Source: Pyropia yezoensis (lineage: Eukaryota; Rhodophyta; Bangiophyceae; Bangiales; Bangiaceae). From it: a DNA stretch of 64,000 bases. Position numbers and translations under genes: made by a program. The DNA lies in assembly GCA_009829735.1 (NCBI GenBank), contig CM020619.1, positions 26,057,248 through 26,121,247 of the forward strand. Direction: 5' to 3'. Positions 1 to 64,000 of this stretch are shown one piece after another. Within the stretch, counting starts at the first letter, position 1; each line of letters begins with the position of its first letter. Below the pieces are notes generated by a model that was given only the letters and a program-made list of their open reading frames with translations, made no database searches and was not told the origin of the DNA.

Positions 1-1700
1 CCTCAGCTCAGCTTTCCACCCCGCCAAACCTCCAGGCACCGCAAACACAACTGCCGCCAGCGTTGGGAAGAAAAAGACGACACCACCGGAAGCGGGCACC
101 TGGAAGACCTGCCGCCCGCCTCGGCCGAGGGGAAGGAGCAGCAAAGAGACCAACCGAGACGGGCGGATGGCACCTCCGCCGTCGATGGAGGACTTGCCAG
201 CCATGGGAAGAAAAAGGAGGGCAGAGGTAGCCCCCTCCCCGCCACATTGACGGCCACATCAGCATCGACCGCCGCCGAACAGCGCAACCGACAAGGGCTG
301 ACCGTGCAGGTAGAAAAGGGGAAGCCATCCCTCTTGTTCCTAGCCGCAACGAACGAGGCTGGCACCACGAAGTACTGGCTGTAGTGGTTTTACGTACCTT
401 AGGAGTGTAGCACCCAAAACACACAGAGAAACAACCCACCAAGAACGCGGGGAGACAGGAGAGATACCGAACCGCCGACTGCCTGGCTGGTTCACGCGGG
501 GATCCGCGACCAGGACGACAGTGTTCAAGCACACGCAAGTCTGTTCTTTTCGAAGGGGGAAGCGACGCGCACCCCCACGCACACTCTTACCCTCTCTCAC
601 CCGCACCCAGCAACCCTCCACGCCGGGCCACGTGCGGGCCAATCAAAACCCTCCAGCATGTCCTGAGGGCCCCCGCCCCCAAGGATCATCCCTGCCAGCG
701 GGGCAGGAACCTCCAACATACGGGGAAGAGGAGCCCCGCCGGACATCAGTGCCAACACTCAGGATCTCCCCAATCTCACAATCACGCAAAATACACAATC
801 AAAATCCAAACCCCAAATGCATCCCATCCCGGAATAATGACCAATGGCAAATTCCGGTCAGGGGAAATTCCCATGCACTGGAAATCCCAACATGGGCTCC
901 AGAACCAATGGCGACCCGGTCCCATCTCCATAGGAGAGGACCAATCGGAAGCCAGTAAAATCCCAAGAGGCCAAATCGGCCCCGTCCTCCTCACCAGGAA
1001 GGTGGGCACAGGGGTGCGACGCGATCTCTACGAGGTCCCCCCACGTGGAGGGCCCATAGGGTCCCTACACTTCCCAGACCTCCAGGGGGTTGCGACCCGC
1101 GACGCAGACACCGGGGTAAAAATCTTCCGGGTGCCCAAAGGGCGGCTGAGGCAATGCTACTTGGCAACATGCCGTCCCCACCGCAGAGTGTACCCACCTC
1201 ATGGGGGGGGGTGGATGACACCGCGTCAGCTCGGCCCCATGGTTTTCTCCCTTGGGGAGACACTCGTGGCCACCCCCGTCGAGCGACAGGGGGGGATACG
1301 TGGAGACACCCCGTACAAACCACCACCCGAGGGGTGGCGGACGCAGCAAGGATAGAGCTCATCGACTCCCCCGGCCCTGCCCGCAGAGGGTGGGGACGTG
1401 AGGCGACTGGCTCTACTAGCATAGCCGGGAGCGAGGGGTTTGGGGGCCTTTTGTGCACCCCCCTCAGCCCTGCCTTAGGGGGCCGAGGGGTAGAACAGGG
1501 CCGCCTGTCCACCCGTGAGGGGTGGATCGGAGCGGAAGGGGTGCCAACGGGTGCTCGCCGCAAGGACGGCCACCGTCTCCTCCCCCCCTCGGCTCCACCT
1601 CGCTGCCACCGGTCTGCGCGCGTCCCCCTCTTCCTCAACCTCAGGGTGGGGGTGGCATCCACGCACTTCCACCCTTCGTCTCCTGCGGAGAGTGGCCAGT
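1..1700. other. Region without a supportable gene; possible eroded LTR
   Basis: Open frames occur on both strands but overlap one another and look like by-products of GC-rich sequence. From about 407 the text starts TGTAGCACCC, resembling the family A and B LTR starts, and a TGCTACT near 1153 could be a decayed LTR end. With the items at 1702-2130 and 2559-3000 this could be the left part of a third, very degraded retrotransposon family, but I see no second LTR copy to confirm it. Confidence 0.3.
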
Positions 1701-1701
1701 C

Positions 1702-2130
1702 ATGGCTACCCCGTTGGGGCCATCGGACCACAACGCCACCATGGTTGACGGCGGCGGACTCGTATCCCCGTCGGCTCCTTCTTCCCGCCGTGGGCCTTCG
1801 GCCACGCGGATGCCACCCGCCGCTCCGGGCGACGTCCTTATGGACGACGCCAGGAGCGGCCGGGGTGATGCCGGTCCGGCTTCGCCGGCCGAGGTACATG
1901 CGCCACCGTTGGCGGACTCGGGGGGCCTGGCCCCATTCCTTCTTCCCTGCCGCTTCGGCGCGACTACCCGTCACCCAAGGGTGGCCTGCATACAAGACGT
2001 CAACCATCCCAAGGGTGGCGACCAGTTCCAGTCCGAGGCTCATGGCAAGGGCATGGCTCAAGTTAAGGATTGGGGTCTAAGGCTCCCACAAGGAAATCCC
2101 GAGGTGACCAAAGGACCTCCACGAGGGTGA
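1702..2130 (+). pseudogene. Possible relic of an antisense accessory ORF (third family)
   Basis: An open frame of 142 codons begins at an ATG (MATPLGPSDH...) and ends at a TGA. Its start resembles that of the family B antisense ORF (MATPGVETDS...), and it is followed by an integrase/chromodomain relic on the opposite strand, which is the arrangement seen in the two intact families of this window. The rest of the reading frame is Pro/Ala/Gly-rich with no recognisable domain. The similarity is only a few residues, so this is an inference from position and composition. It may be a chance open frame. Confidence 0.2.
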
Positions 2131-2412
2131 CGGATGGTCACACCTTACCTCTGCGCACAAGTATCGGGTACTCTGCTCCGTGCCGGTGGCCCCTAGGGTC
2201 ACCCTGGAGCCATACTCGCACCGAGTTGCCAGTGTATCCGTCATCTGCAATGCATGCTCGGGAAACCCGCTTGCAGCGGACCCCGTGAGGGTCGAGCAAA
2301 AATGTTTTTCCGAACAAGACGCCCGGGAAGTGGGCGGGCATTCTCCACCGTTCCCGTTCGACGTCGACCCTCTCCACACCAACACCGGTGTGAATGCCAT
2401 CGAAGTGGACGC

Positions 2413-2482
2413 ACCTCCAACATTCGAACCCGCGACCTCGCCAATATTAGGAAATAACCTTACCGACTGTGCTACGCACAAA
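2413..2482 (-). repeat. tRNA-like segment with A and B boxes (SINE-type head or tRNA pseudogene)
   Basis: On the minus strand an A-box-like word TAGCACAGTCGG (2474-2463) is followed about 33 bases on by a B-box-like GGTTCGAATG (2430-2421), the spacing of an internal RNA polymerase III promoter. The acceptor and T stems do not pair, so it is not a working tRNA. A tRNA-derived SINE head or a decayed tRNA is the likely source. The body and tail of a SINE are not evident. Confidence 0.35.
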
Positions 2483-2558
2483 CTTCTGCTATGCCCAGCA
2501 CCCTAAGCGTTATTTGGACTCATCCAATTCTGCAGCCACTCCCTTTGGGAGCTGGTTG

Positions 2559-3000
2559 CTATTCGTCTTCTTGCGTTCCCGCTTGGGGGAATAGTCGGGA
2601 CCCTTGGTTTCGTCCCTTGATGGGGAGCTTGCGCCTTCGGGCATACTTCAGCAGAGCCGCCCGTGGCAGACCCTTCTTGGGATGCCAAGTATCCCCTTCG
2701 GGACCGTGGCCAAACCACCGCACCCGGAAGTCCAAGTCGGGCTTCCCGTCTTCATCCTCCACCCACTGGTGGCCGACGATCTGTTCGAACACGTCCTTCC
2801 CCGGGGATTCCTCGGGGCATTCGTTGAACGCGTCCCGGGCTTCCCGTGCCCGCATCCGTACTGGATCCCCTGCCTAAGGCGGGGGAGCACGTGTGATATT
2901 GTCTTCAATCTGGGTCTGCTCTCGCGTAGGTGTTTCAATAAGAAACCCTTGCCCGTCTGTGCGTAGCACCATATACGGTCCCTTCGTCCTTGAAGACATT
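2559..3000 (-). pseudogene. Relic of Ty3/gypsy integrase C-terminus and chromodomain
   Basis: The minus strand from 3000 reads an integrase tail (SSRTKGPYMVLRTDGQGF, then IETPTREQ), similar to the GPYQVLRTDG stretch of the family B polyprotein at 44793-48775. A stop follows near 2877. In another frame, 2855-2559 gives a chromodomain-like stretch with DLDFRVRWFGHGPEGDTWHP, comparable to RWFGYKAKDDTWEY in family B. Chromodomains at the end of integrase define chromoviruses and are thought to steer integration. The relic is broken by at least one stop and a frame change and has no upstream RT. It represents a third family, distinct from the two intact ones. Confidence 0.6.
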
Positions 3001-3009
3001 TTCGTCCGC

Positions 3010-3600
3010 CGGCTGCAGCCTCCGCCCTCCAGCCGGAAGAAGCCGCCCCCCAAAAGGTATCAGCCGCGGCAGCAGCAGCCCCCAACCCCGCACGTATCAG
3101 CCACCGCCCAACGGGTAGCAGCCGCGCTCTCGGTCGCAGCACCCGGCCCCCCAGCCGGTATCAGCCGCCCATCCACGGGTAGCAGCCGCCCACTCGGCTG
3201 CAGCAGCCGCCGCCCCACCGGTAGCACCCGCCCCCCCACCGGTAGCACCCGTCCCCCCACATGCAGCAGCCGCCCTCCCGCCGGTATGAGCCGCTTTCCC
3301 ACCAGTATTGACCGCCCCCGCCGCGGCTGCAGGGGCCTGCCCCCCCCGGTAGCAGCCGTCCCCACGGCTGCAGCAGCCGTCCCCCGCTCAGGCAGCGGAC
3401 CTTACCAGGCGCCCCGCCCCCTGTGGCAGTCGCCCCCCAGGCACCAGCGTGCGCCCCGCCCCAAGTAGCAGCCGCCCACCCACCGGTAGCAGCCGCCGCC
3501 CAGACTGCAGCAGCCGCCCCCCCCGCCGATACTAGCCGCGCCCACCGGTAGCAGGTGCCCGCCTCGCAGGTACCAGCTCCCCCCCCGGCAGCAGGCCTCC
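3010..3600. repeat. C-rich degenerate tandem array (arm 1)
   Basis: Irregular repeats of a short unit around CACCGGTAGCAGCCGCC, including many GTAGCAGCCGCC and GGTATCAGCCGCC variants. Long overlapping open frames on both strands reflect composition, not genes. The unit is the reverse complement of the unit in 3880-5320. 3601-3879 is a non-repetitive spacer with no gene that I can support. Confidence 0.7.
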
Positions 3601-3879
3601 CCATTCTAAGGGCATCTACTGTGGTTTGCAGGCTACACCATGCACCGTCCTCGTGCAGCTGGCACCGCGGCTACGAAGCGCTGATGGCGCGGGGCGTGGC
3701 AGCTCCCGGAAGATAGTAGATGATGTAGTCTGAAAGCAGCAATAGACGACAATGGGGTGGATTGACCTGGCGGGCTCGCGTAGGGCGGCCGCTACCCGTG
3801 GGGGGGCGGGTGCTATAGGAGTGAGGACGAGCTGAAGCTTTGGGGTGGGGGAAGGAACAGAAGCGGGGATGCCGCTGCT

Positions 3880-5320
3880 TCCAGGGCGCGTGAAAAGGCT
3901 GCTGCTGCGGTTAGCGCTACGGAGGGGGCGCGGCTGCTACCGGCGAGGGTTGTGGCTGCTACCTGTGGGGGAGCGGCCGCTACCGAGGGGGAGGCCACCG
4001 ATCTCGGTGGGATTGCGGCTGCTGTTGCGCAGGGGGGGGCTGCTGTCAGCGGGGGGGGCGGCGGCTGCTGCCGTACAAGCGGGCGGCAGCTGTTGTTGAC
4101 TGAGGGGGTGCGGGGGACATGCTCCTGGACTTGGGCTTCTCACTCCACCCACCTCAGTGGCACATGGCCATCCCCACGTCCCAGGCTGACAACGACACCC
4201 CCCCCCGCCTAGCCCCGTGCCAGTCAGGGGGAGGCGGACATGCAACCGACTGGGTACCCCGGACGTGTCGCGGGCCGTGTAAAGAGGAGAGTGCAGGGAG
4301 TGCTGACGGTGAAGGAGGGGTACTGAGAGTGCAAGGCTGCCGTTGAACCTTGGGTGCGCCGTAGGTAGCAGGGTGCCGACCGTACACTGCCTTGCGGACG
4401 TGGACCGCACCCGCGGGCAATAGCACGACGGGTGCACCCCGGGGCTCTTTAAGTGCTGGCGAGAGGGCACCAGGAGGGGAGGGGCCATGCCGTACGGAGT
4501 GGGCACCCCCGAGGAGAGGTATGTATGGAGTGAGCCACCGGGAATAGCCCCGCGTGCCAAGGGAGACGATGACACATCTTTGAACCCTATCCGTGGTGTG
4601 GGTAAGGGAAAACGCACATGCCGTACTGAGGGAGATGGCCCCCATCCCCTTGGTGTCTTATTAGCTGCTGCCCGCCGGGAGACGGCTGCTGCCGGAGGGG
4701 GGTGGCGTCTGCTACCGGCGGGGTGGCTGCTGCTGCCGGCGGGGGAGCGGCTGGTGCAGCTGGGAGGACGGCTGCGACCGCGGGTGGGGCGGCTGCACCC
4801 GGGGGGTGGCTGCTGGTGCCGGCCGGGTTGCAGACGCCACTTGTGGAGGTGCGGGAAAGCGGCTGATGCCGGCAGGGGAGCGGCTGCTCCCGGGGGTGCG
4901 GCTGCTGCAGGTGGGGGGGCGGCTGCTGTGGAGGCGGGATGGCGCGCAGCTGCTTCGTGGAGGAGACAGCTACTGGCTTGTGTTGTGGCTACCTGGGGAG
5001 GGCGACCCCTGCTTCCGGGGCGGGGGGGCGGCTGTTGCCGGCAAGGAGGCGGCGGCTGCTGCCGGGAGGAGGTAGCCGGGAGCTGCTGTGGGGTATCGAT
5101 TGCTCCCGAAGTGGGGGCGGCTGCCGCCGGGCGTGTGTCCGCTGCGGTCGGGAGGGGACGGCGGCTGCTGACGGCGGGGTGGCTGCTGCTTCCTGTGGGG
5201 GAGCGGCTGCTGATGCATGGGGGGCGGCTGCTCCCGGAAGGGGCGGCGGCTGGTACCGGCGGGGTGGCTGCTTCTGCAGGCGGTGGGGCGGCTCTTACCG
5301 GCGGGGGGGGGGGCGCTACC
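3880..5320. repeat. G-rich degenerate tandem array (arm 2), inverted relative to arm 1
   Basis: Repeats of a unit around GCGGCTGCTACCGGCGGGG, most obvious at 3900-4090 and 4665-5320. A stretch at about 4095-4660 lacks the unit and has no supportable gene. Open frames of up to 523 codons occur on both strands here; they are Pro/Ala/Arg/Gly-rich and mutually overlapping, so I treat them as artefacts of a stop-poor repeat. Confidence 0.7.
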
Positions 5321-5387
5321 CTAATAGGGGGGTTCATACATTCGCCGACGCGACACTGCTTTTTGCGATGCAGTGCCCGTGACAGTG

Positions 5388-5420
5388 CTGGTCCAAAGAG
5401 GGGGGGCCTGTTTGGACCAG
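5388..5420. repeat. Inverted repeat upstream of the Harbinger transposase relic
   Basis: Perfect 10-base arms CTGGTCCAAA (5388-5397) and TTTGGACCAG (5411-5420) flank a G-rich loop. The right arm continues as a GGCCTGTTTGG-like sequence resembling plant PIF/Harbinger termini, but I found no matching right terminus, so calling it a transposon end is speculative. Confidence 0.35.
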
Positions 5421-5768
5421 TAATCCGCAGTTCCCAGCGATTTCCACTGCGCCGGTGTAGTTGCTTCGCATCCCTGGCGAAGTGTCGAGCGCACCGCCTG
5501 TGTGCCAAATTCTAGAGGCGACTGCCCGACCGCGCGCAGGGCTTGCACACCGGAGCCACGCATCGGGTGGACGGCGTCGTGCACCCTGCCACGATGGCTA
5601 GGGCTTCGCTTCGGCAGATCGCTGTGCGTGTTGCCACTCGCCGTGTGCAGTTTTTTGACGGCACTTGTGTGCCTCGAGGTAGACGGCTTCGTGCCCCGCC
5701 TGAGCTTAGACGCGTGCGGATTGTCTGGTGTGCCGGCCTCTTTTTTGCTTCTTTTGTGTGCTCTACAG

Positions 5769-6960
5769 GTGCTTCGGACTCTCCTGGAGAATCGGTACCT
5801 TTACATGAGCCGCGGTAGTGTGCGCAAGAGCCGTCATTGGGGTTGGCACACGATTGATGAGCTTCCCGAGAGCCAATGGCGGGTGTTTTTGAGAATGAGC
5901 CGCTCGACGTATGCACATCTGTCTGACCTCTTGGCTGCCCAGGACGACGTGGCCCTGCCTCGTCGCCGGCGTCGCCCTGCCATCCCCCGAGACGTGCAAC
6001 AGAAGGTTTCTCTCTTCAGGCTTAGGCATGACGGCAACGGTGCATGTGAGTTATTTTTCGCCAGCTTTCCATGGGTCGAGGTTGTATGTGCATTTTGCTC
6101 GGTTTTATTTCCGACTTTTGTTAACCTTCTTTTGCACAGCGGTCGTGTGTGTGGCAAACATGTTCGGTATGAGCCCCGGGTCTGTCGTCAAGGTCACCAA
6201 CAGGTTTATTCGACGCGTGCGGCGCCTGGCGGAGGCGCACATTGTCTGGCCTGACCCCCCGAAGCGGCAGGAGCTGGCCAGCTACGCGTGAAGTTCGTTC
6301 GGGTTTCGCGGCTGCGTCGGGTCAGTAGATGGTACAACCATACCTCTGGCATACGCGCCGAGCTATCAGCCATGGACCATTTGGGACCGCCACGACAACT
6401 ACAGCATGCACCTGCAGGTAGCGACCGACCACCAGCGCAACATCATATCCACGACCCTGGGCTTCACGGGGGCGGCTGGCGACGCGCTGGTGCAACGACA
6501 CGCGGAGTGGGAGCGCCAGCCGCAGCTACATTTTTCCCATTTGGAGCACCTCCTCGGCGACAAAGGCATGCACCGTACGGCCCATGTGGTTTGTCCCTAC
6601 AAGGGGGAAGCTGCTAAGACGACAGAGAATGTCAATTTCAATTTTCAGCTGGCTCGGCTGCGCGTGATCGCCGAGCACGTGATTGGCTTGCTGAAGGGGC
6701 GGTGGGAGAGTCTGCGGAAGCTGAGAACTCAGATCGCTGGTGAGAAAGACTTCAAGTTGGCGATGGCTTGGATAATCGCATGCTGCGTGCTCCACAATAT
6801 CTGCGATGCTTGCGGGGATGCCGACGAAGAGGTCGCCCCCGAGGCCTCCCCGGAGCAGGAGGACACAATGGCAGCTGGTCTGGGGGCTAAGGAGTCGCGC
6901 GAGCGTGTCAAGAGAGACGCCTTGGCGATCATGCGCGCGACGGGAGAGTATGAGTGCTGA
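5769..6960 (+). pseudogene. PIF/Harbinger-type DDE transposase, interrupted by a TGA
   Basis: This is a DDE nuclease-transposase of the PIF/Harbinger (DDE_Tnp_4) class, which cuts and pastes DNA. The exon at 5769-6045 carries the helix-turn-helix-like region (RLRHDGNGA). A putative intron at 6046-6139 (GTGAGT...GCACAG) restores frame into VVCVANMFGMSPGSVVKVTNRF. A catalytic block follows: VDGTT (Asp codon 6328-6330), a second Asp in GDALV (6481-6483), and a Glu in AEHVIGLLKGRW (6673-6675). An in-frame TGA at 6289-6291 lies just before the first catalytic Asp, and the same frame continues through to 6960, so the copy looks inactivated by one nonsense change. A possible 5' exon ends at 5678 before an intron 5679-5768 (GTAGAC...CTACAG); the start codon is uncertain. 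A partner gene lies convergently at 7376-9151. Confidence 0.75.
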
Positions 6961-7039
6961 TCAAAAAAACGAGAGCGGTTCTTTCCTTGTTTTAACCTGC
7001 CGCGGTCCCCATTCAGCCACCACCAACTCCTCATAGAAC

Positions 7040-7460
7040 CTCGCCCGGACCCACCTGCAGCTCCCTCGCCCGCCGCAGCGGCCCTCCCAAAATCCACTCT
7101 TGCCACCCACCTCAACCACCTTCCCCACCCTGCTCCGCCTCCTGCCATCCCCCCACCAGCAAACCCCCTCCCCCCCATGCCATCCCCCCCCGCCAAGAGC
7201 GAGCCCCCCCCCCCCCCCCCTCCCCACCCACTCACCCACTCCCCCCACCCCACCTACAAGAGCCCCCCCCCCCCCCCCAGCCACCGCCCCCCCCCCCCCT
7301 CCCCCAGCTCCCCACCCCGGCGGCTCCTCGTGCTCCTCTCCTGCACGTGCAACCGCGCCCCTAGTCATCCTGACGTCAAGTGCCCCTCCTCCCGCCCCTG
7401 TGCCCGCCCCCCCCGCTGACCCCCCCCCCCCCGCCGACCCCCCCCCCCCCGCCAAGGGCG
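7040..7460. repeat. C-rich low-complexity tract
   Basis: Near-pure C runs and CCCACC repeats lie between the two Harbinger genes. Part of the tract encodes the glycine-rich tail of the minus-strand gene at 7376-9151. Confidence 0.8.
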
Positions 7461-9151
7461 AAAATGCGATCCAGGAGGTCGTCCGATGGGTTAGCAGTGT
7501 AGAGGCGCTCGAGGATATCCAGCGCCTTGAGCTTGGCTGGGCTCCGAGCCTGCTCGAGCTCAGTCGCGACGTGCTGCTCGTCAACCCGCATACACCGCAA
7601 GGCTACGGCGCTCTCGCGGTCCTCCCGCCGCTCGTTGAGCTTAAACTGCCGCTCAGCCTGGCGCTCTGCTACCTCTGCCTGCAAGCGCGCGGGCTGCAGG
7701 GCGAAGCTGGCCTCGTTCTGCTTGGCCGCGTTCGACGCCTCTACCGCGCCTCGAAAGAACTCGACCACCTCACTTCCCCCAAGCGCAGCCAACGCCTCCG
7801 TGTCAGTCGCCGACTGCTTGCGGGTGCGTCCACTGGCCCCCCCCGGCTTGGAAGATGTAGGGAGCGTGGGCATAGGAGCGCCCGCGGGGTGCTCTCCCAT
7901 CCCGACGGCACGCGTGGTTGCGGGCGCCGAGGCAACTAATCGGCTTGGTGTCAAAACGGGAGGTAGCACGCCCTGGTCAGCGGCAGGGCGTGCGGCTGGA
8001 GATGAAGGAGGGTGGCGGGGGCTACCTTGCGACAGCCCCTCATGAGAACAAGTTGACCGGCTCAAATTGGGTCCACTTGACACGACACGTACGCCGCCGT
8101 CACTGTCAGCAGATGCAGACCGTCGAGCGCTAGGCGACGACGGGTCGAGGGAGCCCGGGGGTGAACGGCTCGGGGTGAGCGGTGTACCCGACCGCGACGA
8201 AGGGCCAGGGTGCCGTGAAGCTGTCGCGTTCGGTGCGGCACGGGGCAGCGGGGCGCCATGCAGCGGAGGGCTGGCACGTGGCCCTGGAGTTCCACGTGGT
8301 GACCGTGCACCCGGAGGCGGCGGAGTGGGCGCACGCGGAAGGGGTGCGGCGTCAGGCCGTAGAAGTGGTGTAGCGGCGGACCCCACGATGGGGGCCTTCG
8401 ACCACATTGTCTTGCCGGTGTGCCCCTTGACACCGTTCGCCATGCGCAGAAGGGACTGCATCTGGTCCCAGGACATTCGCTACGAGGACGCCTGCACCTC
8501 GTCCAGGTTCTCGAGCCTCACCTGGAGCTCCGCTGCGCCCATCCCCGTCGGCTTGTGTGCGCGCTTGTCCATGTGCGCCTTGATGGACTCCAACAAGCGT
8601 TTCAAAGCGAGCGGCTTGATGGGATCCCACTTCCTCGTCAGCCGCGAGCTCGCGCTGATCCACGTGGCGGCATTGCCCAAGGAGAGTTGAAGGATGGTGC
8701 CAGGCTTGGCATTCTTGAAATCCACAAAGTCGACCGATAACTCCATAACAGTGAGCCGCACCTCCACCCTGAAGACGCCACCAGGATGCTTTGGGTTCTT
8801 GGGGGGGGCTACCTCACCGGCGTCACTGCCCTGACAACCGCGCACCCGACTACCCCGCGCCCGACCACCCCGCGCCCGACCATCCCGCTGTTCCTCGCCT
8901 GTACGGGAAGAAGTGTCCCTGCGACGGCGGCGTTGACTAGCTGCTCTGCGTTGAGGGGGCTCAGCAGGTCGGGCTGATTCCCCTACCTCCAGAGGTGCGG
9001 GTGTAGGCGCGGGGCTGGGGCTGCTCGCAACGGATGGACGGGCCTCAGGGTCGTCCGCCCGGTAGGCTGTAGCCCCTCCGGAGGGCCGTCCACTATCGTC
9101 AGCGGCTGTCGGTGCGGACGCACCATTCTGACCTGTACTGATGTTAGACAT
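7376..9151 (-). pseudogene. Second ORF of the Harbinger pair: coiled-coil, putative DNA-binding partner, one in-frame stop
   Basis: PIF/Harbinger elements usually carry, beside the transposase, a Myb/SANT-like ORF whose product helps bind the ends. This minus-strand frame starts at an ATG (9151, MSNISTGQNGAS...). It has a charged Arg-rich stretch, a hydrophobic segment (VDFVDFKNAKPGTILQLSLG), a long Pro/Ser-rich linker and a charged helical region (RLQAEVAERQAERQFKLNER...) ending in ALDILERLYTANPSDDLLDRIF. The layout resembles Harbinger Myb-type partners, but I cannot point to a canonical Myb tryptophan pattern, so the functional call rests on position and overall build. A TAG at 8480-8482 interrupts a frame that is otherwise continuous (...EVQASS, stop, RMSWDQ...). 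The last residues are glycine-rich from the C tract, so the true end is uncertain. Confidence 0.5.
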
Positions 9152-10211
9152 AGCTTTCTCAAGCGCAGGCACAGGAACAAGACGATGCAAAAGAAATGTA
9201 CATGAGCAGAAGGAACTAGGCAATCGGGAGGAGCACCGGTGGGACAGAGCAAGTTAGACTTCTGGCAAAGAAACGGTACCACGACGACAAGAGCACGGCT
9301 CACATCCGTGCCAACACTCTGAATGCATGGAAGCCGCAGGGTCAGAGAAAAGAAACGATTGTACTCACCGTCAACGGATGGCTGGTGGTCGGGAGTAGGG
9401 ACGTGTAATGAGAATGAGTGGGTATAGCACCAACGTTCCGCGCATGTGGCGCTTCAAGCGCACGTGCAGATAAGGGTGCACGGCAGGCGGGGAGGAGGAG
9501 GTCCGCGACGCCCAGATGCGGCGCACGTACATAAATGCTCGTCGCGTAGGTCGGACGGAGCAGCTCGCCATGCGCAATGCGGCGGGTGAGCCGCTCGGTG
9601 CCAACGCCCCCCGCCTGGCGCTTGTCTGCTTGATGGGAATGTCGGGGGGGGGTCTATGGCGGCAACAACGCGAGCGCACTCCATACGGCCAGCCCGCCTG
9701 GTGGGTCACGCCCAGGGTTGATATATTTTGCGAAAGCATCTATCGTTAGTAAAAACATGCGATCATTATTGAAAACGTTTCTGATAGTTATCGCCCAGGA
9801 GCCATGTGTTAGGATGACAGCAATGAATTAACCACGTCGTGCCCAACACGAGCCGCCTGATGAGCTGCGGACACGGCTTTCGGAAAGGGCGTAGAGCCTA
9901 AAATGGGCCGCGTAGTACGCAGGCGGCGGAGAACGTTCCGCGTGGGGCGGCCGCACCCGCCGTGTACAGTACGCCGCGGAGGATGTGAAGTCCTAGTCGG
10001 CGTACGTAGCTCCTATCGTCCTCGTGGTGTGGGTCTGGATCTTGGCTGGGCACGCTGCCGTACTGTATCGCGGCTACGTACACAGGTCCGAAGACGACGA
10101 CAGGGTGCGGCACTGCCGCGTGATCAGGCGGTCCGGTCTGGTCTGATGGGCCTCCGATCCGACACGTGGTGGAACACGTGGACATCTAATAATCATTATC
10201 GTTCTGGTTCT
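9152..10211. other. No gene seen
   Basis: Between the Harbinger partner gene and the first LTR only short overlapping open frames are present. An AT-richer stretch lies at 9720-9840. No terminal repeat of the Harbinger element was recognised. Confidence 0.5.
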
Positions 10212-10574
10212 TGTAGCACAATAGGGATCCGTCGCACGTCCACTCTCAGAGAACACTCACCAAGGGGGATCGGCACCAACGTCATTGGGAGGCCAAGGTT
10301 GCTGTCCTTCGAGCGCAAGCCACGGGACCAAGATGGGAGCCCAAATGGGAGGGGTTTGTTGTTCTACCTTGGCCGGCGGTGGATTCGCCGCCGGCCCCCA
10401 CGTTATAAACCCTCGGAGACACTACTAACTACCCTCCACCCCAAGATGCAAGTCCCTCTGGTCATACGTAACTTGTAGATACCGTGACCAGTCCGGACTC
10501 TCAAATTGAAAGCCAAGGATTAGAAGTAGCCCCCCTAACATTAGGGTCACAATACGGCCAACCATATTGCTACA
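10212..10574 (-). repeat. Family A LTR (3' LTR of copy I)
   Basis: 363 bp, beginning TGTAGCACAATA and ending ATATTGCTACA on the printed strand, with terminal inverted repeat TGTAGCA/TGCTACA. It contains a GC-rich hairpin (GGCCGGCGG...CCGCCGGCC) next to TTATAA, a candidate core promoter that is palindromic and so usable in either direction. Confidence 0.9.
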
Positions 10575-10588
10575 TATCCCCCTCTTAG
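10575..10588 (-). promoter_or_regulatory. Polypurine tract of copy I
   Basis: On the minus strand, TAAGAGGGGGATA directly abuts the LTR, the position of the plus-strand DNA priming site in LTR retrotransposons. It fixes the genomic sense of the element as minus. Confidence 0.75.
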
Positions 10589-11165
10589 ATTCGGCCCGTC
10601 CTCGGGTCGAGTTGCATTCGGGATACCGAATGTAAGTGGGTCGTGTGACCGTTTACCAGTCGGGTGGGGCTTTGCGCCCCGTGGCGACAGACACCCCTTT
10701 TCGAGGTTGTCTGAGGGGGGTGCCCCCCTTTGTGTGGTACACACACGATCCGTTTTCCGGACCGCTAAACTCCCGATGCGGGTTCTGTTCCCGACCCCCC
10801 TTTCCGAGGGGTGGTGCAAGCGGATCCGCCACCAGGTGTCTGGTGGTAGGGGAGCCCCTCTCGTGTTACCGAGTGAATGGGGGCGGCCGCTCCCGCTTTT
10901 CGCGGGGGCGGTTTCGGGGTGAACCCCTCTTGGTTGCCCCGTACGGGGGTGTGGCCCCGGCCCGCCCAGGTGCCTGGGTGGAGCCCGTTCGTAGCCTCGT
11001 GGGGCGCGGGTCGACCCGCGCACCTGCGGCGCTTCTCGTGGCCGTTTGTGGTCATAAGCGCGGGCGCCCGCGCTTCCCTGGCTCGTCCGCGCGAGCGTTC
11101 CTCGTACCGGGTCGAGCCGGCCTCGGCTTTTCTGCAGGGGGCGCCCCTGCCACCCCGGTTGCACT

Positions 11166-13535
11166 ATGTCGGACCCCCAGGTACCCGGGGGCGAGGACGA
11201 CCTCCTGCCTGAAGAGGGGGAAGAGGTGATGGTGGACGACGTTCCCGTCTCCGCCACCGCCGCCGAGTGCTTCCTAGCGAGCTCGTCGGAGGACGAGGAC
11301 GACCGGGTGACCGTTCGTGTGGCCCCGGACGGCGCGCCGGGCGGGTTGTCGTCTGTGTGTAGCAGCACGACGGCTCCGTCGGGTGGCGGACAACCGCGTG
11401 CTGCGGTGGCTTCTACCGCTTCTCCTCCGGCGGCCCGGATGGCTTCTGTCGCCGGTACCGGCGTGGCTCTACCTCAAGACGGTGTCGCCGGCGTGGCGGA
11501 TGGTGGTGTTGGCACCCCGTCCAGTCCGGCGGGTCAAGACGGCGCGGGTGCCCGCCCGGTTGGTGTGTCCGCTGCGGCGGGTAGCGGGTCTACCCGTGCT
11601 GCCCCCGTGGTACCCACGTCGGGTCCGGGTGGCGGCGATGCTCTGCCCGCGGTGCCGCGGGCGTCTGGTGGTCAAGGTGGGTCTACACCGATGGCTGTGG
11701 ACTCCGGTAGTTACTCCGGGCGGGCGCCCGTCCTTCTTCTTCCTCCTCGGCCGCGTGCGACTCCGGCGCCGGCCCCTCTTCCGGTGGGGCATCCCCCGGC
11801 GCCCCCTATTTTTCCTGGTCTTGCCCGGGTTGCCCCGTTGGGTGGCGGCGTCGCCGTGGCGGCGGGTCAACCCGCCATGTCGATGTTCGACTTGGTGGCT
11901 CGGGTTCGAGGCCTGACTGTGCAAGAGTCAATGGAGTCCGATGGGCGGATGCGGGTGGACTTCCACCTGCCCCATCCCCGTGGAGAGTCCTCCCGGCGCG
12001 TCAAGGTGGACCCGAGTTGGGAGCGGGAGTTGGTGCGGCTGGTCAACCAGCCGAACGCGGTGCGAGTGGAACACCATTGGATCCTGAGTCAGCCGGACGA
12101 CCGGCATGCGCAGCTCTGGCGTACTCGGGTGGGACGGGGTGAGGTCTACCTCGACCCCAACTTCGGGGTATGCGACCTGATTGCTCCCGCGTTGCCGCGG
12201 GAGATTGACTACCCGGCTAGTGCTCGGGGGATTGCGGCGGCGGCGGAGCCGGTTGCGTTTGGGGAGACGGTGGGCAGTACCGGTCGGTATCCCGACTTTG
12301 ATTACTACCCGGGGGTATCCCCGTATCTGTCGTTGACGGCTCCCTACCCGCCTATGGCGGGGTTGAAGTCGGCGTCGAGCTGGCGACGTAACCATGGTGT
12401 CATGGCGGATGCGTTTCGCACGGATATAACGTGTGCGTTGCAGACCGGCAACGGTCGTGCGCCGGTATACACTCCCGTGCGCCCGCCGCTATGGCAGGAG
12501 GGGTGGGAACCCGCCCCTGCTTTCCGGTTTGACACCGGCTCCTGTCTCCGATACTTCGGGAGTGTGTTGGCCTCCCGGCCAGTCCACCCGTTGCAGGGTA
12601 CCTTCACCCTTGAGGTTACCCTCGGGCAGGCGTCCTCCTTCTTGCTGTCCGTCCGCCGGCAGGGGCGCCTGTTTCATCTTCCGACGGGTGTCCGTCGGCA
12701 CATCGCGCAGTTGGGCGTGGACCTGATAGCTGCCAAGACCGGGTTGGCCCGGGAGCTCGAGGCCCTGCTGGCTGTTCACGATGCCGTGAACTGGGTTGGG
12801 GTGTTGGCCCTTCCCCCGTACCGGGACCCGCAGGCTGGGGCTACCCCCTTGCCTCGTCACTCGTTGCGTATCCGGCGTACTCAGCCGGGTGAGCCTAGTT
12901 GCCATGGGTGGGCGTCCACCGAGGCCGTTCCTGACCTGGGTATTCCCATGGTTATCCATGACCCTCTTCAGGTCCTTGCCCCGTGGTTCGGTAACCCGAT
13001 ACCGGCGGCGGTTGGCCGTCGTCCCCGAGAGTGGGGCTCTGCGGGTGGGGAGCGTGAGGTGTCCCGTCGTCGGGCGGAGCCCCGCCGGGGTTACGGTTGA
13101 GCCCCTTCGGTAGGGTCCTACCGAGCCTCGTATCAGGTGCCACCGGCTCCGGTGGTAGCCGTGTCGGCTCCTTTGGCTCCTCTGGCTGCGCCAGTGTCCG
13201 CTCCCGCCCCTGTCATACAAGACGGGGGTCCCCGTCTCTGGTATGAGGGCGTTGACGCCCTTGTTGCCCGCGCAATGCGGGAGGGTCTCTCTGTTAGCTG
13301 GGGGGATATCCCCCCAGGTGCTGCGCTAGTTGGGTCAGCGCGTTGCTTCGGTGGCGTGCTGGACCGCCTCCAGAAAGCTCTGGAGGACGTGGAGGCTGGC
13401 CGCAGCACCCTCGTCCAGCTATGCACCGAGGTAACTCGGGTGATTGACCGTCGTGAGATTGCCGACCGGTGGAGCACGGAGGTATACGCGCTTACGCGTG
13501 AGTGGCCTTCCTCGGGCAGTGGGTCTACCCATTGA
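11166..13535 (+). pseudogene. Antisense accessory ORF (aORF, type A1), one premature TGA
   Basis: It has the same length (2370 nt) and is highly similar to the intact copy at 52165-54534. It starts at ATG (MSDPQVPGGEDDLL...) and is broken by TGA at 13098-13100, where the intact copy has GGA. Beyond that stop the frame remains open to 13535 (VGSYRASYQVPPAP...). It is encoded opposite to gag-pol, between pol and the 3' LTR. The first 240 residues are acidic, then Pro/Ala/Gly-rich; the conserved part follows. Function unknown. Confidence 0.8.
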
Positions 13536-14013
13536 GGAGTACTATTGGTTGTGAGGGAGAGGGCCCCGGTGACCCTTATGGTAGCCGGGTAGTAGTGAGT
13601 ATAAACTCATTCCCTTTGGGGGCATTGCTTGCCTCTGTTTGCGGCCCTGGGGAGTACCCCTTCTGGCTCAGTGGTGCCTTGCCTCCCGTCCAACTTCTTC
13701 CGGTTGGTTCCTGCTCGGGGAGGTCATCCTCCCTCACTTTGTGTCTTGGCTTGAGGAGGTCATCCTCCCGTGTAAGCCCCCTATTTACTTCGATATTATA
13801 GAAGTTAGCCTTTACCTTTAAGTTAACTTATTAAGGTTCAGGTTTTACTTAGTTACCTAAGCTTGACTCTACTTAGTTGCCTAAGCTTGGTTCGACTTAG
13901 AAACCTAAGTCTGATTTGACTTAGAAACCTAAGTCTGCCGTAACCATGTCACACCCTACTTAGTAGGTATAAGCCTCACCCCCCAACAGCCGAAGTCGGT
14001 GTCGGTTGGGTTG
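13536..14013. repeat. Convergent spacer with four 24-bp palindromic units
   Basis: Units of 15 bases (ACTTAGTTACCTAAG type; inverted arms CTTAG/CTAAG) start at 13847, 13871, 13895 and 13919, exactly 24 bases apart. They sit between the end of the antisense ORF and the end of pol, preceded by a TTAAGTTAACTTA palindrome. A role in 3'-end formation or transcript separation for the two converging genes is inferred from position only. Confidence 0.8.
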
Positions 14014-17000
14014 TTACAGTAGGCGTCGTCGCCTCATGTAAGGCATGAGGAGTTGGCGGGGTATATTCGCCGCCTGTTCCCAGGTGGGTGAGTCGTATCC
14101 GACCCACATAACTTTCACGTACCAGGGTCCTGGTAGGTTCGGGTCGGTGTGTCCGACCACGCTCTCTACTTGGTATGGAATCCCATCCGGTCCCACCGGG
14201 TCATCTGACCGGTGGGTTGTAAGAGCTTCATGTAGCAACCCAGCCGGTACCGGCTGAGGCTGTTCCGGCTTCGGAGCAGGTGTGACATCATTCACACTGA
14301 TGCGTTGGATCTCCGTATCGGAGTGTAAGATAACAGAGTGGTCATCTCTGTGGAGAATCTGGTACGGTCCCTTGACCGGTTGCATGAGCTTGTTCCCCCG
14401 GAACTTCTGGTGTCTGATATAGACCCAGTCACCTGTTACCAGGGTTGAGTTGCGCACCCGTAACCGGGCGTCGAAGTTCTTCTTATATCGAAGTTGTGTT
14501 CTGTCAAGGGCACCCTTGAGCTTAGGAATCATCCACGATAGCTTGGCCAACCAAGCTAGGTGGATGCGTTCGGCCGGTCGGCCTTTCGGTGTATCATACC
14601 GAGTGCACCTGCCTGGTGGCAGCGTCAGACTACCGACGCCTAGTGGCATGACCCACTCCAGCGGAGCGATGTTTGTGCTCCGATGTGACCTGGCATTGTA
14701 TGCCAGGGCGAGTACGGACAGAAGCCTGTCCCAAGTGTTCGTGTGCTCGGCCACGTAGCACTGTAGCATCTTGACGATGGTGCGATTGAACCGCTCCACC
14801 TGCCCGTTGGTTTGCGGGTGGTAGTCGGATGCCCGACGTGGTTCGATACCGAACATGCCCAGGACCTTAGTGCAGAATGCTGACGTAAGGTTCGCTCCGT
14901 TGTCGGAGAGGAGTTGCTTCATGACACCGTATGCACTGATCCAGTGGTCAACCACTGCGTTCATGATGGTGTATGCCGTATCATTCGGGATGGCTGCCGC
15001 TCGTGACAGCTTAGTGAACCGGTCAGACATGACCAGGATGTACCTGTTCCCTTCTTCCGTTACCGGAAGTGGCCCGAGTATGTCGATAGCGACCTGCTCG
15101 TTGGGCCCATCAGGTGGGAATAGCTTCATGGCAGACGCCTGCTTATGCAGACTCATGCGGTTACGTGCACAGGGGTGGCATCCCCTTACGTGGTCGACCA
15201 CGTCGACGGCCATTGCTGGCCAGTAGAAGAACCTTCGCATTGCTGCGAACATACGTGAACCCCCCGGGTGTCCGGCTGTGGGGTTCTCGTGTTCTCGTTC
15301 AATGACGGCTTGCCGTAAGGACACGGGAACCACGACTTGATGTCGTCCATCGGCGGGTGCCCGCCGGTATATGAGTCCGTCTTCGTTCTCGGAGAAGGTG
15401 CCGGCCGTACCGGCCAGGAGGTTAGCCTGATGACGTCTACAGTCGTCGTCATTGGCTTGTGCCTCGCGGAAGTTTGCGAGGGTTAGTGGGCATGCTCGGT
15501 GTGCCATGGTATGGTCAACCATACCTTGGGTAGCGTTACCCACCATGCAGACCGGTACCACCGGGATGTCCTCGTCCACGGGGCGGGTATCCCCGCTCGG
15601 GGTGTCGAGTCGAGACAATGCGTCTCCGAGATGGTGGGTTGACCGAGCCTTATACACGGTACGGTAGTCGTGCTCGGCCATTTTTAGCCTCCATCGGGCT
15701 AGCCTCCCATGGCTATCGGAATCCTTGTCACCAAGGTTGAGGAGCCATCGTAGGGGTTCGTGGTCGGACCTCACGATGAACCTGGAGCCCTCCAGGTATG
15801 GACGGAGCAGTTGCACTGCCCATATAACTCCGAGGCATTCACGCTCGGTGGCACTATAGTTACGCTCAGCCGGGTTGAGTGTCCGGCTGAAGTATCCTAC
15901 CGGACGTAGGTCCGGGATAACGTTATCGGTACCGATCAACGTCTCCCCCTGTAGCAGGATGCATCCCACTTGGGTGTCGCACGCATCGACATCGATGACG
16001 AAGGTACCCCGTCGGTGCGGTAACGCAAGGACGGGTGGGGATAGTAGGGCTCGCTTCAGCGACTCGAATGCCTCCTCTTCGCTAGGCGAAGGGGGTTGGA
16101 GTACCTTGGGCAGGGTACTGCTCGTAAGAACCGTTAACGGTTTAGCTATCCGAGCGAAGTCCTTGACGAACCGTCGGTATACATTGCACATTCCCAGGAA
16201 GCTCTTGAGCTGTGTCTGGGTGTTAGGGAACCGGGCATCCCGGAGTGCCCGGGTATTGGCTTCGAGTACCCCTAGTTTACCAGGGGTTATCTGGTGGCCC
16301 AGATACTCGACCGTCTGTTGGAAGAAGGCGCACTTCTTCAGACGCAGGGTTACCCCGGCGTTCCGCAAGAGGGTGAGTACCTCGTCCACATGTTGCACAT
16401 GGTCATCCATGTTACGCGAGAAGACGATAACGTCATCGAGGTACACTAGGCAGTTACGCCACTTCACCCCCGACAGTATAATGTCGATAGCCCGCTGGAA
16501 TGTAGCGGGGGCATTGGACAATCCGAAGGGCATCCTTAGGAACTCGTACACTCCACTGTGACAGACGAATGCCGTCTTGGGGATATCCTCGTCCGCCACC
16601 GGGATCTGCCAGTATCCGGCATTGCAGTCGATGGTGGTAAACACTGTGGCCTCCCCCAGCGAGTCCATGCATTCATCCATCCTTGGTAAAGGGTATGAGT
16701 CCTTCTTGGTAACCAAGTTGAGGCGTCGATAATCGATGCAAAACCGAGGGGTTTGATCCTTCTTGGGTACAATAGCGACTGGGGCACCCCACTCCGACAT
16801 CGATGGTCGGATCACCTTAGCTTTACTCATCCTCTTCACTTCTCCATCAACGATCTCTCGTTACATAGGTCCCGCTCGGTGCGGTTGTGACCGGGCGGGG
16901 CGTGCGCCTGGTACCAGGTCAATACGATGTTGGGTTGCCCCAATGGTACCCAGGGCTCCGCCGGTCCACATGACGTCATGCTTTCTTAACATCCGTCGTA

Positions 17001-18180
17001 TCCCTTCGGCTACGGAAGGGGGAAGGTGGTCGAGGTCAGCCTCGGCCAGTGCCTTCAATGCTTCTTGGTCCTTCGGCGGAATATCCGCCGGTAATGATGG
17101 TCGACTAGGCTTCCCGTCATCGGGTTGCTGTCGCTCGGTGGTCTCGGCGACCGCCAGCACCTCAAGTGGTTCCACTTGACCTTCCTTGTCAGGGGTAAGG
17201 ATATCTCCTTCGTAGAGCTCGGCAATCCCGAGGATAGTTCCCTTCGGGAGGGTGACTGCCTTACGGCGATAGTTCGCCATCACTAGGAGGGACGACCCTC
17301 CTGATGGGAGGTCTATGAGACCGTTGGCCATGGTCAACCCATGGCGCTTGTACGTCCGCAAGTTGGACTTGACTCTGCAGATGCCTGCGAGGTCACAGTT
17401 AACCGGGAGGACTGTCTCCGACAACGGCTCAAAGCGAGTTCGCTTGGCCAACCGAAGTGTCTTCGGCTCGACACTTGCGTACACCTCAGCCACGTTAACG
17501 TGGCTCTCTTGTAGCGTCAGGTCCCTGACGATAGCCGTGTGTCCTCGCTTCGTCCCGTCGGCTTCTTGAAGCTCGACGGTCCTCCGGCCTGGCCGGATTG
17601 CGTCAACGTGAACGTTGATGAAGGTGCACCCCAGTATGCAGGGCACCGATAGGGTCTCACACACCAGGAAGTCGACTTCCGTGGTGAGTTCCCCGATGGT
17701 CACCCGCAGCGACATCGCTGCGGTCGTACGAATGAGGCGACCATTCGCGTCCTTGATGGTGGGTCCCCGAGTCACTCTGACTCGCGGAAGCCACTTGTCC
17801 GGGAGGGTATCCTTCCGGATAAGGTTGGGTCCAGCCCCTGTATCCAGTACAGGGTAGTACGATCGTGTCGACGGGGGGTCAACCCCCAGTGTGGCTGATA
17901 CCTTGAAGTTCTCCAAGGTAAACAGCACGTGGCCTACACCGATATCCGGTGTAGCTCGGGCATCCTGAACAGGACCCTTGTCTGGTTCCATGTGACGGGG
18001 CTTCCCGTCCTCTCCTCCCAACCTTGGTGGTTGGTCATCAATCCCCTGACGCCGTGTCGTCGGGGCCGGAAGGTGTACCCGGGGGTTGATGCGGCGTCGG
18101 CTCAACCGCGCTCTCCGTGGGGCTTTCCCCGCGGTACTCCGGGGTGGCTTGCTTGGGTTACCCCAGCGCCCCCCGGTCAT
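14014..18180 (-). pseudogene. Pol polyprotein of family A copy I (one nonsense codon)
   Basis: It follows gag in the -1 frame and would be made as a Gag-Pol fusion. In order: aspartic protease with LDTGAGP (about 17847-17827); reverse transcriptase with FCIDYRRLN and YLDD (16443-16432); RNase H with VIDVDACDTQVGC and DHEPLRWL; integrase with a zinc-binding module (C-H-P-C around 15180), catalytic Asp in DILGP, Asp in SDNGAN and Glu in HPQTNGQVERF; and a C-terminal chromodomain (WYVKVMWVGYDSPTWEQAANIP). Length is 1388 codons. A TAA at 16861-16863, where sister copies have CAA, cuts the protein just upstream of the RT. All other catalytic residues remain. Confidence 0.9.
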
Positions 18181-18188
18181 CCTTCCTC

Positions 18189-20351
18189 TTACTCGTTTCC
18201 CGCCCTTGGTAGGGTGCTGTCCGCCGGGACATCCGGCTGCGGAGGTGCCTCCTCGACGGCCAGTACTCCACCTCGGGCTGGCTGCCTACCCGGTGCGGGT
18301 CCGGGTGCTCGGGCGGGATACCCCCCGGTGGATGCCTTGCGGTGCGCCGCTGCCCGCCGAGACTCCTCGGGGATGAGTGGGCAGGAAGACACCCAGTGCT
18401 GGGGATCCCCACACAACATGCATCCGGACGTGCCGGTCCCTCCTTGAGTTCGCATCGGGGTAGCCCCGTAGCTGCGGTTGCCTCCATCGGGCGCCCGAGT
18501 GCCTGCTCCCTGGTAGGCCTTGGGTCCTTGGGTCAGCCGGAACATGGACTCCCCCAACCGGTTGGGTCGACCTGCAATCTGCGGAGGTGCCTCCGTACGT
18601 ACTGCCCATGTAGGCAGGGGCTGGTGGGGGTTACCCGTAACCGGGGCATACCCCGTCGTCCGCACATACGGGACGCGCCGTCCCGCTCCCTCGTTGACCT
18701 GGAACTGGGTCCCAGCCGGGGCGATGTACGCTACCGTACCGTGCTCATCAATCACCGGCGTCGCTGGTAGCAACAGGTGGCCCTGTTGGTCAACTAGAGG
18801 TTCATCCTCGCCCGTAGGGGTATGTTCGGTCGCCACCAGTACTGGTGCGGCCTTACGTTCCACCTTCTCTTGCCTCGGTACCGGGGTAAGACTGGGCTTG
18901 CCTCCCTCACCCTTGGGCTTCGGGGCCAAGGCACACTCCGGGTGTAGAACCCGGTAGGCGTCCCCTAGGGACTTGCACATATGCATCAGTCGACTGAAGT
19001 TCGTCCGGGCCGTATTGGCTCCCCGAGCGGATATCCGCACGTAGTTGGGTACTCCTGCGAACAGGATGGCCCGTAGCTCCCCTTCTCCGAGGAGCTTCCC
19101 CAGCTCGTAGTCGAGCTCTTGGATCCGGCGTCCAAACATCTCTTCATCCTCCCAGCTCTGGGCGGTGGCAGTGCGAAGGGCCCGGTAGTGGTCCTCGCAC
19201 TTGTCCTCACTGAGGTAACTGCTCAGCAGCTCCTTGAGGATCCCACGGTAATCCATGGGGGTGGCCGCGACCCTCATTCCCGGCATCGGGGATGCCTGGT
19301 GAAGGATGCCTCGCACCCGTTCATCAACAAAGAACGGGAGGATCTCCAGGGCCAGCCCCTCGTTGACGAGCGCCTTGTCTGCGGCTGCCTTGAAGCTAGT
19401 CAAGAAGCCGATGACTGCCAACGGGCGTCCGTTGGGGCCCCCGAACATAGGGACTCCCTTCATAAGGGTCTGCATAGAGCGGATCGCTCGGTGCGACGTA
19501 TTACGCATCGATTCCGATACGGTGGTAGATCGGTCTTCCAAACGATAACGTTCGGGAGTCAGTACCGACCTGAAGACTTTCGTGACGATCTCCGTGTCAG
19601 CGTCCTGGATATCCAGTCGCTTAGCCAGTTGATGAGCAAACTCATCGGACTCCATCCGCTTCAGTAGGCTCGCAGTTACCTGCGCGGTCATAGCTTCCAC
19701 CACTGACGGTGGTACTTCAGGCGTCGGCGCCTCGGGAGCCCGAGCTGCCTGGCCTCCTTCGTCGTGGGGATACTGTGAGAGGGTACCCCCTCCTCCAATA
19801 ACCGACTCTCCACCGGCGTAAGTATCCGCCGGGTCGTGTCCGCGGAGTCCGCTTCGGGTGCTCCGAGCGTATCGCTCCGTGTGACTCCGTTCCAACTCTG
19901 CCGACGAGTCGGATCCATACCCCATGGTGTCCGGGGGTTGTCCAGGAGTAGCAACACCAGGGTTGACCCTGGTGGACTCCGAAAGTAGTCCGGCCGGTTC
20001 GAACCGTACTGGTGTGGGAGGAACACGACGGGGTCCCGTCGTGTGGCGTGTTGACATCAACACTGCCATCGCGTCCTCCGTCCGCTCCTGGCGAGCGTCG
20101 AGTCCGGAAAACCGGGCCTCGATACGGGCCAATGATGCCATCAGGGAATCCCCTGGTGAAGGAGGCGGTGGAGTGAGGTCGGTCGACGACAGTTGAGGCG
20201 GGCCCCCGCCTCCTGCCGTCCGAGCCGTGCCAAACGTCGATCCGGCACCGGAAAGCATTGGCGTCTCAATGTTGTCGATCGGGTTCCCGATCTCGGTTCC
20301 CGTAGTCACCTCCGGGGTCGGCGTCGACGCCGATCGGTCATCTTGAACGTT
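18189..20351 (-). CDS. Gag of family A copy I (start missing in the gap)
   Basis: Gag forms the virus-like particle and binds genomic RNA. The frame is open from the gap edge to TAA at 18189-18191; compared with the complete copy at 59151-61334 only about seven N-terminal codons are missing. The N-terminal half is Pro/Ser/Thr-rich. The middle holds the capsid-like region (VSESMRNTSHRAIRSMQTLM... and MFGRRIQELDYELG). Near the C-terminus is a CCHC zinc knuckle, C-x2-C-x4-H-x4-C (CMLCGDPQHWVSSC, about 18426-18385), expected to bind RNA. Pol follows in the -1 frame. Confidence 0.85.
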   Translation of the reverse strand, partial: NVQDDRSASTPTPEVTTGTEIGNPIDNIETPMLSGAGSTFGTARTAGGGGPPQLSSTDLTPPPPSPGDSLMASLARIEARFSGLDARQERTEDAMAVLMSTRHTTGPRRVPPTPVRFEPAGLLSESTRVNPGVATPGQPPDTMGYGSDSSAELERSHTERYARSTRSGLRGHDPADTYAGGESVIGGGGTLSQYPHDEGGQAARAPEAPTPEVPPSVVEAMTAQVTASLLKRMESDEFAHQLAKRLDIQDADTEIVTKVFRSVLTPERYRLEDRSTTVSESMRNTSHRAIRSMQTLMKGVPMFGGPNGRPLAVIGFLTSFKAAADKALVNEGLALEILPFFVDERVRGILHQASPMPGMRVAATPMDYRGILKELLSSYLSEDKCEDHYRALRTATAQSWEDEEMFGRRIQELDYELGKLLGEGELRAILFAGVPNYVRISARGANTARTNFSRLMHMCKSLGDAYRVLHPECALAPKPKGEGGKPSLTPVPRQEKVERKAAPVLVATEHTPTGEDEPLVDQQGHLLLPATPVIDEHGTVAYIAPAGTQFQVNEGAGRRVPYVRTTGYAPVTGNPHQPLPTWAVRTEAPPQIAGRPNRLGESMFRLTQGPKAYQGAGTRAPDGGNRSYGATPMRTQGGTGTSGCMLCGDPQHWVSSCPLIPEESRRAAAHRKASTGGYPARAPGPAPGRQPARGGVLAVEEAPPQPDVPADSTLPRAGNE
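18195..18201 (-). promoter_or_regulatory. Predicted -1 ribosomal frameshift heptamer GGGAAAC (copy I)
   Basis: In the gag frame the codons read GCG GGA AAC GAG TAA, so the heptamer G-GGA-AAC fits the X-XXY-YYZ rule and ends one codon before the gag stop. A -1 slip leads into the open pol frame (CGA GTA AGA GGA AGG ATG ACC). A CCGGGG...CCCCGG inverted repeat starts about 18 bases downstream. The same heptamer is a known retroviral slippery site. Confidence 0.75.
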
Positions 20352-20851
20352 NNNNNNNNNNNNNNNNNNNNNNNNNNNNNNNNNNNNNNNNNNNNNNNNN
20401 NNNNNNNNNNNNNNNNNNNNNNNNNNNNNNNNNNNNNNNNNNNNNNNNNNNNNNNNNNNNNNNNNNNNNNNNNNNNNNNNNNNNNNNNNNNNNNNNNNNN
20501 NNNNNNNNNNNNNNNNNNNNNNNNNNNNNNNNNNNNNNNNNNNNNNNNNNNNNNNNNNNNNNNNNNNNNNNNNNNNNNNNNNNNNNNNNNNNNNNNNNNN
20601 NNNNNNNNNNNNNNNNNNNNNNNNNNNNNNNNNNNNNNNNNNNNNNNNNNNNNNNNNNNNNNNNNNNNNNNNNNNNNNNNNNNNNNNNNNNNNNNNNNNN
20701 NNNNNNNNNNNNNNNNNNNNNNNNNNNNNNNNNNNNNNNNNNNNNNNNNNNNNNNNNNNNNNNNNNNNNNNNNNNNNNNNNNNNNNNNNNNNNNNNNNNN
20801 NNNNNNNNNNNNNNNNNNNNNNNNNNNNNNNNNNNNNNNNNNNNNNNNNNN
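20352..20851. other. Assembly gap, 500 N
   Basis: Exactly 500 N, a placeholder length. Left of it gag of copy I is cut near its start codon; right of it another gag is entered in the middle. The gap therefore joins two different elements, and an apparent 1299-codon frame across it is not a gene. Confidence 0.95.
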
Positions 20852-22113
20852 CGAGCTCTTGAATCCGTCGTCCGAACATCTCCTCATCCTCCCAGCTCTG
20901 GGCGGTGGCAGTGCGAAGGGCCCGATAGTGGTCCTCGCACTTGTCCTTACTGAGGTAACTGCTCAGCAGCTCCTTGAGAATCCCACGGTAATCCATGGGG
21001 GTAACCGCAACCCTCATTCCCGGCATCGGGGATGCCTGGCGAAGGATGCCTCGCACCCGTTCATCAACAAAGAACGGGAGGATCTCCAGTGCCAGCCCCT
21101 CGTTAACGAGCGCCTTGTCCGCGGCTGCCTTGAAGCTAGTCAAGAAGCCAATGACTGCCAACGGGCGTCCGTTCGGCCCCCCGCACATAGGGACTCCCTT
21201 CATAAGGGTCTGCATAGAGCGGATCGCCCGATGCGACGTATTACGCATCGATTCCGATACGGTGGTAGAGCGGTCCTCCAAACGATAACGTTCCGGAGTA
21301 AGAACCGACCGGAAGACCTCGTTGACGATCTCCGTGTCAGCGTCCTGGATATCCAGTCGCTTAGCCAGTTGATGAGCAAACTCATCGGACTCCATCCGCT
21401 TCAGTAGGCTCGCAGTTACCTGCGCGGTCATAGCTTCCACCACTGAAGACGGTACTTCAGGCGTCGGCACCTCGGGAACCCGAGTTGCCTGGCCTCCTTC
21501 GTCGTGGGGGTACTGCGAGAGGGTACCCCCTCCCCCAATAACCGACTCTCCACCGGCGTAAGTATCCGCCGGGTCGTCTCCGCGGAGTCCGCTTCGGGTG
21601 CTCCGAGCGTATCGCTCCGTGTGACTCCGTTCAAACTCTGCCGACGAGTCGGATCCATACCCCGTTGTGTCCGGGGGTTGTCTAGGAGTAGAAACACCGG
21701 AGTTAACCCTGGAGGACTCCGAAAGTAGTCCGGCTGGTTCAAACCGTACCGGTGTGGGAGGAACACGACGGGGTCCCGTCGTGTGGCGTGTTGACATCAA
21801 CACTGCCATTGCGTCCTCCGTCCGACCTTGACGAGCGTCGAGCCCGGAAAACCGGGCCTCGATGCGGGCCAATGATGCCATCAGGAAATCCCCTGGTGAA
21901 GGAGGCGGCGGCGTGAGGTCGGTCGACGACAGTTGAGGCGGGCCCCCGCCTCCTGCCGTCCGAGCCGTGCCAAACGTCGATCCGGCACCGGAAAGCATTG
22001 GCGTCTCAATGTTGTCGATCGGGTTCCCGATCCCGGTTCCCGTAGTCACCTCCGGACTCGGCGTCGACGCCCGATCCGTCATCTTCAACGTTCCCCGTCT
22101 CTTGGGTAGACAT
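20852..22113 (-). pseudogene. Gag N-terminal half, family A copy after the gap
   Basis: ATG at 22113 (MSTQETGNV). The frame is broken by an extra C near 22070-22072 relative to the matching region 60076-61334, then runs open to the gap edge. It is almost identical to that region, differing at scattered single bases. It encodes the low-complexity N-terminus and part of the capsid-like domain. Confidence 0.8.
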
Positions 22114-22318
22114 AGTCACAATCAGTCAACCGATGTAACAATCACCACGAATAAGAGAGCGAGGGAGTAGATCGGGGAGAGTAACAGTAGATCACAGTCA
22201 GAGGTAAAAACTCAACACGATCGATCAGGTCGCAACACCACGAGTACAAGAAAAGGACCGGATCCCTATCCGTGTGCCAGGGCCGAAGACAGCGTCACCA
22301 CCAGGGTGACGGAAACCC

Positions 22319-22337
22319 GTCCCCTGCTGGTCCACCA
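22319..22337 (-). promoter_or_regulatory. Primer-binding site, family A copy after the gap
   Basis: One base inside the 5' LTR the minus strand begins TGGTGGACCAGCAGGGGAC, i.e. it would pair with a tRNA ending in CCA. The leader 22114-22318 also has a GTCACC...GGTGAC stem. The tRNA is not identified. Confidence 0.7.
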
Positions 22338-22338
22338 A

Positions 22339-22701
22339 TGTAGCACAATAGGAATCCGTCGCACGTCCACTCTCAGGGAACACTCACCAAGGGGGATCGG
22401 CACCAACGTCACCGGGAGGCCAAGGTTGCTGTCCTTGGAGCGCAAGCCACGGGACCAAGATGGGAGCCCAAATGGGAGGGGTTTGTTGTTCTACCTTGGC
22501 CGGCGGTGGATTCGCCGCCGGCCCCCTCGTTATAAACCCTCGGAGACACTACTAACTACCCTCCACCCCAAGATGCAAGTCCCTCTGGTCATACGTAACT
22601 TATAGATACCGTGACCAGTACGGACTCTCAAATTGAAAGTTAAGGCTTATAAGTAGCCCCCCTAATATTAGGGTTACAATACGGCCAACCATATTGCTAC
22701 A
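22339..22701 (-). repeat. Family A LTR (5' LTR of the copy after the gap)
   Basis: 363 bp, TGTAGCA...TGCTACA. The right flank is GTTGC, then the second half of an antisense ORF, so this LTR marks the right edge of an insertion into that ORF. I see no difference from the LTR at 61560-61922. Confidence 0.9.
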
Positions 22702-24081
22702 GTTGCCCCCGCGCAGCCGCGGGAGGTGGATTACCCTGCGGGTGCCCGCGGGGTGGCTGCTACCCAGACCCCTGTGGCCTTCGGGCAGCTCGTGCCTGGT
22801 ACCAACCGGTATCCCGGTTTGGATTACTACCCGGGGGATCCCCCGTATCTGTGGCTGACGCCGCCCTTCCCGACCATGGGTGGCCTGAAGTCGGCGTCCA
22901 GCTGGCGTCGAAACCATGGTGTCATGGCGGACCCATTCCGCACGGATGTAACGTGCGCGTTGCAGACCGGTAACGGTCGTGCGCCCGTATACACTCTGTT
23001 GCGCCCGCCTGGGTGGCAAGAGGGGTGGGAGCCCGCCCCGGCTTTCCGGTTTGACACCGGTCCTTGCCTGCGATACTTCAGCAGTGTGCTGGCCGCTCGG
23101 CCCACGCATGTGCTGCAGGGTGTCTCCACCCTCGAGGTTACCCTCGGGCAGGTTTCTTCCTTCCTGTTGTCGGCCCGCCGACAGGGCCGGCTCTTCCATC
23201 TTCCGACGGGTGTCCGTCGGCACCTTGGGGAGCTAGGCGTTGACGCCATTGCTACTGGGACGGGGTTAACCCGTGAGCTGACTGCGCTCGTGGCGGTTCA
23301 CGATGCCGTGAACTGGTCGGCGGTGGCAACCTTGCCGCCGTTCCGCGACGCGCAACCGGGAACGCTCCCGTTGCCTCGTCACTCGCTACGTATCCGCCGA
23401 GTTATCTCCGGTGAGGATAGATACCAGGGGTGGGCATCCACCGAGTCGGTACCAGGCCTGGGTATTCCCGTGGTTCTGCCCGACCCTCTCCAGGTGGGAA
23501 CCCCCTGGTTCGGTAACCCGACTCCTATGGGGACGGGTCGCCGTCGCCGTGAGTGGGACTCCACTGGTGGAGGCCGCGAGACATATCGTCGTTGTGGGGA
23601 GTTCCACTGGGTTCCCGGTGGGCATTCTGCCCAGGAGTCTGGTCATCCTTCACGGTTGTACCGTGCTCCTTACCAGCTACCGCCGTGTCCGGCGGTGGCG
23701 GTGTCCACACCTCCGGCTGTAGCTCCGGTTCCTCCGGTGGCATCGCCGGCTCCCGTCATGCCCGACGGGGGTCCTCGCTTGTGGTATGAGGGCGTTAACG
23801 CCCTTCACTCTCGTGAGTTCACGGAGGCGCCTCCGGTTAGCTGGGGGGACATCCCCCCAGCTGCTGCGCTGGTGGGTACCGCGCGTTGCCTCGGTTGGGT
23901 GCTCAACCGCCTACAGATGGCTCTGGATGCTGTGGAGGCTGGTGACAGCACTCTGGTGCATCTTAGCGCTGAGGTAGCTCAGGCGCTCAACCGGCGTGAG
24001 ATAGCCGACCGTTGGAGTACGGAAGTGTACGCGACGACGCGTGACTGGCCCCCTTCTGCTGGCGAGGGTAACCCCGTCTGA
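22702..24081 (+). pseudogene. Antisense accessory ORF type A2, 3' half (cut by LTR insertion)
   Basis: Open from the insertion point (VAPAQPREVDYPAGARG...) to TGA at 24079-24081. It covers the conserved core (SASSWRRNHGVMAD, LRYFSSVL, RQGRLFHLPTGVRRH, VHDAVNW, DPLQVGTPWFGNP) and the C-terminal block (PDGGPRLWYEGVNAL). It is clearly diverged from type A1 yet keeps frame and motifs. The matching 5' half type is at 40699-41855. Confidence 0.8.
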
Positions 24082-24388
24082 TGGTTGTGGGAGTGAGAGT
24101 GAGGGACCCGGTGACCCTTATGGTGGCCGGGTATTAGTGAGCCTATACTCATCCCCTTCGGGGGCATTGCTTGCCTCTGATTGTAGCCCTGGGGAGTGCC
24201 CCTTCTGGCTCAGTGGTGCCTTGCCTCCCGTCCAACTTCTTCCGGTTGGTTCACGCTTGGGGAGGTCATCCTCCCTCACTTTGTGTCTTGGCTTGGGGAG
24301 ATCATCCTCCCGTGTAAGCCCCCTAGTTACTTCGATAATATCGGAGTTAGCCTCTACCTTTAAGTTAACTTATTAAGGTTCAGGTTTT

Positions 24389-24451
24389 ACTTAGTTACCT
24401 AAGCTTGGTTCGACTTAGAAACCTAAGTCTCATTTGACTTAGAAACCTAAG
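24389..24451. repeat. Three 24-bp palindromic units, copy II convergent spacer
   Basis: Units start at 24389, 24413 and 24437 (ACTTAGTTACCTAAG, then two ACTTAGAAACCTAAG). One unit fewer than type A1 copies. Confidence 0.8.
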
Positions 24452-24477
24452 TCTGCCGTAACCATGTCACACCCTAC

Positions 24478-27400
24478 TTAGTAGGTATAAGCCTCACCCC
24501 CCAACAGCCGAAGTCGGTGTCGGTTGGGTTGTTGCAATAGGCGACGTCGCCTCATGTAAGGCATGAGGAGTTGGCGGGGTATATTTGCCGCCTGTTCCCA
24601 GGTGGGTGAGTCGTATCCGACCCACATAACCTTCACGTACCAGGGTCCTGGTAGGTCCGGGTCGGGGTGTCCGACCACGCTCTCTACTTGGTATGGAATA
24701 CCATCCGGTCCCACCGGGTCATCTGACCGGTGGGTTGTAAGAGCTTCATGTAGCAACCCAGCCGGTACCGGCTGAGGCTGTTCCGGCTTCGGAGCAGGTG
24801 TGACATCATTCACACTGATGCGTTGGATCTCCGTATCGGAGTGTAAGATAACAGAGTGGTCATCTCTGTGGAGAATCTGGTACGGTCCCTTGACCGGTTG
24901 CATGAGCTTGTTACCCCGGAACTTCTGGTGTCTGATGTAGACCCAGTCACCTGTCATCAGGGTAGCGTTGCGCACCCGTAGCCGGGCGTCGAAGCTCTTC
25001 TTATATCCAAGTTGTGTACGGTCAAGGGCGCCCTTGAGCTTCGGTATCATCCACGATAGCTTGGCCAACCAAGCTAGGTGTATACGTTCGGCCGGTCGGC
25101 CTTTCGGTGTATCATACCGAGTGCACCTGCCTGGCGGCAGCGTCAGGTTACCGACGCCTAGTGGCATGACCCACTCCAGTGGGGCGATGTTCGTGCTCCG
25201 ATGTGGCCTGGCATTGTATGCCAGGATGAGTACGGACAGGAGCCTGTCCCAAGTGTTCGTGTGCTCGGCCACGTAGCACTGTAGCATCTTGACGATGGTG
25301 CGGTTGAACCGCTCCACCTGCCCGTTGGTTTGCGGGTGGTAGTCGGATGCCCGACGTGGTTCGATACCGAACATGCCCAGGACCTTAGTGCAGAATGCTG
25401 ACGTAAGATTTGCTCCGTTGTCGGAGAGCAGTTGCTTCATGACTCCGTACGCACTGATCCAGTGGTCAACCACTGCGTTCATGATGGTATATGCCGTATC
25501 ATTCGGGATGGCTGCCGCTCGTGACAGCTTAGTGAATCGGTCTGACATGACTAGGATGTACCTGTTCCCTTCTTCCATTACCGAAAGTGGCCCGAGTATG
25601 TCCATAGCGACTTGCTCGTTGGGCCCATCGGGTGGGAATAGCTTCATGGCAGACGCCTGCCTATGTAGACTCATGCGGTTACGTGCACAGGGGTGGCATC
25701 CCCTTACGTGGTCGACCACGTCGACGGCCATTGCTGGCCAGTAGAAGAACCTTCGCATTGCTGCGAACATACGTGAACCCCCCGGGTGTGCGGCTGTGGG
25801 GTTCTCGTGTTCTCGTTCCATGACAGCTTGCCGTAAGGACACGGGAACCACGACTTGATGTCGTCCATCGGCGGGTGCCCGCCGGTATATGAGTCCGTCT
25901 TCATTCTCGGAGAAGATGCCGGCCGTACCGGCCAGGAGGTTGGCGCGATGGCGTCTACAGTCGTCGTCATTGGCTTGTGCCTCGCGGAAGTCCGCGAGGG
26001 TCAGTGGGCATGCTCGGTGTGCCATGGTATGGTCAACCATACCTTGGGTGGCGTTACCCACCATGCAGACCGGTACCACCGGGATGTCTTCGTCCACCGG
26101 GCGGGTATCCCCGCTCGGGGTGTCGAGTCGAGACAATGCGTCTCCGAGATGGTGGGTTGACCCAGCCTTATACACGGTACGGTAGTCGTGCTCTGCCATC
26201 TTCAGCCTCCATCGGGCTAGCCTCCCGTGGCTATCGGAATCCTTGTCACCAAGGTTGAGGAGCCATCGTAGGGGTTCGTGGTCGGACCTCACGATGAACC
26301 TGGAGCCCTCCAGGTATGGACGGAGCAGTTGCACTGCCCATATAACTCCGAGGCATTCACGCTCGGTGGCACTATAGTTACGCTCAGCCGGGTTGAGTGT
26401 CCGGCTGAAGTACCCTACCGGACGTAGGTCCGGGATAACGTTATCGGTACCGATCAACGTCTCTCCCTGCAACAGGGTGCATCCCACTTGTGTATCACAC
26501 GCATCGACATCGATGACGAAGGTCCCCCGTCTATGCGGTAACGCAAGGACGGGTGGGCATAGTAGGGCTCGCTTCAGCGACTTGAATGCCTCCTCTTCGC
26601 TCGGCGAAGGGGGTTGGAGTACCTTGGGTAATGTACTGCTCGTAAGAACCGTTAACGGTTTAGCTATCCGAGCGAAGTCCTTGACGAACCGTCGGTATAC
26701 ATTGCACATTCCCAGGAAGCTCTTGAGCTGCGTCTGGGTGTTAGGGAACCGGGCATCCCGGAGTGCCCGGGTATTGGCTTCTAGTACCCCTAGTTTACCA
26801 GGGGTGATCTGGTGGCCCAGATACTCGACCGTCTGTTGGAAGAAGGCGCACTTCTTCAGACGCAGGGTTACCCCGGCGTTCCTCAAGAGGGTGAGTACCT
26901 CGTCAACATGTTGCACATGGTCATCCATGTTACGCGAGAAGACGATGACGTCATCGAGGTACACTAGGCAGTTACGCCACTTCACCCCCGACAGTATGTT
27001 GTCGATAGCCCGCTGGAAGGTAGCGGGGGCGTTGGACAATCCGAAGGGCATCCTTAGGAACTCGTACACTCCACTGTGACAGACGAATGCCGTCTTGGGG
27101 ATATCCTCGTCCGCCACCGGGATCTGCCAGTATCCGGCATTGCAGTCGATGGTGGTAAACACCGTAGCTTCTCCCAGGGAGTCGATGCATTCATCCATCC
27201 TTGGTAAGGGGTATGAGTCCTTCTTGGTAACCAAGTTGAGGCGTCGATAGTCGATGCAAAACTGAGGGGTTTGATCCTTCTTCGGTACGATAACGACTGC
27301 GGCACCCCATTCCGACATCGAAGGTCGTATCACCTTCGCTTCGCTCATCCTCTTCACTTCTCCATCAACGATCTCTCGTTGCATAGGTCCCGCTCGGTGC

Positions 27401-28698
27401 GGTTGTGACCGGGCGGGGCGTGCGCCTGGTACCAGGTCAATACGATGTTGGGTTGCCCCAATGGTACCCAAGGTCCCGCCTGTCCACATGACGTCATGCT
27501 TTCTTAGCATCCGTCGTACCCCTTCGGCTACCGAGGGGGGAAGGTGGTCGAGGTCAGCCTCGGCCAGGGCCTTCAATGCTTCTTGGTCCTTCGGCGGAAT
27601 ATCCGCCGGTAGTGATGGTCGACTAGGCTTCCCGTCATCGGGTTGCTGTCGCTCGGTGGTCTCGGCGACCGCCAGCACCTCAAGTGGTTCCACTTGACCT
27701 CCCTTGTCAGGGGTAAGGATATCTCCTTCGTAAAGCTCGGCAATCCCGAGGATAGTTCCCTTCGGGAGGGTGACTGCCTTACGGCGATAGTTCGCCATCA
27801 CTAGGAGGGACGACCCTCCTGCTGGGAGGTCTATGAGACCGTTGGCCATGGTCAACCCATGGCGGTTGTACGTCCGCAGGTTGGACTGGACTCTGCAGAT
27901 GCCTGCGAGGTCACAGTTAACCGGAAGGACTGTCTCCGACAACGGCTCAAAGCGAGTTCGCTTGGCCAACCGAAGTGTCTTCGGCTCGACGCTTGCGTAT
28001 ACCTCAGCCACGTTAACGTGGCTCCCTTGTAGCGTCAGGTCCCTGACGATAGCCGTATGTCCGCGCTTCGTCCCGTCGGCTTATTGAAGCTCGACGGTCC
28101 TCCGGCCTGGCCAGATTGCATCAACGTGAACGTTGATGAAGGTGCATCCCAGTATGCAGGGCACCGATAGGGTTTCACACACCAGGAAGTCGACTTCCGT
28201 GGTGAGTTCCCCGATGGTAACCCGCAGCGACATCGCTGCGGTCGTGCGAATGAGGCGACCATTCGCGTCCTTGATGGTGGGTCCCCGAGTCACTCTGACT
28301 CGCGGAAGCCACTTGTCCGGGAGGGTATCCTTCCGGATAAGGTTGGGTCCAGCCCCTGTATCCAGTACAGGGTAGTACGATCGTGTCGACTGGGGGTCAA
28401 CCCCCAGTGTAGCTGATACCTTGAAGTTCTCCAAGGTGAACAGTACGTGACCTACACCGATATCCGGTGTAGCTCGGGCATCCTGAACAGGGCCCTTGTC
28501 TGGTTCAACGTGACGGGGCATCCCGTCCTCTCCCCCCACCTTTGGTGGTTGGTCATCAATCCCCTGACGCCGTGTCGTCGGGGCCGGAAGGTGTACCCGG
28601 GGGTTGATGCGGCGTCGGCTCAACCGCGCTCTCCGTGGGGCTTTTCCCGCGGTACGCCGGGGTGGCTTGCTTGGGTTACCCCAGCGCCCCCCGGTCAT
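24478..28698 (-). pseudogene. Pol polyprotein of family A copy II (one nonsense codon)
   Basis: Protease (LDTGAGP), RT (FCIDYRRLN, YLDD at 26961-26950), RNase H, integrase (DILGP, SDNGAN, HPQTNGQVERF) and chromodomain are all present. A TAA at 28081-28083, GAA in sister copies, lies between protease and RT; downstream 1177 codons are uninterrupted. The usual stop after the chromodomain (RRRRLL) is CAA here, so the product gains about 18 residues before the TAA at 24478-24480. The same extension occurs in the partial pol at the window end. Confidence 0.9.
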
Positions 28699-28706
28699 CC
28701 TTCCTC

Positions 28707-30890
28707 TTACTCGTTTCCCGCCCTTGGTAGAGTGCTGTCCGCCGGGACATTCGGCTGAGGAGGTGCCTCCTCGACGGCCAGTACTCCGCCTGAGGCTGGC
28801 TGCCTACCCGGTGCGGGTCCGGGTGCTCTGGTGGGATACCCCCCGGTGGATGCCTTGCGTTGCGCCGCTGCCCGCCGAGACTCCTCGGGGATGAGTGGGC
28901 AGGAAGACACCCAGTGTTGGGGATCCCCACACAGCATACATCCGGACGTACCGGTCCCCCTTTGAGTTCGCATCGGGGTTGCCCCGTAGTTGCGGTTGCC
29001 TCCCTCGGGCGCCCGAGGGCCCGCTCCTTGGTAGGCCTTGGGTCTTTGGGTCAACCGAAACATGGACTCCCCCAACCGGTTGGGTCGGCCCGCAATCTGC
29101 GGAGGTGCCTCCGTGCGCACTGCCCATGTTGGCAAGGGATGGTGAGGGTTACCCGTCACCGGGGAGTACCCCGTAGTCTGTACGTACGAGACGCGACGTC
29201 CCGCTCCTTCGTTGACCTGGAACTGGGTTCCAGCCGGGGCGATGTACGCTACCGTACCATGTTCATCAATCACCGGCGTCGCCGGTAGCAACAGGTGGCC
29301 CTGTTGGTCGACTAGAGGTTCATCCTCACCCGAAGGGGGATGCTCGGTCGCCACCAGTACTGGTGCGGCCTTACGTTCCACCTTCTCTTGCCTCGGTACC
29401 GGGGTAAGACTGGGCTTGCCTCCCTCACCCTTGGGCTTTGAGGCAAGAGCACACTCCGGGTGTAGCACCCGGTAAGCGTCCCCTAGGGACTTGCACATGT
29501 GCATCAGTCGACTGAAGTTCGTCCGGGCCGTATTGGCTCCCCGTGCGGATATCCGCACGTAGTTGGGTACTCCTGCGAACAGGATGGCTCGTAGTTCCCC
29601 TTCACCGAGGAGCTACCCCAGCTCGTAGTCGAGCTCTTGGATCCGGCGTCCAAACATCTCCTCATCCTCCCAGGACTGGGCGGTGGCGGTGCGAAGGGCC
29701 CGATAGTGGTCCTCGCACTTGTCCTTACTGAGGTAACTGCTCAGCAGCTCCTTGAGAATCCCGCGGTCATCCATGGGGGTGACCGCAACCCTCATTCCCG
29801 GCATCGGGGATGCCTGGCGAAGGATGCCTCGCACCCGTTCATCAACAAAGAACGGGAGGATCTCCAGTGCCAGCCCCTCGTTAACCAGCGCCTTGTCCGC
29901 GGCTGCCTTGAAGCTAGTCAAGAAGCCGATGACTGCCAACGGGCGTCCGTTCGGCCCCCCGAACATAGGGACTCCCTTCATAAGGGTCTGCATAGAGCGG
30001 ATCGCTCGGTGCGACGTATTACGCATCGATTCCGATACGGTGGTAGAGCGGTCCTCCAAACGATAACGTTCCGGAGTAAGAACCGACCGGAAGACCTCGT
30101 TGACGATCTCCGTGTCAGCGTCCTGGAGATCCAGTCGCTTAGCCAGTTGGTGAGCAAACTCATCGGACTCCATCCGCTTCAGTAGGCTCGCAGTTACCTG
30201 CGCGGTCATAGCTTACACCACTGAAGATGGTACTTCAGGCGTCGGCACCTCGGGAACCCGAGTAGCCTGGCCTCCTTCGTCGTGGGGGTACTGCGAGAGG
30301 GTACCCCCTCCCCCAATAACCGACTCTCCACCGGCGTAAGTATCCGCCGGGTCGTGTCCGCGGAGTCCGCTTCGGGTGCTCCGAGCGTATCGCTCCGTGT
30401 GACTCCGTTCCAAATCTGCCGACGAGTCGGATCCATACCCCATTGTGTCCGGGGGTTGTCCAGGAGTAGCAACACCGGGGTTAACCCTGGTGATCTCCGA
30501 AAGTAGTCCGGCTGGTTCAAACCGTACCGGTGTGGGAGGAACACGACGGGGTCCCGTCGTGTGGCGTGTTGACATCAACACTGCCATTGCGTCCTCCGTC
30601 CGATCTTGACGGGCGTCGAGCCCGGAAAACCGGGCCTCGATGCGGGCCAATGATGGCATCAGGGAATCCCCAGGTGACGGAGGCGGCGGCGTGAGGTCGG
30701 TCGACGACAGTTGAGGCGGGCCCCCGCCTCCTGCCGTCCGAGCCGTGCCAAACGTCGATCCGGCACCGGAAAGCATTGGCATCTCAATGTTGTCGATCGG
30801 GTTCCCGATCCCGGTTCCCGTAGTCACCTCCGGAGTCGGCGTCGACGCCGATCCGTCATCTTGAACGTTCCCCGTCTCTTGGGTAGACAT
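28707..30890 (-). pseudogene. Gag of family A copy II (two nonsense codons)
   Basis: Full length (2184 nt) from ATG at 30890 to TAA at 28707-28709, with the CCHC knuckle intact. TAA at 30213-30215 and TAG at 29613-29615 replace GAA and AAG of the sister copies, so no full Gag can be made without readthrough. The capsid-like region lies between the two stops. Confidence 0.85.
28713..28719 (-). promoter_or_regulatory. Predicted -1 frameshift heptamer GGGAAAC (copy II)
   Basis: Same context as in copy I: GCG GGA AAC GAG then the gag TAA (28707-28709), with pol open in the -1 frame. Confidence 0.75.
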
Positions 30891-31102
30891 AGTCACAATC
30901 AGTCAACCGACGTAACAATCACCACGAATAAGAGAGCGAGGGGGTAGATTGGGGAGAGTAACAGTAGATCACAGTCACAGGTAAAAGGTAAAAGCTCAAC
31001 CCAATCGATCAGGTCGCAACACCACGAGTACAAGAAAAGGACCGGATCCCTATCCGTGTGCCAGGGCCGAAGACGGCGTCACCACAAGGGTGACGGAAAC
31101 CC

Positions 31103-31121
31103 GTCCCCTGCTGCTCCACCA
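31103..31121 (-). promoter_or_regulatory. Primer-binding site, copy II
   Basis: Minus strand TGGTGGAGCAGCAGGGGAC, one base inside the 5' LTR. Identical to the site of family B at 50817-50835 and one base different from the site at 22319-22337. Confidence 0.7.
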
Positions 31122-31122
31122 A

Positions 31123-31485
31123 TGTAGCACAATAGGGATCCGTCGCACGTCCACTCTCAGGGAACACTCACCAAGGGGGATCGGCACCAACGTCACCGGG
31201 AGGCCAAGGTTGCTGTTCTTGGAGCGCAAGCCACGGGACCAAGATGGGAGCCCAAATGGGAGGGGTTTGTTGTTCTGCCTTGGCCGGCGGTGGATTCGCC
31301 GCCGGCCCCCTCGTTATAAACCCTCGGAGACACTACTAACTACCCTCCACCCCAAGATGCAAGTCCCTCTGGTCATACGTAACTTATAGATACCGTGACC
31401 AGTACGGACTCTCAAATTGAAAGTTAAGGCTTATAAGTAGCCCCCCTAATATTAGGGTTACAATTCGGCCAACCATATTGCTACA
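31123..31485 (-). repeat. Family A LTR (5' LTR of copy II)
   Basis: 363 bp with intact TGTAGCA/TGCTACA termini. It lands inside the antisense ORF of copy III; the flank GAAGG should be one half of the target duplication, and the other half is not in the window. Confidence 0.9.
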
Positions 31486-32929
31486 GAAGGTCCCCTGCAA
31501 CGGGTGGACCGGCCGAGAGGCGACACACACTCTCGAAGTATCGGAGACAGGAGCCGGTGTCAAACCGGAATGCGGGGGCGGGTTCCCACCCCTCCTGCCA
31601 CAGAGGCGGGCGCACGGGAGTGTACACCGGCGCGCGACCGTTACCGGTCTGCAACGCGCACGTTATATCGGTGCGGAACGCATCCGCCATGACACCATGG
31701 TTGCGTCGCCAGCTCGACGCCGACTTCAACCACGCCATAGGCGGGTACGGAGCCGTCAACGTCAGATACGGCGATACCCCCGGGAAGTACTCAAACCCGG
31801 GATACCGGCCGGTATCGCCCACGGTCTCCCCAAACGCCACCGGCTCCGCCGCCGCGGCAACCCCCCGAGCACTAGCCGGGTAGTCAACCTCCCGCGGCAA
31901 CGCGGGGGCAACCAAGTCGCATAGCCCCAAGGCGGAGTCGAGGAAGACTTCCCCGCGCCCCATCCGGGTGCGCCAGAGCTGCGCATGCCGGTCGTCCGGC
32001 TGACTCAGGATCCAATGGTGTTCCACTCGCACCGCGTTCGGCTGGTTGACCAGCCGCACCAACTCCCGCTCCCAACTCGGGTCCACCTTTACGCGCCGGG
32101 AGGACTCTCCACGGTGACGCGGCTGGTGGAAGTCCACCCGCATCCGCCCAGCGGAGTCCATAGACTCCTGTACAGTTAGGCCTCGAACCCGAGCCACCAA
32201 GTCAGACATCGACATGGTGGGTTGACCCGCCGCCAAGGCGACGCCGCCACCCAACGGGGCAACCCGAGCGGGACCAGGAAGAATCGGGGGCTCCGGGGGA
32301 AGCCCCACCGGCAGATGGGCCGGTGCCGTAGGCGCACGGGGCCGAGGAGGAAAAAGAAGGGCGGGCGCCCACCCGGAGTAGCTCCCCGAGTCCACCGCCA
32401 TCAGGGAAGACACGTCTTGACCACCAATCGCCCGCGGAGCCGCGGGCAGAGCATCGCCGCCACCCGGGCCCGACGTGGGCACCACGGGGACGGAGGGGGC
32501 AGACCCGTTACCCGCCCCAACGGACACACCACCAACCGGGCGGGCACCCGCGCCGTCTTGACCCGCCGTCCCGGCCGGGGTGCCGCCACGAACGCCCGAC
32601 ACACCGGCTGCACCGTCTTGAGGTAGAGCCGCGCCGGCACCGGCAACAGGAGCCATCCGGGCCACCGGAGGAGTAGGAGTGGGGGCAGCCGCTACAGGCG
32701 ATCGACCGCCACCCGACGGAGCCGTCGTGCCGCTACACACGGACGACAATCCGCCCGGCATGCCTTCCGGGGCCACACGGATGGTTACCCGGTCGCCCTC
32801 GTCCTCCGACGAGCTCGCCAAGAAGCACTCGGCGGCGGTGGCAGAGACGGGAACGTCGTCCACCATCACCTCCTCCTCCTCCTCAAGCAGGAGGTCGTCC
32901 TCGCCCCCGGGTACCTGGGGGTCCGACAT
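31486..32929 (-). pseudogene. Antisense accessory ORF type A1, 5' part (cut by LTR)
   Basis: ATG at 32929 (MSDPQVPGGEDDLLLEEE...), open to the LTR junction. It covers the acidic N-terminus, the Pro-rich linker, the MSDLVARVRGL region and the start of the core, ending after CLRYFESV with a short shifted stretch near 31530. The remaining 3' part of the ORF is missing. Confidence 0.8.
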
Positions 32930-33507
32930 GGTGGAGCCGGGGTAGCAGGGGCGCCCCGTGCCAAAAAGCCGCAGCCGGCTCGACCCGGTACAAGGAACGC
33001 AAGCGCGGACGAGCCAGGGAAGCGCGGGCACCCGCGCTTATAACCACACAGCTCAGCACGAGCGATGCGGCAGCGCGGGACGACCCGCGCCAGCCGAGCT
33101 ACAAGGGCGCTCCACCCAGGCACCTGGACCGGAGCCACGCCCCCCCCACACACGGGGTAAGCAAGGGGGGTCACCCCCAACCGCCCCCACGCAACGCGGG
33201 CAGCCCCCGCCCCCCACTCAATCGTCCACACGAGAGGGGCCTTCCTACCACCAGACACCTGGTGGCGGATCCGCTTGCACCACCCCTCGGAAAGGGGGGT
33301 CGTGAACAGAAACCCGCATCGGGAATTTAACGGTCCGGAAAACGGATCGTGTGTGTACCACACAAAGGGGGGCACCCCCCTCAGACAACCTCGAAAAGGG
33401 GTGTATGTCGCGACAGGGCGCAAAGCCCCACCCGACTGGTAAACAGTCACGCGACCCACTTACGTTCGGTAACCCGAATGCAACTCGACCCGAGGACGGG
33501 CCGAATC

Positions 33508-33520
33508 TAAGGGGGGGATA
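33508..33520 (+). promoter_or_regulatory. Polypurine tract, copy III
   Basis: TAAGGGGGGGATA immediately precedes the inverted LTR on the printed strand, as expected for an element of + genomic sense. Confidence 0.75.
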
Positions 33521-33883
33521 TGTAGCAATATGGTTGGCCGTATTGTGACCCTAATGTTAGGGGGGCTACTTCTAATCCTTGGCTTTCCATTTGAGAGTCC
33601 GTACTGGTCACGGAATCTATAAGTTACGTATGACCAGAGGGACTTGCATCTTGGGGTGGAGGGTAGTTAGTAGTGTCTCCGAGGGTTTATAACGAGGGGG
33701 CCGGCGGCGAATCCACCGCCGGCCAAGGTAGAACAACAAACCCCTCCCATTTGGGCTCCCATCTTGGTCCCGTGGCTTGCGCTCCAAAGACAGCAACCTT
33801 GGCCTCCCGGTGACGTTGGTGCCGATCCCCCTTGGTGAGTGTTCCCTGAGAGTGGACGTGCAACGGATCCTTATTGTGCTACA
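33521..33883 (+). repeat. Family A LTR, inverted (3' LTR of copy III)
   Basis: 363 bp, starting TGTAGCAATATGG and ending ATTGTGCTACA on the printed strand, i.e. the reverse of the other copies. Confidence 0.9.
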
Positions 33884-35330
33884 CGGAGTTCGCGACGCCA
33901 TTGGATGACGTACGGTCAGCCGAGTGTGAGCGCGTGGGAGGAACAGATATTCGGAACCACTGGCGCCCGTCATCGGTGGTGCCTGCCCTCAGAGAGCCGA
34001 CCGCCGTGTGCCACCCGAGCCCGCCCCCCCTGACACACAGCCGCGCTCTTCCCGGTGTTGCCCGCTTGCGGCGCCGTCCCCACCGGCTCTTCGGTCTCTC
34101 CTTTCCCTTTCCTCGCTCTCTCCCGGTCCTGTCCGCGGCTTCTCCCCTCTCTCTGCCCACCCACGTGCCGTTCGCTTGTCCGCGCGCTCCCTGCTGTCTT
34201 CCAGCTGTCCCCCCCCTCTCCTTGCTCTCTCCCCGCCTTCCTATTGCCCTTTCCCTGCCCTCTTCCGCCGTCTCTTCGGCCTCTCCACGGCCTCTCCCCA
34301 GCCCCTCCCCGGCCTCTCCCAGCCCTCTCTCGCATCCCTTCCCCCCGTCTTCGGTGGGCGTACCAATGGTTGTGAAAGGGCACAAGAGAGTCGTCGATTG
34401 CACGGAGCTGCGGCAGGCTGCGGCAGCCTCAGCTCTGGCTCCAGCACCAGCGTCGACGGCGCATCCCCAGCATCCCGATGAACGGCTCTGCCGCACAATC
34501 TGAACGCACAGGGACCGCACCGTGATGCAGCAGGAGAGCGAAGGCTGGCAAGACGTGGTCCATATGCACACGCTGGCCGCAATCCCCACCTGGCCACATC
34601 AGGGCTGCGGCCCGCGCGCAGTCGCAGAAAGCAGAAGTGCAAATACAAACTTTAAATGCAAAAAGGGTCGCGACCCCCCGACGACGGCTCGGCTGCTGTG
34701 CTGCCATCCGGTTCGCAGCTACAGTACACATGACCTCGATCGGGCGGTTCCCTCCTGGAGATTCGTTCCGGCGTCAGCTGCGGTGGTCGGTGACTGCTGC
34801 ACCCGCGCAGCGGTAGGTGCGTCAGCGACAGCAGCAGCGGCAGCAGCAGTGGCAGCAGCGGCTGCTGCGACAGCGGCTGTGGGAGCGGCAGCGGGCGCAG
34901 TGGCAGCAGCGGCTGCTGCGACAGCGGCTGTGGGAGCGGCAGCGGGCGCAGTAGCAGCAGCGGTAGCAGCAGCGGAAGCGGTGGCGGCGCGACCCTCAAT
35001 GCCTGAATTCTGGCGGCCGTGGCTTCCCGCACATACAGACTGCCGCCTGTTAGAGCGCGCGAGCTGTGGGCCAGCGGCCACACGTGCCTTCACGTCCTCT
35101 TCGCTCTCCTCCGCCCGTTACGACTACCCTACCATCCTGCCCCGCACGCGCTCCCATCACTGTTGCCCGCCTTCAACCCATTCTGGCTGGCGAGCTACAC
35201 ACCGTGTGGTGAACGCCAGAGTAGCGCAGCTGCAAGTGCAGCATTTGCGGCCAGGGCATGCCACCGGCTGGGTCTACCGCACCTCATTTGTGGGGGGCCA
35301 CAATCATAGGAAGGATAATCGCTGGTGAGT
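33884..35330. other. CT-rich and alanine-codon-rich DNA; no firm gene
   Basis: 34030-34340 is strongly C/T-rich. Around 34800-34990 GCA/GCG/GCT codons dominate on +, giving an alanine-rich stretch. Open frames overlap on both strands and have no recognisable domain. Confidence 0.5.
34849..34950 (+). repeat. Two tandem 51-bp units in an alanine-rich stretch
   Basis: A 51-base unit (start about GTGGCAGCAGCGGCTGCTGC) occurs at about 34849-34899 and again at about 34900-34950. 51 is a multiple of 3, so in a coding frame it would repeat 17 residues. Confidence 0.75.
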
Positions 35331-35486
35331 TGCTTTTTGAGAGGATGAAGCGGGTGGCTGTTTTAGGTGTGGTCGTCTGCATGGCACCACGGGAGGTCGT
35401 GGCCGGGCATCGGCGAGCCCGAGCGAGTCACGGGGAGCACATTGGCTGCTTTCGCAGGGTTAGGCGTGCGATGAGCGGGCTGGAGG

Positions 35487-36428
35487 GTGCATCGTGTGGA
35501 AAATCGCAGCTACCTTTTGGCGTGCCGGCCTGTGCCCGAACAAAAGCGCTGCCCCCCCTTCGACTGTTCCTGGCATGCGTACCGCGCACATCGGCACCAT
35601 ATCTCTTTGGCTACGCCGCATCTTCACCTGCACCACAGCGTCTGCCACTCCATCCAACCCCTCCTCCGCGCTGCTTCCCCCCGCACTCGGCGCTCTATTG
35701 CCTTCCTCTCCACCGCCCCACCTCCTTTCACACTAGACACAGTGACGCCCGACCTACTTGCTGTTGCCCACCCTTGGACCAGAGCTCCGGGAAGCGTGGA
35801 CGCGCTGGCCACGACGGGCGAGCTGCAGTACGAGCTCTGCACTTCATCTTGCTACCTGTTCATCGACGCCGGCACTCTTCGCGACCTCGATGAGGTTGTC
35901 GTCGTCGTTCCGCCCGTCAGGTTTGTCGTCGTCTCGATGACTCCTCCGGCCATCACGGTGGACGTCATACGCGTGTACCTCCGCACAATGCCCAAATGCG
36001 AGCGCTTCCCGGTGAACATCCTGTGCATCAGCGTGCCCCCGTCGGCGCCTCGTGTTGGGGCCTCCCCTCTTTCAACCTTTCATGTCACCGACGTTGAGGA
36101 TGGGCTCGGCAGCCCGTTTGAGCTGCGCCGACACCGCAAGGGTGTGCCGTATCGGCTGGGCGCTGCAGGACATGAGCATCCTTCTGCAGCGGTATCTGTA
36201 TTGCCTCGTGGTGTTTGGGTTTGCCGTGAGCGACTGGTGCGCTGTGAGCTGGATTCGGATGCCGTCATCCCGGAGATTGCCGAGCAAGCTGAGTCCCGCA
36301 CTGCCACGGTCGTCATGTCTCGTAAGGGGCATAGACGTGCTGTGCTTGACCGCGCAGTCATCGCTATCTACGAGACTGTGGCAACCGCTGGGGAGGCCCG
36401 CAGCAGCTCTCATCAGGGACGGCGTTGA
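35487..36428 (+). CDS. Hypothetical open frame, possible host gene exon
   Basis: A 313-codon frame without an ATG at its start; the first internal ATG is at 35937 (MTPPAITVDVIRVYL...). It contains a hydrophobic segment (LDEVVVVVPPVRFVVVSM) and otherwise mixed composition, less repetitive than its surroundings, which is the only reason to list it. I recognise no family. It could be one exon of an intron-containing gene or a chance frame. Confidence 0.25.
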   Translation: MHRVENRSYLLACRPVPEQKRCPPFDCSWHAYRAHRHHISLATPHLHLHHSVCHSIQPLLRAASPRTRRSIAFLSTAPPPFTLDTVTPDLLAVAHPWTRAPGSVDALATTGELQYELCTSSCYLFIDAGTLRDLDEVVVVVPPVRFVVVSMTPPAITVDVIRVYLRTMPKCERFPVNILCISVPPSAPRVGASPLSTFHVTDVEDGLGSPFELRRHRKGVPYRLGAAGHEHPSAAVSVLPRGVWVCRERLVRCELDSDAVIPEIAEQAESRTATVVMSRKGHRRAVLDRAVIAIYETVATAGEARSSSHQGRR

Positions 36429-36822
36429 TACCGCAGTTTTGACCGCTTGTCGCTACATGACAAGACAGTCGTTGCAGAGGCGGCACACCGAGAATGGGTC
36501 GGCTGCGGCGAAAGAGCACGGCGAGGCGGAGAAGGAAAAAGCCAGAACGACGTAAAAGTCTATCTTCTCCGGTGCAATAGATCAGAGGAAACGTATGCCA
36601 CGTAGGTCGCCCGCGGTCGGACTGCACTGTCGCCGGCGCGGGTAGAGGGACTGGCGCCACTAGACGGCACGGCCACGGCACGGCTGTCGACCAAAGCGCA
36701 GCCCGCACACGTCGCCTCTCGTTGCAGTGCCCACACAGGGACATAGCCTCGTTCGCTGCTACAGTGGCTGCTCCCCCGGCTGAAGCCGCCGCCTCACTCT
36801 TGTGACCGGATCCGACACAGCT

Positions 36823-38770
36823 GACAACGCGCGGCCGTCGCTGCCGCGGTCAAGGGGGGGAAGAGGGGAAGCAGCCGCTCGTGTCGGGCGAACCGACGCT
36901 GCCGCCGCTCCCCGGCCACCGCCGCCACGGCCGCGGCCGCCGCCACCTCCGCCGCCGCCGCCGGGGTCGAAGCGGCCGACAAAGTGAGGCTGTCGCTGCC
37001 GTGGTCGGGGGGGGTGGGGGCGAAGCCGCCGTCCGTGTCGGGCGGGCTGCTGCCGCCGCCGCCGCGGCCACCGCCGACGACGCCGCTGCTACCACAGCAA
37101 CCGCCGGGGTCGACACGGCCGACAACGTGCGTCCGTCGCTGCCGTGGTCGGGAGGATGGGGCGGGAAGCCGTCTTCCGTGTCGGGCGAGCCGCCCCCACC
37201 CCCGCCGCGGCCACCGCCCTCGACGCCGCCGCTGCCGCCAAACCTGGCGGGGTCGACGCGGCCGGCAACGCGTGGACGAGGCTGCCGCGGTCGGGAGTGG
37301 GGGGGGGGAAGCCGCCGCTGGTGTCGGATGAGCCCTTGCCGCCGCCGCACAAGCCACGGCCGCCGCCGCCGCGGCAGCCACCACCTCCGCCACCCTCGTG
37401 GGGTTCCACGCGCCCGACAACGTGCGGGCGTCGCTGCCGTGGTCAGGAGGGGGGAAGGGGAAGCCGCCGTGCGTGTCGGTCGAGCCGCCGCCGCCGCCAT
37501 CGCGGCCACCGCCTCCGACGCCACCGCCGCCGCCGCACTCGCCGGGGCCGACGAGGCCGACAACGCGAGGCCGACGCTGCCGCGGTCGGGGGAGGTGGGG
37601 AAGAAGCCGCCGCTGGTATCGGACAAGCCTCCGCCGCCGCCTCAAAGTCCATGGCCGCCACCGCCGCGGCAGCCGCCACCTCCACGGCCGCCGCCGGGGT
37701 CGACGCGGCCAACAACGTGCGGCAGTCGCTACCGCGGGAACTGCCCTCGACACCGCCGCTGCCGCCGCGGCCACCGCCCTGGACGCCACCGCCGACGCCG
37801 CAACCGCCAGAGTCGACGCGGTCGACAGCGCGTGGCCGACGCTGCCGTGGTCGAGGGTGGGGGGGGAGCAGCCGCTGCTGGTATCGGAAGAGCCCCCGCC
37901 GCCGCCGCAAAGGCCACGGCCGCCACAGCCGCGGCCGCCGCCCGCTCCACGGCCGCCGCCGGGTTCGACGCGGCCGACAACGTGCGGCCGTCGCTGCCAC
38001 GTTGGGGACGTGAAAAGGGCAGCCGCGCCGATTGTCCGACGAGGAGCCGCCGCCGCCACCGCGGCCACCGCCGCCGACGCGACCGCCGCCGCACCACCCG
38101 AAGGGGTCTACGCGGCTCCCACCGCCGCTTTTTCAGCCGCGGCCGCCGCCGCTGCCGCCGCCAGGGCCGACGCGGTCGACAATGTGCAGCCGTCGCAGCC
38201 GCAGTGGAGGGAGGGGGGGGGAAGCCGCGGCCCGCGTCGCACGAGGCGCCGCCGCCGCCACCGAGGCCAACGCCGCCGACGCCTCCGCCGGCGCCGCAGT
38301 GGCCGCCGCCACTCCCACCCGGGCCCACGCGGCTGACAACGCGGGGCCCGCGCTGCCGAGGTGTTGGCGAGGGGGGGGGGGCCGCAGCCTGTGTCCGAAG
38401 GGCCGCCGCCGCCGCCTCCACCACCGATGCGGCGGCCGCAGCAGCTGCCGCCGCCACCAGGGCAGAAGCAGCCGGCAGCGCGCGGCCGTGGCTGCCACGG
38501 TCGGTGCAGAGAAGGCAATCCCGCCCATCGCGTCCGACAAGCCGCTGCCGCCAACCCAGCGGCCACAGCCGCGGACGCCGCCGCCGCCGCCGCACGCCCC
38601 GAGGTCGACGCGGCCAACAACGCCCGGCAGTCGCTGCTGCGGTCGGGGAGTGGGGGGAGGAAGCCGCCGCTCGTGTTCGAAGAGCCTTCGTCGCCGCCAC
38701 CACTGCCAACGCCGTCGATGTCGCCGGCGCCGCCGCCGCCGCGGCGGGGGCGCGCCAGGACTCGGGGTAG
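36823..38770. repeat. GC-rich tandem array, about 13 units of roughly 140-155 bp
   Basis: A landmark GACAACGTGCGGCCGTCGCT-like word recurs at about 36823, 36978, 37121, 37264, 37416, 37559, 37711, 37823, 37976, 38178, 38335, 38474 and 38616. Most intervals are 139-157 bases. Between landmarks lie GCCGCC-rich stretches. Several frames on both strands stay open for 300-630 codons, but typical spacings (143, 152, 155) are not multiples of three, so successive units fall in different frames. That argues against a protein-coding origin. Confidence 0.75.
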
Positions 38771-39419
38771 CGAGGGACATGGAGCAGCGTTAGGTTGTAA
38801 GTAAGCGTTCCCTGCTCCGACCTAATTGGGCAATTGACATCGTGCCGACCTCTGGGCTGTCCCAGGCTGTTGCGTAACAGACTGCCACGCGCGGAAGCGC
38901 GCCCACCTGGTTGATGCGCTCTCTGTTGCCGCCGCGATCGCTGCGTTCTCTTCGCCGCCTGGCCGCCTCTGGCACACTCTTTGCCGCTTGCTTCGCTCTC
39001 GTCTGAGTCGGTTCGTGCTACGTCACCGGTGGCGCATCGCTGCACCTGCTGCGTTCGATTTCTACTTGCGCTGTTGCCCCAGTCCACCCTCCACGGTCTG
39101 TTTCTCGTCCGGCGCCTGCGACCCGAAAATACCAGACGCTTTTCCTGCGTGTTGCGCACTCCGCTCCCCGCCGCCTGTCTTCCTGCTTTCTGGCTTCAAC
39201 TGCGGCCTCTTTTACCCCGTCTCTACAGGCCGCGGCTGCGCAAATTTCCTCTGTTGGAGCAGCGGAGAGGGCGGGGAGCAGGCTGTCGCGCGTGCCTTCT
39301 GCAGGGTTGCCCTCAGCTACAGCGTTTTGTGCCGGTGCGAGATTGATTGTCGAATCCGCGGCTGCCGCTGCCGGCGACCGATCTCCGGCGGTCAAAGCTG
39401 TTGGTTGACGGCATCTTTC

Positions 39420-39740
39420 ATGGCGTCCAGGCGCGAAGCGCGTAGCCCTGCGGCGGCTGACGCACTTTTAGGCCTGCAACAGCTGGGATTGCGGGTGGAC
39501 TCCGACTCGAGCGTTTTGCACCAGCAGTCCCAAAAGCTACCCGATGGCATGTTAGATGGACACAGCAGCGTGTTTCCCGCGCCATACCATCTCTTGTTTC
39601 ATGGCCTGGCCCGCTGTTGCATGAAGGCGCTGTTCAAGGCTCTTCCTCGAGACCTCAAGCGTATTGTAGCGGCATCCCTGAGCGATGCGTTGTGTCATTG
39701 TCACCCTGAAGCACACTCGTGTCTACAGGGCCCGATGTGA
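39420..39740 (+). CDS. Short ORF or exon directly left of the outer LTR
   Basis: 106 codons from ATG (MASRREARSPAAADALLGLQQ...) to TGA at 39738-39740, nine bases before the LTR. The stretch LDGHSSVFPAPYHLLFHGLA has a flavour of the inter-catalytic region of some DNA-transposase families, but no catalytic motif is visible and the assignment is weak. The CAATTTCAG before the LTR could be a splice acceptor. If so, the outer element inserted at an intron/exon edge and the gene continues beyond the window. Confidence 0.3.
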   Translation: MASRREARSPAAADALLGLQQLGLRVDSDSSVLHQQSQKLPDGMLDGHSSVFPAPYHLLFHGLARCCMKALFKALPRDLKRIVAASLSDALCHCHPEAHSCLQGPM

Positions 39741-39749
39741 CAATTTCAG

Positions 39750-40112
39750 TGTAGCACAATAGGAATCCATCGCACGTCCACTCTCAGGGAACACTCACCA
39801 AGCGGGATCGGCACCAACGTCACCGGGAGGCCAAGGTTGCTGTCCTTGGAGCGCAAGCCACGGGACCAAGATGGGAGCCCAAATGGGAGGGGTTTGTTGT
39901 TCTGCCTTGGCCGGCGGTGGATTCGCCGCCGGCCCCCTCGTTATAAACCCTCGGAGACACTACTAACTACCCTCCACCCCAAGATGCAAGTCCCTCTGGT
40001 CATACGTAACTTATAGATTCCGTGACCAGTACGGACTCTCAAATGGAAAGCCAAGGATTAGAAGTAGCCCCCCTAACATTAGGGTCACAATACGGCCAAC
40101 CATATTGCTACA
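39750..40112 (-). repeat. Family A LTR (3' LTR of the outer element)
   Basis: 363 bp with complete termini, followed on the minus-strand side by the purine-rich TAAGGGGGGGATA at 40113-40125. Confidence 0.9.
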
Positions 40113-40698
40113 TATCCCCCCCTTAGATTCGGCCCGTCCTCGGGTCGAGTTGCATTCGGGTTACCGAATGTAAGTGGGTCGCGTGACTGTTTACCAGTCG
40201 GGTGGGGCTTTGCGCCCTGTCGCGACATACACCCCTTTTCGAGGTTGTCTGAGGGGGGTGCCCTCCTTTGTGTGGTACACACACGATCCGTTTTCCGGAC
40301 AGTTAAATTCCCGATGCGAGTTTCTGTTCACGACCCCCCTTTCCGAGGGGTGGTGCAAGCGGATCCGCCACCAGGTGTCTTGTGGTAGGGGGAGCCCCTC
40401 TCGTGTGGACGATTGAGTGGGGGGCGGGGGCTGCCCGCGTTGCGTGGGGGCGGTTGGGGGTGACCCCCCTTGCTTACCCCGTGTGTGGGGGGGGCGTGGC
40501 TCCGGTCCAGGTGCCTGGGTGGAGCGCCCTTGTAGCTCGGCTGGCGCGGGTCGTCTCGCGCTGCCGCATCGCTCGTGCTGAGCTGTGTGGTTATAAGCGC
40601 GGGTGCCCGCGCTTCCCTGGCTCGTCTCGGTGGTCCCACCGTACCGGGTCGTAGCCGTCGACGGCTTGTGGGCGCGGGGGACTCTGCCACCAGTTATC

Positions 40699-41855
40699 AT
40701 GTCCTATCCCCAGGTGCTTGGGGAGGAGGAAGACCTCCTGGTCGGGGAGGAGATGGAGGACGACGCGCCTGTCGGTCCTGACGCCGCGCGTCACGGGGCG
40801 AGCTCGTCTGAAGACGACGAGCCTGCGGTGTCCGTCCGTCTGGCGGCCGGGGGACTGTCGTCCGTGTCCAGCGGCACGACGGTGCCGTCGGTCGGGGGTC
40901 AGCCCGGCGGTCAACCGCTCGTGGCGGCTCCTACCCCCTCTCTGCCGGCTGCCCGGATGGAGCCTGGTGCCGGTGCCGGCTCGCCGCAGCTACCCCAAGA
41001 TGGCCCGCCCTACGGCGGAAGTGGCGATTCCCGGCCGACTCCGGCTGGGCAAGGTGGTCTGGGTGTCCGGACGGTGACTCCTCAAGGCGATCCCGACGTC
41101 GACGTGGGTGGTGGTGGCGGTGCGACACCCGGTGCGGCGAGTCAAGACGGTGCGGGTGTCCGCACGGCCGGTGCTTCGGCTCCGGAGGCTGTCCAAGTGC
41201 CTTCCCCTTCCGAGGCGGGGGCGACGTCGACGGGTAGTGCCGGAGCCGGTACCCTACCTGCGGTGCCGCCGGCGTCGAGCGGTCGAGACGCTCCTTCCCC
41301 CATGGCAGTTGACACCGGGAGCTACTCCGGGCGAGTGCCCGCCCTACTTCTTCCTCCTCGTCCCCGTGCCCAGACGCCGGTGCACCTACCCGTTGGGCTT
41401 CCGCCGGCGCCGGCGCTTCTTCCTGGGCCGGGCCGGGTTGCCCCGTTGGGCGGCCACGTCGGCCTGGTCGGTGGCGGCGTCGCCTCTGCGGGTGGCGGTA
41501 CCGCTTCCGCGCGGGGCGGTGCCGCCTCTGCGGTGGGACACCTCCCGCTGTCGGTCTCCGAGCTGGTGGCTCGGGTGCGTAGCCTGACGGTGCAAGAAGC
41601 CACGGACTCAGGCGGTCGGATGCGGGTGGACTTCCACCCGCCGGGCCGTCGTGGAGGTACCTCCCGTCCGGTTTCGTTGGACCCCTGTTGGGAGCGGGTG
41701 CTGGCTCGGCTGGTTGCCCAGCCTGACGCGGTTCGCGTCGAGCATCATTGGGTACTCAGCCAGCCGGACGACCGGCATGCTCAACTCTGGCGCGCCCGGG
41801 TCGGGCGGCCTGAGGCTACTCTGCACCCCGCTTTTGGGGTGTGCGACTAGGTTGC
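40699..41855 (+). pseudogene. Antisense accessory ORF type A2, 5' half
   Basis: ATG at 40699 (MSYPQVLGEEEDLLVGEEME...). Same plan as type A1: acidic start, long Pro/Gly/Ala linker, then LSVSELVARVRSLTVQEATDSGGRMRVDFHPP and WERVLARLVAQPDAVRVEHHWVLSQPDDRHAQLWRARVG. TAG at 41848-41850 replaces the TTG seen in the sister copy at 31486-32929. Five bases further the frame is cut by an LTR. The 3' half resumes at 61923. Confidence 0.8.
41851..41855. repeat. Target-site duplication GTTGC (left; right copy 61923-61927)
   Basis: The same five bases flank the nested family A element on both sides and, once merged, restore the antisense ORF reading VAP. Confidence 0.85.
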
Positions 41856-41959
41856 TGTAGCACAATAGGGATCCGTCGCACGTCCACTCTCAGGGAACAC
41901 TCACCAAGAGGGATCGGCACCAACGTCACCGGGAGGCCAAGGTTGCTGTCCTTGGAGCG
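41856..41959 (-). repeat. Family A LTR, left fragment (copy IV 3' LTR)
   Basis: The first 104 bp of the 363-bp LTR, interrupted after GAGCG by the family B element. It continues at 51312. Confidence 0.9.
41955..41959. repeat. Target-site duplication GAGCG (left; right copy 51307-51311)
   Basis: GAGCG precedes the family B element and is repeated immediately after it; removing one copy plus the element restores the family A LTR. Confidence 0.9.
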
Positions 41960-42428
41960 TGTGGCAAAAACCACTCGCACACACGGCACCCAAGTTGGGG
42001 CGGTGTACAAGGGCTGCCTCCCGTGTCGGGGGAACCGGAAGAAGTGCAAGTCGCGCACACTCTGTCCCTGTTGTGGGGCAAACCCCCCACTGACAAACAA
42101 GAAGATGGTGTGTGGTCCAACAGTTTCTTGGTCGGGACGGGGACGCAGGGCCAAGCCCCGCTGTCCCTCCCCTTATCCCCCCAGGGTCCACTCAGAATCT
42201 CGCCACTCAGAATCTCCCACCCCAGCACCTGCCCACCGGGCCACACGAAAATGCAAGACGATAAATGCAGAAAACCCTCAAATCCAAGTTGGATTTACTA
42301 CTAAGCTAACTATCCCAAACTTAGGGAATACGGACCCAAATGCAGGGGGAGGAACGGATCAGGCTAGTGGCCTGCCGCCCCTTGCATGGCACGTGTTGCC
42401 CCCCTACCTGGGGGTCAATACTGCCACA
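41960..42428 (-). repeat. Family B LTR (3' LTR)
   Basis: 469 bp, TGTGGCA...TGCCACA. Contains GCGCACA-rich and T-poor segments and two copies of the CAAGTTG word (41991, 42285). Confidence 0.92.
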
Positions 42429-42442
42429 CTCCCCTCTCCTCA
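42429..42442 (-). promoter_or_regulatory. Polypurine tract, family B
   Basis: The minus strand GAGGAGAGGGGAG abuts the 3' LTR, fixing the genomic sense as minus. Confidence 0.75.
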
Positions 42443-42745
42443 GTTCCGACCGACCCGGTCGGCCCTGTGAGGGGGTGCGTAAACGCACGTCTCCGCGTTG
42501 GGGGACGCGACTTGCTGTCCCCCCCTTGAGTACGTCACGCGGATGTGGAGGCGGTCATGTTGACCGCCCCTCTCCTCAAGCTTGCCCACTTGGCAGCTTG
42601 CTTTCCTCGGTTCACACCTCACCACCACCACCACTTCCCCTTTACCTTACACGGGGCCGCCCCACGCTGGGGAGGCCACCCGTCTACCCACGATCCGAGT
42701 CCCCCTTAACTCGAGGCGGGTCTCGTGCCGCGATAGCCAGGGCGT

Positions 42746-42766
42746 CTCTCCCCAACTTGGGGAGAG
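42746..42766. repeat. Perfect inverted repeat before the family B antisense ORF
   Basis: Arms CTCTCCCCAA and TTGGGGAGAG around a single C, ending two bases before the ATG at 42769. It is the longest example of the CAACTTG-type palindromes scattered through family B. Confidence 0.8.
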
Positions 42767-42768
42767 CC

Positions 42769-44346
42769 ATGGCGACTCCGGGAGTGGAGACGGACTCTCT
42801 CGATGAGCGTATGGAGGACACCTCCTACGGTGCAGCGCCCGCCGGGACTTCCGGCGGGGGCTCCGCGATCGCTCCGGGGGATGGGACTCCCGCGTCACCC
42901 GGCTTTGGGTTGACGGCGGGATCTCCCCCGGAGGCGGGACAAATTGTCCCGCGTGAGGCCTTGGGGCGGTGGTTTTACCCCGCTTGGCCTCTGTATGAGG
43001 AGGGGTTGACCGTTCTTTGCTGTGGCCGACTTGGCGCAGCGATGGGTCGAGTATGGGACCGCCTACGGGAGAAGTATTCCCGTAGGGTCGGGTTCCCTGC
43101 CGGCTTCAGGACGGACCAGTTTGCCTTCCTGGACGACGAGGAGGTTGAGGACGTGCAGCGGGCCAAGGCAATAGTGGACCGCGGGGGAACTATCCCGGGT
43201 CCCGGCGACTTGCCGACCTTCACTTGGGACGCGGTGGCAACTCGCCCCCCGTACCTTCACGAGGCCGATCCGCACACTCATCACTTTGATGTGCGGATGG
43301 GGAAGGACTTCCGACGAGGTCCCTACTTGGTGACCTCGGCTCAACTTGAGTTTCCTCAGCAGTCTGCTGCCAGTAAGAAGCAGTACTACCCGAAGAAACC
43401 CGAGTGGTGGCCTCAAGTTGAGGTCCCCTACGGGTTCCCGGCGTTGTTGCCACGGTTGCTTGACCACTTTGGCTCCGTCATGTTGACGGCTGGCCTTGAT
43501 CACCTGGTGTGGGCCATGTTGGCCACCCAGTGGCTCCTCGAGGTCATGTCGACCTGGGTCTCTTGTGTTCAGCGGCGGGGGATGCTCTGGAATCTCCCCC
43601 TCCGGCTCATCCAGGGTTTGGAACAGCTCACCCCTCAGCTAGTTGCTGAGGGGTGCTCGTCAGGACAACTCACTCTACTTGAGGAGATGCTCCGCCTCCA
43701 CAAGTTTATCGAGTGGGAGAGCATTGAGCACAAGTTGCGCCGCCCCACTCGTGGGCCCAAGGACGATGGCGCACTTCGCCAGTTCGTGTGGGTCGCTCGT
43801 GAACTTCACGACGGCCGTGTGGTCCTCCGAGAGGGGTTGGGCATCGGGGACTACCCGTATGCCCCGGGGGTGGATCGCCTCACTGCGCCACCCCCGGACA
43901 AGCCCATAGTTATGGCTGTGCCCTCATACGATGATCATATGACTCAACCTACTGCGGGGGCCCTAAGTCGGGGTCGCAGTTACACCCGGGTTCCGCCACC
44001 TCGGCGTGTTCCTCCGCTTCCTCCTGTCCCCTTCCAACCGCACGGGGACATCCCGATTAGCGTGGCCATTGAGTCGTCCACCCCGGTATCCCCCAACTTG
44101 GGGGCCACCCTCCTGACGGTATACCCCAAGTTGGTGTTAAAGCCCACGCCTCTAACCTCAGAGATGATGATCACCACGTTGGTGCGCACCATTTCCTGGT
44201 TGGCCGCGTCGACCGCAACCCTCCGAACTTCCGAGACTCCTCAACTTGAGGAGCGCGCTCGTACTGCAGTGGCGACCGCGAGTTGCGAGTCGGTGGCGGA
44301 GTTTATGACGGCCGAGTTGGCTCGCATTGGGGCTATTATGCCCTAG
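42769..44346 (+). CDS. Antisense accessory ORF of family B, 525 aa, intact
   Basis: Encoded opposite to gag-pol between pol and the 3' LTR. The ATG at 42769 (MATPGVETDSLDERMEDTSYG) is preferred because upstream in-frame sequence is LTR-proximal. The first 70 residues are acidic and Pro/Gly-rich. A mixed alpha/beta-looking core follows (REALGRWFYPAWPLYEEG, FDVRMGKDFRRGPYLVTSAQLEF). Residues 231-320 run LDHFGSVM... VQRRGMLWNLP... LIQGLEQLTPQLVAEG... LHKFIEW, which lines up with LRYFGSVL... VRRQGRLFHLP... IAQLGVDLIAAK... VHDAVNW of the family A antisense ORF. A Pro-rich region and a helical tail (RARTAVATASCESVAEFMTAELARIGAIMP) end it. No known family recognised. It could act against host silencing, as a chaperone or envelope-like product, or on DNA; the sequence does not decide. 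Confidence 0.8.
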   Translation: MATPGVETDSLDERMEDTSYGAAPAGTSGGGSAIAPGDGTPASPGFGLTAGSPPEAGQIVPREALGRWFYPAWPLYEEGLTVLCCGRLGAAMGRVWDRLREKYSRRVGFPAGFRTDQFAFLDDEEVEDVQRAKAIVDRGGTIPGPGDLPTFTWDAVATRPPYLHEADPHTHHFDVRMGKDFRRGPYLVTSAQLEFPQQSAASKKQYYPKKPEWWPQVEVPYGFPALLPRLLDHFGSVMLTAGLDHLVWAMLATQWLLEVMSTWVSCVQRRGMLWNLPLRLIQGLEQLTPQLVAEGCSSGQLTLLEEMLRLHKFIEWESIEHKLRRPTRGPKDDGALRQFVWVARELHDGRVVLREGLGIGDYPYAPGVDRLTAPPPDKPIVMAVPSYDDHMTQPTAGALSRGRSYTRVPPPRRVPPLPPVPFQPHGDIPISVAIESSTPVSPNLGATLLTVYPKLVLKPTPLTSEMMITTLVRTISWLAASTATLRTSETPQLEERARTAVATASCESVAEFMTAELARIGAIMP

Positions 44347-44441
44347 CCAGCCCCACTTGGGCGTGGCAAGCGTCGTGCGAGCCGGGCATACTCGCCTCCT
44401 CGCCGTCGTCGCCGACACTCACGGCGCTCTCCCTCCGTGTC

Positions 44442-44530
44442 GTAAGACGAGTTGTCTTACTCCGTCTCGGAGTCCTCTACCCCGTCGGAGACGGAGTCTG
44501 TCCGGCGACTGCGCGCAAACTTGCGCGCAG
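44442..44530. terminator. Cluster of three hairpins in the family B convergent spacer
   Basis: Perfect arms GTAAGAC/GTCTTAC (44442-44460), CTCCGTCTC/GAGACGGAG (44460-44496) and CTGCGCGCAA/TTGCGCGCAG (44509-44530) lie between the antisense ORF end (44346) and the pol end (44793). Their place matches the palindromic units of family A. A role in ending both transcripts is inferred. Confidence 0.6.
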
Positions 44531-44792
44531 GACCAAGCAGAAGAGTAGCCACGGTCGGCGCCACTTGCGCGACCGTGAGGGGCGCGACGGGTCCGACTTG
44601 GAGCCGCCGGACCCGCCGACTGGTGGGGAGCGTTACCGCCGCGAGGGCCGTGGGATTGGTAAGTCTAGAATGCATGCCTAGTTGGCAGCTGCCTTTGTTG
44701 TGAGAGTGTGAGGGTTAGGGCTGTAGTTAAAAGCCACTCTGCGTACCACCTCGACTTGAAGCACTCTCTTGGCACTGTTGCTCGGCCTTCCC

Positions 44793-47700
44793 TCACGTTG
44801 AGGTAGGGCTGTTAGGGTCTATCTCGTTCCGGGCACAGTACGCCCGGACCTTCTCAGCGGGAAGGTCCTCCACATATTCCCACGTATCATCCTTGGCCTT
44901 GTAGCCAAACCAACGCACCCTCAACATGAGGCGGTCAGTATCCTCATCCCAGCCGTGGTCGATGAACTTGTCGAACACGTACTCCTGCGGGCCCTGTTTG
45001 GCCGCAGGCACCGAGGGGAGGCGCCACGCTTTCAACGCACGCGCCCAAGCTGGGTCGCCTACAGGCGGTGGTGCAACTTTCACCACGTCCTGTCCGTTGA
45101 CTGTGCTGACCCCATCGTCACTTTCGATGGTGAAGTGCCGCCCGTCGGTACGAAGGACCTGGTACGGCCCCTTCGTTTGGAAAACCAACTTACCCCCAGT
45201 TGGGGTATGTGAGTGTACCGGCACCCAGTCACCCTGGTCGGGGACATGCTTCGCATTGCGCACCCTTTTGTCAAAGGTACGCTTGTAGCGCTTTTGTGCC
45301 TTGTCCATCTCAGCCCTGACTTTAGGGATGAGGTGTTCAAGCCTAGCAGCGAACTCCGCCTTACTCTTAGTAGGAGTAGGCGTACTGCCACCATCCTCCC
45401 TAGTTGGAAGCGGCCGCCGCACAGCAATAGACCGAACGCGACGGGGGGTCACATAAGCGAGGGGTACTTCTCCAGTAGATGAGTGAACCTGCGAATTGTA
45501 GGCAGTGGTAAGAATAGAAATGTATTGGTCCCACGTCTTCACGTGCTCACTCACATAGTGGCGCAGCTGCCTAACAATAGTTTTGTTGAAGCGCTCCACC
45601 TGCCCATTAGTTTGTGGGTGGTAGGGGGTGGCATAGTTTGCCTTAACCCCCAACATATCCAGCACTCCCTGAAACAGTACAGACGCACATTGCGCTCCAT
45701 TGTCCGATAGTGTACTATCCGGAATGCCATACGCGGCAACCCAATGATCTAGGAAGGCTGACACGACACACATGGCCGTGATCTCTGCCAGTGGGATCGC
45801 TCGCGTAAGTTTCGTGAAGCGGTCACAGATGACCAGGAGGTACTGCTTGCCCTCCTCGGTCACTGGCAGTGGCCCAAGGATGTCCATCGCCAACGCGGCG
45901 AAGGGCTCCTTGGCCGGGAACAATAGCATAGCCGTAGTAGGCCGCCGTTCCATCAAACGGTTCTGTGCACAACTTGTGCAGGCAGCCACCCAACTGTAGA
46001 TGTCCACCACCATGGACGGCCAGTAGTACCTGGTCCTCAGGGTCTGGTACAGTTTACTAGACCAGAGGTGTCCACCCGTGGGAGCGTTGTGCTCCCTCTC
46101 AAGGATACTGTCCTTGAGGGATGTGGGGACGACAAGTTGTTCGGTCCCCTGGAATACCCCCCTCCTCATGAGGAGGCCATCGTCTCCCAGAAAGAACCGC
46201 GTCTCCGCCACTGTATCCAGTGTATCCCTCTGCGACTTGCAGAAGGGATCCTCGGCCTGGGCCTTCACCACTTCGTCCAGGGACAGGGGCAAGTACTTCT
46301 TGTTCCCTGGCGCCTCGGGGTCCAACGCCTGACCCGAGCGCATGACTACCCCCACGATGGGGATGTCCTCATCGACTGGGGTGGTGTCCAGTCCCTCGGT
46401 AGGTACCCGAGAGAGGCCGTCGGCAAGGGCATGTTGCCTGCCAGGTCGGTACTCAATATCAAAGTTGAAGGGTGCAAGTCGCACCCTCCACCGGTTGAGA
46501 CGAGTGTTCGTACAGTCCGTCTTGAAGATGAACTGCAACGCGCGGTGGTCACAGCGGATGAGGAACTTCTCACCCTCTAGGTAGTGACGAAGTGACGTCA
46601 CCGCCCACACCACTGCGAGTCCTTCCAACTCGGTGACTCCGTAGTTCTTCTCGGCCGAGTTCAGCCCCTTGCTGAAGTATCCCACCGGCAAGTACTCCTT
46701 GTCCGGCTGCTGCTGAAGCAACACACAACCAAGTTGGTCGTAGCTAGCGTCCACATCCAGGATGTAGTGGCCTCCCAACCTGGGAATAGCCAAGATGGGG
46801 GGCTTCAGCAGAAGGTCCCGAAGAGTCTCAAAGGATTCCTGCTCCACCCGACTTGGGGGAGGCAGGTTCTTCGGTAGCGTTGAGCTCACTAGCTCATTCA
46901 ATGGCTTCGTCACCTTGGCGAAGCCCTTGGTGAAACGTCAGTACACGTTACACATCCCGAGGAAGCTCCTCATCTGGGTCTGGGTCCGGGGGTACTGAGC
47001 CTTGCGGATGGCTCTCAAGTTTTTCTCGTTGACACTGAGACGCCCCGGACGGACAACATGTCCCAAGTATTCCACCTCCTGAGTGATGAGGTGGCACTTA
47101 CTCGCCTTCAGTGACACACCGGCGTCAGCAAGTAGCTTGAACACCTGGCCAAGATGGCCAATGTGCTCTTCCGGACTTCGTGAGAACACAATGATATCGT
47201 CTAGGTACACGAGACAGATCTGCCACCGTACTCCGGCCAGAATCATGTCCATAGCGCGCTGGAAAGTTGCCGGCGCGTTACACAGGCCAAACGGTAGACG
47301 CTTGCACTGGTGGTACCACAGTGACAGGTAAAGGTAGTTTTATGCCTGTCCTCCGGGGCAATGGGAATTTGCCAGTACCCCGCGTTACAGTCCAGGGTAG
47401 AGAACACGTTTGCCTCCCCCAGAGAGTCCAGACAGTCATCCATCCTAGGTAGGGGATAACTGTCCTTCACCGTGCTCTCGTTGAGCTTGCGGTAGTCGAT
47501 ACAGAACCGGGGGGTCCCATCAACTTTGGGGACGATAACCACCGGACTCGCCCACTCGGCGTTGCTGGCCTCGATCACATCGAGGGCCTCCATGCGAGCA
47601 ACTTGCTCCTTATCGAGGGCCCTTGAACGGGGTCCTCCCCTATACGGTTGTTGGCGTATAGGGGGTGCACCGGGCTTCAATTCGATCCGGTGTTGGGTAG

Positions 47701-48775
47701 CTCTCATGAGTCCCAATTGACCATCCCACAACTTGTGATATTGGTCCAAGAGGCGTTCAACTTGAACCCTCAACCTGGGTGGAACACCCTCCATGTTCAC
47801 ATGGGGCCGAGGAGAGGCGGCCGACTTGGCTTGAAGCTCCTCCTTTCCGGACTTCGGGTCGCTACTTGCGCCCGCGTTGAGGGTGACCGCTATTACCGGT
47901 CCCTCGTGTTGGTCGATATAGCCGAACTTGGCTCCCGACTTGAAGTACTTGGGCGACGAGCTCAGGTTCATCACCTGGATCCTCCACGGGACTCCGGCTT
48001 TGGAGTCCATCGTGCCAAGGGCAACATGCACTTGGTGCTTGCGAGCAAGACGGGGGTTAGGGTGCACCAACCCGTTCCCCGTATAATCAGTTACAACATC
48101 CACGTGCGCCACCGAGTTCGGGGGCAACGTGACTTTACGGGCTAAACGCAGGGTAGCAGTAAACCCTTCCCTCACAGAGCAAACAGGCTTCGACTGTGAG
48201 ACTGTCACAGGAGCCACAGACTTTCCCTTACCAAGGATGGGGATAGTCTCCCCATTCATCAACTTGACCCAGTACTCAGGGCCACAAATCAAAGGCACTT
48301 GTGTTACGACATAAGGGGTAACCAGAAGCAGGGGTACCGATATATTCTCAACTACACCATAGGTCACGTCGACCTCATGGGTCCCCAACCTAGTTGGTAG
48401 GGTCACAGCACCAACGATGGGAAGTACCCCACCATTGATATCAATCAGATGGTCAGCTTTAGACTTCCAGCGTTGGAGCTTCATCTCCTTTGGTAATAGA
48501 GACTTGCGTATCAAGGAGGCTCCTGACCCGGTATCAAGTACGACACGGGCACAACAGGCGCGGCCGGGGGCAAGTTGCACCCGTCCAGCCACCTGGAAGT
48601 TCTCACCCGTCAGCACCGCGATGACCCGACGTGGGTTTACGTTCTTGGGGCGTCCTACCCGAGGTGGGCGGACTCCCTTAGGTCGCCGCAATATCCGACA
48701 CGGTTGATTCGTCCTTTTGGCCCACTTGGCCGAGGCTGCCGTTGTGAGCTTCGGACGACCAGCTCCAACGGTCAT
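44793..48775 (-). pseudogene. Pol polyprotein of family B (one frameshift, one nonsense)
   Basis: ATG at 48775 overlaps the gag TGA and lies in the -1 frame. Protease VLDTGSGASLIRK (about 48545-48519); RT FCIDYRKLN and YLDD (47207-47196); RNase H YILDVDASYDQLGC and CDHRALQF; integrase zinc module (H-x4-H then C-TSC), DILGP, SDNGAQ, HPQTNGQVERF; chromodomain near the end (RVRWFGYKAKDDTWEY). The frame is lost near 47300-47330, just before KRLPFGLCNAPATF, and resumes in another frame. TGA at 46938-46940 follows CNVY. Both breaks lie in the RT, so this copy cannot make active enzyme by itself. Confidence 0.9.
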
Positions 48776-50718
48776 TCTTTTCCCGCCGACTTGGCGTCCG
48801 AATCTGAGGGCGGAGGGGAAGACGACGAATCCGAGGACGACGTGTCCGCCTCCTCCGCCGAGGGTGTGGCGACCGCCACCACTGGTCGAGACCCACCCTC
48901 GCGGCGTGAACGTACTTCGTTCGTAGCCGACTTCTTACTCGCATTCCTAACAAGTTGTTGGATGCGTTTACTCAAATTGGGGCAGTCATATGCCCAGTGA
49001 CCATCGGAGTTGCAGTTCCAACACCGATTGTCAGTTCCCGGAGGGGTCTTCCCAACTGGGGAAGACGACGAGGTACCTTGGGAAGTTCCCACGGCAGCTA
49101 CCACCCTCTCCTTGCGGATTCGGCGTGCCTCTCGCAACTCTCTGGCCTGGCGCGCCTCCTCCCGTTCCTTGGCCAACTCGGCTTGACGCTCCTGGCGTTG
49201 TTCCTCCCGCAACTTGCGGTAGGCCTCGCCTCTGCGGTAGGCGAACCTAGCCAACTCGGCCAGGGTCGCCCGGGCAGTGTTATGCTCCCGGGCCTCCATC
49301 CGGACTGACCAATGGAGTCCCTCCACAAACCGACTCTTCACCACAGCTTGTGGATGAAGGAACCCACAAAGATTGTTGAGCTTACGGACTCGCTCCGCGA
49401 AGGACAACTCGTCCTCCGCCTCTTCCTGATGGGCTTGCGTGAACTCCTCGACTTGAGAAGCCAACGCCGCTTCATCAACCATGACTCTCAACAACCAGTT
49501 GACGAGCTCCAGGTAGGACGTCACCTCTCCAGCGCCTCCACTTGAGGAGCTGGGCATGAGGGACATAAGTTCTGTCCGCAGGTCTCCCTTCGTAAACTCC
49601 TGTAGCATGTAAAAAGCCATGCCTTCACTTATGGCATTGTCGTCACAGGCTTTTGTGAAACGACGTAGGAACTCAAAGACACGGAGGGGGGGAGTTCCAT
49701 CCCACTCCGCTTTGTGCCCAAAAGAGTGAAGTGCATTCTTCTTGGCACGGCCCATGGCTCGGGCCTGGTCAGGACCATACGCCACCGACTTGTTGTGGAG
49801 GGCGTAGGTCTCACAGTCAAAGATCCTCTGGTAGACCGGGTTGGCTACCTGGATCTTGGGCGGCACCTCATGTTGAGGGAACAGCCGCTGTGGCACGGGG
49901 GTAAGTTCACCCTCAGTGCCTGTAGTCCGGCGCGGCGCGCTTAGTGTAGCCGCCGGCGGTGCCGGGGGGAACTCCCCCATGAAGGGCGTATGCCCCACCG
50001 AGTATGGTGTGGCTCCCTCGTTGGGAGTCACAGGTGTCGCCCCCTGTTCGGGGCGACCCGAGATAGGCGTGAAGGGGGATCCCCCCTGTACCTGCGGGCT
50101 CGAAAGCCCCAATCCGGTCTGGACATAAAGGCCATCTGGCAAACTCGCCACAATCTGATTCAGAATAGTATTCGTCATCGTGACCACCAGGTCCGGCAAA
50201 GTCTGCCGCAACACATTGGTCGCCTCCCGACGGACAGTTTCCGCGAGGAGTGGATTGACGACTCCAGTTGAGTCTCGGTCCGCCTCCGGGAGTCCACCTG
50301 AGGGGTAACCACGTTCCTCAGGGGTCTCAACCGGGGGCATGGGCGCAAGCCTATCGCCGACCAACGGAGGTCCGCCGTCCTTCGAAAGCCTAGTTGGCGA
50401 CGGCTCCATGCCAAAGTTGGCTCCAACCCGAGTGGAACCCGCGGGGACAGTCCTCACCCCTTGGGACGTTCCCGTTGAGTATACCACGCGGTGGGCAGAC
50501 TTCGGCCCACCCACATCAGAAGTGTCACCCGAGTGAACTCCCGACTGAGTCGGGGTGGCCTGTTGCCCGCCCGCACTTCCAGTCCTGCTGGCTTGAGGGA
50601 CCTCTAGTCCCTCTGCGACCCCAGGTAAACCCACCTGTGTCTCACCAGTATTCAAAGGCACTGAAGTACGTGCGTCACCCGTGTACTCCCCCGACGACGG
50701 GGGGTCCGAGCTAGCCAT
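48772..50718 (-). CDS. Gag of family B, 648 aa, intact
   Basis: Particle-forming and RNA-binding protein. ATG at 50718 (MASSDPPSSGEYTG...). The Pro/Gly/Thr-rich N-terminal half is followed by a capsid-like region (WDGTPPLRVFEFLRRFTKAC, SFAERVRKLNNLCGFL, FVEGLHWSVRMEAREHN). A highly charged helix comes next (REEQRQERQAELAKEREEAR), then a CCHC knuckle (CWNCNSDGHWAYDC, C-x2-C-x4-H-x4-C, about 49023-48982), and a Ser/Asp-rich tail. The stop TGA at 48772-48774 overlaps the pol ATG. Uninterrupted, unlike pol of the same element. Confidence 0.88.
   Translation of the reverse strand: MASSDPPSSGEYTGDARTSVPLNTGETQVGLPGVAEGLEVPQASRTGSAGGQQATPTQSGVHSGDTSDVGGPKSAHRVVYSTGTSQGVRTVPAGSTRVGANFGMEPSPTRLSKDGGPPLVGDRLAPMPPVETPEERGYPSGGLPEADRDSTGVVNPLLAETVRREATNVLRQTLPDLVVTMTNTILNQIVASLPDGLYVQTGLGLSSPQVQGGSPFTPISGRPEQGATPVTPNEGATPYSVGHTPFMGEFPPAPPAATLSAPRRTTGTEGELTPVPQRLFPQHEVPPKIQVANPVYQRIFDCETYALHNKSVAYGPDQARAMGRAKKNALHSFGHKAEWDGTPPLRVFEFLRRFTKACDDNAISEGMAFYMLQEFTKGDLRTELMSLMPSSSSGGAGEVTSYLELVNWLLRVMVDEAALASQVEEFTQAHQEEAEDELSFAERVRKLNNLCGFLHPQAVVKSRFVEGLHWSVRMEAREHNTARATLAELARFAYRRGEAYRKLREEQRQERQAELAKEREEARQARELREARRIRKERVVAAVGTSQGTSSSSPVGKTPPGTDNRCWNCNSDGHWAYDCPNLSKRIQQLVRNASKKSATNEVRSRREGGSRPVVAVATPSAEEADTSSSDSSSSPPPSDSDAKSAGKE
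48778..48784 (-). promoter_or_regulatory. Predicted -1 frameshift heptamer GGGAAAA (family B)
   Basis: Gag codons GCG GGA AAA GAA TGA contain G-GGA-AAA one codon before the stop; the -1 frame reads AGA ATG ACC into pol. Same design as GGGAAAC in family A. Confidence 0.7.
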
Positions 50719-50816
50719 GTTGGCTAACGATCCGTATGACACGGTCCAAGTCCACCGTTCCTCTGAGACAGAGGGCCCCCTACACCCGGGTGCACCCGGA
50801 GGTAAAGTTTACCTCT

Positions 50817-50835
50817 GTCCCCTGCTGCTCCACCA
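50817..50835 (-). promoter_or_regulatory. Primer-binding site, family B
   Basis: The minus strand TGGTGGAGCAGCAGGGGAC begins two bases inside the 5' LTR. Next to it is a palindrome, arms GAGGTAAA/TTTACCTC. The primer sequence is the same as in family A copy II. Confidence 0.75.
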
Positions 50836-50837
50836 AA

Positions 50838-51306
50838 TGTGGCAAAAACCACTCGCACACACGGCACCCAAGTTGGGGCGGTGTACAAGGGCTGCCTCCC
50901 GTGTCGGGGGAACCGGAAGAAGTGCAAGTCGCGCACGCTCTGTCCCTGTTGTGGGGCAAACCCCCCACTGACAAACAAGAAGATGGTGTGTGGTCCAACA
51001 GTTTCTTGGTCGGGACGGGGACGCAGGGCCAAGCCCCGCTGTACCTCCCCTTATCCCCCCAGGGTCCACTCAGAATCTCGCCACTCAGAATCTCCCACCC
51101 CAGCACCTGCCCACCGGGCCACACGAAAATGCAAGACGATAAATGCAGAAAACCCTCAAATCCAAGTTGGATTTACAACTAAGCTAACTATCCCAAACTT
51201 AGGGAATACGGACCCAAATGCAGGGGGAGGAACGGATCAGGCTAGTGGCCTGCCGCCCCTTGCATGGCACGTGTTGCCCCCCTACCTGGGGGTCAATACT
51301 GCCACA
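50838..51306 (-). repeat. Family B LTR (5' LTR)
   Basis: 469 bp, TGTGGCA...TGCCACA, three differences from the left LTR. Confidence 0.92.
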
Positions 51307-51311
51307 GAGCG

Positions 51312-51570
51312 CAAGCCACGGGACCAAGATGGGAGCCCAAATGGGAGGGGTTTGTTGTTCTACCTTGGCCGGCGGTGGATTCGCCGCCGGCCCCCTCGTT
51401 ATAAACCCTCGGAGACACTACTAACTACCCTCCACCCCAAGATGCAAGTCCCTCTGGTCATACGTAACTTATAGATTCCGTGACCAGTACGGACTCTCAA
51501 ATTGAAAGTTAAGGCTTCTAAGTAGCCCCCCTAATATTAGGGTTACAATACGGCCAAGCATATTGCTACA
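51312..51570 (-). repeat. Family A LTR, right fragment (copy IV 3' LTR)
   Basis: Completes the LTR begun at 41856 (104 + 259 = 363 bp). The purine-rich AAAGGGGGGGATA follows on the minus-strand side at 51571-51583. Confidence 0.9.
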
Positions 51571-52164
51571 TATCCCCCCCTTTGATTCGGCCCGTCCTCG
51601 GGTCGAGGTGCATTTGGGTTACCGAATGTAATTGGGTCGCGTGACTGTTTACCAGTCGGGTGGGGCTTTGCGCCCCGTCGCGACAGACACCCCTTTTCGA
51701 GGTTGTCTGAGGGGGGTGCCCCCCTTTGTGTGGTACACACACGATCCGTTTTCCGGACCGTTAATTTCCCGATGCGGGTGCTTGTTCATGACCCCCCTTT
51801 CCGAGGGGTGGTGCAAGCGGATCCGCCACCAGGTGCCTGGTGGTAGGGGGGGGGGCCCTCTCGTGGGGACGATTGAGTAGGGGCGGGGACTGCCCGCGTT
51901 GAGTGGGGGCGGTTGGGGATGACCCCCTCTTGGTTGCCCCGTACGGGGGTGTGGCCCCGTCCCGCCCAGGTGCCTGGGTAGAGCGCCCTCGTAGCTCGGC
52001 TGGCGCGGGTCGTCCCGCGTGCCTGCGGCGCTTCTCGTGGCCGTTTGTGGTCATAAGCGCGGGTGCCCGCGCTTCCCTGGCTCGTCCTGCACGAGCGTTC
52101 CTCGTACCGGGTCGAGCCGGCCTCGGCTTTCTGCACGAGGTGCCCCTGCTACCCCGGTTGCACC

Positions 52165-54534
52165 ATGTCGGACCCCCAGGTACCCGGGGGTGAGGACGAC
52201 CTCCTGCTTGAGGAAGGGGAGGAGGTGATGGTGGACGACGTTCCCGTCTCTGCCACCGCCGCCGAGAGCTTCTTGGCAAGCTCATCGGAGGACGAGGACG
52301 ACCGGGTGACCGTTCGTGTGGCCCCGGGAGGCGCGCCGGGCGGGTTGTCGTCCGTGTGTAGCGGTACGACGGCTCCGTCGGGTGGCGGACAACCGCGTGC
52401 AGCGGTGGGCTCTACCACGACTCCTTCGGCGGTCCGGATGGCTTCTGTCGTCGGTGCCGGCGCGGCTCTCCCTCAAGACGGTGTCGCCGGCGTGGCGGAT
52501 GGTGGTGGCGGCCCCCCGGCCAGTACGGCGGGTCAAGACGGCGCGGATGCCCGCCCGGTTGGTGTGTCCGCGGCGGCGGGTAGCGGGTCTACCCGTGCTG
52601 CCCCCGTGGTACCCACGTCGGGTCCGGGTGGCGGCGATGCTCTGCCCGCGGTGCCGCGGGCGCGTGATGGTCAAGAGGCATCTACCCCGATGGCAGTGGA
52701 CTCCGGGAGTCACTCCGGGCGGGCGCCCGCCCTTCTTCTTCCTCCTTGGCCGCGTGCGCCTCCGGCGCCGGCCCCTCTGCCGGTGGGGCATCCCCCGGCG
52801 CCTCCGATTCTTCCTGGTCCTGCCCGGGTTGCCCCGTTGGGTGGCGGCGTCGCCGTGGCGGCGGGTCAACCCGCCATGTTGATGTCCGACTTGGTGGCTC
52901 GGGTTCGAGGCCTGTCTGTGCAAGAGGCAATGGAATCCGATGGGCGGATGCGGGTGGACTTCCACCTGGTCCATCCCCGTGGAGAGTCCTCCCGGCGTGT
53001 CAAGGTGGACCCGAGTTGGGAGCGGGAGTTGGTGCGGCTGGTCAACCAGCCGAACGCGGTGCGAGTGGAACACCATTGGATCCTGAGTCGGCCGGACGAC
53101 CGGCCTGCGCAGCTCTGGCGCACTCGGGTGGGACGGGGTGAGGTCTACCTCGACCCCAACTTCGGGGTATGCGACCTGATTGCCCCCGCGTTGCCGCGGG
53201 AGATTGACTACCCGGCTAGTGCTCGGGGGATTGCGTCGGCGGCGGAGCCGGTTGCGTTTGGGGAGACGGTGGGCAGTACCGGTCGGTATCCCGACTTTGA
53301 CTACTACCCGGGGGTACCCCCGTATCTGTCTTTGACGGCTCCCTACGCGCCTATGGCGGGGTTGAGGTCGGCGTCGAGTTGGCGACGTAACCATGGTGTC
53401 ATGGCGGATGCGTTCCGCACGGATATAACGTGTGCGTTGCAGACCGGCAACGGTCGTGCTCCGGTATACACTCCCGTGCGCCCGCCGCTATGGCAGGAGG
53501 GGTGGGAACCCGCCCCTGCTTTCCGGTTTGACACCGGCTCCTGTCTTCGCTACTTCGGGAGTGTGTTGGCCTCCCGACCGGTCCACCCGTTGCAGGGTAC
53601 CTTCACCCTTGAGGTTACCCTCGGGCAGGCTTCCTCCTTCTTGCTGTCCGTCCGCCGGCAGGGGCGCCTGTTTCATCTTCCGACGGGTGTCCGTCGGCAC
53701 ATCGCGCAGTTGGGCGTGGACCTGATAGCTGCCAAGACCGGGTTCGCCCGGGAGTTCGAGGCCCTGCTGGCTGTTCACGATGCCGTGAACTGGGCTGGGG
53801 TGTTGGCCCTTCCCCCGTACCGGGACCCGCAGGCTGGGGCTACCCCCTTGCCCCGTCACTCGTTGCGTATCCGGAGTACTCAGCCGGGTGAGCCCAGTTG
53901 CCATGGGTGGGCGTCCACCGAGGCTGTTGCTGACCTGGGTATTCCCATGGTTATCCATGATCCTCTTCAGGTCCTTGCCCCGTGGTTCGGTAACCCGATA
54001 CCGGCGGCGGTTGGCCGTCGTCCCCGAGAGTGGGGCTCTGCGGGTGGGGAGCGTGAGGTGTCCCGTCGTCGGGCGGAGCCCCGCCGGGGTTACGGTGGAG
54101 CCCCTTCGGTAGGGTCCTACCGGGCCTCGTATCAGGTGCCACCGGCTCCGGTGGTAGCCGTGTCGGCTCCTGTGGCTCCTCTGGCTGCGCCACTGTCACC
54201 TCCCGCCCCTGTCATGCCTGACGGGGGTCCCCGTCTCTGGTATGAGGGCGTTGACGCCCTTGTTACCCGCGCAATGCGGGGGGGTCTCTCTGTTAGCTGG
54301 GGGGATATCCCCCCAGGTGCTGCGCGGGTAGGGTCAGCGCGTTGCTTCGGTGGCGTGCTTGACCACCTCCAGAAAGCTCTGGAGGACGTGGAGGCTGGCC
54401 GCAGCACCCTTGTCCAGCTATGCACCGAGGTAACTCAGGTGATTGACCGTCGTGATATTACCGACTGGTGGAGCACGGAGGTCCACGCGCTTACGCGTGA
54501 GTGGCCTCCCTCGGGCAGTGGGTCTACCCAATGA
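52165..54534 (+). CDS. Antisense accessory ORF type A1, 789 aa, intact
   Basis: The only unbroken family A copy in the window. ATG at 52165 (MSDPQVPGGEDDLLLEEGEE). Residues 1-60 are strongly acidic with Ser/Glu/Asp runs (SSSEDEDDR); 60-240 are Pro/Gly/Ala-rich. The conserved part follows: MSDLVARVRGL (240), RMRVDFHL, RELVRLVNQPNAVRVEHHWILS, PREIDYPASARG, LRSASSWRRNHGVMADAFRTD, LRYFGSVLA (FGSV at 464-467), VRRQGRLFHLPTGVRRHIAQLG, VHDAVNW, DPLQVLAPWFGNP, an Arg-rich stretch, and a C-terminal block PDGGPRLWYEGVDAL...VSWGDIPPGA. No signal peptide, membrane span or zinc motif is evident. No known family recognised. It lies opposite to gag-pol, next to the LTR that would have to act as its promoter in reverse. 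Gag and pol of this same element are broken while this frame is intact. Confidence 0.85.
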   Translation: MSDPQVPGGEDDLLLEEGEEVMVDDVPVSATAAESFLASSSEDEDDRVTVRVAPGGAPGGLSSVCSGTTAPSGGGQPRAAVGSTTTPSAVRMASVVGAGAALPQDGVAGVADGGGGPPASTAGQDGADARPVGVSAAAGSGSTRAAPVVPTSGPGGGDALPAVPRARDGQEASTPMAVDSGSHSGRAPALLLPPWPRAPPAPAPLPVGHPPAPPILPGPARVAPLGGGVAVAAGQPAMLMSDLVARVRGLSVQEAMESDGRMRVDFHLVHPRGESSRRVKVDPSWERELVRLVNQPNAVRVEHHWILSRPDDRPAQLWRTRVGRGEVYLDPNFGVCDLIAPALPREIDYPASARGIASAAEPVAFGETVGSTGRYPDFDYYPGVPPYLSLTAPYAPMAGLRSASSWRRNHGVMADAFRTDITCALQTGNGRAPVYTPVRPPLWQEGWEPAPAFRFDTGSCLRYFGSVLASRPVHPLQGTFTLEVTLGQASSFLLSVRRQGRLFHLPTGVRRHIAQLGVDLIAAKTGFAREFEALLAVHDAVNWAGVLALPPYRDPQAGATPLPRHSLRIRSTQPGEPSCHGWASTEAVADLGIPMVIHDPLQVLAPWFGNPIPAAVGRRPREWGSAGGEREVSRRRAEPRRGYGGAPSVGSYRASYQVPPAPVVAVSAPVAPLAAPLSPPAPVMPDGGPRLWYEGVDALVTRAMRGGLSVSWGDIPPGAARVGSARCFGGVLDHLQKALEDVEAGRSTLVQLCTEVTQVIDRRDITDWWSTEVHALTREWPPSGSGSTQ

Positions 54535-54809
54535 GGAGTGCTATTGTTTGTGAGGGAGAGGGACCCGGTGGCCCTTATGGCTGCCGGGTATTAGTGAGTA
54601 TAAACTCATCCCCTTCGGGGGCATTGCTTGCCTCTGTTTGCTGCCCTGGGGAGCCCCCCTTCTGGCTCAGTGGTGCCTTGCCTCCCGCCCAACTTCTTCC
54701 GGTTGGTTCATGCTTGGGAAGGTCATCCTCCCGTGTAAGCCCTCTAGTAACTTCGATATTATCGGAGTTAGCCTTTACCTTTAAGTTAACTTATTGAGGT
54801 TCAGGTTTT

Positions 54810-54896
54810 ACTTAGTTACCTAAGCTTGACTCTACTTAGTTACCTAAGCTTGGTTCGACTTAGAAACCTAAGTCTGATTTGACTTAGACACCTAAG
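54810..54896. repeat. Four 24-bp palindromic units, copy IV convergent spacer
   Basis: Units start at 54810, 54834, 54858 and 54882; the last has ACTTAGACACCTAAG. Same number as copy I. Confidence 0.8.
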
Positions 54897-54976
54897 TCTG
54901 CCGTAACCATGTCACACCCTACTTAGTAGGTATAAGCCTCACCCATCAACAGCCGAAGTCGGTGTCGGTTGGGTTG

Positions 54977-57900
54977 TTACAGGAGGCGTCGTCGCCTCAT
55001 GTAAGGCATGAGGAGCTGGCGGGGTATATTCGCCGCCTGTTCCCAGGTGGGTGAGTCGTATCCGACCCACATAACCTTGACGTACCAGGGTCCTGGTAGG
55101 TCCGGGTCGGTGTGTCCGACCACGCTCTCTACTTGGTATGGAATCCCATCCGGTCCCACTGGGTCATCTGACCGGTGGGTTGTAAGAGCTTCATGTAGCA
55201 ACCCAGCCGGTACCGGCTGAGGCTGTTCCGGCTTCGGAGCAGGTGTGACATCACTCACACTGATTCGTTGGATCTCCGTATCGGAGTGTAAGATAACAGA
55301 GTGGTCATCTCTGTGGAGAATTTGGCACGGTCCCTTGACCGGTTGCATGAGCTTATTGCCCCGGAACTTCTGGTGTCTGATATAGACCCAGTCACCTGTT
55401 ACCAGGGTAGCGTTGCGCACCCGTAGTCGGGCGTCGAAGTTCTTCTTGTATCGAAGTTGTGTTCTGTCAAGGGCACCCTTGAGCTTAGGAATCATCCACG
55501 ATAGCTTGGCCAACCAAGCTAGGTGGATGCGTTCGGCCGGTCGGCCTTTCGGTGTATCATACCGAGTGCATCTGCCTGGCGGCAGCGTCAGGTTACCGAC
55601 GCCTAAGGGCATGACCCACTCGAGCGGAGCGATGTTTGTGCTCCGATGTGGCCTGGAATTGTATGCCAGGGTGAGCACGGACAGAAGCCTGTCCCAAGTG
55701 TTCGTGTGCTCGGCCACGTAGCACTGTAGCATCTTGACGATGGTGCGGTTGAACCGCTCCACCTGCCCGTTGGTTTGCGGGTGGTAGTCGGATGCCCGAC
55801 GTGGTTCGATACCGAACATGCCCAGGACCTTAGTGCAGAATGCTGACGTAAGATTTGCTCCGTTGTCGGAGAGCAGTTTCTTCATGACTCCGTACGCACT
55901 GATCCAGTGGTCAACCACTGCGTTCATAATCGTGTATGCCGTATCATTCGGGATGGCTGCCGCTCGTGACAACTTGGTGAAGCGGTCAGACATGACCAGG
56001 ATGTACCTGTTCCCTTCTTCCGTTACCGGAAGTGGCCCGAGTATGTCGATAGCGACCTGCTCGTTGGGCCCATCAGGTGGGAACAGCTTCATGGCAGACG
56101 CCTGCCTATGTAGACTCATGCGGTTACGTGCACAGGGGTGGCATCCCCTTACGTGGTCGACCACGTCGACGGCCATTGCTGGCCAGTAGAAGAACCTTCG
56201 CATTGCTGCGAACATACGTGAACCCCCCGGGTGTCCGGCTGTAGGGTTCTGGTGTTCTCGTTCCATGACAGCTTGCCGTAAGGACACGGGAACCACGACT
56301 TGATGTCGTCCATCGGCGGGTGCCCGCCGGTATATGAGTCCGTCTTCATTCTCGGAGAAGATGCCGGCCGTACCGGCCAGGAGGTTGGCGCGATGGCGTC
56401 TACAGTCGTCGTCATTGGCTTGTGCCTCGCGGAAGTCCGCGAGAGTCAGTGGGCATGCTCGGTGTGCCATGGTATGGTCAACCATACCTTGGGTGGCGTT
56501 ACCCACCATGCAGACCGGTACCACCGGGATGTCTTCGTCCACCGGGCGGGTATCCCCGCTCGGGGTGTCGAGTCGAGACAATGCGTCTCCGAGATGGTGC
56601 GTTGACCCAGCCTTATACACGGTACGGTAGTCGTGCTCGGCCATCTTCAGCCTCCATCGGGCTAGCCTCCCGTGGCTATCGGAATCCTTGTCACCAAGGT
56701 TGAGGAGCCATCGTAGAGGTTCGTGGTCGGACCTCACGCTGAACCTAGAGCCCTCCAGGTATGGACGGAGCAGTTGCACTGCCCATATAACTCCGAGGCA
56801 TTTACGCTCGGTGGCACTATAGTTACGCTCAGCCGGGTTGAGTGTCCGGCTGAAGTACCCTACCGGACGTAGGTCCGGGATAACGTTATCGGTACCGATC
56901 AACGTCTCTCCCTGCAACAGGGTGCATCCCACTTGTGTATCACACGCATCGACATCGATGACGAAGGTCCCCGGTCAGTGCGGTAACGCAAGGACGGGTG
57001 GGCATAGTAGGGCTCGCTTCAGCGACTCGAATGCCTCCTCTTCGCTAGGTGAAGGGGGTTGAAGTACCTTGGGCAAGGTACTGCTCGTAAGAACCGTTAA
57101 CGGTTTAGCTATCCGAGCGAAGTCCTTGACGAACCGTCGGTATACATTGCACATTCCCAGGAAGCTCCTGAGCTGCGTCTGGGTGTTAGGGAACCGGGCA
57201 TCCCGGAGTGCCCGGGTATTGGCTTCTAGTACCCCTAGTTTACCAGGGGTGATCTGGTGGCCCAGATACTCGACCGTCTGTTGGAAGAAGGCGCACTTCT
57301 TCAGACGCAGGGTTACCCCGGCGTTCCGCAAGAGGGTGAGTACCTCGTCAACATGTTGCACATGGTCATCCATGTTACGCGAGAAGACGATGACGTCATC
57401 GAGGTACACTAGGCAGTTACGCCACTTCACCCCCGACAGTATAATGTCGATAGCCCGCTGGAAGGTAGCGGGGGCGTTGGAAAATCCGAAGGGCATCCTT
57501 AGGAACTCGTACACTCCACTGTGACAGACGAATGCCGTCTTGGGGATATCCTCGTCCGCCACCGGGATCTGCCAGTATCCGGCATTGCAGTCGATGGTGG
57601 TAAAAACCGTAGCTTCTCCCAGGGAGTCGATGCATTCATCCATCCTTGGTAAGGGGTATGAGTCCTTCTTGGTAACCAAGTTGAGGCGTCGATAGTCGAT
57701 GCAAAACTGAGGGGTTTGATCCTTCTTCGGTACGATAACGACTGGGGCACCCCATTCCGACATCGAAGGTCGTATCACCTTCGCTTCGCTCATCCTCTTC
57801 ACTTCTCCATCAACGATCTCTCGTTGCATAGGTCCCGCTCGGTGCGGTTGTGACCGGGCGGGGCGTGCGCCTGGTACCAGGTCAATACGATGTTGGGTTG

Positions 57901-59142
57901 CCCCAATGGTACCCAAGGTCCCGCCTGTCCACATGACGACATGCTTTCTTAGCATCCGTCGTACCCCTTCGGCTACCGAAGGGGGAAGGTGGTCGAGGTC
58001 AGCCTCGGCCAGGGCCTTCAATGCTTCTTGGTCCTTCGGCGGAATATCCGCCGGTAGTGATGGTCGACTAGGCTTCCCGTCATCGGGTTGCTGTCGCTCG
58101 GTGGTCTCGGCGACCGCCAGCACCTCAAGTGGTTCCACTTGACCTCCCTTGTCAGGGGTAAGGATATCTCCTTCGTAAAGCTCGGCAATCCCGAGGATAG
58201 TTCCCTTCGGGAGGGTGACTGCCTTACGGCGATAGTTCGCCATCACTAGGAGGGACGACCCTCCTGCTGGGAGGTCTATGCGACCGTTGGCCATGGTCAA
58301 CCCATGGCGGTTGTACGTCCGCAGGTTGGACTGGACTCTGCAGATGCCTGCGAGGTCACAGTTAACCGGAAGGACTGTCTCCGACAACGGCTCAAAGCGA
58401 GTTCGCTTGGCCAACCGAAGTGTCTTCGGCTCGACGCTTGCGTATACCTCAGCCACGTTAACGTGGCTCCCTTGCAGCGTCAGGTCCCTGACGATAGCCG
58501 TATGTCCGCGCTTCGTCCCGTCGGCTTCTTGAAGCTCGACGGTCCTCCGGCCTGGCCGGATTGCATCCACGTGAACGTTGATGAAGGTGCATCCCAGTAT
58601 GCAGGGCACCGATAGGGTTTCACACACCAGGAAGTCGACTTCCGTGGTGAGTTCCCCGATGGTAACCCGCAGCGACATCGCTGCGGTCGTGCGAATGAGG
58701 CGACCATTCGCGTCCTTGATGGTGGGTCCCCGAGTGACTCTGACCCGCGGAAGCCACTTGTCCGGGAGGGTATCCTTCCGGATAAGGTTGGGTCCAGCCC
58801 CTGTATCCAGTACAGGGTAGTACGATCGTGTCGACTGGGGGTCAACCCCTAGTGTAGCTGATACCTTGAAGTTCTCCAAGGTGAACAGTACGTGACCTAC
58901 ACCGATATCCGGTGTAGCTCGGGCATCCTGAACAGGGCCCTTGTCTGGTTCAACGTGACGGGGCATCCCGTCCTCTCCCCCCACCTTTGGTGGTTGGTCA
59001 TGATCCCCTGACGCCGTGTCGTCGGGGCCGGAAGGTGTACCCGGGGGTTGATGCGGCGCCGGCTCAACCGCGCTCTCCGTGGGGCTTTTCCCGCGGTACG
59101 CCGGGGTGGCTTGCTTGGGTTACCCCAGCGCCCCCCGGTCAT
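54977..59142 (-). pseudogene. Pol polyprotein of family A copy IV (one frameshift, one nonsense)
   Basis: ATG at 59142. A one-base loss near 59000-59003 shifts the frame before the protease. From 58984 the frame is open through protease and RT (YLDD 57406-57395) to TGA at 56975-56977, where sister copies read CGC or AGA in the HRRGTFVID stretch at the RT/RNase H boundary. From there it is open through RNase H, integrase and chromodomain to TAA 54977-54979. Catalytic motifs are otherwise complete. Confidence 0.9.
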
Positions 59143-59150
59143 CCTTCCTC

Positions 59151-61334
59151 TTACTCGTTTCCCGCCCTTGGTAGGGTGCTGTCCGCCGGGACATCCGGCT
59201 GAGGAGGTGCCTCCTCGACGGCCAGTACTCCACCTGGAGCTGGCTGCCTACCCGGTGCGGGTCCGGGTGCTCTGGCGGGATACCCCCCGGTGGATGCCTT
59301 GCGTTGCGCCGCTGCCCGCCGAGACTCTTCGGGGATGAGTGGGCAGGACGACACCCAGTGCTAAGAATCCCCACACAACATACATCCGGACGTACCGGTC
59401 CCCCCTTGAGTTCGCATCGGGGTAGCCCCGTAGTTGCGGTTGCCTCCCTCGGGCGCCCGAGGGCCTGCTCATTGGTAGGCCTTGGGTCTTTGGGTCAACC
59501 GGAACATGGACTCCCCCAACCGGTTGGGTCGGCCCGCAATCTGCGGAGGTGCCTCCGTGCGCACCGCCCATGTTGGCAAGGGTTGGTGAGGGTTACCCGT
59601 CACCGGGGAGTACCCCGTAGTCTGTACGTACGGGACGCGACGTCCCGCACCTTCGTTGACCTGGAACTGGGTTCCAGCCGGGGCGATGTACGCTACCGTA
59701 CCATGTTCATCAATCACCGGCGTCGCCGGTAGCAACAGGTGGCCCTGTTGGTCGACTAGAGGTTCATCCTCACCCGAAGGGGGATGTTCGGTCGCCACCA
59801 GTACTGGTGCGGCCTTACGCTCCACCTTCTCTTGCCTCGGTACCGGGGTAAGACTGGGCTTGTCTCCCTCACCCTTGGGCTTTGAGGCAAGAGCACACTC
59901 CGGGTGAAGCACCCGGTAGGCGTCCCCCAGGGACTTGCACATATGCATCAGTCGACTGAAGTTCGTCCGTGCCGTGTTGGCGCCCCGTGCGGATATCCGC
60001 ACGTAGTCGGGTACTCCTGCGAACAGGATGGCCCGTAGTTCCCCTTCTCCGAAGAGCTTCCCCAGCTCGTAGTCGAGCTCTTGAATCCGTCGTCCGAACA
60101 TCTCCTCATCCTCCCAGCTCTGGGCGGTGGCAGTGCGAAGGGCCCGATAGTGGTCCTCGCACTTGTCCTTACTGAGGTAACTGCTCAGCAGCTCCTTGAG
60201 AATCCCACGGTAATCCATGGGGGTAACCGCAACCCTCATTCCCGGCATCGGGGATGCCTGGCGAAGGATGCCTCGCACCCGTTCATCAACAAAGAACGGG
60301 AGGATCTCCAGTGCCAGCCCCTCGTTAACGAGCGCCTTGTCCGCGGCTGCCTTGAAGCTAGTCAAGAAGCCAATGACTGCCAACGGGCGTCCGTTCGGCC
60401 CCCCGCACATAGGGACTCCCTTCATAAGGGTCTGCATAGAGCGGATCGCCCGATGCGACGTATTACGCATCGATTCCGATACGGTGGTAGAGCGGTCCTC
60501 CAAACGATAACGTTCCGGAGTAAGAACCGACCGGAAGACCTCGTTGACGATCTCCGTGTCAGCGTCCTGGATATCCAGTCGCTTATCCAGTTGATGAGCA
60601 AACTCATCGGACTCCATCCGCTTCAGTAGGCTCGCAGTTACCTGCGCGGTCATAGCTTCCACCACTGAAGATGGTGCTTCAGGCGTCGGCACCTCGGGAA
60701 CCCGAGTAGCCTGGCCTCCTTCGTCGTGGGGGTACTGCGAGAGGGTACCCCCTCCCCCAATAACCGACTCTCCACCGGCGTAAGTATCCGCCGGGTCGTC
60801 TCCGCGGAGTCCGCTTCGGGTGCTCCGAGCGTATCGCTCCGTGTGACTCCGTTCAAACTCTGCCGACGAGTCGGATCCATACCCCGTTGTGTCCGGGGGT
60901 TGTCTAGGAGTAGAAACACCGGAGTTAACCCTGGAGGACTCCGAAAGTAGTCCGGCTGGTTCAAACCGTACCGGTGTGGGAGGAACACGACGGGGTCCCG
61001 TCGTGTGGCGTGTTGACATCAACACTGCCATTGCGTCCTCCGTCCGACCTTGACGAGCGTCGAGCCCGGAAAACCGGGCCTCGATGCGGGCCAATGATGC
61101 CATCAGGAAATCCCCTGGTGAAGGAGGCGGCGGCGTGAGGTCGGTCGACGACAGTTGAGGCGGGCCCCCGCCTCCTGCCGTCCGAGCCGTGCCAAACGTC
61201 GATCCGGCACCGGAAAGCATTGGCGTCTCAATGTTGTCGATCGGGTTCCCGATCCCGGTTCCCGTAGTCACCTCCGGACTCGGCGTCGACGCCGATCCGT
61301 CATCTTCAACGTTCCCCGTCTCTTGGGTAGACAT
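59151..61334 (-). pseudogene. Gag of family A copy IV (two nonsense codons near the zinc knuckle)
   Basis: ATG 61334, stop TAA 59151-59153, 727 codons. TGA at 59469-59471 (after RPKAYQ) and TAG near 59363 inside the knuckle (CGD-S-stop-HW) remove the RNA-binding C-terminus. The capsid-like part is intact. Confidence 0.85.
59157..59163 (-). promoter_or_regulatory. Predicted -1 frameshift heptamer GGGAAAC (copy IV)
   Basis: Third conserved occurrence of GCG GGA AAC GAG TAA at the gag end, with pol in the -1 frame. Confidence 0.75.
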
Positions 61335-61539
61335 AGTCACAATCAGTCAACCGATGTAACAATCACCACGAATAAGAGAGCGAGGGAGTAGATCGGGGAG
61401 AGTAACAGTAGATCACAGTCAGAGGTAAAAACTCAACACGATCGATCAGGTCGCAACACCACGAGTACAAGAAAAGGACCGGATCCCTATCCGTGTGCCA
61501 GGGCCGAAGACGGCGTCACCACCAGGGTGACGGAAACCC

Positions 61540-61558
61540 GTCCCCTGCTGGTCCACCA
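61540..61558 (-). promoter_or_regulatory. Primer-binding site, copy IV
   Basis: Minus strand TGGTGGACCAGCAGGGGAC, one base inside the 5' LTR. The leader 61335-61539 carries the same GTCACC...GGTGAC stem as the copy after the gap. Confidence 0.7.
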
Positions 61559-61559
61559 A

Positions 61560-61922
61560 TGTAGCACAATAGGAATCCGTCGCACGTCCACTCTCAGGGA
61601 ACACTCACCAAGGGGGATCGGCACCAACGTCACCGGGAGGCCAAGGTTGCTGTCCTTGGAGCGCAAGCCACGGGACCAAGATGGGAGCCCAAATGGGAGG
61701 GGTTTGTTGTTCTACCTTGGCCGGCGGTGGATTCGCCGCCGGCCCCCTCGTTATAAACCCTCGGAGACACTACTAACTACCCTCCACCCCAAGATGCAAG
61801 TCCCTCTGGTCATACGTAACTTATAGATACCGTGACCAGTACGGACTCTCAAATTGAAAGTTAAGGCTTATAAGTAGCCCCCCTAATATTAGGGTTACAA
61901 TACGGCCAACCATATTGCTACA
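61560..61922 (-). repeat. Family A LTR (5' LTR of copy IV)
   Basis: 363 bp; right edge of the nested element, followed by the duplication GTTGC and the resumed antisense ORF. Confidence 0.9.
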
Positions 61923-63299
61923 GTTGCCCCCGCGCAGCCGCGGGAGGTGGATTACCCTGCGGGTGCCCGCGGGGTGGCTGCTACCCAGACCCCTGTGGCC
62001 TTCGGGCAGCTCGTGCCTGGTACCAACCGGTATCCCGGTTTGGATTACTACCCGGGGGATCCCCCGTATCTGTGGCTGACGCCGCCCTTCCCGACCATGG
62101 GTGGCCTGAAGTCGGCGTCCAGCTGGCGTCGAAACCATGGTGTCATGGCGGACCCATTCCGCACGGATGTAACGTGCGCGTTGCAGACCGGTAACGGTCG
62201 TGCGCCCGTATACACTCTGTTGCGCCCGCCTGGGTGGCAAGAGGGGTGGGAGCTCGCCCCGGCTTTCCGGTTTGACACCGGTCCTTGCCTGCGATACTTC
62301 AGCAGTGTGCTGGCCGCTCGGCCCACGCATGTGCTGCAGGGTGTCTCCACCCTCGAGGTTACCCTCGGGCAGGTTTCTTCCTTCCTGTTGTCGGCCCGCC
62401 GACAGGGCCGGCTCTTCCATCTTCCGACGGGTGTCCGTCGGCACCTTGGGGAGCTAGGCGTTGACGCCATTGCTACTGGGACGGGGTTAACCCGTGAGCT
62501 GACTGCGCTCGTGGCGGTTCACGATGCCGTGAACTGGTCGGCGGTGGCAACCTTGCCGCCGTTCCGCGACGCGCAACCGGGAACGCTCCCGTTGCCTCGT
62601 CACTCGCTACGTATCCGCCGAGTTATCTCCGGTGAGGATAGATACCAGGGGTGGGCATCCACCGAGTCGGTACCAGGCCTGGGTATTCCCGTGGTTCTGC
62701 CCGACCCTCTCCAGGTGGGAACCCCCTGGTTCGGTAACCCGACTCCTATGGGGACGGGTCGCCGTCGCCGTGAGTGGGACTCCACTGGTGGAGGCCGCGA
62801 GACATATCGTCGTTGTGGGGAGTTCCACTGGGTTCCCGGTGGCATTCTGCCCAGGAGTCTGGTCATCCTTCACGGTTGTACCGTGCTCCTTACCAGCTAC
62901 CGCCGTGTCCGGCGGTGGCGGTGTCCACACCTCCGGCTGTAGCTCCGGTTCCTCCGGTGGCATCGCCGGCTCCGTCATGCCCGACGGGGGTCCTCGCTTG
63001 TGGTATGAGGGCGTTAACGCCCTTCACTCTCGTGAGTTCACGGAGGCGCCTCCGGTTAGCTGGGGGACATCCCCCCAGCTGCTGCGCTGGTGGGTACCGC
63101 GCGTTGCCTCGGTTGGGTGCTCAACCGCCTACAGATGGCTCTGGATGCTGTGGAGGCTGGTGACAGCACTCTGGTGCATCTTAGCGCTGAGGTAGCTCAG
63201 GCGCTCAACCGGCGTGAGATAGCCGACCGTTGGAGTACGGAAGTGTACGCGACGACGCGTGACTGGCCCCCTTCTGCTGGCGAGGGTAACCCCGTCTGA
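61923..63299 (+). pseudogene. Antisense accessory ORF type A2, 3' half (outer element), with frameshifts
   Basis: Nearly identical to 22702-24081. Compared with that copy, single bases are missing near 62840 (GGTGGCATT), 62972 (CTCCGTCATG) and 63062 (CTGGGGGACA), which break the frame after ...GEFHWVPGG. The stop is at 63297-63299. Confidence 0.8.
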
Positions 63300-63606
63300 T
63301 GGTTGTGGGAGTGAGAGTGAGGGACCCGGTGACCCTTATGGTGGCCGGGTATTAGTGAGCCTAAACTCATCCCCTTCGGGGGCATTGCTTGCCTCTGATT
63401 GTAGCCCTGGGGAGTGCCCCTTCTGGCTCAGTGGTGCCTTGCCTCCCGTCCAACTTCTTCCGGTTGGTTCACGCTTGGGGAGGTCATCCTCCCTCACTTT
63501 GTGTCTTGGCTTGGGGAGATCATCCTCCCGAGTAAGCCCCCTAGTTACTTCGATAATATCGGAGTTAGCCTCTACCTTTAAGTTAACTTATTAAGGTTCA
63601 GGTTTT

Positions 63607-63669
63607 ACTTAGTTACCTAAGCTTGGTTCGACTTAGAAACCTAAGTCTCATTTGACTTAGAAACCTAAG
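63607..63669. repeat. Three 24-bp palindromic units, outer element spacer
   Basis: Units start at 63607, 63631 and 63655, the three-unit version seen in copy II. Confidence 0.8.
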
Positions 63670-63695
63670 TCTGCCGTAACCATGTCACACCCTAC

Positions 63696-64000
63696 TTAGT
63701 AGGTATAAGCCTCACCCCCCAACAGCCGAAGTCGGTGTCGGTTGGGTTGTTGCAATAGGCGACGTCGCCTCATGTAAGGCATGAGGAGTTGGCGGGTATA
63801 TTTGCCGCCTGTTCCCAGGTGGGTGAGTCGTATCCGACCCACATAACCTTCACGTACCAGGGTCCTGGTAGGTCCGGGTCGGGGTGTCCGACCACGCTCT
63901 CTACTTGGTATGGAATACCATCCGGTCCCACGGGTCATCTGACCGGTGTGGTTGTAAGAGCTTCATGTAGCAACCCAGCCGGTACCGGCTGAGGCTGTTC
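63696..64000 (-). pseudogene. Pol C-terminal end of the outer element (truncated by the window)
   Basis: Chromodomain end and the extended tail (RRRRLLQQPNRHRLRLLGG) as in copy II. Frameshifts from single-base indels near 63793, 63930 and 63948 relative to 24571-24730 scramble the chromodomain. Confidence 0.75.

Follow-up and report, generated by a model that had tools for sequence, protein, structure and literature searches.

A probable antisense accessory gene between pol and the 3' LTR of chromovirus-like Ty3/gypsy elements in the red alga Pyropia yezoensis

The antisense frame and the layout of its element

Why does a retrotransposon of a red alga hold a frame of almost 800 codons on the strand opposite to gag-pol, and is this frame a gene at all? 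The window, i.e., the whole 64 kb stretch of Pyropia yezoensis DNA analysed here, is composed of nested LTR retrotransposons and is rich in long frames, 70 stop-to-stop frames reaching 200 aa or more. The frame in question (aORF A) lies in an element of family A, whose 3' LTR was severed by a second, nested element B:

41856-41959, minus strand: family A 3' LTR, part severed by nested element B; the last 5 nt are B's TSD
51307-51570, minus strand: family A 3' LTR, larger part; the first 5 nt are B's TSD
51571-51583, minus strand: polypurine tract adjoining the 3' LTR (from the sequence)
51571-52164, plus strand: candidate promoter/leader of a putative antisense mRNA, from the 3' LTR to the ATG of the aORF
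52165-54534, plus strand: aORF A1, intact, probable antisense accessory gene of 789 aa (translation, dN/dS)
54977-56974, minus strand: C-terminal part of pol with RNase H, integrase and a weak chromodomain-like end
56975-59119, minus strand: N-terminal part of pol with protease and reverse transcriptase
59469-61346, minus strand: gag of the family A element
61560-61922, minus strand: family A 5' LTR

All matches to reverse transcriptase, RNase H, integrase and protease fall on the minus strand, and the aORF is thus antisense to gag-pol. The family A LTRs measure 363 nt, end in TGTAGCA...TGCTACA and are bordered by the TSD GTTGC. Because the LTRs, this TSD and the polypurine tract beside 51570 fix the end of the element, the aORF can be placed between the end of pol (54977) and the 3' LTR, which bears out the preliminary description of a frame of about 2370 nt in this position. 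Comparison of the 5' and 3' LTRs of this copy revealed differences at 5 of 368 aligned sites, with B's 5-nt duplication counted twice. At the gag/pol link, in-frame stops occur at and behind the zinc knuckle, the CCHC motif itself holding a stop.

The aORF could be driven by a promoter of its own in the roughly 590 nt between 3' LTR and ATG, or by an antisense activity of the LTR, and its mRNA would then converge on the gag-pol RNA. Between the aORF types A1 and A2, this leader is 90–98% identical in its first 350 nt and 53–94% identical per 50-nt step from there towards the ATG.

The nested element contains an aORF as well:

41960-51306, minus strand: nested element B, chromovirus-like (LTRs 41960-42428 and 50838-51306, TSD GAGCG)
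42769-44346, plus strand: aORF of element B, truncated in this copy (525 aa)

The LTRs of element B differ at 3 of 469 sites, and its gag has a Pfam zf-CCHC match. Its Pfam Chromo match (E 5.2e-4) scores 20.3 bits, below the curated 25.1. For the end of the family A pol, no Pfam chromodomain match was obtained, and a search of the PDB gave seven weak matches (E 0.25–0.68), six of them to CDYL2 or to the chromodomain-containing protein cpSRP43. A chromodomain of family A is therefore weakly supported, and since the label of both families depends on these weak matches, we refer to A and B as chromovirus-like.

Purifying selection on the antisense-coded protein

Over 52165-54534, the plus-strand frame (789 aa plus stop) is the only stop-free one of six, the other five holding 5 to 25 stops. 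The comparison of two intact genomic copies, one A1 and one A2, yielded a dN of 0.221 and a dS of 1.046, i.e., an omega of 0.211 over 777 codons (LRT 231.8 versus omega = 1), and the A1 and A2 pieces within the window gave 0.21 (codons 339–783) and 0.32 (codons 1–338). The dN/dS of A1 versus A2, suggested as a check by the preliminary description, is thus not near 1, and its proposal that selection maintains an accessory protein has good support. In four further comparisons of A copies omega ranged from 0.25 to 0.40, and the A1 copy of the window compared with the main A1 type gave 0.45.

Along the protein, omega amounts to 0.28 in the low-complexity N-terminus, 0.13 in aa 241–345, 0.11 in aa 346–470, 0.19 in aa 471–560, 0.31 in aa 561–690 and 0.20 in the C-terminus, the most constrained part accordingly being aa 241–470 (0.11–0.13). 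Two parts of the protein can be delimited:

52885-54084, plus strand: conserved core of the aORF protein, aa 241–640 (block omegas, alignment)
54301-54501, plus strand: C-terminal helical segment, about aa 713–779 (predicted model)

Insertions and deletions point in the same direction: L018 (A1) and L049 (A2), both intact, are separated by 11 gaps, each of which is a multiple of three in length, compared to one of eight in the leader. In the A1 and A2 pieces of the window, two gaps are not multiples of three (5 and 1 nt), both at the edges of the alignments. The A2 frame is longer than that of A1, five intact copies in the genome encoding 843 aa.

Within types, piN/piS was calculated for full-length open copies only, comprising 19 of 30 A1 loci (the copy in the window and 10 broken loci were set aside), 5 of 15 A2 loci (the remainder being broken, cut or shorter) and 9 of 12 B loci (set aside were the truncated copy in the window, a copy interrupted by a stop and another that encodes 637 aa). 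The values for the aORF were 0.37 in A1, 0.48 in A2 and 0.09 in B, and the C-terminal part of pol in these copies gave 0.17, 0.16 and 0.07, so that the aORF is under weaker constraint than pol in A1 and A2. The aORF protein is hence under purifying selection in two element families.

Homologues of the aORF also exist in Pyropia vietnamensis, and their similarity tracks the plus frame. These database searches scored the best ~8000 candidates sharing most words with the query; among the best-scored candidates for the B aORF, there was one other protein, 95% identical, and none of 11 pattern matches in a scan of IMG/VR encodes a relative. Taken together, selection, in-frame indels, many open frames and homologues in a second species show that the aORF is a real protein-coding gene.

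Copies, a remote homologue and exchange of the cassette

The window contains five further stretches of family A aORFs, and its frame at 52165-54534 is the one intact copy there, as described before:

11166-13532, plus strand: second A1 aORF copy with one in-frame stop
22702-24081, plus strand: C-terminal half of an A2 aORF, open
31487-32929, minus strand: partial A1-like aORF copy in inverse orientation
40699-41855, plus strand: N-terminal half of an A2 aORF, split by the family A insertion, with one stop just before the insertion
61923-63299, plus strand: C-terminal half of the A2 aORF past the family A insertion, frameshifted

A third pol fragment at 2625-3011 (minus strand) hinted at another element with an antisense gene perhaps at 1-2600; no significant similarity of positions 1-2600 to A or B was found.

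As the genome search scores the best candidates, all copy counts are lower bounds. With the A1 query, at least 57 copies were found, 39 of the 57 scored being stop-free (counted by eye). The A2 C-terminal query gave at least 97 matches, comprising A2 copies at 91–100%, others at 81–88% and a large group at 67–70%, which mixes A1 with other copies having an A1-like C-terminus and includes 22 rows with a stop-free frame of 909 codons. At least 126 and 130 matches were obtained with P0012 and P0011, respectively, and each query revealed a further type at 97–99%. For the B query, at least 82 copies were found (81 of 82 scored without stop), and for the 647-aa query at least 68 (67 of 68 scored without stop).

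The arrangement itself recurs throughout the 59 loci inspected, 47 of family A and 12 of B, four of them lying in the window. Downstream of the aORF, 58 of the 59 loci (46 of the 47 A loci and all 12 B loci) show a pol C-terminus in antisense, at a distance of 399 to 509 bp from the aORF match, and not one of the 59 shows a pol in sense. The former statement that every family A copy with this region carries the frame is thus nearly right, with locus L015 lacking the pol neighbour. Upstream, an LTR was found in 30/30 A1, 11/12 B and 1/2 other loci, and in 3/15 A2 loci, whose examined flank begins mid-gene. The additional locus L060 has aORF and pol in this order too: its plus-strand frame spans 850 codons and is followed by an antisense pol, and within the stretch examined no match to an LTR of A or B was detected. 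The gene is consequently present in many copies and conserved like other element proteins, the counts referring to gene copies and not to elements without the gene.

The gene extends beyond family A, as element B encodes a remotely homologous protein. The B aORF comprises 647 aa in most genomic copies scored and matches aORF A in place and orientation. The proteins are 26% identical over 207 codons, compared to 41% for the pol C-terminus and 25% over 515 codons for gag. In BLASTP, the two aORFs score 45.1 bits versus at most 33.1 in 2000 shuffles, and tblastn within the window gave an E of about 2e-7. Profile comparison with hhalign resulted in a score of 49.8 over 180 columns (A 359–547, B 132–320), with controls at no more than 23.7 in 60 column shuffles and 15–16 for gag/pol; the probability was 78%, and 42% with an earlier, poorer alignment. 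The shuffle tests used one or a few representatives, and of 13 single A rows compared with B, five beat the best shuffle, A2C tied and seven, several of them fragments, fell below. We regard the likeness as a weak but real homology, as judged from these alignments.

Within family A, pol and the aORF differ strikingly in their divergence. When the A1 element of the window is compared with its A2-carrying neighbour, dS is 0.05–0.10 in pol and gag and about 1 in the aORF. Similarly, carriers of A1 and of A2 are 91–94% identical in their pol ends, close to the 94–95% of two pairs of A1 carriers, whereas over the final 900 nt of the aORF identity amounts to 72% between A1 and A2 and to 96–99% within A1 pairs. 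L060 and the window's element A share 86% of amino acids in pol and 51% in the aORF. Finally, L058, a row with the 909-codon frame, is 89–91% identical to A2 in its first 600 nt and 93–98% identical to A1 past about 750 nt; by this pattern it is an A2/A1 recombinant, and it is the sole member of the 909-codon group read as DNA. The near-constant pol beside divergent aORF types, together with L058, argues that the aORF diverges faster than pol and is exchanged. Hence, the comparisons show an aORF that is inherited with its elements and yet, to judge by these identities, swapped between them as a module, with template switching during reverse transcription as the likely route.

Candidate roles and known counterparts

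As a whole, the data are best explained by an accessory protein gene of red-algal Ty3/gypsy chromovirus-like elements, located antisense between pol and the 3' LTR, a reading which we consider probable. What the protein does is far less certain. Neither Pfam nor the PDB gave a match to the aORF, and no usable fold match was obtained. A copy of gag was tried as origin of aORF A and ruled out (21–22 bits versus the elements' own gag, hhalign score about 16). The two AlphaFold models were poor, with a mean pLDDT of 33 and values above 50 only in about 67 C-terminal residues, modelled as helices. The N-terminus of aORF A is rich in Pro, Gly and Ala (48% in aa 1–240), and its first 50 residues are more acidic than in shuffled sequences for A1, A2, A2b, the recombinant and P0007; versus shuffles, this was not significant in L060, B and P0004. 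An Arg-rich stretch behind the core is individually weak in A and strong only in B, where the tail of 122 residues contains 27% R+K and a run of RRRRR. Tested against shuffles, such a basic patch was not significant in 6 of 8 proteins, the low ones being A2 (23/1000) and B (21/1000). The low-complexity N-terminus, acidic in most A types, the compact core, the Arg-rich stretch and the C-terminal helices give hints of a regulator. Tentatively, the protein may be a nuclear, nucleic-acid-associated regulator of the element, acting e.g., in transcription, RNA export or escape from silencing; owing to the poor AlphaFold models, this proposal draws on composition and position only.

Several other explanations deserve consideration. 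A long frame might emerge by chance in GC-rich DNA or as shadow of a minus-strand gene, and both the wealth of frames of at least 200 aa in the window and a minus frame of 401 codons overlapping aORF A could be taken in favour of this idea. However, the minus in-register frame has N/S ratios of 1.2–1.3, and the other reading frames of the A1 and B alignments range from 1.2 to 3.4, save the wobble-sharing minus frame, which reaches 0.43 (A1) and 0.19 (B) and yet holds 20 stops in the window's A1 copy. With the homologues of the other species tracking the plus frame as well, the probability of a chance frame is practically negligible. Alternatively, the antisense transcript instead of the protein could matter, a non-coding RNA that pairs with the RNA of gag-pol into duplexes and restrains or modulates the element. 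The frame does lie antisense to the genomic RNA, and a review names antisense RNA regulation as possible and compatible with a protein role (PMC7264820). Amino-acid selection in the plus frame (omega 0.21 for A1/A2; piN/piS 0.09 in B) and the in-frame indels nevertheless largely refute, at the sequence level, an antisense RNA as sole role, which we rate as highly improbable.

Two further options concern what kind of protein is encoded. VANC proteins of VANDAL transposons bind element DNA and remove host silencing marks. An aORF protein with such an anti-silencing function would be a special case of the regulator, binding the DNA of its element and stripping silencing marks of the host. The less constrained N-terminus and the several, partly exchanged aORF types would suit changing targets, and the basic tail in B also speaks in its favour; no Pfam family was matched, however, and this special case appears unlikely. 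A component of the particle or of RNA packaging, i.e., a Gag-like or nucleocapsid-like helper, would be in line with an A-B conservation of the aORF that about equals that of gag (see above). This is opposed by the missing similarity to the elements' gag in both the bit scores and hhalign, and by the presence of a gag with its own CCHC motif (which holds a stop in this A copy), making a particle component quite improbable.

Reports of antisense accessory genes in LTR retrotransposons go back to the 1990s, and their roles are given as undetermined (PMC7264820). The same review describes the aORF-3R kind, which most copies carry in antisense from pol to the 3' LTR, with Grande gene23, RIRE2, Retand ORF4, PvRetro13 and the fungal Boty as examples (PMC7264820). 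The P. yezoensis gene is likewise antisense between pol and the 3' LTR, and the likeness to plant Ty3/gypsy antisense ORFs drawn in the preliminary description holds for this slot. It does not extend further: the host is a red alga, no TRP28/PF04195 or SMC Pfam match was found, and a related protein occurs in two families with pol only 41% identical and is exchanged between lineages. No Pfam match to TRP28 (PF04195) was obtained for 13 family A members and the full-length B protein, and a remote relation in fold may still exist; a genome search with PF04195 is uninformative, as no match was obtained in any control genome either. In Retand, 97% of clusters encode TRP28, which is thought to bind DNA, and this non-chromovirus lineage is reported only from Eudicotyledons and Liliopsida (PMC11963269). 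Given the red-algal host and no detectable TRP28, we do not assign the aORF to the Retand-type family. In the best reading, the P. yezoensis aORF is of the same kind as aORF-3R and, by Pfam alone, apparently separate from TRP28, i.e., a novel protein family occupying an architectural slot that is already known. Among the literature listings and abstract openings searched, none described an antisense ORF for retrotransposons of red algae.

A family that occupies the aORF-3R slot in a lineage remote from flowering plants, has numerous intact copies and is under strong selection in B is also of wider interest. Intact copies, selection and cassette exchange against a near-constant pol make the function of such genes testable by comparison, e.g., by asking which residues stay fixed and whether cassette type follows amplification. 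As LTR retrotransposons are the predominant repeats of the P. yezoensis genome (PMC7423979), an element gene governing their spread would matter for the genomes of nori, this edible red seaweed.

Beyond the plant and fungal elements, a retroviral counterpart offers itself. This is HBZ of HTLV, an antisense-coded regulator, and the aORF shares with HTLV-1 HBZ the antisense position near the 3' LTR and, by composition and in some members, an acidic N-terminus, a basic stretch and a C-terminal helix. In contrast, bZIP is absent among the Pfam matches, no sequence relation was found, and HBZ stems from an animal retrovirus. One might even envisage an old, previously undescribed superfamily of antisense-coded regulators, convergent with HBZ and plant TRP28 proteins, whose cassettes are exchanged among red-algal element lineages and decide by type which elements amplify in the host; we consider this broad scenario doubtful. 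The antisense promoter of HTLV-1 lies in the 3' LTR, and Env-like sense aORFs occupy the same slot between pol and the 3' LTR, both according to PMC7264820, the latter on the strand opposite to that of the P. yezoensis aORF.

A duplicated insertion junction

Comparison within the window revealed 99.6% identity between 20852-24783 and 60074-64000, which also have in common the junction where an element of family A (Ty3/gypsy, gag-pol on the minus strand) is inserted in an antisense accessory gene (aORF) of type A2. Given this identity and the common junction, one of the two stretches is a segmental duplicate or a conversion of the other, or else an assembly effect. On contig G000:C2, at 25863829 and 25873587, the genome search returned one more pairing of an A1-like aORF (98%) with an A2 half (100%), the spacing between the two again being 9758 nt.

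Variation of the antisense gene and its surroundings

The aORF types A1 and A2 of family A meet in a recombinant locus, L058:

G000:C3:10820300-10825000: recombinant aORF, A2-like in its first 600 nt, A1-like beyond ~750 nt

Frames of 909 codons, as in L058, occur in 22 of the matches to the A2 C-terminal query, as compared by frame length alone, with the sequence read for L058.

The 350 nt adjoining the 3' LTR of the element carrying the intact A1 gene (51571-51920) share 90-98% identity between A1 and A2 elements, while the adjoining aORF reaches only ~72%; this stretch could possibly serve as promoter or packaging region. In the window's copy of the nested element B, a stop lies in the aORF ahead of the Arg-rich C-terminal tail (42769-44346, then 44347-44712); elsewhere in the genome, 67 of the 68 scored B copies are free of stops.

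Third pol type and further features

2625-3011, minus strand: pol fragment of a third type, whose integrase end shows 29-37% identity with A and B

A search on its 3' side found no aORF-like frame.

The stretch 36806-38793 consists of direct repeats that are imperfect, and both of its strands hold long frames, several in number, which overlap; GC there rises up to 72%. Two of these frames were checked against Pfam and gave no match. Furthermore, one A element contains a 1.24-kb gag stretch twice (19112-20351 and 20852-22092, ~500 bp apart), and GC is low (46%) in the 2-kb bin around this repeat.
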